A program made the position numbers and the translations under genes. From Tetrahymena thermophila SB210 (lineage: Eukaryota > Ciliophora > Oligohymenophorea > Hymenostomatida > Tetrahymenidae), in assembly GCF_000189635.1 (NCBI RefSeq), contig NW_002476186.1:62001-126000 (forward strand): DNA of 64,000 nt. Direction: 5' to 3'. Below the pieces are notes generated by a model. That model made no database searches. It saw only the letters and a list, made by a program, of their open reading frames with translations, and had not been told where the DNA came from. Positions 1-64,000 of this stretch are shown one piece after another (position 1 is the first letter of the stretch; the number at the start of each line of letters is the position of its first letter).

Positions 1-2
1 CT

Positions 3-2802
3 TAGAAGCCAAAATATGAGCAAGATTAAATAAATGAAAACGATAAAAGCAATAAAATTAATATAACCTGCTAAGGAGCAATAGAAGAAGAAGAAAATAT
101 AGATGGCTCACCAAAAGGCCTTAATATCATTAATTTATATAGAAAAAGTAATAGCTAGTAAGATGTTCCAAGTCTATTAGAAAATTAATCTGTTGAAAAT
201 CAGTAAAATTTGTAAATGACAAATAACTAAAACAGCAGCAACCAAAATTAATATCCATTTAAAAAAAGAAATTCAAGTTTAACTAGTTTCAATAGTCCTC
301 AAAATGCAAATTAACAAAATTTTAACATTAAATTTGATAACTCTTCTAATCTTAGAAACTCGATGCCAAAAATTCCACAAGTTTTGCCTTTAACAGTTTC
401 ATAATTTTCATCTGCAAATAAGACTAAAGATATCCGCTTTATGACTGAAGAAGCGACTCCATAGCAAAATTAAAGTAATGGAAATCAATAAAACTCAAAC
501 TAGGATGATAACCTTTAAGTACGTATTTCTTAATCAACGTAAGAAACTTATTTAATTTTAAATATAAAATAAAATGAATTTATTAAAAAATTATTGTTAA
601 TTAAAAAAGCAATCTGAATAAAGAGTAATAAACTCTAAAAAATGAAGCCAAAGAATTCCCCTAAATGAGAGATTCTTAGTCTTTTAAATATTAATCTGAT
701 AGGATTTAAGTAATACAATTTGATAAGAAATAATCTAGATAAAATAACTAGGATGGTTCTAAAAACTCTTCATTAAAAGGAAGGAGAAATTCGCTTAATC
801 AAATTTCAGGTTAAAAACTTGCTATTTAGTCCACATAGAATAGCCCATAGTAGGGATTTAATAATAATTATCCTTTAAATACTTTAATTAACTAATCTAA
901 TGTCTCTTAAATATTAAAAAAAAGTGAAAGCCAAGCTGCTTTCTAAAATAGTACTTATAGAGATTAATTTAAACAAAAGTTAGAGCTAAAATCAATTAAT
1001 TAAAATTAAGGATATAATTTATCAATTTATATACAAAATAACTTAAAGTAGTTTGCAAATTAAAACAGTTAATCGCCAAAAGGAAACAGAAAAGGTTTAG
1101 AAAACTTAGAATCTGTAGGAGAATCCTAATGTAATAGTCCTAAAGATGCTAAATCTGAAAAGTTACGTTCAAATATAAGCTATTCTTCCATAAATAAAAG
1201 TAAAGCACACTCAGATTTAAATTCTCCAGAAATAAAAGGCTAGAATTAGAAGCTATTAGAATCTAAAAAACTAAAAGTTGTTAAAGTTCAACCAAAGACT
1301 AGCCAACAGAGTCCTGCCTTTAAGCCATAAAAAGTTGTTACTTAGCAGTGTAATTCAGAATTAGAGGTGTTAGATTTAAAGGCAAATATAAATGATATGT
1401 ACTATAAAAAATCTATTAAGCCTTCTCCATAAAGAAACCAAAATCTTTGGTCTCCAGAAAGTTAGGGAAAATAAATATCATAACTTGACACTTAAGTTAG
1501 CCACTTATAATCCACTAAAACTAACCCAGACACAGACAATAGTAATATAATAGATAACTCAAAATAAAAAAAGAATGTACTAGTAAGTGAGTTCTATAAG
1601 GATTTAAGCACACCTTTATTTGTTTAATTGGGCAGCAGTCATGTTCATGTAAATTACATATTTATTTTAAAATTAGTTATCAATAAATAAATACAAAATA
1701 AAATAGGTAAATCTTCCCTAAACCCTCACATAGTCAGCAAAAAACGAGAGATATAAGTAAACAAGCTATAAATTTTTAGATTTTGATTACTTATTTAAAT
1801 TAATTAATTATTCTAAAAGGAATATTAAAGATGAGATAGAAAGAATATCATCAACAAATACCTCTAACTTGAGGAGAGAGTAAATGCAGCTTTAAAATAA
1901 TTAAATTATGAGTCCTTTTTGGGGATAGATTGACCTCAAAAAGCAGTAAGTTAAATTGATTCAATTATCTCTTAATATAATTTTATTGAAAAATTAATTA
2001 GAAGCGAAAAAAAGGAACTAGTAATAAAACCTTTAATTCAAGAATTATCTCAATAAAAACAGTTATAAAAAAAGGTAATATTTATTTTTTTATATAATTA
2101 ATTTTTCAATATGATTGATTGTAAAATATAAATAATTTTAATTATTTCTTAATAAATTAGAATAAATTTAATGTTGAAAGTAAAGTCAAAAGTTATATTT
2201 AGGCAGGTTAATTGAATTAGGCTCCTAATTCTAAGTAAAAAGAGTAAACTAACTTCCATTTAGCAAAAGGAGCTGGAATTATTAGCTCATCATAACAGTC
2301 TAATTAATAAAATAGCAAATCGCTTCATTAAGAGTCATTAGACTTAGGAAAATAAAATAAAGAATCTCAGAGCATGTTCACTACATATGAAACATTTGGA
2401 TAAGTTAATAATAATGGAAAGTATACGGATAACAATTAAACAAATGGAAATATTGACTAGACAGAAAAAAAAATTGAGTATTAAAGTAATTCTAAATATA
2501 ATACAAAGAATGAAGTGAAATAAAATAATATAAGCGTTTCTGGTGAAAATTAAAGCAAAAATATAAAATCTAACTAATAAAATTTAGGAGATCAACATTC
2601 TCAACTAACTCCTGTTGAATATTTAACTTAAATTTAGTAACAAATGTAAATGTAAAGGTAACTAGCAAACGAGTAATTATAAAAAGCTTAACAAAGCATA
2701 AATTTAATTTAGCAAAGTATCGAAATTAAGAACGCTATTGGCAGTAACTATAATACACTTATTATAAATGGTAAATAAAATAATTTTCAATCCTAAAAGT
2801 GA
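3..2802 (+). CDS. S/N/Q-rich disordered protein, 5' end outside the window
   Basis: The beginning lies before the window. From base 3 the frame is free of TGA but full of TAA/TAG (Gln) and rich in Ser, Asn, Gln and Lys, ending at TGA 2800-2802. Introns supported by frame and GT-AG ends are 539-609, 1649-1706 and 2075-2160. The frame also shifts somewhere near 1900-2000, so at least one more splice junction lies there that I could not place. The last part holds a glutamine-rich, probably coiled-coil run (about 2620-2720) before a short tail. No catalytic or binding domain is recognisable. The coding call rests on base composition, the long TGA-free frame and fitting introns. Function unknown. 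It converges on the EF-hand gene downstream. Confidence 0.75.
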
Positions 2803-3299
2803 AAAAATATGCTTATGAGACCCTTAAAGCCTATTATCTATTCAAGCAGTTTGTGAGTCATTTTAGAAAAAATTGAATTCTATAAAAACATTTAATTTAA
2901 AATATCGGCAAAAAATAAAAGTTTTGATTCAATAAAATATAATCAGCTATAAATCGTTTCAATGTAAAATGGAAATAATATTAATAAATTTTAAAAAATG
3001 CTAAGAATAAAATTAAAATAACTTATTATATGTATGTATCTAACTAATCATTATTAACAAATCAAATTTTAAAGTATTTTATATTCATAAACAACTAATT
3101 TTTCCCTTAAAATTTCATTTACTTTATTTTTATTGTTTAAAAAATATTTTTTTTGATGATTTCAATATTGGAATTAAAAAATTAATTTTTTAAAATTAAA
3201 AATTAATAAATAAATAAATAAAATAATGTTTTATAAAATTAATTTATTTAATACTAAATGCAGAGATAATTTATGCTTTAATTTAAAAATTTAAAAAAA
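2803..3299. other. Convergent intergenic spacer
   Basis: This AT-rich spacer lies between the 3' ends of two converging genes. It holds A and T homopolymer runs and no frame with coding character; probably two 3' untranslated regions. Confidence 0.6.
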
Positions 3300-3994
3300 T
3301 CAACTCAAATACTTTTTTTTATTTATATAAGAAGCAACTTCCTTAAAATCTTTATCAGTAATTTTGTTATCTTTATCTATATCTAAGCACTCTTTTAAAA
3401 TTTCTTTGTCTTTTTTATCTAATTCCCCATAACCTAATTGAGACATTGTAGCAGACACTTTTTCTAAATCTATTTCACCATTAGGATTTATAAATTAGTT
3501 TAAGGCTTCTTAAACAGGGTCAAAATCTTCCAGCATTTCATTATCTTTTAATAATTCGAACATATCCTTAGCTGTAATATCTTATCTCCCTTAAAACAAA
3601 GTATTTAAGTCATTAACAGGATAGCTTGGATTTAATACACTAATTCTATGTTTCAAATCAGAAAGTTTTAATTTAGAATTACTATCTTCTTAATATTGAT
3701 TAGGTTAATAATCTTAAGGGTTTTGCTAAAATTTTTTGGCATTTTCTATATTTTAGAATAATTGATTTATCTGATTATATTAAACACTAATTTGTCCATC
3801 TTTTTCAGCCTTTTAAAAGAATTAGAAATCTAATTTGATAAAATTTTCATATTTATGAAATCTAATTTCTACTTTAAATAAATTATACCTAAGATTCCTG
3901 TAGGAGCAAGATCTTTTAAATTCTTGAACGTCATTTAATATTATTCCTAGCTAGCTCTTTTTACCACTTTTTGGTAAGGTTTATTCTAATTCAT
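3300..3994 (-). CDS. EF-hand calcium-binding protein, 211 aa
   Basis: Read from ATG at 3994 down to TGA at 3302-3300, with one 59 bp intron (3830-3888). The exons sum to 212 codons exactly. The clearest motif is a C-terminal EF-hand loop, DIDKDNKITDKD, about 15 residues from the end: oxygen ligands at positions 1, 3, 5 and 12, but Asn instead of the usual Gly at position 6 and Asp instead of Glu at 12. Weaker EF-like loops occur earlier, around AEKDGQISVQ and INPNGEIDLEKV. The general layout resembles calmodulin-like or centrin-like ciliate proteins with a basic, Gln-rich N-terminus. A Ca2+-sensor role is inferred; no partner is evident. The start was chosen because this ATG opens the frame that joins the EF-hand frame once the intron is removed. 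Confidence 0.85.
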
Positions 3995-4748
3995 TTATGC
4001 TTTTTTTAGTAAATTTTACAAATATTTATTTTTTTTTTTTGAAAAATTAACTTAATATTTTTTAATCTAAAAAACTGACTCATACATTCAAAAAAATTTA
4101 ATATAATTAAAAATGTATTTTTTTTTTGCAATTTACTATTTTCAATTCAACAATTTATGTTAAGATTATTTTTTATTAAGAAAACTATTTATGCTATTGT
4201 GTTTACCATTCGTTCATTAACTATATATGATGCTAATAATATTTTATTAAACTGTAATCCTTTTTAATACAGCTTAAAAAATTTAAATATTAACTAACCA
4301 AAAAAATTAATTATTCTTAAATATGTTTAAATTTATTACTTCAATTTAGAATGTTATAGCTTACATTAAATATAAAAATTATTATTTTTATTAACTCTTG
4401 TTTTTTGTGGTTACAATTTGTATAAAGAATAAAGTAAAATAAGATATTTTTATTGCTCAATTGCTGATCAAAAAAAAATTTAGGAGATAGAATTATATCA
4501 ATCATGAGTAAATTATTTTAAGCTTATTAATTATGATACACTTTTATTTTAGATTTTTTTTGTTAAGATATAAATTTGAAATTTTCAAACAATCAAAAAA
4601 TTATTCAAAAATGTATGTAACTCTAAATAAATTTATTAATTAATTAGTTAAATATAAGTTTTATAACCTTTTATTACTTCTATTTACACTTTAAGATTGG
4701 AAAAATTTATCAAAAATATACTGAGTGACTTATTGCTATTTGAAACTT
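3995..4748. other. Intergenic spacer, tandem minus-strand genes
   Basis: This holds the presumed promoter of the EF-hand gene and the 3' untranslated region of the NEK-like gene. It is AT-rich with poly-T/poly-A runs and no recognisable regulatory element. Confidence 0.55.
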
Positions 4749-7700
4749 TCAAATTAATCTTTGCTGGTTGTTTCTGTAATTCTAAGGAGATAGAGAATTT
4801 TTATGTGCAGGTTTGATTGAATTACTATGGATTCTTTTATAATTACCAATTGTTTCCATATCTAATTAAATATTATATTTATCTTATGCTAAAGGAGTTT
4901 GCTAATAAGAGACCTTATTGTGGTAGTAATTTTATTTGTGACTATTTATGTATAAGTTATTTTAATTTAAATGCATTTAACTTGGATCTAATATTTTTTA
5001 TTCATTTTCATTATAAAGTAACTTCTTTTTAACATCGTTTTCTTAAAATATGTGCCCATTCCTATTTAAAATATTTTCCCTGTTATTATTTTGTGAATAT
5101 ATTGGACTGTATTTTCTCTAAACCGAAATACTTCTATCTTATTTAGTATTTTTAACAGGGTTAATTATTGGTAGAATTATTAACTTTTCAGGAGTTTCAC
5201 CAGAATATTTAATTTGTTTTTTTATTCTAATTTAAATATTAAATTTTTTATATGAAAAATAGAAAATAAATTAATATTTTACAATATATTTTCAGTGTTT
5301 TCATTATTATCTATTTATTGTCTTGAGGAGCTTTCTAACATTTTCTCTTTTTTATATTCTTTTATTATTCAAAAAAAATGAAAAAGAGATAAAGTTAAAA
5401 TAATTAATTAATTTACTATATTCTAAATTCATGTATTAGTCAGGGACTGTAACTGTTGTACTGTTTTTTTCGAAAATTGATTTACTCTTTTTTCTTCCTT
5501 CATTATATGCTACAGGAGATTTATCTAATTCATATAGCGTGGGTATTCTGTGCTAATTCACTTAGCCATTTTATATTACTTACAAATGTGTGCTTTATCT
5601 ATTTTGATTAATTTCTCTACTTTTACTTTTTTCATAATTTAATTTAGAATTTTATTTCATGTTTTTTGTAGTTTTAGAAGTAGTTTATAATTAGGAGACA
5701 TATTAGATATCATTTAAATTTTCTTTATCTGGTATAATATTTCTATCTTTATAACTTTGTATTTTATTTTATTATGCTATAGAGTCCAACTATCCATTTA
5801 TAAAATCCTCTTCATTTTTTTGAACTCCATCAGGTGCTACGTGATAAGAATTTTTGTGAGAGCGTGAATAACTTACTGAGACTTACTTTTCATTATCTCT
5901 TTAAATTTATTCTCCTTTAGCATGGCTAATTTCTTTACTATCGTTTTATTATATAGAGGCTCTTTAGCCTTTCGTGCTTTTGGCTATATCTTTCTCTAGA
6001 GCAATCAAACTTTCCCTTAAAACAGATGAAATGCTTTGGTTTTTGATAATATTTTTTTATGGATATTATTAATTGTTTATAGATTAATTTAGTAATAAAC
6101 TGTTATTATATGAATTAATGATATTCTAATTCGTTTAAGCATTTTAATTATTTATAGATGGTGATTGTTATTGTTGAATTTATTTAACTATGCTGATTGG
6201 TTGTTTTAATATTTTGTAAAGCTATTTTTATTTATTTATTGAAGAATAATTTTTTGGTTGAACTTATGATGATAGACTACTTGATTATCTAGCATGAATA
6301 GATTTTCTTCGGCTCTCATTTGTTGAAATACTCTATTTTTATATCTTTCTTTCACCATCTGCAAGAGAAACACTCTTAGAATTGTCTATAATAAGTGCTT
6401 TGGACTAATATTCACTAAATAAATCTTCATTATGTTAATTTCCTTGAATAATATTTTGTTGATTTAAACCATTAATATTCTATTGAGAAGCATTTGTTTT
6501 TTTTTTTGATTAAGACGAGGCTAATAGCTAGTCATTCAATTCTATGTTGCTTATTTTATCAATTTATTAGATATAATTTACATGCTAGTTAATATTTATA
6601 TAATCTTTTTTATTTTATTGAATTCCCTCTTATAATTCTATTTTATCTTATTGTTATAAACAATAGCTATTTTTTTTATTTATCTTTTGTTATCTATGAG
6701 AATTAATATTAGTATTTTCAATACCTATCATTGAAAGTATACTAGCTTCGTTTTATATTTATCTTTAAGAGTGATGTCTTTAGCTTGAAGGTGGTTAATG
6801 AGTAGAATTTTCTGTGAGCATTTTATGAGATGATTCTTCTATCATGCTCTTGTTAGTGCATTAGAGAATGGATTCACTTTAATCAAAAGTTGTTATCAAG
6901 CGGGTGTTGCTTGAAATTCTTTTTCTTATTTTTACAGGGTGATAATTAGGTTTTGGAAATTCTATTTTAGCATATTTATTTTTAAAAGCCTAAGGAAATT
7001 TTATTGTATTTATAAGGATAGATCTTTCTTGTTCATCTGGTTCTTCAAGATGTTTATCATTCATATGTTTTTATACTACTTCATCTTCTAATATTTTTTC
7101 TTTTTTTATAATGATAAAATTATTTTTAGGTATTTTATTAATATCAAAAACTTACTGCAGCTAGGACGTAAATGAGGAGACACTTAAAGCATTTATCTAA
7201 TTATTTAGCTCAACTACTGAGAATAAAAAGAAGGTATTTTTTGGTACTATCCTAGAAAGAAAAAAATTAAATTTTTCAAATAATCTAAAAACAATCATAC
7301 CTTTCACTACTTTTTTAAACAAAGAAGGCATATTTTCTGCTCTAAATGGGGGTTTTAATGCACAAATTTCATATATCACGCAACCAACAGACCATATATC
7401 TGCCTTGCTATCATATGGTAAATCCCTCCAAACTTCAGGACTATATTTATAATCAATCAAATTAGTTTACTCTTAATTATTTTTACTCATTTAATATTAC
7501 CTTGCATAATAAGGCGTACCCGTCTAAGTGTACAAAAGACCTTATTTACATATTTTAGAAACATTAAAATCACCTAACTTAATAGAACCGTCTTTATTCA
7601 TAAACACATTTGCACTCTTAAAGATATTACAACAAAATTAAATTAAAAAATAATTGTCTTCTTTTAATTTGATTTGAATGGTTATTAGTAGTTTAAAAGT

Positions 7701-8502
7701 AAAAAAATAATCAACTTTCAAGTCTCGATGATAAATGCTCAATTAATGGAGGCTCTGTAATCCCTTTACAACCTGAATTTATTTAAGTTCATAAATTCAA
7801 TATAAAATAGAAAAATATTTTGCTTTAAAAAATAAATAATACAATCAATTTTCATTTAGAATTTAACATTTATAATTACTTATATTAATACATTCCAAAT
7901 CTCTTCCTCTTAAAAGTAAGTACCGTTCTTAATGTGCTTGTTAATATGAGATAGTAAATCCCCGTTATCTACATACTCCATGATAATACTATTTAATACC
8001 AAATATTATTAATACTAATATTGGAAAAAATTATTTTAAAATTTGAATAAATTCTGATTTGAGTAAACATTTTTAAAATTATATTATCATTTTTCTTGTG
8101 AATATTTAATTTATATTTGCTAATTCAATGATAATTGTTATCTTGTTGTAATGGATTTTTTGCTATTACCATAAACAATTTAAGTGTGTGTCTATAAAGC
8201 ATTGTTTGAAATTCACTATATTTGGATGACGGATAGAAGCAATAATCCTGACTTCATTTAATGCATTTTGTTTTTCTTATTCAGTTAATGTACCTAGCAT
8301 TACTCTCTTTAGCGCATATATTTTACCATCTGACTACCGCTTAACTTTATAAACAGAACTGTATGCTCCTTCTCCTAATAATTAACAGTAATGTAATTAG
8401 TTTTTCTTTATATCTAATGAGAGCTGGTATAAAATATGCAAATTCAAATCCAATTTTACCTAATTTATCTAAAATTTCAAAATCTCTTAATTCCTATCCC
8501 AT
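4749..8502 (-). CDS. NEK-like Ser/Thr kinase with long disordered tail, about 1000 aa
   Basis: ATG at 8502, TGA at 4751-4749. Nine introns fit: 8375-8459, 7989-8169, 7773-7879, 7617-7715, 7441-7500, 7252-7300, 7100-7155, 5359-5416 and 5227-5282. The remaining exons total 1001 codons exactly. The kinase domain fills roughly residues 6-265: glycine loop LGEGAYSSVY, ATP lysine in YALKRV, catalytic loop HRDLKSANVF, then GDFNVSK and GTPYYASPEVW, and the C-lobe motif SPHLRPSCKKIL. The DFG glycine is Asn, but the Mg-binding Asp is kept, so activity is plausible. Sequence style matches the NIMA/NEK family, which acts at centrosomes, basal bodies and cilia. The remaining ~730 residues are S/N/Q-rich and low in structure, including two 3' exons. 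Divergent from the Aurora-like kinase gene upstream. Confidence 0.9.
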
Positions 8503-9405
8503 TAATCAATCAATCAAATTTTATTGGCAGTAAACTTTTAAAGTATTTGATTGATTTAATGTGATTGTTATTATATTTTGTTTTCTTATTATTAGTTACT
8601 TCAATAGATTTCTTATCTTCACAAATTCATTTGCTATTTTTTTAACAACTACTTATCTTATTATTTTTCATACTATACTAACTATAAATTTTAAGCCCTG
8701 ATTTTTATTTTTATCATAAATTTTTTAGTGCCATCTAGAATTTTTTTGGTATTAATTGATTCAAAGCAGTCCCTTAAGTAAAGGATTAGTCAATGTCACA
8801 ATAAATAAAATAAATAACTTTTGATTTCCCACTATTTATATTCTGCATCCCAATTAAAAGATTTAGTTTACCATTAATAATTATTCTTTAACTATTTTGT
8901 ATAATTATAAATTGTATTCATTTTAAAACCTTAAAAATATTGATAACTGACTTAAAAATATTATTTTTTTAGGAATTATAAGTAATTTTTCATTTTCGAT
9001 CATCAATAATAATTATAAAATTAAATTAATATATACAATAAGAGACCATTAGCTGTTTTATTAAATTTTATCTCATAAAGATTTTGAAAAAATATAGAAT
9101 CTTTTCATTTAAAAAAAAATATCCTCAAGTCATTTTCTAAAATAGAATTTTGATATCTTTAATAAAATTTTTTAAAGAGTAAAAAATTTAGAAATAGTAT
9201 TATTATTATATATAATGGCATTTATTATTAAATTAGAAAATATGTATTTATTTATAAATTAATAATATTTATTTAGATGTAATAATTTCTATCAATTACT
9301 TGGATTAATTTTAATAGTAAAGTGAATTATTAAGTAAATAACATAGATTAATTACTTGATATTGATATTACAAAGTTTTGAAATAGGTTTAATTTAAAGA
9401 TATTA
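8503..9405. other. Divergent promoter region between two kinase genes
   Basis: This 0.9 kb AT-rich spacer separates the starts of the NEK-like (minus) and Aurora-like (plus) genes. It should contain both promoters. I see only homopolymer tracts and no motif I can name. Confidence 0.55.
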
Positions 9406-12400
9406 ATGAATAAAGATAAAACGCCAAAGTCCCTCACGGCGTCAAATTCAGCATAATCGCTTAAAATTTCATAAACTTCTAATTAAAATTAGGATTATAC
9501 TAAATAAGCTAAAGGTAGCACAACCCCCAAAAGTTCTCAAAATCTTTCTCTATAATATGATGAAAAAAAGAAAACACAATTAACATCTTCTTAGAAGTTG
9601 ACTTCATCAACTTAGTCTCCTAAAGGCGTCCCTTAATTAAAACTAACTTCAAGTGGACATACAAATTCACCAATTAATAAAACCCCAAAATAAAATATAG
9701 GAAGTTAAACCCCCCAAGCAAGCTAATTTTCATATTCAAATTAAAAGAACATCATTAAAACAGATAAACCTACTACTCCTAGGATTCTAAAAAAGAAAGT
9801 TGGAACTAAATCAAATGACCAGAAAATAATTGATAATAAAGGTACTATGAATGTTGCAAGTCAATAAGCGTAATCAACATATTTTTCTGAGAGACTGCTC
9901 ACTATTTAGCCAAAAATTGAGGGATTATCTTTAACTTATTTAAAAACTAAAAAATACATTGCTAGTGGATAATATTCTCGAATATATCAAGTTGTAGATG
10001 AAAATTTTTTAGTTTCATAAGGTAAAGTTGATACAAATAATCCTAACAACTATTATGCTTTGAAAGAAATTTAAAAGGCGATAATTAAAGAAAATAAGTT
10101 GACAAATAGAATTCAGAGTGAAATAGAAATTATGTATAAATAATAGAATAATGAACATATTATCAAATTATACACCCATTTTGAAGATAGCTTTACTGTT
10201 TATCTTGTTATGGAGTATGTCGAAGGATGGAACTTAAAGTAGCTTTCCTATGTTTAAACATTAGATAAAAATTTAAAGATTTCAATCATATCGCAAATTG
10301 GGTAGGGAATTAAGTATTTACATGAGCAAAATATTATTCACAGAGATCTTAAACCTGATAATATTCTTATAAGTAATAATAACTAAGTAAAAATATCTGA
10401 TTTTGGATGGAGTAATTATTTCCCTTAAAATAATAGAAAAAGAATCACTAGATTATAGACACCTCAAAATAAATTCTCACCTTTTGTGTGTCCTGATATT
10501 ACACTAATGATGGGACACTCTGAAAAAGTAGATATTTGGTGTTATGGTATGCTCATTTACTTTATATTAAGCGATGGTAATTATCCCTACGGCATACCTG
10601 AAAACTACATCAGTGCTGAATAATCAGTAATTAATAATGCTGAAGCAAATATGAGATAAAATATATTTTTATTTGATCCTAACATAGAGTTGTAATTTCC
10701 AAAATCAACAGAACTTATTTCAGCAATGTTGAATAAAGAATAAAATTAAAGACCTACAATTATTGAGGTATTAAATCATTAATTTTTCAAGTGTTAGAAA
10801 GCTTTATCTGAATTAGAAGGAGAAAATAAGCTTAATAATTCTAATCCTGCAATGAAAGCCAATATTCTAGAAGAATTTAGGCTTGAATCTCCTTCCAAAC
10901 GCCTTATGCCTTAAGAATCAGCAAGAGATTAACCTAAAGATCATGTTAAAAATGAGGGTGATACTATTCTGCAGAAAATAAAAGAAGAGAGCAATTAAAG
11001 TGTTAGGATATCTATAGCCAACACTGAGAAGAAGAATTTAAATAGAATATCTCTAAATGAATTAGTTAAGAATATGAATGTTCAGCAAAGTTCTAGTGTT
11101 ATAGATGGTATCAGAAGCAGCATTCCGAGGATGAGCTTTGCTCTAAATAATACTGGAAATAACACAAATGAGATAAGAAAGACAATTAAGAAAGAGCAAG
11201 AGAGTTACAAAACAATAGAAGAAATTAATTAATTAATTATGCACGACGAGAATCTATTAGATAATCCATTCGAGTCTGATTAGAATTAAAGTCCCTCATA
11301 ATAATCCAATCAAAAATAAAATATTGGGATTTAAAATAATAATTTAATACTAGGTGTTAGTGATCCTATGTTTAATAGGCTTTCCTACAAGTAACAAAAA
11401 GAGTATTTAGAAAATGATTATTAAAAAGATTTATAGAAAAAACTTGATGAATAAATTTAAGTAATGCTAGAATAAGAAAGATTGTAAAGAGAAGAAGAGC
11501 AAAGAAAACAAGAGGAAATGAAAAGCGCTTTAGATTAGCTAACTTCGGTAATGGCTGATTTATTAAAAAATGATGAACAGCTACTTCAATAAGAATAAGA
11601 AGTTTACCAAAATAAACTCCATGCACTCAAAGAGGAAGATAATGAAGAAGATGAAGAAGGTTATGATCAATAGCCTTATAAATATAAATACTAATAGCAA
11701 GATGAATCACCTCATAAAGAAGAAGAAGAAGAAATTAATGAAGAAAATAAAGATTCATTACAAGAAAGTCAAAATCGCGATTCCTCTTAGGAACATCAAA
11801 TTGATTTTGATAAGTTCGAATAATTTAATCCAAATTAAGTAGATACTTAATCTTAAATAAAGTAAAAGCTAAAATAATAGAAACATTAGTAGTTAGAAGT
11901 GATAAATGAATCAAATAGTGAATCTGTTGGTTAAAGTTCTACATTTACTACTTAAAACTAAATCTAGGAAAGTACTTAATACTCTAATTATTAATAAATT
12001 GATTCCAGCATAGCAGTTCCTTTATCAGGTATAGAATAAAGCAATGTAGTTCCACTGTAAGGAATTCAAGATAGTAATGCAATCCCTTTTCAAGAAATGT
12101 AGCAAAGTAATGTAGTTCCATTACAAGGTATTTAAGAAAGTTATGTAGTACCTTTTAGCGGAAAATAAGACGAAGGATTATAAAAAAGCAATACTTTAGA
12201 AAGTTTATAACCAATAACTCCTATTAATAAGAAAGAATCAAAAACCAATCTTAAAAAGAACTCAAGCTAAGTCATTTAGAAAGTGTTTTCTTAAATATTT
12301 GGAGAAGAAAACCTTTTAGAAAGAGAATCAAAATTCAAAGGAAGTAATTTAGAAGATGAATTCTTGATAAAAAATGCTAGCTTATTTTTAAATCTAAAAT

Positions 12401-13546
12401 AAAATTAAAGTATTTCACAAAATAAAGATAATTCTTAGTAAGAACAGGATTAAAAGAGCCAAGCAAATATATCAAAAGAAATTTTTAAATAAAACAAATT
12501 GCTTTTGAATAGCCTTAAAGACAATCCTACTGAAATTAACAACATTTTAGAAGAAAGGCTTAAAGTTCTAAGAGGAGAGAAAGATGATTTATTATAATCT
12601 ATATAAGAATCCTAAAAAGATGTAGATAGGCTGAAGGCATACTATCTTAGAAATAAAGATTACAGATTAAATGACTTAGACTGTCCTCTAAGCTTAAAGA
12701 CATTCATGACTATTACAGATATAGAAAAATGTTAAAATCTTGAATTTATTAAATATCAAAATAAAGAAATAATTGATGAACTCACTGCAGAAAAAGAATA
12801 AAAGAATAAAATTTTGGAAATGTAACAAAAAGCTGGGCAAGTTATTGCCTTAAAATGGGGTGAATTATAATTAAAAGCATAAGAGCTTAGAGATAAACTT
12901 GATCAAATTTAAGAACAAGAAAGAAATATGGAAGAAATGAACTAAAAAATATCTGTGCTAAACAAATAAATTTAAAAATATAAATAATTTTAAGATTTAG
13001 AGCAACTAAAGGATTCTATTCTTAATTCTAGAGATTCTTTTAATGGGTTAGGAGGTGATCACTAATATGAGGAATCAGAGTTAAAAGAGTTGTTGTAAAA
13101 AGTCTCTACTCTTAATAAAAATCCTGTCATTTAATAAGCTATCAGCTAGTATCCTACATTAAGAGATAGATTAAGAGAGCTGGATCAAAAAGAATATAAA
13201 ATTTTATAAGTAAAATTTATTTTTAATGTATTTTAAGTTAAATATTTTTTAGGAGTAAATCAATATAGCCGCAGAATCATATGAAGCTGCTAAATAGGAG
13301 TTTGAAAAGAGAAAAGAAGAGATTGAGTAGCAATACTAATAGAAAAAGAACTTACAAGATTAATTTTATTCTGCCAAAATATAAGAACTAGATTTAAAAA
13401 TATCTTGTGTTAAGGCAAATAATATTACTTTAATAGACTAAGCTGAGCTAGAACAACAAAGATAAGTTAAAAAACATCTAGAATAAGAAATACAATAGCT
13501 AGAAGCTTGGATCGAAAGTTATAAAGAAAAATAAATAAATAAATGA
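9406..13546 (+). CDS. Divergent Aurora-like kinase with repeats and coiled-coil tail, 1365 aa
   Basis: ATG 9406, TGA 13544-13546, one 43 bp intron at 13210-13252; the exons make 1366 codons exactly. A Ser/Pro/Gln-rich leader (about 180 residues) precedes a kinase domain at roughly 180-460. It carries the Gly-loop region ASGQYSRIY, ATP lysine in YALKEI, HRDLKPDNIL, and DFGWS, the activation-segment start typical of Aurora kinases. Lys, HRD Asp and DFG Asp are all present. The APE motif is replaced by CPD, and the Gly loop has lost two glycines, so this is a divergent member. Beyond lie an acidic/Gln-rich segment, five 11-residue repeats (residues 868-922) and a long probable coiled coil to the C-terminus. 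The tail suggests a structural or localisation role, for instance on microtubule arrays; that is inference. Confidence 0.88.
12007..12171 (+). repeat. Five tandem 33-bp (11-residue) repeats inside the Aurora-like kinase gene
   Basis: In frame these encode SIAVPLSGIEQ, SNVVPLQGIQD, SNAIPFQEMQQ, SNVVPLQGIQE and SYVVPFSGKQD. Spacing is exactly 33 bp and the unit core is S-N-V-V-P-L-Q-G-I-Q. The diverged first and last units suggest old slippage or unequal exchange. It could be a repeated docking motif. Confidence 0.9.
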
Positions 13547-16500
13547 CGTGAAATCATAATATATCACTTAAAAATTTAACACATATTTTGTCTATATACT
13601 TTTTCCTCAAGCATACATAATAAAAATAATTAAAACTTTCATAACTAAATAAATTTTTTAATTATTTTACAATACTTTATAGTAATCAAAGAGATATATA
13701 AATTTAATTGATTATACTAATAATAAAAGCTTTAATTTAACTGATTCTCAACATATTTTGAAGAATCTGAAACTTAATCTTTAAATTTAAAAAGAAATTA
13801 AGAAAATAAATTGAAAATATTCTCAGCATTTTCTTATTTACTCTTGTCAAATTATAGTAATTTTTTTACTTTAATGTCTTTTTTTAAACACCTCTCAACG
13901 TTAATAAAATTTTAAATTTTTAAAAAAATCATTAGTTACTTAAAACGAAAAGTCTGTATTTTCTTGAAAGCTAGGAGGAAGGTTATAAGGTACTGGTATT
14001 CAAAAATTTTAATTTAATATAATTAATGTCTGCTTATATAGATTAGTTATTTCTTAGGAAATGTCTATACTTTTTACATAAATATTAATATATATCAAAA
14101 TATTTTTTAGTAACTTATATTTTTTCAAAGATTATACTGTTTGAACTACAACTAAAATAAAAAGTCATTTTATTTAGTTGTGTACTGCACTTTGCTTTTC
14201 AATATTTATGGTTATTTAGATTTTATTAGAAAAAATAATTCTCCTTGATTTCAATAAAATTATCAAAAGAGATTATTTTAAAAATAGGACAAAATAATTT
14301 GTTAACTGCGTTGAGTAATTTAAATTATGGGAATTGATAATCAATCAAAATTTCATTTTAAAGACGATTCTAGTATGTTAAGCTTCTAGTAATTAATACA
14401 CATGATGATATATGAAGTATATTTGTTAATTAACAAAATTTCTCAAGTTCTATAAATTTTATGAGTACTAAAATTATAAAAAATATTTAGGTTCATAGAA
14501 ACATAATGTGAAATAAAATGAAATATTTAATAATACTTAGAGGTATTTTAATATTTAAGTTTGGTTGAGATTTAGTAAAATTTAATTTTTTTATATTAAA
14601 AAAATAAATAATACACAATAAATGGAATCATAATTATTTTTTAAATAAATTAATTTGATTAAATATGAAAAATTAAATAAATAAAAATGTTGATAGTGTA
14701 ATTTAAAAAATAGCATTGAACTTATGACTCATGTCGAGAATATTTAAATATTATTACAATATATGATTATTAATTCTATACAAATTTTTTGAATGCTAAA
14801 TATAATTTTTTTTAATAATCAAATACCTTAACCTCTTTCATGCTGCCTTAACTTATTTTAATTTTGTTCTGGAATTTATCAAAAAATAAAAAGATTTACA
14901 CAAAAAATTCATAAAACCTTCTTCAATTAAAAATATTCGAATTATTTCCTTTCTGATACAATAATGTTATAAAATTTTTGATGTTAAGCATTTTATTAAC
15001 CGCAAAGTAAAAATTTGAGTTAGTATTATAAGGTATTCTGTATTTAGAAATGAAAGTATCTATCTAGGGTTTGATGTTAATTTTACTTAATCTAGCTTAA
15101 AAAGCAAAATTTTACTTTATAATAATCGAATGAATTATAAACAGACATTTATTTAAAAATCTATATATAAAAAAGTATTATTTGTTTTACTTTTGAATTT
15201 TTGCTGACGTAATCAATTTTACTTCTGTCAATTTTAAATTTATGGTTAAAATGTTTATGTTAATTTTACTCAGTTTTAGCTGTTCATTATCATAATCAAT
15301 TATAAATCAAAATTCAAATATTAATAAAATAAAAAAAATTTTATCATCATATTTCAAGAGATATTTTTAATAAAAAATAAACTTTTTAATGATTACTTTT
15401 TTTACCTTTAAATTTATTATTGTATTTTTTGGTTAGGATGTAACTTGTTTAATTAATTAATAGATGTTTCACACTATGGTAAAAATAGTGTTTGTTATTC
15501 AAAACACCTATTTTAATTAAATTGTATTAAATCAAAAAACCTTCCTATCAATTAATTAATTTTTGGCTCTTTAGTAAATATTATTAAAATAATTAACGGA
15601 AGACAAAAGCTTTTATTACTCAGATTACTAATCTTAATTACTCAGTTTACATTTTTTTACAAGCCAGTTAATTAATTATTTTTCATATAGCTTTTCCCCA
15701 TTATTGAGAATTATGTTCATATATACATCTATAATTTTTAAAAATGCTATTTTATAGCTTAATTGTAATAAAAAATTACATAATTTTTATCTATTTATCA
15801 TAAAAAAATTATAACTTATTATTATTTTACTGTTAAAACTATTAGATCTAATTATTTATCTTAAATTTTATTTAAAGAGTTTAAGAAAATTTGAATGGTA
15901 GAATATTTAATTATAATTATATCCCTGATTTGCTTTTATTTATAACATAACAATTTAAATTTAAATACGTAACTTAGTAAACTCATTTTAATTTAAATAA
16001 TTACGGATTAACAAAAATAAAAAAAAGTAAATTTGTTACGTGTTTTAGAAATTTGGTTATTAATTTAAAGATATAATATTTGATCTTAACTTATTGAAGA
16101 AATTTAATTATTATTTCTTAAATTAATCATCCTTTTAATCATTTTCAAATATAATTTTTTTTTCCCTTTAAGTCACATATTTGATATTTCTTATCACTAG
16201 ATTAACAAAAATCTAATAGTGATAAATTTCGATAACCATTATGTAAAATAGGGTAAGTAAATTTACAAACAACACTTTTTTTTATAAAATAATAATTCAT
16301 TAAAGACTTTATATTCTGCTCATTAAATTATAGATATCAAAAAATATACTTTAAATAATTAGGTTTTGTATTGTACTCCTTAATAAGCCTATGTATTTAT
16401 TATTTGAAAATTGCTTTATTATGAATATTTTCGATCATGCCTATTAGTTAACATTTTTTTTTTTTGGAAGAATTAAATCGAGTAATATCTATATACTTTT

Positions 16501-16741
16501 TGCATAAATTTAATTTGTTAATTTGATATTCTACCAGAAAGATTAAATAACCATATAAATTAATTTATTAATTGATTTTCTCTAAATCAATTAAAAATTT
16601 TTTGATTTTAGTGTAAATTAAGTTAATTAGAATTAACCAGAATCTTTAATAGAAAACACAATTAAAAAATTAATTAAAATTCATAATTTAATAAATAAAT
16701 AAATTCCTTCCTTCTATAAATAGCTTAACTTTTCCAATAAA
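13547..16741. other. Gene-poor AT-rich stretch, 3.2 kb
   Basis: This is the longest gene-free region of the window, between two plus-strand genes. Neither strand shows a TGA-poor frame with the Gln/Ser/Asn/Lys usage of the neighbouring genes. I saw no tRNA-like cloverleaf and no transposon termini. It includes imperfect hairpins near 15471-15491 and 16191-16225 and many homopolymer runs. An unrecognised RNA gene cannot be excluded. Confidence 0.5.
16191..16225. repeat. Imperfect inverted repeat (possible hairpin)
   Basis: Left arm TTATCACTAGATT at 16191-16203 pairs with 16210-16225, apart from a 3-base bulge, around a 6-base loop. It sits in the gene-poor stretch about 520 bp before the transporter start. 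Function unknown. Confidence 0.5.
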
Positions 16742-18622
16742 ATGATAATTAATAATTCATATAAAAAAATAAATATTGAATCTGAAATGAGAAAAATATC
16801 TACAGGGTACACTCAAAAAGAAGTTAACACTAAAAATGTTTATGTAAGATCTATAATTATAAGTTTAGGGTGTTTATACTTTGGCTATAATAATGGTAGT
16901 TTTAACACAACTTAATAGCATATTTCCTATTTAAATGGCTGGATAACTGATTAGCAAGTAGCTCTTTATACAGGATTAATTACTTCAGCTTTGTCTTTAG
17001 GCTGTTTAGTAGGTTCTCTTATAACTACGTAGTTCCTAAAGTCAACTAAAGATGACCACAGACTTTGCTTAATGATTACTGATGTAATTGGTATTTTAGG
17101 AATTGTAGAATAAATAATAGACTACAATCTCGGGCATTTTCTTTTAGGAAGATTTCTCAGCGGTATTGCATGTGGCCTAAATACCTCTCTTGTTCCTATG
17201 TATCTTTAAGAATTCACTCCTATAATAATGAGAGGAAAGACTGGTACCTTTGTTTAAACATTTGCCTAATTAGGTTCATTTATAAGTATTTCTCTAGGAG
17301 TAATTTAGCCTATTTATGAAAAGCCACCAAAAAATGTAGATAAAGCTCTTTTCGTTGAGGAATCTTTAGAAAATCTTAATGTATTTGAAAAGGAAGCAGC
17401 TTGGAGAATCATTTTAGGATTACCTATTCTGATGTGTTTAATAAGACTAATAGCCCTGTTATTTGTCTATACTTAAATATCTCCATTATAAATGGCTCAA
17501 AAAAATTAATTGGTAAACCTCAAAAAGCTTATGAACTCTGTGTATTCACCTAGAAGAGCTTTAAAAACGTACACAGAGATCATTACTTAGGCCTAAGAAT
17601 GCTTTGATTAAAAAACAACCAATGATGAACAGTTTGATAATTCCTCTTAATTAAAATAAATAAAAAGCTTGTAAAACATTACTAGCACAAATGTCTCTCC
17701 CACTAATAAAAAATTTAAAATAGAGCTAGAAATGATTAAATAAGATACTTAACAATATATTATTGATAAAGATTCTGGTAAAATCTAGTAGGGACAAATA
17801 GAAAAAGATATGAAGAGAGAATAAGATTCACAAAGTTTAGAATGTATAGGCAGTAATAATTAATCTCCTACTAACAAAAGATTAAAAAGAGATTTCAGTT
17901 AGATAAAATAATAAGTTTTATTTGAGCCAAGTATTTGTAAAAGCTAAGATTTAAAATAATTTTAAGATAAAAATACAAATATTGAGAATTCCAGCAAACC
18001 TAAAAATTACTTAAGCTCTAAAAGAAGACTCATGTTAGGCTTAATTATTTAAACTGCCTCAAGAATAAATGGCTAAATTTCTCTAACTTTCTATTCTAGC
18101 AGCATCTTTTAAACTTAGACCAGCAATATTTATATTTATTTAATTCTTTAGGGTGCAGCTGGATTCCTTTTTACATATATTTCTTTATTTTTTATTGAAA
18201 AAACTGGAAGAAAAAAATTAATGTTAATTAGTACATTTTTACTAATGATTGCTTAGTTAGGCATAGCTATTTTTTCAATGATCAACATCTTCTATCTTTC
18301 CTTTATTTCTATAATTTTCTTTTTGTTTGCCTTTGGTATAGGCCAAGGTGGCGTAACATGGCCATACACGGTTGAGCTAGTTAACAAAGAGCATGTAAGC
18401 TATTGCTCTGCTATGAGATGGGTGTGGGTTCTTGTTATTGGTATCACATTTCCATTCACAAATTTAGTTTTAGGATTTGCAGGAACATTTTTTATTTATT
18501 TAGGAGCAACTTTCTTATGTTTCCTTTATTTCCTCAAAGAAATGAAAGAAACTAAAAATTTAACTCTAGAATAAATTGATAAGCTTTACAGCAATGAATA
18601 AAATGAATAAGAACAAAAGTGA
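16742..18622 (+). CDS. MFS sugar-porter-family transporter, 626 aa, with long central loop
   Basis: Single exon from ATG 16742 to TGA 18620-18622, 627 codons. Hydrophobic segments fit a 12-helix major facilitator. The family signature after helix 4-5 is clear: GRFLSGIACGLNTSLVPMYL followed by EFTPIIMRG, matching the sugar-porter pattern GRxxxGxxxG...PxYxxE...RG. In the second half FIEKTGRKK matches the conserved acidic/Gly-Arg-Arg loop between helices 8 and 9. The loop between helices 6 and 7 (about residues 250-430) is far longer than usual, hydrophilic and Gln/Lys/Ser-rich, so probably cytosolic and regulatory. Substrate cannot be told from sequence; hexose or related solute is the family default. 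Cap ATG chosen as the first in frame, directly before a polar N-terminus and helix 1. Confidence 0.9.
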
Positions 18623-19197
18623 CCTAAATTAATATTTACTACATATATAAATATATATATATATATTATTTATGATACTACCTTTAAAAACTATTTATAT
18701 TTAATTAAAAAAATCTCTTTCATAATTTTATTTTAAAATATAAGTATACATTTTCATCAATAACTCTAAATTACAAAATTCTAAAGCGTTTTAAGATATA
18801 GACAAATATGTAATGTTTCAAGAGTAAAATCCTGAAAGCTTTATTTATGATAATAATTTCAATTTTTTGTCAGTACTTCAGGTACTCTTGAAAAAGGAGG
18901 GGAGGAAAAAATTGATCTTTGATTTTCGGCCTAACTTTATGTCCTTATTCAAGACAATCTAATATAAGAAGACCTCATAACTAATAAATCTTATAATATA
19001 CTCTTTGTAATTTTAAACTTTTGAATAAAGCTGATTTTATTCGTATTTTAAATGTCTGAAGTAAAATGAAATAAAAATGATGAAGTAATTAATTAAAGAA
19101 AGATAAATTTAATATAAAATACAGTTAAAAATATATCAAAATATAAAATTTAAAATTTACAGTTTATTATTTATTTATTTTATCTATTTTGCAGCAT
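18623..19197. other. Convergent spacer with (AT)n run
   Basis: This lies between the 3' ends of the transporter and the exchanger. It holds an AT microsatellite at about 18641-18667 and no coding-like frame. Confidence 0.55.
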
Positions 19198-21918
19198 TCA
19201 TCTAACTAAAATACTTAGTATCATAAAAAATGTAGCAGTAAAAAAGAAAATTGCGTACATTATATTTAAATAATTTGAGAAAGCCTTTCCTAAAATATAG
19301 CTGTAAAAATATTATTTAAAAATTTTTTTCAAAATAAGAATATTTACTTCGATTTTTTAGCAAGAATAAGAATTAAAGTTAAATTTGCAAAACTAAACAG
19401 TAAAACAGTGGCTACAATTATATTGTCTAATTATTGAGACATTGTTTACTCTGTGAACAAAGAAAACTCGATTACTTAACTATTTGTTTTTTTTAAATGT
19501 CAATCAAAATATATATGCTTTTCCAAATATTGTTTTACTTTTTTGTTTTTAATATCAAAGCAATTCCAAAACCAAGTAATGTGTTAAAAAGTTAACCAGC
19601 AAAACAACCAGTCATAGCCATAATTCCATATCCCATTTTAGCCAATTAAGGATTAGTAAAAAAATCTATATAAAAACAGCATTAAAATTAGTCTATTTTT
19701 AGAGGAAAATAAATAAATACCTCCTGCAGAATTACCAAATGCTAAAAATGTCAAACCTAAATATGCCTTGTTAACATTTGTAACTAATTATAGCAACTAT
19801 TATATTTTCAAAGAGATATTAACATTAATAGAGATATAAATTAATTAATTTACTTGTAAGAAATCAACCAAAAGCTAAGCTGAAAATGAAATCCATACAA
19901 TAGAGTTAATAAATCCAAAAATAGAAAAAATCCATAAAAATGAGGGAGGCTTAGAAACATGACTAAATTTCCAGACTGCCAGACACAAAATAGTGCTAAT
20001 TGGTAAAACAATAAACAAGATGTGTAAGTTAAATACTTCTGCTTCAAGATCTAGTTGAATTAAGTATAAAATATTATTAAAAATGTGAAAATAAGAGATA
20101 TTTTATTCTTACTTTCCGTGTAAGCAAGTAAGAATAAAGGAGCTGTGTAGCATAGTATCATTCCTTGCCATTTATTCCACTAATCCTCTTCAGAAGGAGG
20201 GATTGTTAAATCTCTAACTATATTTATCGGAAATTCGTACAAAAATATAAATTTCTACCACCACTTCATGTAATGCCATTACAAATCAAAGTTCAACATT
20301 CTACTTTTTATTCTTGATTTCATTTTAAGGAAATTGTGGCTTATTCTAAACTAAATTGAATGTTGCTTAGTCCTAAAATACAAAAAAAATATTTTGCTTT
20401 TAAATAGTTATGATAAGTTAATCATTACTTTTAAATTGTATTTTTTATGCTGAAATCAACTAAATTTGAAGAATAATGCTGCTTTTTTTATCTTTCTGCT
20501 TCTAAAGAACTACTGGCATTCTATTTTTAAAATAAAATAAGTTCACATAAAATTATATTAACAAAATTAAATAAAATAAGCATAATCATCTTACTTCAAA
20601 TTCTTCTAAATAATCATCTAAAAGACCTCTTTAATCCTTAAATAGTATTTATTACAAAAATTTCACAAAAAAAGGAAGAGAAAGAAGTTGATGATATGCT
20701 TTGCAAATCTAATAATTCTAAAAATAGAATCAATTACTTCTGGAGATTCGTATTTGAGATATCCAGTCTTCAAAAAGTCTTTCAAATTCTCTCTGTATTT
20801 CAAAAAAAGTAATTAATTAAATATTTTGTATCTAAATAAAAAGTTACGAAGCTTTATAGCTTTTATCAAAATCATTGTTCTCTGCATCAGATATATAATC
20901 ATCAGTATCTTATCCACTTACAAAACTCATATGTCGATTTTACAATTCATTTTCATCACTAATTAGCTAAGCATTTATTCCATTTTCTATTTAAATTATT
21001 TTGAAAGATAGATAAATATTGATGATAAAAATAATTATTTGAAATACTTCTCTTTCTTTTAGCATCCCACTCTTAGTAAATCACAACAATTATAAATCTA
21101 AATTTAAATAAAATTTTATAAATATATTTTTTGTCTTCATTAAAATTAATTTTAATTAATATCTATTTTATTTAAAGAAAAGAATGATATAAAAAAAAGT
21201 GTAATTTAATATATACACAAAGTAAAGAGAGAAGAAAGCTACTGCCATTGGAAAATTTACTTTTCCTATTAACAAATAAATTAATATGAGAAATGCTGCA
21301 AAGCAGTAAAAACCAACATCCCTAATAAATATATTCTTATCAGCCTATTTTAATAATAAAAAACTAATTAATTTTCTATTTCATTACTCTTTTTTTTACT
21401 TTTAATTCATCAGAATTTTTAATCACTTTTGCTAATGTGACAGTAGTAACGAAGAGCCCAGCTCCAAATATGCTACCAATCGCTAAATTTATACCTTCAT
21501 CGTCATTACCACCACCTGCTATTATAGCTGTGAATACATCTGGGGCACCGTTTCCTAGAGCAAGCAGAGTTACACCAGCTAATGTTTATGAACATTTTAG
21601 AGAATCAGATATTTTGGCTAAAGCGGGAGATAAATATGATTCTGCTGTTGATGAAAGAAGGTGAAAGGCAACCAAAGAAATAACTATCTAGTGTATATTA
21701 ATAAACAATAATTAATTATAAATGCAATCATTATTTGATAATCTTATTTTTACAGTTAGGATTATTAAAGAGGGAACATTTTAATTTAATGTACAATAGT
21801 AGAAATGAGTAAATTATATTAATTCTTCATCATGGCAATGCTCAACTACAAACTAACATACGTTAATTGCTCTTTATATATTTGCTAGAGAGCAATCTAA
21901 TAAATCAGCTTAACTCAT
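19198..21918 (-). CDS. NCLX/CCX-type Na+(Li+)/Ca2+ exchanger
   Basis: Multi-exon gene read from ATG 21918 (upstream coding exon not excluded) to TGA at 19200-19198. The N-terminal Cys-containing segment and FYYC resemble the NCLX (SLC8B1) extracellular region. The alpha-1 repeat is clear: AGVTLLALGNGAPDVFTAII (about 21520-21590), followed by GSIFGAGLFVTT. The alpha-2 repeat reads GLTFLAFGNSAGD across an intron near 19730, then FFTNPQLAKMGYGIMAM, keeping the ion-binding Asn and Asp. Between them lie a cytosolic acidic loop (near 20900) and the family stretch DLTIPPSEEDQWNKWQ (near 20200). One well-supported intron is 21688-21753; several others are needed but were not all placed. Role: electrogenic Ca2+ export from mitochondria or across another membrane; location cannot be settled here. 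Confidence 0.88.
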
Positions 21919-22316
21919 AAATATTGTTTTTATATAAAAAACAGCAGTTCTTTCTGTAAAAAATGAATAATCTTTATTATGTAAACTAACTATCCTTGCT
22001 TATTTACTATTATCAAATAAAAAAATTTTGATTTGATTTTCTGTTTTTATATCTTTTATAATCAATTAATCAAGCAAGTTAATTATTTTTTGATCAAATG
22101 AATCAAATACGTGAGTGAGAAAACACAAATATTAATGGTAATTAATTATACATACTATTTTAAGATTTTATATTTAATTACTTGACGAATTTACTAAAAA
22201 TAAGAAAATAAATGCGTTTTGATAAAAGATATTTTCTAATCATTTGAATTTTACACATTTATAGAGTAACTAGAAAAAATAACAAATTTAAAATATTTTA
22301 TTTTAAAAACAATCAA
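21919..22316. other. Spacer upstream of the exchanger gene
   Basis: AT-rich and without coding character. It holds the exchanger's promoter, possibly a 5' leader intron (an acceptor-like TTTTTTACAG lies just before the start), and the 3' end of nothing else visible. Confidence 0.45.
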
Positions 22317-23769
22317 TCAAACATGTAAAAGCTCATGGATTTGATGAGCACTTATAAGACTTATTTTTAAACCTTCTTGGTTTCTAAAGTAAATAATTAC
22401 TCTATATCTTTAATCAGGTTCAAATTCATATTGTTTAGGATCTAATGCATTTATATTCTCACATGAAGGATAATCTGAAAAATAAAGCTAATTCTAGGCA
22501 ATGTGGAACTACATTAACAGTTTAGAATTGAAAGTAAACATTTATTTGATGTTCTTGCCTTTTAAAATTTTTTCACAAAAACTATCATTTGAAGATTTGC
22601 CTAATTAAATAGCATAAAAGTTGTTTCTATCATACCAATTGAAGTCTTTTTTATCATCTTCTGTAAGTCCAATTATGATACACTCTTTAGGTGGCCTGTC
22701 AAACTCAAATATTAGTTAATATTTTTAATCATAATCAAAAGTGCAACTTGAATAAACCTAGCCTCTACCTTCAAAGAAAGCGCTTATTGATTAATATCCA
22801 AACTAATTGTCTTCTATTTTTATCAAACTAGATTTTTCATATGTACTATTTTCAAACTTTAAGTTAGAAACACACTATCTATTTATTTGAATTATATTGT
22901 CAATTTACTAAAAAATTTTACTAAAAATAAAATTATTTTTGAACTTAAAATGCTCCTTTTTTATCTAACAATATATTAATTTGTTAATTTTTCAAAAATA
23001 ATAAACTTTTTTACTTTTATTGCTACGTTCTAAATTATAATAATATTTTGTTAAGACTATTGTTGAAGCTATCAAACATTTCTTGGCTAATTTGAGGAAG
23101 ATTTTGAGAAATATTGAAAATTTTTTAACTCAATTAATTATTCACATTTTCAGCATTTTGATACTTCTAGAGTATAAATTTTTCAATCTCTTCATTTGCT
23201 AGCTTGGCATCATTACTATTTTTCTAAATTATTTATCTTAAATCTTTTAGTTACTTTTGACTCTCATAGTATGAGTTTAGATGGCTAAAATCTTCTATAA
23301 CTTTCTGAGCTATCAATAATGTTTCTTTTTTAATTTACTCTATATTTTCATTCATATTTTTTTTTATTTCATCAAAAGTTTTAATGACGTTATCCATAAT
23401 ATTCAAGTTCACTTTTTACTTAATCATCTTAAGTTTGTTTTTTAATTCAGGATTCACTGGAGGCCAAAATGATTCATATTCTTCAAACTCGTTCTAATCT
23501 TCATCTGAAGCAGTATTTTAATCATCAACTTAGGTTGAATTAAGAGGATCTGTTGAACAATCTACTTCTTGTTATTATTCTGCAAATATATTTTAAATTG
23601 AAATACAATTCAAATCTTTAGATTTTAGAACACACTTGAAGCACTAAAGTCTATTTAAATTATCAGGGCATTTTTATCCCATAAAAACTCCCTGAATTTG
23701 ATTATTTTTATGGATTAAACAAGATTATAAACTTTATTAGTTAAAAAAAGTATCTTCTAAATTGTTCAT
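22317..23769 (-). CDS. TRIM-like protein: zinc motif, coiled coil, possible SPRY-like C-terminus
   Basis: ATG 23769, TGA 22319-22317; at least one intron lies around 22930-23020. The N-terminus has a C17-x2-H20 ... C34 ... C43-x2-C46 cluster, like the B-box-type zinc motifs of many ciliate proteins. An acidic segment follows, then a long charged heptad-rich region (about 23420-23060 on the plus axis) likely to form a coiled coil. The C-terminal ~190 residues are globular and hydrophobic-patterned, with alternating strands and the ending RVIIYFRNQEGLKISLIS, which resembles a SPRY/B30.2 or other beta-sandwich fold. That fold call is a guess. The order zinc, coil, beta domain is the plan of TRIM proteins, but no RING is visible, so ubiquitin-ligase activity should not be assumed. 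Confidence 0.7.
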
Positions 23770-24019
23770 TTGCAAAAAATAAGGAGATATTTATTTAAAT
23801 AAATATTTATGAAATCAAAAATACCAAATTTACATGAACCATGCAAATAAACAACACATAAATCAAATAAATAATTTTAAATAAAATAGAAAAAATATTA
23901 TTTATAAATTTAATAAATAAAATTGCTTAAAATAACAAAATATTATATACATTTATTTATTTACTTACTTATTGGTTTAAATATGAGTCTTATAAAATTA
24001 ATTTAAAACTTTATAAATT

Positions 24020-27000
24020 TCAACTTTAATTATCCTTTTGGTTGCTTTCGGTGTTTTAATTATTTTCAGTAATTTAATTGTTTTCAGATATCTAATTATT
24101 TTCTGTATTTTGATTATTTTAAGTATTATGGTTCTTTGTGCTGCTCCCTTCCTATCCTTCATATTCATATTATTACTAATCATATTATTCATCATCATAA
24201 TTCTCATCTTCATATTGTTAATCTTGTTGAGTGTAGTATTCTTCCCCATGTTCATTTTCATCTTATTCAGTATATCCACTATCTTCTGGATTATACATAT
24301 TATATGGTTAATCTTATCCTTAATCATCAGCCTATATGAAATCATTATTACCATCTGACTTTTGGCTTACAAAATAAGCCTTCACTTACAAGTTATTTAA
24401 AGATTTTATGATTACATCTTCTTCTCTTTCTTCAAAATTAAAAGAATTGGGGAAGCTTCCTTTGACTAGTTTATATGTAGTTTCGCTGATCATTACTCTT
24501 CCTCTCTCACCATTTGATTCCATTTTATTTGCTATCAAAACATTCGGTCCATAGATATCATATCTAACTATATCTGTACCAATGACTCCTCCTATGATAT
24601 CACCAGTATGAATACCAATTCTCATATCAATATCTGAGAATTCTCTTTTTTTCATTTCATCTATAGATTTGATCATCGAGAATGCCATTTCTATAACATG
24701 CTTGGCCTCTATAGGTGGTTTTCTCTGCTTTGCATTCAGAGTTCCCATTACAACATAGCAATCACCAATAGTATAAACCTTATATACTTCATTATCAATG
24801 CAAGCTTTATCAAACTCTTGTAATTTTATGAAATTTTTAAATAAATTTATTTTAAATAGAAAATAAAAATTTTATTTTACAGACAAATAATTTTTAGAGC
24901 ATTTATAGAACTTTCTCAGGTTCTTTACCTGAGCAGTATTTTGTAAAACCTGCTATATCAGCAAATAAAAGTGTAGTATTTTAAAGACTATCAGTTAGTT
25001 CACTTTATTAATCTTGCTATTGAGAAAGCAGTTGACCCATTATATGAGATGGGAGCAGATTGTAAAGGAAACGCTTATAAAGAAGCCTCTTGAATTCAAG
25101 ATTTCTAATATCATTGAAATTGCTTATTTAAAATTGTATGATAATGTAATGCATAATCAGATGATAAAGGGAGGAAAATAATGTCATAGAAAAAAGAGTC
25201 ATTAGACGAAAGTATCCTTATTTAAAAATGCAAAGCATGACCTCTGAGAAAATGTAAATGAAGCATATAATAATTTTTTCACAAAAATATTGAAAAATAA
25301 ATTCAGTAAAAATGACAAAAGTTATAAATTGCTCAGCAGATTAAAGATTAGATGAAAATGTATTTTATCCCTCTAAGCTCATAAAAGAAGTCTCTATGTA
25401 GAAGAAAATATATTGTGTGATATAAAGTCCGTAAATGAGAAATTTAATATCTTTTAATCTCCATAAGTTGTAAATATTTTTTACTTTGTAAACAAAAAAG
25501 GCAAATCCTACTATGTAAATCGCTCTGAGAACTACTACGTAGATAAATATACTAATCAGCTTATCTCTTACTATCAAATAAGAGATGGTCTTAAAAATAT
25601 AGATGCATAACCATACCCACAAATTGATTTAATTTGAGTCTTAAGCTTTCTAGATTTACTGTGCAAAGAAGTCTTTAGAAAGCTCTATTTCATTTTCATT
25701 ATCTTTTGCTTTGTATGGTAATACATCTTTAAATGTCAATCTATATTAATCATTTTAATCTTTCTTTTTAAACTATTTCTCTTATAGTTCTTCAAGATCT
25801 TACTCATCATACACTTATCTTAAATTACTTGGGTCTACCTAGTTCTCAAGGCTATACTTTCCTTCAGAAACAACTTTCTCATTTATTTCTTAGTAATCAA
25901 AAAAAACTAATTTCTTTTCTGAGCTCATTATGCTTTGATCATCTCTAATTTACCTATTAAATAAAATTTTTTTAGAAATCTACAATATTATTAACTTTAA
26001 ATTTACTATTCCTCTTCTTCCATGATTTATTCAATATCGTGGTCTAACTGGACTTACGAATTTACTTATTAAACTGGTAAATAACCTAACTGAGGACCTA
26101 ATTGCATAAAAATATTAATTACAAATTCTATTTTTTTAATTCACTTTATTTTAAATCAATTTACAATAATTAATATAAAAAAAGAGAAATAAGAATTTAA
26201 AATTACTTTTATTATCGAGAGTATATTTACTAGATTTTGTATTACTCTTAGAGCGAATAGCGAACTCAGTTAGCCTTTTTTCTAAAGTCATTCTTTTTAA
26301 GAGAGTCGCATTCAGAGAATTATCGTTTTAACTTGGATTTTTTAAATATTAATTAAGATAACCTTAACTTGCTAAATCGTTTTAGTTTAGTTTTCTTTTA
26401 TTCGATTCATTTGGTGTATTAGAGCTTCTTTAAGACTAATTATTAGTATTTGATGAAGATCTATTAATTATGCCTTATGGAGTTTATCGTCCTATATTCT
26501 TAGGAGTAGTTTCAGGCGATTTTTGTGTATTTTAATACTAAATATCATAAATATTTATATTATTTAAATCATTTACTTATTTGCTCTTGGAAGAGGAGTC
26601 CTTTCTAAAATAATTGTTGTTAGTGTTAATATTATTATTTATGTTATTGTTATTATTTAAATTGATTTCTTATTACCCATTAGGGGATGATTCGAATTAA
26701 AAGTTAATTTAATTTATTTGTAAAACTGGATTTGTCTTTTATATATTTGATTCCATTTGATTTTAAAATGTTTTTGGAGTAGGTGGAATGAATTTGAAAA
26801 AGCCCTCACTGCTTTTTTCATCCTAATTAGTAGCAACGAAAGTCTATTATTGAAAATTTTAATTTGTAGCAACCTTTTAATCTTTTTGTAAGCTACTCGT
26901 TTTGCTTTAAGCTGATTATTTTTCATGGTTACTATTTTAGTTACTAAATACAGCCTTTACTTTATTGTCACTTGCAGGTAAACTGACTGGTAAACCTATA

Positions 27001-30000
27001 TTTTAAGCTGACGATCCTCTTCTTACTTAATTTTAAGAAAACCCTTACTTTTTTTCCATTTCCTTTATATTTTTTACTATTTGTATCACACTTGGATCAG
27101 GTAGATTTTGCATACTAGAACTAATAGCAGGTTATTATATAATTCCATAGTTTTTTGAGTTTCTTTTTAAGTTTGCGCTATTTATAGTACCGTTTCTATT
27201 CACAGGTGTGTTAATTTAGTTTATCATTCTATGACTCTTTGTTACAAGAGGAGGACTAAGAGTGGAAGAATTCGTGTTTTGTGCATTCCAATTGTAATTG
27301 TTATTTGCCATGGTATTAATGATATTATTATTATAGAAAACTGATTTTCTTTTTTGTTAAGTTTAAGGACTGATTTCTAAATTTTGTTCATTATGAATAA
27401 TGCTATTGCTTTAATCAATTTATCCTTGACCTTTACTTAAAAAATTTTGTATGTTTTCAAGACTACTTTAGTTAGCCATATGTGATTGTGTATTCTCTGG
27501 TGTACGAGTATTTCTTTTGTTTGGAGATCTTTGAAAAGGAGTATGGATATTACCTATGTTGATTGTATTAGAGTTTACATTTTGTTAGCCATTTTAATTC
27601 ACTGTTGTCGTTGGGTTAAAGTTAGCCAATTTCGTGATATTGCTACTCTTAGGTGATTAATCTATATTATCGAATTCGGAGTAACTCTTAGAATTAAATT
27701 GTTTTTCATTACTTATTCTCTAAATTATACTTCCTGTTGATATTTTATTTGTACTAGCTCCACCTGCCACAGCAGCATTGCTATCAAATGGAAATTGATT
27801 TGTAACAACATCTGTAAATCCTTACAAATTTTTTATTTAATGAAGTTTATGCAAGGATGTTTTTGATTATGGAGTACTTACAGTGTTAATTACACTATTA
27901 ATATTAGGGTTGGCATACATAGTATGTCTTGATTTATCATATCCCATAAATGCTTTTGGTGTTTATTTTACCTTCTCAATTCTCTGTTTCGAAGGAGGTT
28001 TAGAAAGGTTTCCAACTACCTAAATTTCTCCATTGGCATTATTAATAAATTAGTTATTAGGGTTAAAAATTGATTTTTTGCGTAACCCGTTGTCAACTTT
28101 ATTAGCATTTACTGGAGGCACAATACCACTGCTAGAATTTCTGCTTGAGTTAGGTACAAAGGCAGGTATATTTAAATTAACACTACCACTATTTGAAAAT
28201 GGATACAATAAATCGTCTTGCTTTGGTAGTGTATTATTGGAAGTATTCTTTCTACTCTCTGCACTACTCTAAATTTTTGACTGCTTTTTAGAGTCCATAG
28301 AAGGATTAGGCTCTTCTACCTCATTATTGTTAATATTTATAAGAATGCTTGCAATATTTTTTGACAAATTCTTTTTTTGTTAATTGTTTTCTGCATGTCT
28401 TAACTTTTATGCAACAGATTACACATTTTTAGAAGGTGTTTATTATTCGTAGCTCTTACTTGTGTTTCCTCCGTTTTAGTTTAGGTTACTTTGTGGAGCT
28501 TAATAATTTTATTCTTCATTTAACGAATTTAAATTAGGTTATGTTAATTTTAATTTTAAGGCATCTAAGTTGTTAATTTTTTCACTTTTCAATTCCTAGA
28601 AGTGGCTAATCGAAAAATTGTGACTTCTGTTATCCATTGTCAATTTAGCCTTTTGCTCTATCATTTCTAAGTTACTTGTTAGATCTTAAACATTGGTATC
28701 ACTTTTATCAACTCTTGTAGCTAAAATATTAGGAGAGAGCATATTGCTGTTGTTTTAGTAATTTAATATACTGTTTGTTTAAGTAAATACTGGAATATTC
28801 ATATTAGCATTATTTTAGCTTATGTTTGTATGTCCTAAAATAGCTGCATTTTATTAAGAAATGCTTAGCTTTGATGCATTGCTTCTTACTAAATTTTCTG
28901 GAGTGTTAAGTATACTTGGTGTTGCTGCTGATTACCTATGAATTTAACCATTAATAAGGTAACTTGAATTATGTCTTGAATATGCTAATGCTCCACCATC
29001 GTTTTACTAATTTTCCCCTAAAATCTATTAATTCAGATTAATTAAAAGCTCTTATCTTAAAGCATTTGAGCTGTTTGTTTAGTTACCACTCTATATTAGC
29101 TAAAACAAATTACTTTTTAATTTTGGAGAAATATTATTAGTCCCACTCTCTTTTTATTCAGCTATTTCAGGAAGGTCCTTTTAATTTAGTAGATGCTATT
29201 ATAGAGCTAAGGCTTACCTTTGTCTTATTTATTATTAGGGAGATAACAATAAAAGAGCACCAGCGTTCTTTTCAAACGTGTCTTTATTTTCATCCAAAAC
29301 TATATCTTAGTCTGTGCTATTTGGAAATTATTGTGATGAAGGAGATTCTTCAAGTTTTAAGGCAGTTAATGGGACATTTTGCTTTTAAATTTTTTCTCTC
29401 GAAGAAGGCATTATAGCCTCAGGTGAAGAAGCTAATTTTTTAGTTTTATATTTCTAAACCTGATAAGTTATTAGCTCACCTTTTCCTTTAGCTTCAACTC
29501 TTTTTTATTTAGCATCATTTATTCTGAATTTTTCATTACCTTTTTCCAACTTGTCCATTTATTGAACTTTTAAATCACTTTCTTTTACCTAAATTTATTT
29601 ATATTTAAAAATCAATTAAATTCAACAAATATTTTGCTAAGATACTCTTTCATATGCTTGCTCTGAAAGGGTTACTGTTCCTGGCTCAGAAGTACTACAC
29701 ACTCTACTAGTAGTATTTACAGTATCTCCAATAAGAGAAAATTAAGGTTTGTGATAGCCAATAACTCCAGCAATTACATTACCAAAATGAATACCAATCT
29801 TTAACTATATTTTTTCTCCATCTTCACCGAAAGTGAGAGTGCTTGAGTATTCTAAGATTTCAAAGGCAAAATTAATGGCACATTTAACTTCATTTACTTC
29901 ACTATACTATCCTTCTCTCTACTACAATTTACTTTGAACTATGCCACCACAAGCCATATAGGTCTTACCAACAGTTTCTATTTTTTGCAATCCATTTAAA

Positions 30001-33000
30001 TTGCAAAGAATATCAAATGCCCTGTATAAATTATCTAACAATTTAATGACTTCTACATTCTTTTTAGCTATTATATCATCGAAATTATAAATATCACAAA
30101 AAATGATAGCTACTTAATTTTCTATCTTAACAACATTCTAATTATCACTCTGAATTTAATCTCTAATGAATTTCGGTAGTAAAATTGAGAGAACTTCATT
30201 AAATTTTTGCATTTCCAATTAAAGCTTATTAGCAGATAAATACTGGTATCTGTCCATCATACCATACTAGATTTAAAAAAAAAAAGATTAAATAAGATAT
30301 ATCTAAATCTTTTAAAATACCTAATATTTCTAAGACATCAAGATATAAGTAAAAGCTGATATTATTGTTAGCGCATTGATTATATAATAAGCAATATACT
30401 CATTAATAAATGAAAATCTGTTTTAAATACCTATCACAAAGCTATTTGAAATATAAAATTATAAATAATTTATAATTTTAAAAAAACTTACTTGATAGAA
30501 TCATAAACGGCAAAGTAAATGTAAACAGCAATCATAATATCCATTCTCACTAGCTAAACAAAATAGCAAATGTACATAAAAACAAGCATAATAAGAAAAT
30601 TATCATAGTCATTTATTATTTAAATTGCAGCTGTTAAATAACCTATCCTGATCAAAATTAAGGCATAATTTAGGATTATAAAGAATTTTTCATATTTCCA
30701 TTTAGATAAAGTTAAAACTAAAGTCATGCTGATAAATACAAACAATATTGCCTTTAAAAGAAAATATTTTTAATATTTATCAAATTACAAATAATAAATT
30801 ATTTTACTTTTTCTCCATTTGTGTAACCAGGTTCAGTCATGATTTATACAAACAAGAAAATATCGAAAGTTAAGAAAATTATCAAGCTAATATACTTGCT
30901 AACACTTATCTAACTAATTATTGCTCGCTTAATATATTTTTACTCGAACTCTGGATTTTCAAACTTCTAGGTTATTTTACTTATGCCAGTATGAATATTA
31001 TCTATTCCAGTATTCATCACTATTTTTATTGTAATAATTTAGAAATATAAATTAAAATTACAATTAAATTTTATTTAATTTACTAGATTAAACAATTTCA
31101 TCAACCTCTGTTTGTCCATTAAAATATTATTTGATAATTCCTAGCAAAGTTAAGTGATTTGTTTAAGCTCTATCTCCTTCTCTTTTAGAGTCAGAGAGTT
31201 TGCTTAATTTGAATCCTGCATATTTATCATCAAAATACTAAATAGCTTTTTCTATTATCTCTAAGTTCTTTTCAAAGAAATGTGGAAGAATTTTAAATAG
31301 GGAATTCATTATTTCAAAGCTAAAGCATGTTATTAAGCTTATTACCAAAAAGGAAATAAAAAAGGCTGGGAAAGCAAATAATTCTCCGAAAATGATAAAA
31401 TCTATGTTGTCTTAGCTTTTCCAAGATAAATAAATGCAAGTGCAGATGATAAACATAGAAGATTGATAAGAAATATTTTGCCATGTAATACTTCCAGAAA
31501 AATAAACAGTTTAAAATTAGACAACTAACATAAGCATAATAAAGATTATCATTCGTGTTTCTTCAAATCCTATTAGCTTACCATTACTCTGAATGCTTTC
31601 TAATATCTAATCCATACCAAAGAATATAAATAGACTTTATATAAAAGAAGTAACTAAAAGTTTCATGTAGGTTGGAATCTCTGATTTCGACCAAAATTCC
31701 TTAGATGTTTAGTATTACATAGAGTAGTACTTAAGATTTTCAGGATCGGTGTTTCCTTTTTCATAATGTTTAAAAAAAATGAATACAATCAAAAAATAAA
31801 CACAATGAAAAGTATTTATTTACTACTATTCTAGGGATTAGAGGGATTAAAATAATAAATAAACAAAGGAAAAAGTGAAAAAAAGTTCAATAAGTAATTG
31901 TAGACTGATATTTCAACTTAATTCATTGTGTTTTCACCTTCCAAACAATACTTATCTTCTGTAATCAAGTAAATTAAGTAAAAAAGCATTTATCTATAAA
32001 TTTAAAGATTTAAAATCATATTTATAAAATCAGCCTATCTCCTTCCATGCATAAAAATTAATTTATATAAATCCTAAAAGCTGTCTACAGTCAGATCAGA
32101 AACATATGGGCAAGAAGTTTTTGGATCTTTGTATTTTTAAATAAACTCTTTAAGTAGAAAAAATAATAATGTAATTTACTTTCAATTTCCACAGAAAAGT
32201 GAGCAGTATTTGAAAGTCCTCGATCATTCGTAATAGCAAGGAATCTTTATGGTGCTTCTTATGATTTAAGTGTATTAAGAAGCATCTGCTTTGTGTCAGA
32301 ATCGATCTCATAGGCAACAAAACCCTTACAGAAATGACATAAGAAAAGGAAGTGGTTCTTTAAATAAATTTCATCGTCTAAAATAGTTTTTAAAACATCA
32401 CCTTTAATAATTATTTAAAACTAGAGCTGTTATTCTAGCTAATTAGAGTCTACAGTGATGACTCTTGACTTTTTTCTTTGGAATTTAGTGTGATTATCTT
32501 TACTATGGAAGGCAGAATTCTTTTCTTGGTCCTCACCTATTTGTATTTTAGACAAATTTAAATATGTTCATTCTAAATGTATATTATTACCCAATAATTA
32601 AGTTTGAACCTTCTCTAAATTTCTTCTAATTATAAATTTAATATCATCATAGTCGTTCGACTCAAAGTGAATATTTATTAAATTATTTTGATTTTTGAAG
32701 TCTTCTGGTTTTATAATTTTGCTTAAGTATGCAGAGGAAAGAGCTCTAGTATACTGCTCTCCAGTCAACATCCAAGTTTTTATTTTATTATTGTAAAGAG
32801 AATCCAAAAATAATTCAGTATTTTCCTAATAAAAAATTTTTTATTAATTTTTTAAATAAGCTAATTAATTAATTGTACCTTTAACTTCTCTTTTACTCCT
32901 AGGAGTGTGACGAACTGCATTCCACTTTCTTTTTCCTCAAACACACCAAATAGTTTGTCCAAAGCCTCTTTTTCTTTCACAATATTAGTTTGAAGATTTT

Positions 33001-36000
33001 CTAGCTAACTGACAAAGCGATCAGTTTCGTCTTTGCTTAAGGAGTATTTAGATATTAAGACACTTCTAAATCCATTTTGCATATTTTTATGAATTATTTT
33101 TGCCATCAAGTCTCTTTAGTAGTCTAAATAAAGCGGCACAGTTCTTAGCTCTTCTCTCATTATTAAGTCCGCGCCATTTTTTCGTTTTATTAATATACTA
33201 AATCTAAATTTTCTTCTGTGGAATGCAATTACTTCATATTTTTTCTTTTGAGACTATATCTAAATGATATATTCTTGTGCAAATATTCTATCCTCTTTTA
33301 ATCTTAGATTTTAACACTTAAAAGTGTATCCTAAATTTTTACAAAACCTTAGTATCATCTCTTCATCTTCATTGTAAAATGTATGAATTAATTAATTTTT
33401 ATCAATGTCAAACTTAGTAACTGTTTGGTGACATAAAACAAGACATTTTAATGATGTTCTAATTTATTTTCTATAAGTTGAATTTTCTTTGATATAATGT
33501 TCCAAAAATTTATCTGTATCTTTAGGTATGCTCTATTCCTTAAAGTTGATATAAAAATAAATAAAATAATTAACAACTTAAAATTTACTTAAAATGCCTG
33601 CATTTTTGCAAAATTAACTGAAGCAGATCTAGAGCTCTTTTATTATAAAAATAATTAATAATTTAAATAAATATATTAGGTTTTTAAAATAAAAATTAAA
33701 TACTTTGTTAGAATCTATTTGAAGAGATTTTTGAGGTAATAATTTTGGTTTTCCGTTTCTGTTATTACCAAAAAATTTATTATGAGACGTCTTAATAGGT
33801 GAAAGATTTAATCTAGATGAGAGCTAACCCATTTCTAGGCTTTCTCTCTTTATATGCAACTTAGGCATAGTAGATTTATTTAAATTTTTATAAGATTTTT
33901 TTCTTTAAGGAGTGATTTAATTATTTTTTTCAATTGAAATATTTTCTGCATCAACGTTGTTATTGTTGTTTTCATTATGCAAGTGATTGATGTCACTTTT
34001 AATTTCATTTAATGATTCATTCTTGGAATTTAACTCACTGTTATTCTTTAAAAATTTCTTTTATTTTTAATTTATTTTCTTTTATTCGCTTTTCGTATTT
34101 AATTTTTCTTGAGGACTTATTTCTTCTTCACTTTCAATTTCAAGTTCATTATTTCCATTTTCTTCAATATCTTCATCTTCTTCTCCTTCATTCTTATTCT
34201 CAATTAAATCGAAGTGATTTTCGCTACTGTATAACTCAATCTAAAATGATTTTTTATGAAGACCTCCGATAGAAGAATTATATTTATCGCTTGAATTTAG
34301 TTAAGCTTGCTGATCTTATTTCTTATTATTGTTGTTATTGTTATTATTATACGACTCATAAATCTACTAATGATTCTAATTTTAGCTATTATCTTATAAA
34401 TTTGATTCATTTATTGTATTACTGATAGAATCAAATGGCTTTTCTTATCTAATTGATGAACTAGCTACTTATCTTGTTTAAAAAGTAAATTATTTCATAG
34501 GTTTTCTCTCTATTTTTTAATTTTCTTAATCTCTTGAATGAATTGAAAGTTGGTATTGCCTACTTCTGCTTCCACCTCTCAGTGATTCCATTGAATTTAA
34601 ATCATTAAAATCTTTTGCACTTCCTGGTTTCTTACCAGAATCTTATTTTTCCCATGGAAGATTCATAAATTTACCTAATTAAGGACTTTCTAATGAGTTA
34701 CCATTATTGTGGTTATTATTATTATTATTATTTAAAAACACTCTTTAGTCTTCTAATTCTCCAGAAATATTTTACTATTGATGAGTACCACTATTTTCTT
34801 CTTTATTGATTATGTTTAAGAATTTTACATAATTTTAATCTTCGATCTTAGACATATCTATTTTAAGGGATTTTTTTTTATCCCTTGGAGTTTCTTCTGA
34901 ATTTAAACCACCAGGCTTGAATTGACTATCTCTTCTTGTAAAAATGTTACCTTAGTTTCCCATAGAAAATTAAATGCTTCCAGATATTGTATTATTATGA
35001 TTAGAAGCAAGTAAATTAAAAATAGTGGATTATTTATTGTAGTTTCCAAAGCGATTAGATGGATTTTTGGATGACCTACTTAAAAGACTTTCTTCAAGAG
35101 AAAAGCGCCTTGAAATTTCTTTTAAAGCATTTATCTCAATTGATAATTTCTTGCTTTGGTTTGTAAGTTTTTCAGAAGGGTTAGAACTATTAGAAAATTA
35201 ATCTTTGTTCTGAGTTTATTAAAGAAGTGTTTTATTATATTCTTCATCTTTTTCTTCTATTGTGAAAGGAAGAGGATTCGCTTACTAACTTTATGATCTT
35301 TGCTTATTTGACTGATTAGAATTAATCATAATTTCTTTTTTGTTTGAAGTTGATTAATTTGTAAAAAACAGTTCCCTTTCATCTTGTGAAGGAGTGCCTT
35401 TGTCCTGCTAAAAACTATTTGAATTGATAAACTTTTTTTAAGCTGAAAAATTGATATTCAAGCTATTTTGAGAGTTAAGGATGTTTAATTTTGCTTTCTC
35501 GCTCATTTCAGAATTTATTTAACCACTTCCTTCAATAGAATCAGGACTAAACTCATTATTTCTAGTATCTTTTTATTTTTTATAGACTATCTTTGCACTT
35601 TAAGATACTTTTTCAGAAGGGATTTCAGATATTTCATAAGCTTCATTTAATCCATTAATATCAGCAGCTTAATTTTTGGAAGGTTTTGTATTTAAATTTT
35701 TATTAATTTCATTAATTTTAAGGTTTTATCCTAAATTGACTTAGTTATTATTTTGATCTGAATCTTAAGAATTATCACCACCACCCAAACCAAAAACCCT
35801 AGAGTTTTAAGATGGAGGTTTTGAAAAGTAAGGATACTTTATTTCTGGATCTTCAAAATTCTCATCTATTAAATGACGCAAAGTTTCTGGCTCATAAATT
35901 ATTTTATTGCTTACTACATTTTACCTAAAATCATTTTTATTTTCAAAAAAAGTAGGAGAAAAGTTCAATCTTTTATCATTTTGGCCTTTTACTTTATTTA

Positions 36001-39000
36001 ATTCTTCTGTTTTATCTTACAATTCATTTTCACAAGGTATATCTAAGTCGTCTAATTCTAAGCTTGTTTTTTGCTAATTATTTTTACTTGACCTTCTACT
36101 ATTTTTAATTTAAATTTCATCTTTAGTAAAAGTAAATTATTTTGGGTTATTTTTTTAGTAATTAGTCAATGAATTTATCTAATTATTGCTTATGTTTACA
36201 ATATCTTCATAATCAGAAATATTTGATTTCTCTTTTTAAATCGATTTTGATCTGTTTGTTGATGATAGTTCTCCCTTTATGTTTGTTTCAGTGTTTGAAT
36301 TCTAATGTAAAATTTTATTTTAACTGCCAACTCCATCTATTTTATTAACAAGGATGGTTAAGTTATTAATATGAGAATTAGGTTGGTTTTATAATTGACT
36401 TCCTCTTTTTTAACCATTAGATAGCCCTTCTTATCCTGCCTATTTATTTTCTACTTAAAAAATTCCTTCAAAATGAGGGTCAGAATCCTTTATTAAATTG
36501 CTAGCTAGAGAATGGATTTTGTCAGAAACGGTGTTATTCATGTCATAAAAGTTACCATTTTTATTACTGTTTCCACCATTTCCTTACTTTGTTTTGATTG
36601 AATGATTACTCTCTTCTAGAATAATACTCTCAAAACCTTTTTTCAAGTTATTATTATTAGCACTAACCATATGATTTAATTAATTATTAGAACGAATACT
36701 AGATCTAAATTCTGGGCTCTCTTGTAAATTATTCATACTATAAGATCTTTAAAATGCTTACTTGCTGTCTGAGTGATATATATTTTTTTCAGCACTGCTT
36801 TCTCTCTTTCGTTTAACCCTGCCAGTGCTATCATTTAATTTATTCCCTCTATCAAACAGATCATCAATTGCAGATTAGCCTAAGGTGTTGAATAAATTAA
36901 TTTTATCTTCACTCATTGCTTTGTTGTCTGAAAATCCTAGCTTATCGTAATCAAGAGTTTTAGCCATTTCAGTCTTTTCTCTTTAAGAAGCTCTTTTTTT
37001 CTTGAAATTTAAAGTACTGTGTTTATTTGATTTATTATTTTTTATTTTCTATTGTAATTCTTGGTATTTCTTCATAAAATCCTCATATTTTTATGATACC
37101 TTTTCAGGAATTAACTTATACTGGTTATCTCCGTATAGTATTTTGCACACATCAGAAGAATAAGGATAGCTGATGACATTCGTTTTTCCAATAATAACAT
37201 GAGTTGTAACTGATAAATCTGCAATAGGAATAGCTTCTCTTATTCTAAATTAAGGATAAAAAAATTTTTGGCTATACATAACTTAGAATTGGATTTTCAA
37301 TTATTATAAAAACTCAAGCATCTTGAAATATTTTCTCTTAAAATAATTGAAGCATTTATTAGTCTTTTTGTGGTTACTTAAATGATTAACTATGCTAACA
37401 CTTTTGTCTCTTGAATTTTATACAACTGTGTAGCTTTATTGATTTGACTATTAAAACTACAACTTATTAAGTTATTATTATGAATGAATTGGTTATATAT
37501 TTTATTAGGCAGCGCTATTTTCAAAACTTTGTATAGGTTTTCTTGAGTTTTTAACTTCAGCTAGTGATTTCAATCTCAAAAATTTTTTATTATCCTGAAT
37601 AACAATTTCCTAATTTTGAAGGCAAATCTCAATTAATGTTATGAAGTCAATTATTATATAAACAACTATAGGAAACAGTGGTAATGTATCTGTAACTGTT
37701 ATAAATAGCTACTTCATATTAAAGTTTGTAAAATAAAATTTTGCATCGTTATCTAAATTATTATAGCATGAACTACTCGATTATAAAATTAACCTTTGAA
37801 CTAATATTGGAACAAAAAGTAAATAGTTAAATAGACAGAAGAATTGGATTTTATTAAGAAAGAAAGAATCATTTTCTTTAGTGAAGCTGTTATTTTAATG
37901 TTTGAATAGTCTACACTCCAATCCTGTGTATAGAGCAATTCCAAATACCCATTCTTATTTAATAATAGCTGCCCTAGGAATAATGTTTTCTTCTGAAAAT
38001 TACTCAACTTAAGGATCTTACTTTAGTTTGATGTATCCTTTAATTTCATTATGTTCGTTTTTGCTATATTCTATTTAACCCTTAAACATTTTCCTAAAAT
38101 CTATTTAACTTCCTTTGTTTTTTGTTTATTATTAAGCTTTTTTTTAAAATTAGAATAAAATTAATTAAATTTAACTATTACAAACATATATTTTTCTATA
38201 CATCTTGTCACTTTTAATGGTTTAATTTTTTTGTAAATTGTATTCCCATTTATTTGGTGCATATCGAGAATGCAATGCTCTCCTTAAAAATCAAGCAAGA
38301 GTACTTCGCATGGGCAATGTTCGTCCTTATAAATAATGATGATATCTCCAACCTTTTATTTAAGTTAATAAAAATTAAATAGTTGAATAAAAGTTTAAAT
38401 CCTAAATTTTCTTAAAACAGAGTATTCATATTTTCAAATTTTAAAAATTTTAATGAGGATTTAAGATTTAAACCAACCTAAAATAAATGTTTAACATTTA
38501 TCTTTTTAAATGATAAATTAAAATTATTTTTTTATTATCCTTAACATTTATATTCTATTTTAAATATATTTTATTTGCTTTTATTGAAAGATTAATCTAT
38601 CAAAATAACTTAAAACTTTGAAATAATTATTACTTCTATGTCTTTCCATTTTTTCAAATCAGATAAATTTATTTACTGCTCTACAACATTCTGGTGAGCT
38701 TCAAATAATTTGTTTCTATGCTTATTAAATACTAAACTTTAGCGTTCATTAGTTGTTTTATCAAATGTGCTTTTATTCTACTCCACTCTAAGCAATAGCA
38801 GAATGTATGTTGTATAAGATATCAAAATTGGTACTATGTAAACTGCGAATAACTACAACCTATTAATTTATTTATAAAAGCAGCTTAAGCTAAATCTAAT
38901 TAGATAATTTATTTATGATTCTTTTAAATACAATCATATACCTATCTATTGTAAAATTATTACCGTCATCTACTCCAATACTTATAATCATTATAATCAT

Positions 39001-39481
39001 GTGTATTAAAAGGAACTTGCGTTAAAAAAATTAAAAGAGCGTTAAAGGAAAAAAATTTTTAACCTATTTGTTTATATAAAATAAATTGGTGGATTAAACA
39101 CAGTTCATTGTAGCTTAATTTATGAATTTACATTATATCTTCGAGTATTAATTTAATTTGACAATTATTCAGGTTTTACTCCTGATATTAATATTGCTTC
39201 TCCTCCATCAAGCTAAATCTATTTTGATAATAATTTAGTTAAAAATGATAATTTTTCCACAACTAAAATAAGCTGTTAGCAGCTTTATATTTAGATAGGG
39301 CTAATTCTAATAATTCTCAATGCTTATTAGTTAAATGATTTTTTTAATTTAACTTTGAAGTATAAAATTGAAATACTTTTCTGTTCGTTGAAGAATATCC
39401 TAATTAGATTGCATTTTATGATTTTCCTTTTTCCCTAATGCTAAAAAATGATTTTGAACTATAAGATTTATCTCTATTCAT
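24020..39481 (-). CDS. P4-ATPase-like/guanylyl cyclase fusion, copy 1 (giant, roughly 4300-4600 aa)
   Basis: ATG 39481 (exon 1 is 39377-39481) to TGA 24022-24020, with many introns, most placed only approximately. Order: short N-terminus; P4-type helices 1-2 (about 39070-38650); actuator domain (IYKDEHCPCEVLLLD, about 38350-38240); helices 3-4; degenerate phosphorylation motif (37169-37189); a very long S/N/Q-rich insert (about 37060-33700); nucleotide/P-domain remnant (about 33700-32200); membrane helices (32000-30300); cyclase domain C1 (30240-29640); a huge disordered linker (29600-26000); a second membrane block (25640-25330); C2 (25130-24390); acidic Tyr/Gln tail. C1 has the metal-type IFCDI plus KIETVGKTYMA (guanine Glu) and FSLIGDTVNTTSR. 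C2 has LFADIAGF and YTIGDCYVV with both metal aspartates. Makes cGMP from GTP at a membrane (family knowledge). The ATPase motifs are lost; see findings. Confidence 0.9.
24023..24110 (-). repeat. Short Asn-Asn-Gln repeats at the cyclase C-terminus
   Basis: The last ~30 residues of copy 1 repeat an N-N-Q-x-[TS]-E unit about four times, after a Tyr/Gln/Asp-rich acidic stretch. Low-complexity expansion; the equivalent tail of copy 2 is acidic and Asn/Gln-rich without the same register. Confidence 0.75.
32205..32237 (-). other. Degenerate GDGxND hinge in cyclase copy 1
   Basis: The stretch aligning with the P-type ATPase AIGDGANDV motif reads LAITNDRGLSN. The paired aspartates that bind Mg2+ in active pumps are not in place. 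Alignment was by eye from flanking residues. Confidence 0.65.
37169..37189 (-). other. Degenerate DKTGTLT phosphorylation site in cyclase copy 1
   Basis: Following helix 4, the stretch HVIIGKTNVIS aligns with YIFSDKTGTLT of P4-ATPases. The phosphorylated Asp is Gly; only Lys-Thr of the core remains. Confidence 0.8.
38239..38250 (-). other. Degenerate DGET loop in the actuator domain of cyclase copy 1
   Basis: The actuator loop that reads DGET in active flippases reads NGNT here, inside MHQINGNTIYKK. The Glu needed for dephosphorylation is absent. Confidence 0.8.
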
Positions 39482-41433
39482 TGCAGGCTATTGACAACTC
39501 TATGCTGTGGTGAAGAAATATAATTTTTTTTATATTATATGATTATAAAAGATCGAAAAGTATCGCTTTATGGAAGAAAACCCTTAATCTTATCAATAAT
39601 ATAAACAATAATAGGTTCTTTGAAAATTAGTTAATAAAATTAATAAACAAACAAAAAAATATTGTTTTTAGAAACTCTTCTACTTTATAAATTAAAAAGA
39701 ATATGGTATTAAAAAATATATAAAAGTCTAATTTGAATTAATTAGTCATATTTTAATCTGTAATAAAATATAGATCTTACTGCTAAATAATTATTTAATT
39801 AATAAACTCTCAATTTCTCTTCCTTTTCATTTTCTAAAGCTTAAATATACTTATTCTTTGTTCAGTAGTTTCAAGCATTAATAGAAAGCTGCATAAACTT
39901 TACCCCAAAATATAAAATTAACATTTTAGAAATTTTTAATAAAAACCTATAAAATAATTTTTTTAATCTAAAAATCGTTAGATGTACCAAACTCTTTCAA
40001 TATTTTTTAAATAATTTTTTCTATTTTTAAACCAGTAAAATTTATTTGAATTTTATTTCTTATGCTTTCTTCGCTCTATTTAAAGTGCTATAAATAAAAT
40101 ATAATTATAAACCTAATTTATTTATAAAATTCATTTTTATTTATGAAGTTTATAACAAAATTTCTTAATTAAATATCTTTTATACATACTAAAACCTGAT
40201 TGAATTATTCAAAATAAATAATTTATATTTATCAAATAATAAAAATTTGTAAATAGAACCAATTTTTTAATAGTTTCATTCATCGTAATTTTTTTTTAAA
40301 TTGTACTTAATTTGTAAAATTTCTTTTTTTAAATATACTTGACTGAAAGATATTATATAATTTTATTTTTAAAATTTATTAAATTTATAAAAAGAATATA
40401 CAGTATCTTTAGTTTCTTCAAAAATAAACCAAATACATAGATTTGCAAATGATAAAATATTGTTTTACCTTTAAATATATTAATTATAAAAAATAATTAA
40501 ATAAATTTTATTCTAAAAGATTTGATATATTTTACTTTTATAATTAAAAAAGTGTAAAAAAGAGTTTTTAAATTAGTATTTTTGCTTATGATTAATAAAT
40601 ATTGAGTGGTGGAAAAATTCATTTAATTTTTATTAACTCAAGTTTTTGTGGATAGGATTTAGTTTTTTTTTTTGATAAATAATGAATTTTATTTAATGAT
40701 TGATGAATAAATTAATATCTTAATATATCAAAAATACTCAAATAATTAGTTTTTTTTTAATTTTTAATGAATTTAACAAGAATATAAATATTTATTAAAA
40801 TGTTTTTAATTTAAAATTTTTAATTAGTTAAAAAATTAATATTTTTTCTAAATATCTGTTCAAATAAACATAAAAAAATATGAATTTAGATATAATAAGT
40901 TGAAAAAAAACACTGATTTATGATAAGCGACTAATTCGTTATGATAAAATTTAAAAGTTTTTAACTAGGAAAATTAAGTTAAAGGTAGAAATTCTAAGTG
41001 TATTTTAGAGATTATTTTCAAATTATCATCTTTAATTATTGAACTTAAATAGAAATGTTTGATATTTTAAAAAATTTGTTGATAAGTATATACTTAAAAT
41101 AAAATAATCACTAACAAACTTAAACGTAAAATTTTTAAATTTGATAAAAATGTTTAATTCGTAGGGATAGCATTTAGCTCAAAATGTAATAAACACTCAT
41201 TTATTATTTAGTAGATTCGTTTATAAATGATAAAATTAGTTATTAATTTCGTAAATATTGATTGACTGATTGAAACATATTTTAAGTTCTTTTATATAGA
41301 GATTACACACAATGACCTAATAATAAAAATTGTTATTAACTAAAAAATAAAGAAATCACTATCTCAGTTAAATAGCTAATATTTAAAATAATTAATTATA
41401 TAGACTATTTTTTGTTTTCTGAAAGGATTAAAA
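39482..41433. promoter_or_regulatory. Divergent spacer between the two cyclase genes
   Basis: This 1.95 kb region separates the two start codons of the head-to-head cyclase pair, so it must hold both promoters. It is almost wholly A/T with T and A runs up to about ten bases. No coding-like frame extends beyond about 40 codons, and I recognise no named factor site. Confidence 0.6.
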
Positions 41434-44400
41434 ATGAAGGAAATTAGCTTTGGTAAGAAAAATAATAACAAGGCAAGCGCATTAAATAAGTAGCAGGCTT
41501 CAAATTAAATCAAGCATTCAGTATTTTATAAATATTCATTAAGAATCTTAATTATTTGTTCTTAAATTTATATTTCTAATAGCAATTGTTATATTTTAGG
41601 ATAGTTTTTTGTTGATTATTAGCAAAAAAATTAGAATTAGAAACAAATTTTAGATGTAAAATTGTAATAACATCTCAAATTATTATCAAATAATAAAATA
41701 GATTGAGTTTAAGTTTGGAGAACCAGTAGGATTAAGTGGACATATTTAATTAAACAACAAGATTAAAACTGAGTTGTATAGCGTAACATAATATTGTTTT
41801 TCAAACTTAATATGAAACAAACAAATAAATATAAAGCAAAAAAGCTCTAATTAAAAATTAAATTAATATTCTCATATAAAAAATAGAAGTTTAACTTATT
41901 TCCTAGATGCCTTTTATAGTATATGTTAAAAAGACCTGTCCATATTTTGATTGTTTGCTATTTAATTGGAGTTATTACTGCTGATCCTGATGTTTATCTT
42001 TATACAAAGTAAAAGCATATATATTTTATCATTTATGAGCAAAGAAGGGGAAGATTTATTAGATAAATGGTTGTTTATGTACAGATAGATCATTTGATAA
42101 ACTTTCATTCAAAAATTACTTGAAAATTTATTACATGAATTATAAATAAAATTATTTTTGATAAAAAACTAATAAATAGGCCTCACATTTGGTTAATATT
42201 TTTTCTACCTCTTTTATTAAGTATTGCTCTCTATACTTTTAATGAGCATTTTATAGATAAACAAAGATAAAAGAGAGATGAAATATAAAACAACCGTTTA
42301 TGCAAATGCTTCACTAAACTTATAAAAAACTACTCTAATCTTTTAAAAAAGCTAAGAGAGGATATTAGTGAAAAAATAAAGGATGAAATAAGTGATAAAT
42401 TAGACTAACATTTAATAAGAGAAGTTAAATGGGGAGATTTGGAGGTATTGCAAATATTACTATTATTTTTATTTAATTAATATGAAAAAACGAAAAAAAG
42501 TATTAAATGAACTATTATGAAAAAGGTTGGGGATATAGTTTTTCTCAAAATTGGAGAAGTAGCTCCTGCTGATTTAGTTTTACTTGACAGCGAAGATGAT
42601 TATGCATGTATCGATACATCACAAATGAATGGAGATACAAATATAAAAACAAAAACACCTTTTCACCTAACAGAGAGTATTTAATTAGATACAAATTTAC
42701 TTAAATTAAATAGTTTTAATATTCATCACGATTTTTAATTAAATTTGTAATATTTGATTCAAATGGCAATTAACAAAGATATAGAGGAAAATATTTTTCT
42801 TTTCTTTAAATAAACATTTTATTTTTTTTTTTTAATAAAAAGGCAAGAGAAACTCTGGTGTAAATAATAACCCCTTTGAATTTAGGAAAATGCTTTGTGG
42901 TAAAATTGAATATGGAAAAAACTAGCCAGATTTAAATAATTTCGAAGCTTTTATAAAACTTAAAAAACACCCGAATTGGGAAACTATAACAAATGATAAT
43001 TTTATTCCTCGAGGCTCTAAGCTTACATACACTGATTGGGTTTACGGAATGGTTGTTTATGTTGGTCTAAATACTAAATTTTATTTAAAATAGTTAAAAA
43101 AAGAAAATTCATCATTAATTAGTGCAAAATACTGGAGTTTAGATGAGACAAAGCAGCAAATATACTTTATGGGTTTATATCTTATTATGATCGCGTTTTT
43201 TATTGTAAATGTTATAATATCTACATCTTCTTTTTATGTCGAAGACGATCCATTCTCTAAAAAAGTATCAAATAGTAAAATCCGAAGTTAAAATCTTTAG
43301 ATAGAATTTTTTAATATGATAAATATGCTCCCAGTATATTATTTTTTAGTTATTGATTTCATTAACTTTCTTCTTCTCTTGCAAAGAAGATAGGCTTAAA
43401 ATAGAGATTAAACTGTTGAACCTGAGTCTCAAAATTTGTAAATATAATCAGATCCCATGAAACTTACTTAGATTTCTTAGATGTCTCATGTTTTTCTCCA
43501 TAAAAACACTTCTATAAGTACAGGAAAACTAAATGTTAGGACAATAGGGTTTGGCAATAATATTTTATATTAATTTAAAAATTATGAGAGTATAAAAGAT
43601 TATGTGGTTAAGAACAAAGGTAGTTTTCAAAGTAATTTATTTTTTAAACAAATAAATTAATTACTTGATTTTTTAAACAAATAAATTAATTACTTGATTT
43701 AAATAAGGAATTAAATATATTTTAAATTTTTTTAAAAAGGAATGAAGAATATAATTGAAAAAGAATTCAAATTAAATATTTAAGAATAAAGTGAATCTGA
43801 AGAAGACTTAGAAATTGAAGATAATACAATAGTAAATTTAAAACAAAGTTTATATTATAAAGAAAAATGTAACTCAACACGACAACTTAAAAATAAACCT
43901 TTAATTGGTGCTAATAAAAAGACTATTGCTTCTTTAAACTCAGATACATAGGAAGAAATTGAGTTACCTAAAAAGTTAACTTCAATCACTAATTAGTCTT
44001 CAGTCATGAAGCTGTTAAAGCTAGGAGAGTATAATTAATCTGAGGGTTCCAATAATTTATTTGATGGAACAAGAATGAGTAATTCATTAGCAGTTTCTAG
44101 GTTTGGCTAACCAAACTAAGGGAATGGTTTTTTACTGAGTTTTACACAAAATAAAATTATAGAGAGATCTTAGGAGGTGGATTTAGATTAATCAGAAATT
44201 ATTTATAATGATTAACCTTACTTTTAAAGAGGTTATTCTGAGAGAGGGAAAAAAACTACTCATTATTAATAAAAAACAATTGTAAGAAAAACTAGAATGA
44301 GTTAAACTGTAGTAAAATCTAAGAAACCAAAATCTCTGGGTAAATACTTTGCTAGAATAGAATAAAAAGATATATTGTCAGATTAATATTCTACTACAAG

Positions 44401-47400
44401 ATCAGGTCAAGAATAAAACAGTTTACATTTAATTTAAGATTAAAAAAAGAATTTAAATGGTTAGCAAATTGTGTACAAAGAAGCTTCCAGTTTGATGAAT
44501 GCAGAAACGAATAATAAAATTGAAAATGGTGATGCTATTCAAACAGATGAAATAACAAATACGTAAGCTAACCAAGTCACCCCAAAAAATCAAAATATAA
44601 TAATACCTGCAACATAAAATAGTGAAAATAAAAGTCCAAATTAAAATACAAATAGTTGTAATGAATTGATTAATGAAAAAAACTTTTAAAATAGTAATTA
44701 AAAGTTTAATTTTTTGAAAATAAATAATTTGTAAAATGAGGCAGACAAAACCTTCAGTTAAAATACTTTATCGAACTATAATAATCCCAATAACACAAAC
44801 GAAGAAAATCGAGTGAAAAAAGAGCTATATATTCCTGATGAAAATAACCATACAAATGAGATTATTGATGATAATGCTAACTGGTAAAATCATTCTCTTA
44901 CTAAAACGCATTTCAGAGAAAAAGAAGATGTTTCCAAAACGATGAAAAATCTTTTTAGAAGCTAGACTTCAAATAATAATTTTGTTAGCCAAAATCATAT
45001 CAGAAACAATAGCTTAGGCATGACTGCAAGCTAAAATATAAATAAAGAAGAAAGGTTTTTTTCACCTTTTAAAAACCCTCATAGAGGTAGAGGTTCTGGT
45101 CGAAGCCCTATTCTCATCCCATAAATTTACAATACTTAAGATATTTTATCAAGAAAAAAAAATAATTAAAACTAAAATTCTAATCATGTTAAAAGAAATT
45201 TCGAAATTCACTACATTTCTTCCTATGATTTGAAAGATGAGAAAGATTATTTAGATTCTCTTTTTCATCCTGATGATCATATTCATAATGAAGTTCTTGT
45301 AGCTATGTCATTGTGCCAAATGACTCGTTCAAGATACGATTCAACTAGCAAACAGATTGTAAACTTTCATCAAACCCCTGAGGAGGAAGCAATTAATTAA
45401 TTTATTTCTAACTTCGATGTATCTTTGAAGTGTAAGTCAGAAGATAACAACAACACTAAGTATGTAGTTTAATTTTTAAACTTTTACACTAATTATTAGA
45501 TTCTTGCAATCATGGAGCCCACAAAAAATAGGAAAAGGTTTTCTATATTAGTCAGAGATCCTAATACTTTGTCAAGCTAGGATGTTTCTATTTTATATGT
45601 AAGGTAAGAGCTAGATATAACTAAATCGATACCTAGCAATTTTAATTTAACTATTTCATAGATCGAATAGGTTGATAAAACCTACAAAAACGTAAATATT
45701 TTTTTAATTTTTAAGAAAAAATAAATTTTACTTTGGATATAATAAATAGATGCTTTTGCATGGCAACTAAGTAATTATTTATGGGAAAAGAGAATTTACT
45801 GAGTCTGAAACTTAAGATATAATTTAAAGCTACAATAATTTATACAACAATGTAGTTGTAGATGAGCAGATTATAGAAAATTTGTTTGATTAATTAGAAA
45901 GCGAATTAGATCTATTGTGTTTAATTGGTTTAGAAGAAGAAATTCTTCCAGATGTCAAAGAAACAATTGAAATGATTGAGTAAAGAAAAGTTAAGCTAAA
46001 TTTATTTTCGTCAGATAAAATTAACAAGGCACTTCCTCTTGGATTTAATATGGGACTGCTCACTTCTATGTCTAAATTAACTTTTCTAACTTAAAGTGAT
46101 CCTGAGAGTTTAAAATATGATATTAAAGAATAAATAAAAGAAATTACTGTAAACAATTATATCAAAAAAATAACATTAATAATTAAAATTTAAAAAAATA
46201 AAAGATAAGTCTCAAAGATGGCCAAAATAATAGTTAAAAGTCCAAAAGATAGTCATTAAATTCTTCGTTAATAAATAGAAAATCTCTTTAAAACCGGAGA
46301 GTAAGCATTTATAGCATGTCAAGAACAGATTATTTGAAAAACTTTATGATTATTGTTACTTAGCAGTCATTAAAAGTCATTATGGTAATTTTTTAACTCT
46401 AATTAATTTATTTTTAATAGTCGTTTAAAATCTATTAAAGGAAGATGATTTCTTAAAGCAACATTTTGCATTTGTGTACCATTTCAGTAAAGGACTAATT
46501 GGCTGTGAGCTTACTTATGAGCAAAAAAACGAACTTTATTCTCTAATTAGAATGATGAGTTAAGAGGATTGCAAAATTATTTCTATTGGCTAAGATAATA
46601 TTAACAGTGATGCTGATATAAATATAGAGACAAGAGAAACTTACAAAATAAACTGTGATGCAAGAGTTTTTTCATTTAAGGGATTGTAAGAACTTCTATT
46701 TTACACATCTCGAATTCTCTTGGAAACATATGATTAGATCCTTTTATATACTTTAAACAGGTGCTTAATAGTTGGATTTTTATGGCTTATAATAAGATCT
46801 ACGTAATAAAATGATATGATGATTTCTTTTAGATAAACCATTTTTTATCATTTGCCTTTTTACGTATTCGGAATATTTAATATTCTAGTAGATAAAGGAT
46901 GCATACCATGGATAAGTCAGTTCTATCATAGAAATCCACAATAAGAATAAGAACCTAATTTGAGTTTAAATTTTATCACTCAAACTTAAGCTCCTTTAAA
47001 AAGCGACTAATTTCTAAAGTATAAGTCTTTAACATACAAAGAGTTTTAAATAAAAAGTGAACAGGATTTTCGTTTAATAAGCAGTTTTTGGTAATTCAGC
47101 AGTGCCTAATCCTACTTTTAATACACAGCACTTTTAAAGAAATTTATAGCTAGTTGCTTAATAACTTCTTTGATTGAAGTTGGAGTGTTTATATTCTGTG
47201 TATATTTTTTTGGCAGTCTTTAAATGATTTCAGGGTAAATTTTACCAACTCAATTCTCAATCAGGGCTCTCTTTTTAGTCTTTAATTGGGTAGGATAGAT
47301 AAGAGTAGCACTTAATTCATACGACTACACACTTAAATAATTTTTAGTATCATTTCTATTCATGTTTGGGATATCAATTATCTATATTTTTGTAGATGTT

Positions 47401-50400
47401 GATTCATAAGAAGAAGTGCTTATTAATGAAGCTTGGGGATCCCCTGAACTGTGGGTTTTGTTGGCTTCAATATTGTGTTTTTAAACTTTGTTTATGATTG
47501 CAATATAGACAATAGAAATAAAATATTTATTCATCGGAATAGAGTTATTGAGAGATTTAACTATTTCTTAATTCAACAAGATATTAATGTAAGCCTAAGA
47601 AATTAAGCTAAAAACTGGAAAAAAAATAGATTCTTCTTCTTTCAACTTAATGATATTTATAAAGAAATTGTTTGCTAATGTTGATATGGATTTAACAATA
47701 TAATAATTGCTAAATCCTGAAAATTCTATAGTTAACAATACAAAAATCAATCGCTTCACTCTAAGCTTTGTTAATGACGATGCATAAAAAAGGTTTGAAG
47801 AAGAAGCCTATCCATTTTGTATCAAATACTCTAACTATAGCTTCTACACTTATTTTTTCAATTAAGTATATTTCTTGATTTAGTATAATAGTCTGATACT
47901 AAATTCTATAGTTAATGGTAGTGCAAATGCACAAAATGTGATTTAAGAAAGGGTTTATTTAGCTATTTATGTATTTTTGAATTTCATATAATTAGTGCAG
48001 CATTCTTACTTTTATTGCCTATCTTCAAAAACAAAAACGTACGACCAACTAAAAGGTGTCCTCTTAAGGATATCTATTGTTAGATTGCTGCTTTATATCG
48101 AAATAGTATTTATTTGCTAAAGCTAAAAATTCATTTCATTTTTTATTTTACTACTATACTCAAATGTCTACTTTACCACAATCCCTATACACTATATTTT
48201 CATTCAAAATATGATACTAATTATTATTTATATAACCCTTAAAACGATTTATTTGCTTGAAAATTAAAGCTACTCACTTATTGTCTTTTAGCCTTTTATC
48301 GTATTCTCATTTTTTTTATACATAATTTCTCAAAAGTACTTATTTTAGAAAAGGTAAAAGAAAAATTTTATACAATAATATGAATTAAATATTCAAAATA
48401 AAAAAATTAACGATGTGCTGGAAATTCTATTACCAAAATTCATAATTAATCGCATTAAATCAAACGATCCAAACAAGCCATTTAGATTCTAAGAAAAATA
48501 AGGTGAAGCTAGTATAATATTCTGTGACATTTGCCACTTTGATGATATAATCAAAGAAAAAAATGAAAAAATTATTCCTTTTCTCGATAAAGTTTTCAAG
48601 AATTTTGATTAGTTTTGTGCTCGCTAAGGTCTACAAAAAATAGAAACAGTTGGAAAAACGTAAAATTCATAATTCTAAAGCAAAATATTTATTTATTTAA
48701 TTAATTAAAATAAATTAAGCTATATGGCATCAGCAGGTTTAAAGGACTTCGAAGACTAGGTCGATATAAGATAGAGAGAAATTGATCCTGTTGAAAGAGC
48801 TGCAAATTTAGCATTAGAAATGCTTGACTATGTTAAAGATTTAAAATGGAGCTAAAATGGTAAAAACTTAGAACTTAAAATAGGTAAAAAACAATAAAAA
48901 TGGATTTTCATCTAGAAATTATAAAAAAATTAGATAAATAACTTTAATTTTAAATAAAATCATTAGGCATACATTATGGCTAAGTAATTGCAGGTGTTAT
49001 TGGACATCATAAACCATAGTTTTCACTCATTGGAGATACTGTAAATACTACAAGTAGAGTTTGCTCTAAAGGCAATCCTAGTGAAGTAACTATCAGTGAA
49101 CAAGCCTTTGAGAAAATTTAAGGAAAAACAAATTAATTTTTTTTTTCTGATCCTAAAACTGTATTTGCCAAAGGCAAAGGAGATATCACTCTCTATACTC
49201 TTAAAAAATTCAATCCAGCTATCCATAAAAGTAAATTAACATCCAAATATTATTAATAACAAACATAAAAATAAATTTAGTTATACATTACAAATAATTT
49301 AAAAAATTAGAAAGATAAACGGTAATTAAACCAAATAAAATCAAAGAAGAAATCCTAAATCTTAAAGTACTACCTCCTATCACTAGTTTACCTCCTTAAT
49401 TTAAAAAAAGATCACAAAAAAGAAGTTTTACAACAAAATATAATATTCATATTAATAATGAAATTAACTAACTCATTCCTAGTGGAGATTCTAAAGAAAG
49501 GATTTTAGAAAAACAATAGACTGTTAAAGTGTCAAAGATTAACAATTTAAAAACAGAATAAAATTTAAATAGCTCAATTAGATAAAAGAATAAAACATAA
49601 TATGACTAAGATGTTTAACAAAGAAGCTAGAGATCTTAGACAAATGAAAAAATGTCCAACAATTCTAAAATTATTTAGGAAAGCAATACTGTAATTAATT
49701 AATTAATTTACTTTTTTAATTGAAATTCTTAATAATTTTTATTTAAAGAATATTGTTCATGGAGATAATCAATTAATTATTAGCCCTACCAGTCCATAAC
49801 AGCAAAATTTATAAAGTATCAGAAATAAAAATATGAGTAGCTTCCACAAGTAGAACTAAACAAAATTTATTTCACATAGTCAAACTTAAAATTAAAATGT
49901 ATAAGAAAATCACTAAGTTAATAGAGAATTTTAAGCAGTAAGGATGTATAGATAGGATAGTATTAAATTAGCTGTAATACCGTTAAAGGAGAACGAAGAT
50001 GAAAACTCTCCTACCCGCGAAATTTATAAAAGAACTTTAAATATCCAATCTCCTATCGGGGTAACCTCTAATTCTAATGGAAAGTATAAAAGATCAGGTG
50101 TTATTCACTCAGGTACGTTTTATGCTGCACAAACAAGCTAGCAATAAACTAACTAACCTAATAATTAAAATATTTAAAATTCAAATTAAAATGGAGGAAG
50201 TAAACTTAAATTAACCTTATCAGGTTTTTAATAAAATAAATCTTAAGCAGTTTAAACACATTTGAATTCTTAGATGCTCACTGAAAGTTTACAAAATTTA
50301 AGGTCATATGTAGTAGGTCATCCAGCTAAACAAGGATAGAGAGTTAGTTAATAGTATAATGCTGTAAGCTAGTTAGCAACTGATTGTAGATAAGACATAT

Positions 50401-52681
50401 ATTTAAAATGTCTCCAGAAAAATTAAGAAAATTTTAAAATAGATCTTAAAAGAGCTTAGCAATTTCTTCTTAATGATAAAGACGATGAAAATAGATTCTT
50501 AGAAGGATAATAGTAATTAATTTTGTTTAAATTTAATTTTTCTAAAAAATATAAATGTTAAATTATTTTTTTTATCTTCAGAGATTTTTATGTGTTGAGC
50601 ATTAGAGATGTGTTTTATAAGACATAAGATTAAGAAGCAGTGGATGAATTTTATGCTAATCTTGTTGAAAGTCAATAGTAAAACATAAAGTATTATCTTG
50701 GCTTGGCACTGATTATATGCTTTTTAAAAATATTAAGTCTTATTTTGATTCTTTTAACTGATAGTTATAACTAAAAAATCGTTGGAGCATATATAGGATG
50801 CAGGAGTGCAATCTTAATTTTGATTATCCTTTTCATTATAAAAAATCAATCAATAATTTAATCTGACAGACTGGAATAATTTAGAATAGCTGAAATTATA
50901 ACATTTATATTATTCATTTTAATTTTAACAATTTCAACAAATGAAATTGTTTATTTCTAGAATTATTACTTTTCAATTTAAATACTTGAATAAATAATGT
51001 ACTACATCATATTCGCTAATTTAAATTACTTAAAGCTTATTTTCAAATCTCTTCTTACTGTAGCAACAATCATAACTCTTACTATTAGCTAAATTTTATC
51101 TGGGACCTAAGATTTTAGAAGTTATTTAACAATTTACTACTTCTATATCTACACTTTGATTTTACATGCCTATAAATATTATTTGGTAAAATTATATTAA
51201 CTTTAGAATAAATCTCATTATGTTTTAAAAACAGATATTTTCTCTTCAAGTCTAAAATTATAACACAATGAGAATTTTAGATGCCAAAAAATAGTAGAAA
51301 GATAATTTAGTCAGAAATCTAATACCTAAGCATCTCTTAGATTATTTTAATGTTAAATCTATTGCTTAGTAAACAGATCTATGTGATGTTTTTGAAGAAG
51401 CAACTCTCTTATTTGCAGACATCACAGATTTCACTAAATATTGCTCAATGAGAAATCCTGAGGAGGTAAATTTTAAAATACTTTTTATTCAAGCCAACTA
51501 ACTAAAAAGAATTTTAACATTTATAAAAAGCAAAGAAATTTAAATAATATCAAATATTGAGAAGGATTTTTATCTTTTCTTATTTGAAAAAAATATTTCG
51601 CTTTATTTTCAAAAAAAAAAACTTAAATAAAAATCTTATTTTCCTGTTTTTTAAAATTAATTTTAATATTTATTTTTACTAAATTAAAAAGAAATTTTCT
51701 CAAAATTGATAATTTTTTTTTATTTTTTGCCTTTTTCAAATAAATAATAAAACTAATAATCTATAATTTGTAGATATGAGACTTATAGAAACATTTTAAA
51801 ATTAATAATATACTAAAATATGAAAAAAAATAAATATATTTATTAACTATAAAGGTAGTAAACATGCTTTCGAATTTGTTTTTAAAGTTTGATATGAAAT
51901 GTTAAGAATTGAAATGCTTCAAAGTTTATACAATAGGTGATTGCTATGTAGTTTTAGGAGTGGATAATGCAAAAGAAGTAATTTATTTTTTTAGGAACAA
52001 TTAAAATTATTGTTATATAAAAATAAACAGAGAAATCCTGCTAAAGAGGCAAATAATGTTGTTTAAATGGGTTTAAACATGCTAGAAATAATTAAATAAG
52101 TTAGATCAGAAGTAAATTTTGAAACACTCAACATGAGAATAGGCATTCATACTGTAAGATATTAATATTTAACATTTACAACGTCTAAATTTTGTTTGTT
52201 AACTTAGGGATAAATTATTGGTGGTATCACTGGAAGTGATATTGTTAGATATGATATTTATGGAACAGATGTTATGTTATCAAATAAGATGGAGTCTAAT
52301 GGTGAACCAGGTAAAATTATGGTAAGCCAAACAACTAAAGATTTGTTAGAGAGTGCGTATGGTTCATACTATTAATTTTAGCAAGGAAAAGAAGTACATG
52401 ATATTTAAGGATATTTTATATAAAGAAGAAGTGAATCTGAAAGTAATTTGTTAGCTAACTAATATGAATAACACCAATATTATGAAGGGGATTATCCTGT
52501 GTTCATATAAGATGACCATTTAGATGAGTTATAAGAAAGCGATAATGGGAGTAAAAGTAGTAAAGAAGTACATATTAATTAATTTGGAGACGAGATTATT
52601 GGAGATTATGAAAATCAAAACAACAACTAAAATGAGTAATCAAATGAAATAAATGAATAAGATATTCAGAATGGTGAGTGA
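41434..52681 (+). CDS. P4-ATPase-like/guanylyl cyclase fusion, copy 2 (roughly 3100-3300 aa)
   Basis: ATG 41434, TGA 52679-52681. Early introns are 41521-41599 and 41783-41886; others include 43620-43739 and a 389 bp one at 51466-51854. Order: helices 1-2, where NLFPRCLLQYM resembles the P4 N-terminal NLFEQF region (41887-42280); actuator domain with APADLVLLD (42540-42660); IPRGSKLTYTDWVYGMVVYVG and helices 3-4 (42990-43400); degenerate P motif (43499-43519); a disordered insert (43740-45200); N/P-domain remnant (45200-46650); helices 5-10 and the C1 membrane block (46700-48340); C1 (48350-49260); linker (49260-50520); six-helix block (50640-51230); C2 (51240-52400); acidic tail. C1 carries IFCDI and KIETVGKTYMA; C2 carries LFADITDF, YTIGDCYVV and YDIYGTDVMLSNKME. 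It lacks the very large inserts of copy 1. Confidence 0.92.
42628..42639 (+). other. Degenerate DGET loop in cyclase copy 2
   Basis: The actuator loop reads NGDT within SQMNGDTNIKTK, where P4-ATPases have DGETNLK. The flanks align well; the key Glu is Asp and the first Asp is Asn. Confidence 0.85.
43499..43519 (+). other. Degenerate DKTGTLT site in cyclase copy 2
   Basis: MSHVFLHKNTSIS occupies the place of the phosphorylation motif. The Asp is His and the second Thr-Gly pair is lost. Confidence 0.8.
43640..43697 (+). repeat. Perfect 29-bp tandem duplication in an intron
   Basis: Two adjacent identical 29-base copies (43640-43668, 43669-43697) lie inside the 120 bp intron 43620-43739 of cyclase copy 2. 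Their identity suggests a recent slippage event or an assembly artefact. Confidence 0.9.
48526..48645 (+). other. Catalytic residues of cyclase domain C1, copy 2
   Basis: IFCDI (Asp codon 48526-48528) and the guanine-selecting Glu of KIETVG (48643-48645) are both visible. The second purine-contact position is Ser (FSLIGDTVN), where receptor guanylyl cyclases have Cys and adenylyl cyclases Asp. Asn and Arg of NTTSR, which support the transition state, follow in the next exon. Confidence 0.85.
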
Positions 52682-53044
52682 TTAGAGCAATTCTAAATCA
52701 CTAAATTAACTAGTTAGCTAGATAGCTAAATAGATAGATAGATCTCTAATAATTATTTTATTTTTCTTTGTAAATAGTTTTTTCAAATTTTCAATTATTT
52801 CAATTCTATTATGAATATATACATACATATATATTCTTTATCAATAGTTTAAAGCATTATAAATAATAAAGAATATATACATACATACACCAGATTATAT
52901 TTTCTATTTAAATTAATTATATAAAATAAAATGTTTAATGAATTAAATTTATAAAAATAGACAAAATACATTCATTAATATGTATAAATAAGTTAATTAC
53001 TTGTTATCTAAATAATTTTATCATTGTTAATTTTTTGATATTCA
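52682..53044. other. Convergent spacer: GATA-like run and hairpin
   Basis: This 363 bp region lies between the cyclase copy 2 and GST 3' ends. It contains a TAGA/TAGC short tandem run at about 52711-52743, followed by a strong inverted repeat (listed separately). No coding frame. Confidence 0.65.
52828..52879. repeat. 14-bp perfect inverted repeat between convergent genes
   Basis: TATATATTCTTTAT (52828-52841) and its exact complement at 52866-52879 flank a 24-base loop. A 16-base direct repeat, GAATATATACATACAT, also occurs at 52813 and 52871. It could form a 3'-end RNA hairpin for either convergent transcript. Confidence 0.75.
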
Positions 53045-53719
53045 TCAAATAGGAGAAGGATCTCCATAAAATAAAAAATCTTTGTGAAATCTTTCAGAAG
53101 AAAGATAGGCTTTAATCTAAGGAATATTTTCAATATTTTTTATGTATTATACTAGATATGTATGAGATTGTAAATACTCCTTTTTTATTTTTTCTAATGT
53201 CTTCAATGACTCATAAAGAACAAAATCTAGATAAGAAATGTTGCTTCCTAATAAATATTTATAATTTTAAAGATAAGTGTTTAACCTTAAGAGAATTGGT
53301 TAAAGTCTTTTTTAGAGGAAGAGCTGATCTGCTTCAGCAAAATCATTGTGATAAGCATATCTGCTTAAATAAAGCTTAACATCTTCAGTTACTCCTCTCA
53401 TTTTACTAAGTAAAACTAAATCTTTGCCTAGTAATTGCTCTCCTCCAAAATTTTAACAAATAAAAATGCTAATACTATCGCTCTCAACATAAATTGATTA
53501 ACTTTATGTCTCCTTACTTTCAATCTAAACATATGGCAGATTTATAAATAATTCTTAGGAGTTTCTTTTGAAATTGAACCATTTTTCCCTATCACTCAAA
53601 GGGTATATTTCATCTTCATATTCTAGCTTTAAGTAATTTAGAAGTAATCTAATAGGCTCACCTCTTCCTCTAACGTCCCAATACCCTAATTTTATTTTAC
53701 TCTACTGTTGTTACTGCAT
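53045..53719 (-). CDS. Glutathione S-transferase, mu-like, 224 aa
   Basis: Single exon, ATG 53719 to TGA 53047-53045, exactly 225 codons. After a short Gln run the thioredoxin-like domain begins with LGYWDVRGRGEPIRLLLNY, closely like mu-class GSTs; the Tyr of GYWD is the expected catalytic residue. NLPYV supplies the cis-proline, and TQSQSI matches the mu TQSxxI glutathione-contact motif. The all-helical C-terminal half includes the N-capping-type stretch LGSNISYLDFVLYE, and the length fits the family (about 218). Role: cytosolic conjugation of glutathione to electrophiles in detoxification. Ciliates commonly carry many mu-like GST paralogues. Divergent from the pseudokinase gene; convergent with cyclase copy 2. 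Confidence 0.93.
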
Positions 53720-54321
53720 TATGTCTTATATATTTTGATTTAATTATCTAAATAAAAAATAAATTATTATTATAAATTTATTGACCAAAAAGATACAATT
53801 GGAATTACTAATTTTCCAAGTTTATTTTATAATAAGCATAAAATATTTAAGCAAAAAGGAAAAAAAATATTTAACTTAATATTATAAAACTTATTTTAAA
53901 AATAATTTAAATACAGTGAACAAATATAAAATTATATCTTATTTATGTAATTTTATCAATTTAATTTATATAATTTAGTAATGAAGTAGAATGAACGTAT
54001 AAAATTTTGGTCAATCTATTATTGATTATAGATTAATATCATAAATAAAATAAATCCGTTAATTAATGAATCACAAGCAATTTTAATTTGTAATAAATTA
54101 TCAGGATATTAAATTTATAAATTATTTATTGATGCTCTCTTTTTTATTTATTTTTACAGATACTATTTTTGTTTTCTGATGACAACAAAAGTATAAACTA
54201 ATTTATTTCACGCCTAACAGAAATATAAATAAATAATTAATATTAATTTAATTAAGATTAAAGTAAGTAGGACTTTTAAGTTATAGATAAAAGAGCAAAA
54301 ATAGAAGTAGAAGATTAGAGA
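53720..54321. other. Divergent spacer between GST and pseudokinase genes
   Basis: About 600 bp of AT-rich sequence that presumably carries both promoters. No recognisable motif or coding-like frame. Confidence 0.55.
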
Positions 54322-57300
54322 ATGGCAAAGTATTTTGAGAACTGGAACTCTGATTTTATTTAACAATTTAGTAGCAATTATACGTATTTGTATGAAGACA
54401 ATTCTGAAAGGCTCGGCAAATTTAAAGTTTATTAAACTTTAAAAAAAAATTCAGAATATAGCCTAGTAGCATTAAAGGAAGTAGAAATTCATTAAGTAGA
54501 AGAGAAATTAAAGCAATAAGGTCATTATATGCATCAAGCAGTTGATGAATATGTAGATGATTTTATGAAAGCAATAAAAAAGATTTTTGAAAACTAAATG
54601 AACTTTCATTAAAGCATCTTGCAAATGATTGCTTATGAATGCTAAGTTTTAGAAATTGGCTCTATTTAAAAACTTTAGAACATAAAATTTTATTATGAAT
54701 ATTTTCCTAACAATCTTTTATAGGAAGCTAAAAGAAAGTACTGCTTTAATAATATTGGGTTCCATGAGACAGAAATTTGGCAAATCCTTTACAATATTTC
54801 TTCTTTAATGTCCCATTTAGAAGGTTAAAATAGATGGATTGGAAATTTAATTCCTGAAAACATTTACTATGCTCACACTAATGGTGAAGTTAAAATTTTG
54901 CCTTATAAGATGAGTTTACTAGATGACATACAAAAGACTTTTACATTTGTAAAAACAAACATACAGTCACCAATGAATAAGAATTTTAATCATTTATAAA
55001 AAAATACCCTATGTAATTTCGACATCACAAAGCACTTCAAAGTATATTCTTAATTCAATATTCTAAAAAAGCTAATTTTTTTAATTTATATTTAAAACAA
55101 ATATAAGTTTGAAGTTTTACTTCTTTAATTCAATCAAAATACTAAATCTCAAAAACTCATAATTAAAAAATTAAATTGAAGTTGGTTTTTAGCCTAATTT
55201 ATCTTATTTTCTTGCATCATATTATAAAACATTTTACAATAATATTTAATAATTAAAAGTTTTAAATTTAAATTTATTTTTAAGGATGGATTTTATAAAC
55301 ATCTTCAAAAAAATAAAAAAATATATTTTGTAGATTTTAAATATTTTATCTTTGAAAATAAATGATGGTGTTTATTAAGCTTTTTTGAGAATTTTTCTTT
55401 TTCATTAAACACTTTCCTTAATTAAAATTATTTGAATTAGAGCTTTTACAGTAATTCTATTCTTTTAACAATTAAAAAAAATATTTGTTTTAAATAACCT
55501 CAAAATTAAAAAAATACTTTTGAAAATTAAAATAGGTTTCAAATAAGATTATAAAATTAATGAAAAATATTATGAATTTATGATTAAGTTATTTAAAAAT
55601 AAATTTACAACTCTTATTTAATTATTGGTATTTAAAAAACTTATTAAATATTTGGTAAACATTATTTTTATTAAAATAGTCTGATATATTATCTTTAGGA
55701 ATTAGTATACTAAGAATAATGATTTGCAATGAATTATTTTCTTTTGAAGTGTAAGAGTAGCTTAAAAAGGGATGCATCGACTAATTAACTTTATAAGAGC
55801 TTGTTAAAAGGTGCTAATAGAAATATAATGGATTTATTATTAAAATTTTAATAGCTATGACAGATGAAAATGAATACATAAGGCCTACTGGAACTTAGTT
55901 ATTTAAATTTTTATCAAATTATTCTTAGCAGATAAAATAAGGTCTGTTTAATGGTTCTTAAATATAAGATTTCACTTTGTTTGAAGATGTAAGCAATTTT
56001 TACGATTTTAAAAAATCTCCTAGCCTTTATGCATCACAAAAGTACTCTTCTATCATAAGAAAAAATTCAATTTCATAAGACGAATAAGGTTAAGAAGATG
56101 AAAACATCAAAATGCAAAAAATTTTGGATAGTGTCAAGAAAATAATTAGTAAAAAGGCAGTTACTGATAATATTTATAATTCTGATAAAGCATAAGATGT
56201 TAGTAAATTTTAAAGCGAATCAAAGAGTAAGACATAGAATTAAACATACGAAAGTTTTACTGAGATTACAGATAAGTAAAGTGTATCTGAATTTTAGCAA
56301 ATTTAAACAGACAATTAGATATAATCTAACATATCATTGGTTCCAACTTTTACAAATGTGAATAAATAAATAGAAATTTAAAAAAGCAACCAAAATTCAG
56401 TTAAGAGTCAAGTAGATATATCTTTGCCCAATTAAAAAAAATAATATAAAAAGTAATTATTAAATGAAAAACCAGTTATTGTTAATCAAGTTTTAGAATA
56501 AGAGAATCATTTCCAAAATAATTATTTGAATGTATAAAATGGTAGTTTTTTGTCTCATTTAAATTTACATAGTTAGAATCAAACAAATAATTATTTTAAC
56601 ACTCCATCGAAGCAAATTGACGAATCTTAAATATTGATCAGTTAAAATCAATAAAATAAAAATAAGAGTTTTTAACTATTAGTAGATAGAAATGTTTAAA
56701 CTGAAGATTAATATTAAGCTACATAAAATCTATCCCAATTACATCAAAAATAATTAGAAACTATCAAGTTAGCTTACTAGGAGCTCTAAAAGTTAACAAA
56801 GGATATTAACTCATTGAATGAGTAACGGAATAATCTCTTAGATTAAAATAAAAGGTTGATGGATATTAATGACAAGCTAATTATACAAAATAAAGAGTTA
56901 GCCATGGCATCACTTTCTAATAACCAAAAGCTTAAAGAGGGTTCAAAATATGTTTAAGAAAACTAGAAATTTAAAATTGTTTTAAAAGAAAGACAAAATC
57001 ACTTTTAACAAATTGACCTTCGTTAAATAAAATAAACCAGTTTTTCTCAGCCTCCATTACTTTCTTAATAATAATGCTAATAAAAATTATAATCACCAAG
57101 CCAAAGCATGTAATAATCAATTTAAATTTCTAAGACACCATTATTAGCAATTCCTAGAAGGGAATTTGATCTCTCTTAAAGTAGAAGCAATTCAAATTTG
57201 CAAACACCTTCAAACAGAGAAACAAGAGTTAAATCTTTAGACAATTATTCATATCCAGACTAAAATATAAGACTTTCTTAAAATTATAATAAGATCAACT

Positions 57301-59060
57301 AATTTAATTAAGATTTTATAGTTCAAGATGAATAGATAAACAATTGTCACTAGAATATATTTGAATCATAGGTGTCAAGTCCTTAATAAAATAAAAAAAC
57401 TCAGATAAAATCCCCTAAAACTTTTAAAATTACTGAAATATCAAGTAAAAGTATCATTTTAAATGAAGCAAAAACTAATTAACAAAATGGAGTTCATCAT
57501 AGCTCAAATCTATGTTAATATAATTAAGGTGACTAACTACAAGAAGTATCAAAAAATTAATAACTATCAATACATGAAAATAAATAACAAAAAATAGATT
57601 CTTCATTAGTTGAATCATAAAATATTTAAAGATCATCATTAAAGTCTGCATTTTAAGATATTACAAATTAAAATTTAATAAGATCTGAACTTAAAGAAGG
57701 TAAATGCATTAATATATATCAAATAAGAAGTCCTTCAATTAATTCTCATGATTGTTCACCTCAGCTTTCTTATTCCCCGTAAAGCAAAAATATTTCTCAC
57801 TTTTAAATTTAGCAACCAAATTTTAACTAAAATTTAAGTGAAGATTAATTAAAGTTAAATAGCTAAATAAAATATTCATAAATATCTTAAAACTAGTATA
57901 TGGATTCAGGCTAACTATAATTCAGTAATTCTATAAATTAAAAATAAAGCGATGTTTTCATTCCTTAAAATAAATAACCATATAACCAAATTGTGAAAAA
58001 AAAATCTCATGCAGATTTAAGTAATACTAATTAAAGCCATATCCTTAATAGGTAATCAAGAGTTTCCACAGGAGTTTCAAATATAATTAATCTAAATACT
58101 AACAAAAATTTAGATATATTTGATAGGCAAATAAATTTTAATGTTCTACCTCTAAATTAGATATCTAAAAATTTAAATATTTTGACAGAAAGTAGCTAAT
58201 AATAATACTCAAAAGCAAATTATGGATAATAAGATGAAAAAATTCAATTAAAAAAGAGTGCATCATTACCTAAACCTTCCCCTACTCTCAATAGTTCAAG
58301 CTATACTGATTTTAAAATGAGTAATATAAATCTTAAAGCTAGAGAAGAATAATAAAATTAGCATCTAAAAAACAGTAAATGCTTAAATTAGAGTTAGTTG
58401 TTTAATAATTTAACATAATGTCAGTAAGGACTTAACTAGTATAAAGAACAACCAATATAATAGTATTAGTAATAATAATAATAGTATTCTTTGATCCATA
58501 AGAGATAAATTTCGTTAACTGAGCTCTAAAAATAAGGTTAAAGCATTAGTGCAGCATAACCGAGTAAGTAAACAATTGATAGTAAAAATGAATGTCAGCA
58601 TTTGAAATTAAAAACTATTTCAAATTTTAATATTAAACTTCAAAGCTAGGAAATTGATTCAAAAATTGGATAAAAGTGGTAAATTTAGTCTTATAATTTA
58701 GCTAGCTCTCCGATATAATCTTGCTAAAAATAAAATTCAATAAAAAATAGCTTTTTCTAAAATAGTTAATAATAAAATTTTTAGAAATCTGATAAATAAA
58801 ATCTATAATTACAAAATAACTCTGTACTATTACTTTAAAAAGGTTAAAAGCCTCATAATTCTATGATACATTCATAAAGTATTGATAAACTAATTAATTT
58901 TACCGATAATAAAGCTACTGTAATTAGGAGTCCCAGAAGCAGAGCAGCTCAACCTCCTTTTTTGAGTATGGGTGTCATGAAAAAAACTGATAGTAAAATG
59001 AGTGAGGTTCCTTTAAAGACATTTCAAAATAGTTCAAAAAGCTAACTGCTTCCAAAATGA
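54322..59060 (+). CDS. Pseudokinase with long S/N/Q-rich tail, 1366 aa
   Basis: ATG 54322, TGA 59058-59060. One intron at 55042-55679 (638 bp) joins exon 1 (240 codons) to exon 2 (1127 codons) in frame. Residues about 30-330 follow a protein-kinase plan. The N-lobe keeps the ATP lysine (VALKEV). At the catalytic loop WIGNLIPENIYYA stands where HRDLKPENI belongs, so the catalytic Asp is absent. The DFG site reads ILPYK. After the intron SDILSLGISILRIM matches the SDVWSLG helix, and IRPTGTQLFKFL matches the C-lobe end. It is therefore probably catalytically dead and a scaffold. A coiled coil sits near residues 590-650, and the rest is Ser/Asn/Gln-rich with phosphorylation-like SP sites. Partner unknown. 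Confidence 0.82.
55042..55679 (+). other. Unusually long intron (638 bp) within the pseudokinase gene
   Basis: Begins GTATATTC after AAA and ends AAAATAG before TCT GAT. Removal restores KHFK-SDILSLGI in frame. Other introns here are mostly 43-180 bp. I see no structured RNA or extra exon inside, though an unspotted small exon remains possible. Confidence 0.7.
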
Positions 59061-59408
59061 TTAATCTTTTTTTTTAATTATCATCAAAATTTACCTGCCT
59101 GCATTGACGGTTACTTCAATATAAAATATTTTTTTTTTTAAAGTCTATTTTAATTTATGTTTTCTTTCATAAATAAATTTGTAGAAGGAAATGTAAATAT
59201 CAATATTTTTTTAATCTATATTTTGTAAATATTTTAATGGTTGGTGTTTAATTCATTTCATTTCAATTTACTTAATTTGTAAATATTATTGGTGAAAACG
59301 AGCTAGAAAGTTTTTTTAATTGCTTTTAATATCTTTATAATAATTAGTAAAACAAAATTAATTTTAATTATAAATAATAACTCAAATAAATACTTTAGTA
59401 TTGTAATT
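59061..59408. other. Intergenic spacer
   Basis: AT-rich sequence between tandem plus-strand genes with T-runs and no recognisable element. It holds the promoter of the following gene. Confidence 0.55.
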
Positions 59409-62400
59409 ATGAGCTTTATTAATTCTAATCAGCTCTAAACTGCCAAAAAAACAGTAACTTTCAAAAGAAATACTAGGTCGATAAGCTCAACTTAGTTTAA
59501 TTATCCCAAACTTTTGGTTACTAAGGATGAATATTCATAATATATTAATGCATCTAATGTAGATACAAATTAACAATAAAAAGATCAATATAATGATTTA
59601 AATTAATCTCGATTATCCAGCTCTCACAGTAAGTATTATATAGAGGATCAGACAGAAAAAGTAAGCAAGCAATAAGACATAAAAACTATGTAGAAACAAA
59701 TGACAGAAGTTTAAAATCTTTAAGAGTGGATTAACTTAAAAAAATTTGGTTAGAGTAATTTATCTTTCAATCAAATATATAAATTTTCAAAATAGAATCA
59801 AATAGAGAGAATTTAAATAAATTAAATATATTTTAGGAGATAACTATGAAGAGTAGATAGAAAATATCCTCAATTAAAACGAACTTAAGCAAAGGCCTGA
59901 TATTCGTGTTGACATGATTGATGATATTATGAATTCTTAAAACAATCATAAACACAAGGATTAAAATATTTAATTAAGCATTAAAGGTTATAATTTATTT
60001 TAAAAATGAGTATTTAAAGTGAATATTCTTTTTATTAAATGTAGCTAAAAAAAAAAATGAGATAACATCTTCGGTTCTTGCAGATAAAACGTTTTATAAG
60101 TCTAGTGATTATGCTAAATCTTATATAACAAATAAAAATCTTTTAAACTAAATTTTATAAAAGAAAATGAAAGACTACTCTGAATAAGAAGAAAAAACAG
60201 TCATGTAGAATATGCAGAAGGAAACATCATAGGATGATTTTAAAAAAACAAATTTCCAATTAAGTTAAAGTAGCTAAAGATTTTTTAAATAGTTTGTAGA
60301 TAATCAAACTCATTAGGCATTCAAAAATAATGATAGTAGATCTTAAATATATAATCAAACTGTGACATTAAAAAAACTATTAACTTATGACTAAGAACCT
60401 ACATAAGATTAAACATAGAAGATAAATACAAGCTATTCAATGAATTAGCTTCAAAAAATAACTAATTCAAAGGCAGGTGAGTTGATTAATAAGTTTTCAG
60501 GTTTTTAAAATTTTAAAAGAGATATTTGTAAGAGTATCATAGACTATTAAGCTATAAAATAATCTATAATTGCCAGCGGTGACACAAACAAAGATTAAAT
60601 AAAACTTCGTAATGGAAATTCTAGAAGACCATCAAGTTTAAATTCTTAAAAATTAATAACTTTATACCAGCCTGATTACCCCTTAGAAAAATATCAAAAG
60701 AAAAAAAATTCTACCTAAGAAGAGAAAGATCCTTTTCTTAAAAAATAAGAGTAAGAAAAAGAATAGTAGTATGAGGCTCTATAAGAAATATCTAAAATAA
60801 AAAAAAGTGAATATCATCAAATTAAAAAGTAATATTAATAAACCAAAGAAAGGATACAATAGTTAGGTTTATAATAGATTTAAACTGTTTAATAAATTAA
60901 ATAAATCAAGTAAACTATATAAGAGCAATCTTCTAAATTAGAAGAGAACTTAAAGTAGCTATCTCTCAATAAGAGGTAGAATAATAAAAGTAGCAGAGGA
61001 GTAAGGTATTCAAATACTGATCATGATAGAAGCAGAATCAATCAAGTTATTGAAGAAGAAGATGAAGAAGAATAATAATAAAATATGTAGCAGGAATCAA
61101 ATTTGATTACTTTTTCTTAGTTCAATTAAGACTGCCCTCCATCTCCTTTAAAGCATAAAAAGTTTTCAAAAAAACAGGTTTTTAATTATATTTATCTAAA
61201 CTTTTTAAATTATATTAATATAAATAAATAATCAGAAAGACAAGAAGTCTTCTTAATTTGAAACCATCGAAGAAATAATAGAGTAGTCCAAATTAGAATT
61301 AAAAGGACTTGAAAAAAAATAGTAGGAACTAAATATAACAATAGAAAGATTAAAAGAAGAATAGCAGCACAAACAGAAGGAAAAAAAAGACACCCTTTTT
61401 GAACTAAAAAAACTCTATCAAATTTTTATGAAAAACTAAGAAAATTGGAGATATGAGAAGTATATTTTCAACTTTATTATTTTATCAAATTAATTAATTT
61501 CAAATATCTAGAATATTTTGGGTGCAAAGTGAAATGCATGAACTCGGCTAACCTATCACAGAAGAATATTTTCCAACAGCTTTGGAACCTTAGTCATAGG
61601 AGTTTTTAAAACAAGTTTCGATTTTTTTATTAAAAAATTTTGTTAATAATAATTTAATTTTTTAATAGGTATTTTTACTTTAAAAAGAAGATAAAAAGTT
61701 AGATTAGAAATGGTAATAATGGAAAAATGAATACCAAGTTGATCCCACAGTGAACTCAAAGTTGTAGGAAAAATCATTTTTTAACCTATTAGAAAAAGTA
61801 TAATTATTTAAATAATATATATGTTGGTTTATTCTAATAATTATTTAAAGATGAAAAGAAATATTAAACTTGTGAGATAGTCTAATATAGATATAACTGT
61901 TAAAAAAAGAAGTGACAGGCTATAGTGCAAAGAAACATTAAATAAACTGCTTAATCAAGCATCAGATTTAATGAACTAAGATGCAAGTATTGGCAGCAAA
62001 GAGAAAATAATATCAGAGTTTATTGAATAAGAAGAATAATACATTGAACAAAAGCAGGAAATTAAGCTGAAAATAGATTATTTAACAAAATAAGAAGTAA
62101 ATAGGCTCTTTAATAAATATCCTATATCTAATGAATCCTCGCTTAATGAAATTAAAAATGTATTTTACATGATCCTAAATGAATTTTAGGCTAAGAGATT
62201 TTCTAAAAAGTATCAACTCTTAAGAGAAGTATATTATTTTTTAAAAAAATTTTTAATAAAATTAATTTTAATTTTAAAGTCCTCAGCAATTTCAGAATAA
62301 AAGAAAAATAAGCATATAGATTACGATGAGCTTAGAGAAAAAATAAAATCTTCATTAAATAAAAGTGCTCAGCTTAAAGTTGTTACTTCTTCATAGAGAA

Positions 62401-62621
62401 AAAAAAGAGCTATATCTACTAACATTAATAATTTATCTACATAAACAGACTAAGATACTCTTCAAACAAGCAAATAGCTTTCTAAATTTTCTTAAAATAC
62501 CTCTACTAACTTGTAAATTTTAAATTTTAATAAACTAGAAAACACAAGTAACTTGCCTTTAATAAATTTTTATGATTTTTATGGAATGAAAACTCCTCAT
62601 GGAAATTATGTAGTTGTTTGA
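59409..62621 (+). CDS. Coiled-coil, Gln-rich protein of unknown function
   Basis: ATG 59409, TGA 62619-62621, with several introns (for example near 59985-60042, about 61180-61235, about 61462-61520 and 62230-62280). The N-terminal third is Ser/Asn/Gln-rich. A long Glu/Lys/Gln region (about 60700-61430) should form a coiled coil, and an acidic Glu/Asp run lies near 61050. A more ordered, Trp- and Tyr-containing patch follows (WVQSEMHELGQPITEEYFP, about 61520-61590; QKWQQWKNEYQVDP, about 61700-61750). The C-terminal 200 residues are helical and charged, ending in HGNYVVV. I recognise no family. A cytoskeletal or basal-body role is a common fate for such ciliate proteins, but nothing here proves it. 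Confidence 0.75.
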
Positions 62622-62938
62622 AATATTTATTTTTAAAATTTAATAATTTAAAATAAAAAAAATTATTAAAATCTACAAATTGTTAAATAATTATTTAGTT
62701 TTAAGTCTTATATGTAGGTATTTTTTTTGTAAATCTAAAATATTATATATATTGCTTTTTGCAGCATATAATAAATAAATTAAATAATTAAGGTTTTGAT
62801 CTATGATTATTTATATATTATTAAAATTCATTAAGGAATCTATTTATTATTATTATAGTCCAATAAATATATATTTATTATTATTACAATTTAAGTTTAA
62901 GTATTTATTAGTTTTTTATCAGTAGAAATTTCATAACC
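62622..62938. other. Intergenic spacer
   Basis: AT-rich with TATTATT runs; the presumed promoter of the downstream kinase. No named element seen. Confidence 0.5.

Positions 62939-64000
<1,062 letters not shown>

Follow-up and report, generated by a model that had tools for sequence, protein, structure and literature searches.

Must the flippase half of an ATPase–guanylyl cyclase pump lipid? Work on cGMP signalling in apicomplexans has yet to settle this. The window that we analyzed, a 64,000-nucleotide stretch of the Tetrahymena thermophila SB210 genome (contig NW_002476186.1, positions 62,001 to 126,000), contains two P4-ATPase–guanylyl cyclase fusion genes lying head-to-head, gene 1 on the minus strand and gene 2 on the plus strand. 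In both cases, gene models, PF00211 and phmmer showed a P4-ATPase-like half and, downstream of it within one gene, a pair of class III cyclase domains, and the models suggest that a single transcript would run across the two halves. Gene finding handled the transmembrane exons poorly, splitting some and skipping or missing others, and exon borders are approximate outside the conserved blocks.

24020..38401, minus strand: multi-exon gene 1, with two guanylyl cyclase domains after a P4-ATPase-like half; approximate span, modelling tentative for several transmembrane exons and for those that precede the A block (gene models, PF00211, phmmer)
42517..52681, plus strand: gene 2, likewise a P4-ATPase-like half and then two guanylyl cyclase domains, pointing away from gene 1; modelled part only, N-terminal exons left out (gene model, phmmer, TIGR01652)

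The A-block exon of gene 1 was present in one of two gene models and absent from the other. A bacterial code was rejected for this stretch, as table 11 yielded no ORF of at least 150 aa and table 6 gave long frames. No TGA interrupts the two longest frames for 1841 and 1014 codons, stretches that cover the linker as well as the domain; the other sense frames held 19–80 TGA. A long low-complexity insert lies between the P site and the N domain.

We located the following ATPase features, where a window-free profile is one built without the window's own sequences.

38206..38358, minus strand: gene 1 actuator-domain block (window-free profile, E 3e-15)
38239-38250, minus strand: gene 1 NGNT replacing DGET (motif scan, window-free profile)
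37169..37189, minus strand: gene 1 P site, GKTNVIS replacing DKTGTLT; Asp to Gly, codon GGA (MAFFT, ATP11C alignment)
32897..33532, minus strand: gene 1 nucleotide-binding-domain exon; retention of KGAD uncertain (next to gene 2 the place reads REEL, and a gap would give NGAD)
32754..32765, minus strand: gene 1 TGEQ replacing TGDK (window-free profile, E 3e-10)
32211..32231, minus strand: gene 1 TNDRGLS replacing GDGxND (window-free profile, E 1e-6)
42628..42639, plus strand: gene 2 NGDT replacing DGET, Glu to Asp (window-free profile, E 7e-17)
43499..43519, plus strand: gene 2 P site, HKNTSIS replacing DKTGTLT; Asp to His, codon CAT (MAFFT, 6k7g alignment)
45215..45691, plus strand: gene 2 nucleotide-binding-domain exon, RQEL at the KGAD position
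46008..46019, plus strand: gene 2 SSDK replacing TGDK (motif scan, flippase alignment)
46588..46605, plus strand: gene 2 GQDNIN replacing GDGxND (window-free profile, E 8e-6)

A functional P4-ATPase requires the Asp of DKTGT, the DGET Glu, GDGxND and an intact TGD, and both genes lack these. The initial annotation had listed eight altered motifs, and a motif scan found all eight in place. Its statement that all motifs are degenerate is right if each motif is taken as a string. Individual catalytic residues nevertheless persist: both genes have the Lys of DKTGT and that of the P domain (equivalent to SPxQK), gene 1 has the first Thr of DKTGT, and remnants of TGD are left (TG in gene 1, D in gene 2). 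The span that it gave, 32205-43519, leaves out both cyclase halves and, in gene 2, the P-domain motifs towards the C terminus. No alternative exon restoring DKTGT was found, in that all six frames of 24000-53000 are free of DKTG[TS] and of GD[GS]xND. The sole DGE[TKN] match in that region, at 29811 on the minus strand, falls in cyclase domain 1, outside the A domain. The NGAD of gene 1 (33167-33178) pairs with KGAD across an 8-residue gap in the 6k7g alignment, and does not in the ATP11C alignment. As for PISL, no P[IV][ST][LIVM] appeared on the coding strand at TM4 in either gene, and by eye the site may be PIVV for gene 1 and PVYY for gene 2, in transmembrane exons whose models are tentative.

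To tell true columns from chance look-alikes, we searched profiles made solely from sequences outside the window against 1554 six-frame fragments. With the DGET-block profile, gene 2 and gene 1 were the top two of the 1554 (E 7e-17 and 3e-15; next 0.09), and window-free profiles also recovered a TGDK block in gene 1 (E 3e-10) and, in each gene, its GDGxND block (gene 1, E 1e-6; gene 2, E 8e-6). The TGDK block of gene 2 was not recovered in this way, and the P-site block alone was insignificant (gene 1 ranked first at E 0.49, gene 2 fell outside the top five), so the P site was placed by full-length context instead. In a MAFFT alignment of 12 family members, and in alignments to solved flippases, the column of the phosphorylated Asp holds Gly in gene 1 and His in gene 2. 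For the solved flippases, phmmer aligned gene 1 to ATP11C and gene 2 to structure 6k7g (ATP8A1). The best phmmer match of gene 1 is also 6k7g, but that alignment slips by gaps at the P site, and the gene 1 placement thus rests on MAFFT and ATP11C.

By phmmer, both genes matched solved P4-ATPases (gene 1, 1e-15; gene 2, 6e-24). Among the pieces searched, those of gene 1 had no Pfam ATPase family and two matches to unrelated families, both below cut-off; those of gene 2 matched PF00122 and PF00702, both below cut-off; and one piece of an Asp-bearing paralogue passed the cut-offs for PF00702 and PF08282. Every NCBIfam match for these pieces was likewise below cut-off, including that of gene 2 to the phospholipid-translocating ATPase model TIGR01652 at 2.7e-37. 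An AlphaFold model of the gene 2 N domain from a two-row alignment was too poor to use (pLDDT 51), and Foldseek with that model returned 219 matches, none at E<=0.001 and no ATPase among the 50 listed. The earlier claim that the fold markers are preserved holds for the A-domain and membrane scaffold, in a comparison of low power, and, by sequence homology, for the N and P domains.

The cyclase features are as follows.

29640..30122, minus strand: gene 1 cyclase domain 1, with the Glu of KIETVGKT and GDTVNTTSR kept (PF00211, G000:C309:91640-92122)
24365..24820, minus strand: gene 1 cyclase domain 2, Pfam-found part (PF00211, G000:C309:86365-86820)
24881-25016, minus strand: exon directly upstream, with the first metal Asp of gene 1 domain 2 (FADI)
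48493..49205, plus strand: gene 2 cyclase domain 1 (PF00211 matches within G000:C309:110493-111205)
51207-51465, plus strand: upstream exon, with the FADI of gene 2 domain 2 kept
51846..52363, plus strand: gene 2 cyclase domain 2, TIGDCY kept (PF00211 matches within G000:C309:113846-114363)

In both genes, domain 1 retains the Glu of KIETVGK and the Asn and Arg of GDTVNTTSR, and domain 2 retains FADI and the Asp of TIGDCY. The halves are thus inverted, with base and transition-state residues in domain 1 and the metal Asp pair in domain 2, an arrangement also described for TgGC (PMC6592433). The kept residues suggest an active cyclase in both genes. The earlier statement that the Asp was lost while cyclase residues stayed intact was borne out by the family and flippase alignments, where the Asp column reads Gly and His, and by a residue check. 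A pseudogene reading was ruled out by the open frames and the intact cyclase residues.

Genome-wide, we found 14 fusion genes with paired cyclase domains, a count that leaves out two single, weaker cyclase matches (C36 and C171). Across the family, four P sites with a weak profile match or none were placed by alignment (C309c, E 0.0097; C187, 0.19; C269, 9.5; C158, no match and a gap in the motif). The phosphorylated Asp was replaced by Gly, His, Ser or Asn in seven of the 14. The other seven carry DKTGT (5), DKTQT (1) or DKIGV (1), and two of them, C262 and C309d, also retain TGDD and GDGLND. The DGET Glu was missing in all 14 genes, Asp-bearing ones included, the least certain A-motif column being that of C4 (SESN). 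By comparison, P4-ATPase loci on contigs without a cyclase match kept this Glu in 6/6 readable cases (eight loci, L017-L024, with L017 and L021 unreadable and L015, which is paralogue C269, excluded); among those listed, DKTGT was present in 3/3, TGDK in 7/7 and GDGAND in 7/7. Over the family, the base-binding Glu of the cyclase was read in 13/14 genes (not C39), the first metal Asp in 13/14 (not C422), and the Asn/Arg and second metal Asp in 14/14. The A-to-P alignment covered 12 of the 14 genes; C261 failed the automatic cut and the A block of C422 lies in a separate stretch, and motifs of these two were taken from profile matches. Scaffold columns of the A domain and membrane were no less conserved in Asp-less genes, although this test had low power (6 v 6, Mann-Whitney p=0.39). 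PF03381 (CDC50 family) matches were found on six contigs of the genome. The initial annotation covered two genes; the trait spans the family.

Loss of the Asp appears to have recurred. The replacement codons differ between gene 1 (GGA, Gly) and gene 2 (CAT, His), and the best tree required five losses without regain, with 3–6 across 200 bootstrap trees taken from 1000. A single ancestral loss was rejected by the AU test in four tests (p 0.006, 0.0085, 0.047 and 0.015). A clade of gene 1 plus gene 2 failed the AU test on the cyclase data (0.028) and on both data sets combined (0.035), whereas the ATPase alone did not reject it (0.19); the cyclase sequences in these trees were assembled from three-frame matches and include some intronic or misjoined residues. 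The proposal of parallel loss in the two window genes gained support from the codons and from these tests, the ATPase-alone result aside. Within the family, it seems, the pump half was put out of action on several occasions.

We conclude, with a probability of roughly 60%, that both genes are alveolate ATPase–guanylyl cyclases whose pseudo-flippase half is kept as a scaffold or sensor for the cyclase. The pseudo-flippase part of this reading, already put forward in the initial annotation, is well supported by the sequence. The A/N/P-domain framework and membrane core appear to be retained, but an aspartyl phosphate could not form with the Asp absent, and the hydrolysing Glu and both GDGxND Asp are missing as well. 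Because all of these residues are gone, the Post-Albers cycle, and with it lipid pumping, should be impossible; we infer from sequence that both genes have lost pumping and probably have no ATPase activity. A flippase half without its pumping residues, repeatedly disabled in the family, suggests a present role as sensor or scaffold. Most likely, the ATPase half would serve as a membrane-embedded scaffold and input module. By analogy, it may bind a CDC50 partner that aids its folding and delivery, and may relay the state of the membrane or partner to the paired cyclase domains, which would make cGMP. The analogy is to P. yoelii GCbeta, which is reported to bind CDC50A and to be degraded without it (PMC9426505). 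Two reports weigh against the reading. In P. falciparum, where GCalpha has the Asp in place, three transfections gave no recoverable parasites carrying a changed Asp (PMC7858053), so at least one such fusion seems to need an active ATPase half, and Asp-bearing and Asp-less kinds may work differently. According to PMC6592433, the GC domain of P. yoelii GCbeta was found to make cGMP even when the ATPase domain is absent; an obligatory input module is less plausible in that light. On the side of our own data, the P-site block that the window-free profile misses when taken singly, the small 6 v 6 scaffold comparison and the poor N-domain model also count against it.

Other explanations fit parts of the data. 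Should the ATPase half be a passive relic, needed for membrane anchoring alone and drifting neutrally, one would expect what we see in the four motif strings eroded in both genes, the low-complexity insert, the lack of any Pfam P-type ATPase family or NCBIfam model reaching cut-off for the pieces searched in either gene, and the sufficiency of the P. yoelii GC domain reported in PMC6592433. Such drift is improbable, however, given scaffold columns conserved as in Asp-bearing members (6 v 6, low power), frames open across the linker as well, and solved flippases still matched by phmmer. An artefact of annotation or assembly, with the real motifs on an alternative exon, is scarcely credible: an intron does lie directly before the P site of C269, so splits occur, but the P-site and A-loop residues of the window genes sit inside open stretches with conserved flanks, DKTG[TS] is absent from every frame of the region searched, and the trend recurs at further loci in the genome.

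Some activity might instead survive, or be altered, through other residues, for instance if ATP were bound as a regulatory signal and no phosphorylation ensued. The P-domain Lys and DKTGT Lys of both genes, the partial TGD in each and a possible KGAD remnant (NGAD) in gene 1 would suit this. We think it very unlikely, as both GDGxND Asp are gone in both genes and the KGAD of gene 2 reads RQEL; the Mg-ATP site thus looks largely dismantled. The missing Glu also invites the idea of a one-way phospho-switch, in which the seven Asp-bearing paralogues phosphorylate but dephosphorylate slowly or never, the Asp-less ones, window genes included, are conformation-locked, and the pump cycle has become a cyclase latch. 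Loss of the Glu in 14/14 while an Asp-bearing P site stays in seven, and the TGDD and GDGLND of C262 and C309d, speak for such a switch; we nonetheless judge it unlikely, since other residues could replace the Glu and Asp retention may reflect merely slower decay. A bolder reading, which we hold to be less likely than not, is a family-wide conversion of the flippase cycle to non-transporting control of cGMP synthesis: with the Glu lost in all 14 genes, half might keep the Asp as a long-lived phosphoenzyme latch or memory, and half, including the window genes, might have dropped it separately to become fixed-state scaffolds or sensors.

The solved flippases ATP8A1, ATP11C and Drs2 are homologous to the window genes over the A, N and P domains, but the window genes lack the catalytic Glu, Asp and GDGxND and have cyclase domains added. 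The ATPase–guanylyl cyclases of Paramecium and Tetrahymena pyriformis belong to the same ciliate fusion family; the abstract of Linder et al. (1999, EMBO J 18:4222) reportedly calls the signature motifs conserved in both domains. For T. thermophila, an automated survey lists two copies of P-type ATPase–adenylyl/guanylyl cyclase fusions, PAC1 and PAC2 (PMC3143110), versus the 14 loci with paired cyclase domains found here. The fusion itself is already known, and so is a degenerate ATPase half, reported for Plasmodium GCbeta, in which most ATPase signature residues are described as unidentifiable (PMC6592433) and the catalytic domain as having cyclase activity (PMC5746546). GCbeta likewise joins a P4-ATPase-like half to paired guanylyl cyclase domains; it is one apicomplexan gene, whereas the ciliate has 14 paralogues, repeated loss of the Asp, and loss of the Glu in all. 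Plasmodium GCalpha and Toxoplasma ATPase-GC share the domain order seen here, but their ATPase half looks catalytically competent and that of the window genes does not. GCalpha is said to keep NGET and the Asp, and TgGC to keep DGET and the Asp (PMC6592433); 47/56 catalytic residues of GCalpha are reported identical (PMC7858053), though its GDGxND is called degenerated (PMC6592433). The available sections of the literature on ATPase-cyclases (PMC6592433, PMC7858053, PMC5746546, PMC3143110, PMC9600588, PMC9426505, PMC3484397, PMC9608856) contain no statement on ciliate loss of these motifs. With 14 paralogues, half of them bearing the Asp and none the DGET Glu, a free-living ciliate offers a natural series for telling pumping from non-pumping roles by genetics, provided that laboratory manipulation is feasible in this species or in a sibling Tetrahymena.

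The window (G000:C309:62001-126000) lies on a single contig within the 101 Mb genome. Translation under table 11 gave 0 ORFs of 150 amino acids in the window, and long frames appeared once TAA and TAG were read as Gln (table 6, the ciliate code). The two P4-ATPase-like/guanylyl cyclase fusions were divergently oriented, and the two longest frames (1842 and 1015 codons) contained a terminal TGA only, against 19–80 TGA codons in other sense frames. Exon borders came from a small purpose-built splice model and are approximate outside conserved blocks.

Features of the window (window positions)
~38.4 kb down to 32.2 kb, minus strand: gene 1 ATPase half (gene models)
near 30.1-29.6 and 25.0-24.4 kb, minus strand: gene 1 cyclase domains (Pfam PF00211 and gene models)
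33700-37150 and 26207-29588, minus strand: Asn/Gln/Ser-rich stretches of gene 1, ~1100 residues each, one separating the P site from the N domain, the other separating the cyclase domains
42.5-46.6 kb, plus strand: gene 2 ATPase half (gene models)
near 48.5-49.2 and 51.2-52.4 kb, plus strand: gene 2 cyclase domains (Pfam PF00211 and gene models)
5301-7742, minus strand: frame with a second, weaker protein kinase match to part of the domain only (PF00069, E 7e-13)
9406-13284, plus strand: 1292-residue frame with a protein kinase domain (PF00069, E 2e-45)
16241-18622, plus strand: frame matching the sugar transporter family (PF00083, E 1e-51)

We used phmmer to compare the spliced ATPase halves, minus low-complexity stretches, with solved flippases, and both matched (gene 1, E 1e-15; gene 2, E 6e-24). 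A motif search of the window recovered all eight degenerate motifs where the initial annotation had placed them. Its claim that both genes lack the phosphorylated Asp was borne out by the MAFFT family alignment and by phmmer, with Gly (gene 1) and His (gene 2) in that column. In gene 1, Asn also stood in place of the DGET Glu, TGE in place of TGD and TNDRGL in place of GDGxND; gene 2 had Asp, SSD and GQDNIN at these places, respectively. The place of KGAD was occupied by RQEL in gene 2 (phmmer), and in gene 1 it differed by alignment, reading NGAD if a gap was allowed, or REEL. Both genes retained the Lys of DKTGT and the P-domain Lys upstream of GDGxND, and gene 1 the first Thr of DKTGT. The P-type cycle stops when the residues of DKTG, DGET, TGDN and GDGxND are lost. 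The roles of these motifs are set out in an excerpt of PMC6592433, which also describes for the Toxoplasma enzyme the same inverted cyclase layout as in gene 1 and gene 2. The cyclase residues, reported intact at the outset, were indeed found in both genes: the Glu of KIETVGK and the Asn/Arg of GDTVNTTSR in domain 1, and the two metal-binding Asp (FADI, TIGDCY) in domain 2.

Motif columns were checked with profiles of four motif blocks, built only from sequences outside the window, against 1554 six-frame window fragments. The DGET block ranked gene 2 (E 7e-17) and gene 1 (E 3e-15) as the top two, the next fragment having E 0.09, and the GDGxND block matched both genes (E 1e-6 for gene 1, 8e-6 for gene 2). 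The TGDK block matched gene 1 (E 3e-10), with gene 2 outside the top five. The P-site block alone ranked gene 1 first without significance (E 0.49) and left gene 2 outside the top five. MAFFT, run unsupervised on 12 members of the family, placed GKTNVIS (gene 1) and HKNTSIS (gene 2) under DKTGTLT. Phmmer set HKNTSIS opposite the DKTGTLT of 6k7g, which we take to be ATP8A1. That structure was also gene 1's best match, with the P site displaced by gaps; GKTNVIS stood opposite DKTGTLT in a second alignment, to ATP11C. P-site placement is clearer from full-length context than from the P-site block by itself.

Across the genome, 50 Pfam PF00211 pieces resolved into 14 loci that each carry a cyclase pair, gene 1 and gene 2 among them, and two single, weaker matches outside the 14 (G000:C36:29394-29627 and C171:61261-61497), which may be further or different cyclases. 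The family numbers at least 14 genes, here named by contig; C309, the contig of the window, carries four. Asp-bearing and Asp-less members coexist in this one genome, seven of each, with the P sites of C158, C187, C309c and C269 placed from other evidence, including the MAFFT alignment, as their P-site-profile matches were weak or missing.

P sites of the 14 family genes
C99, C262, C309d: DKTGTLT, Asp kept
C122, C39: DKTGTIT, Asp kept
C422: DKTQTLT, Asp kept
C269: DKIGVPF, Asp kept
C4: SKSGTLT, Asp lost
C261: SQTGTIT, Asp lost
C187: SLSGAFL, Asp lost
C309c: NTANTLT, Asp lost
C158: N at the Asp position, Asp lost
gene 1: G at the Asp position, Asp lost
gene 2: H at the Asp position, Asp lost

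The DKIGVPF of C269 follows a modelled intron directly upstream of the P site (L031 ~4934-4996, minus orientation); this paralogue preserves both its GDGYKD and its P4 domain at the C terminus (PF16212, E 3e-34) well.

Loss of the DGET Glu was family-wide: the third place held Glu in 0 of 14 genes, reading NGNT in gene 1, NGDT in gene 2, and NGKT, SESN, CGKT, DGKE, DDQS, DDKS, NGQS, KGIC, DGVS, DGVL, EGLT and DGKS in the others. The same search was run on eight control P4-ATPase loci (L017-L024) on contigs without a cyclase match. DGET or DGEK was present in all six that were readable, and among those listed DKTGT was found in 3/3, TGDK in 7/7 and GDGAND in 7/7. Because the motifs are intact in these stand-alone loci, their loss belongs to the cyclase-linked group and not to the genome or the method. 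Two cyclase-linked loci, L029 (C262) and L045 (C309:478500-486400), have DKTGTLT, TGDD and GDGLND and lack the DGET Glu. Judged by these motifs, their ATPase halves could phosphorylate, without the usual dephosphorylating residue.

A cyclase-domain tree (14 genes, 393 columns) gave five Asp losses with no regain allowed, a number that is uncertain because many inner nodes were weakly supported and the ATPase and cyclase trees disagreed. Bootstrapping gave 3, 4, 5 and 6 losses in 2, 33, 135 and 30 trees (200 of 1000 counted). A single shared loss, with all Asp-less genes forced together, was rejected on the cyclase tree (AU 0.006), and in a repeat test (AU 0.0085 for cyclase, 0.047 for the 12-gene ATPase scaffold, 0.015 combined). 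Forcing gene 1 and gene 2 together was rejected with cyclase (AU 0.028) and combined data (0.035) but not with the ATPase scaffold (0.19, 12 genes); the proposed parallel loss in these two genes also agrees with their different codons at the Asp position, GGA and CAT. Other Asp-less codons were AGC (C4, C187), AAT (C158) and AAC (C309c); GAT stood in the six Asp-bearing genes listed. Loss of the Asp more than once in the family is well supported by these comparisons.

Constraint was gauged as mean BLOSUM62 over 213 columns of the scaffold in the A-to-P alignment, leaving out those of the motifs. Scores to the Asp-bearing set were 1.08–1.35 for Asp-less genes versus 0.97–1.41 for Asp-bearing genes among themselves, with no significant difference in a test of little power (Mann-Whitney p = 0.39, 6 v 6 genes). 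In this low-power comparison the fold showed no sign of decay after Asp loss.

The ATPase-guanylyl cyclase fusion type was reportedly described already by Linder et al. in 1999, and is known. Also known is a degenerate ATPase half in Plasmodium GCbeta, including PfGCbeta (PMC6592433, excerpt). An excerpt of a T. thermophila survey gives two P-type ATPase/cyclase fusions (PMC3143110), compared with our 14 loci, and one on Paramecium refers to numerous sequences carrying an adenylyl/guanylyl cyclase annotation (PMC9608856); a large ciliate family was therefore not wholly unforeseen. The literature searched, partly as excerpts and with most subscription literature outside it, yielded no statement that ciliates have lost the Asp, or the DGET Glu across the family, a silence that is no proof of novelty.

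Excerpts on related enzymes bear on what the ATPase half may do. P. yoelii GCbeta requires CDC50A for stability (PMC9426505), and the Toxoplasma partner CDC50.1 is required for localisation and the phosphatidic acid response (PMC9600588). CDC50-family matches occur on six contigs of the present genome. In P. falciparum GCalpha the Asp appears to be indispensable (PMC7858053), which argues against simple carry-over. The P. yoelii GCbeta cyclase domain is reported functional without its ATPase domain (PMC6592433), which fits a non-catalytic ATPase half but argues against obligatory input. In insect cells the Paramecium enzyme was cleaved between its halves (PMC5746546), so they may come apart in ciliates too. 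The likeliest reading is that a pseudo-flippase serves as scaffold and input module for the cyclase. Of its steps, flippase homology, catalytic losses, retained cyclase residues, a similar scaffold and recurrence are seen in the sequences; pumping would be absent and the cyclase active, and by analogy the ATPase half may bind CDC50 and receive a signal.
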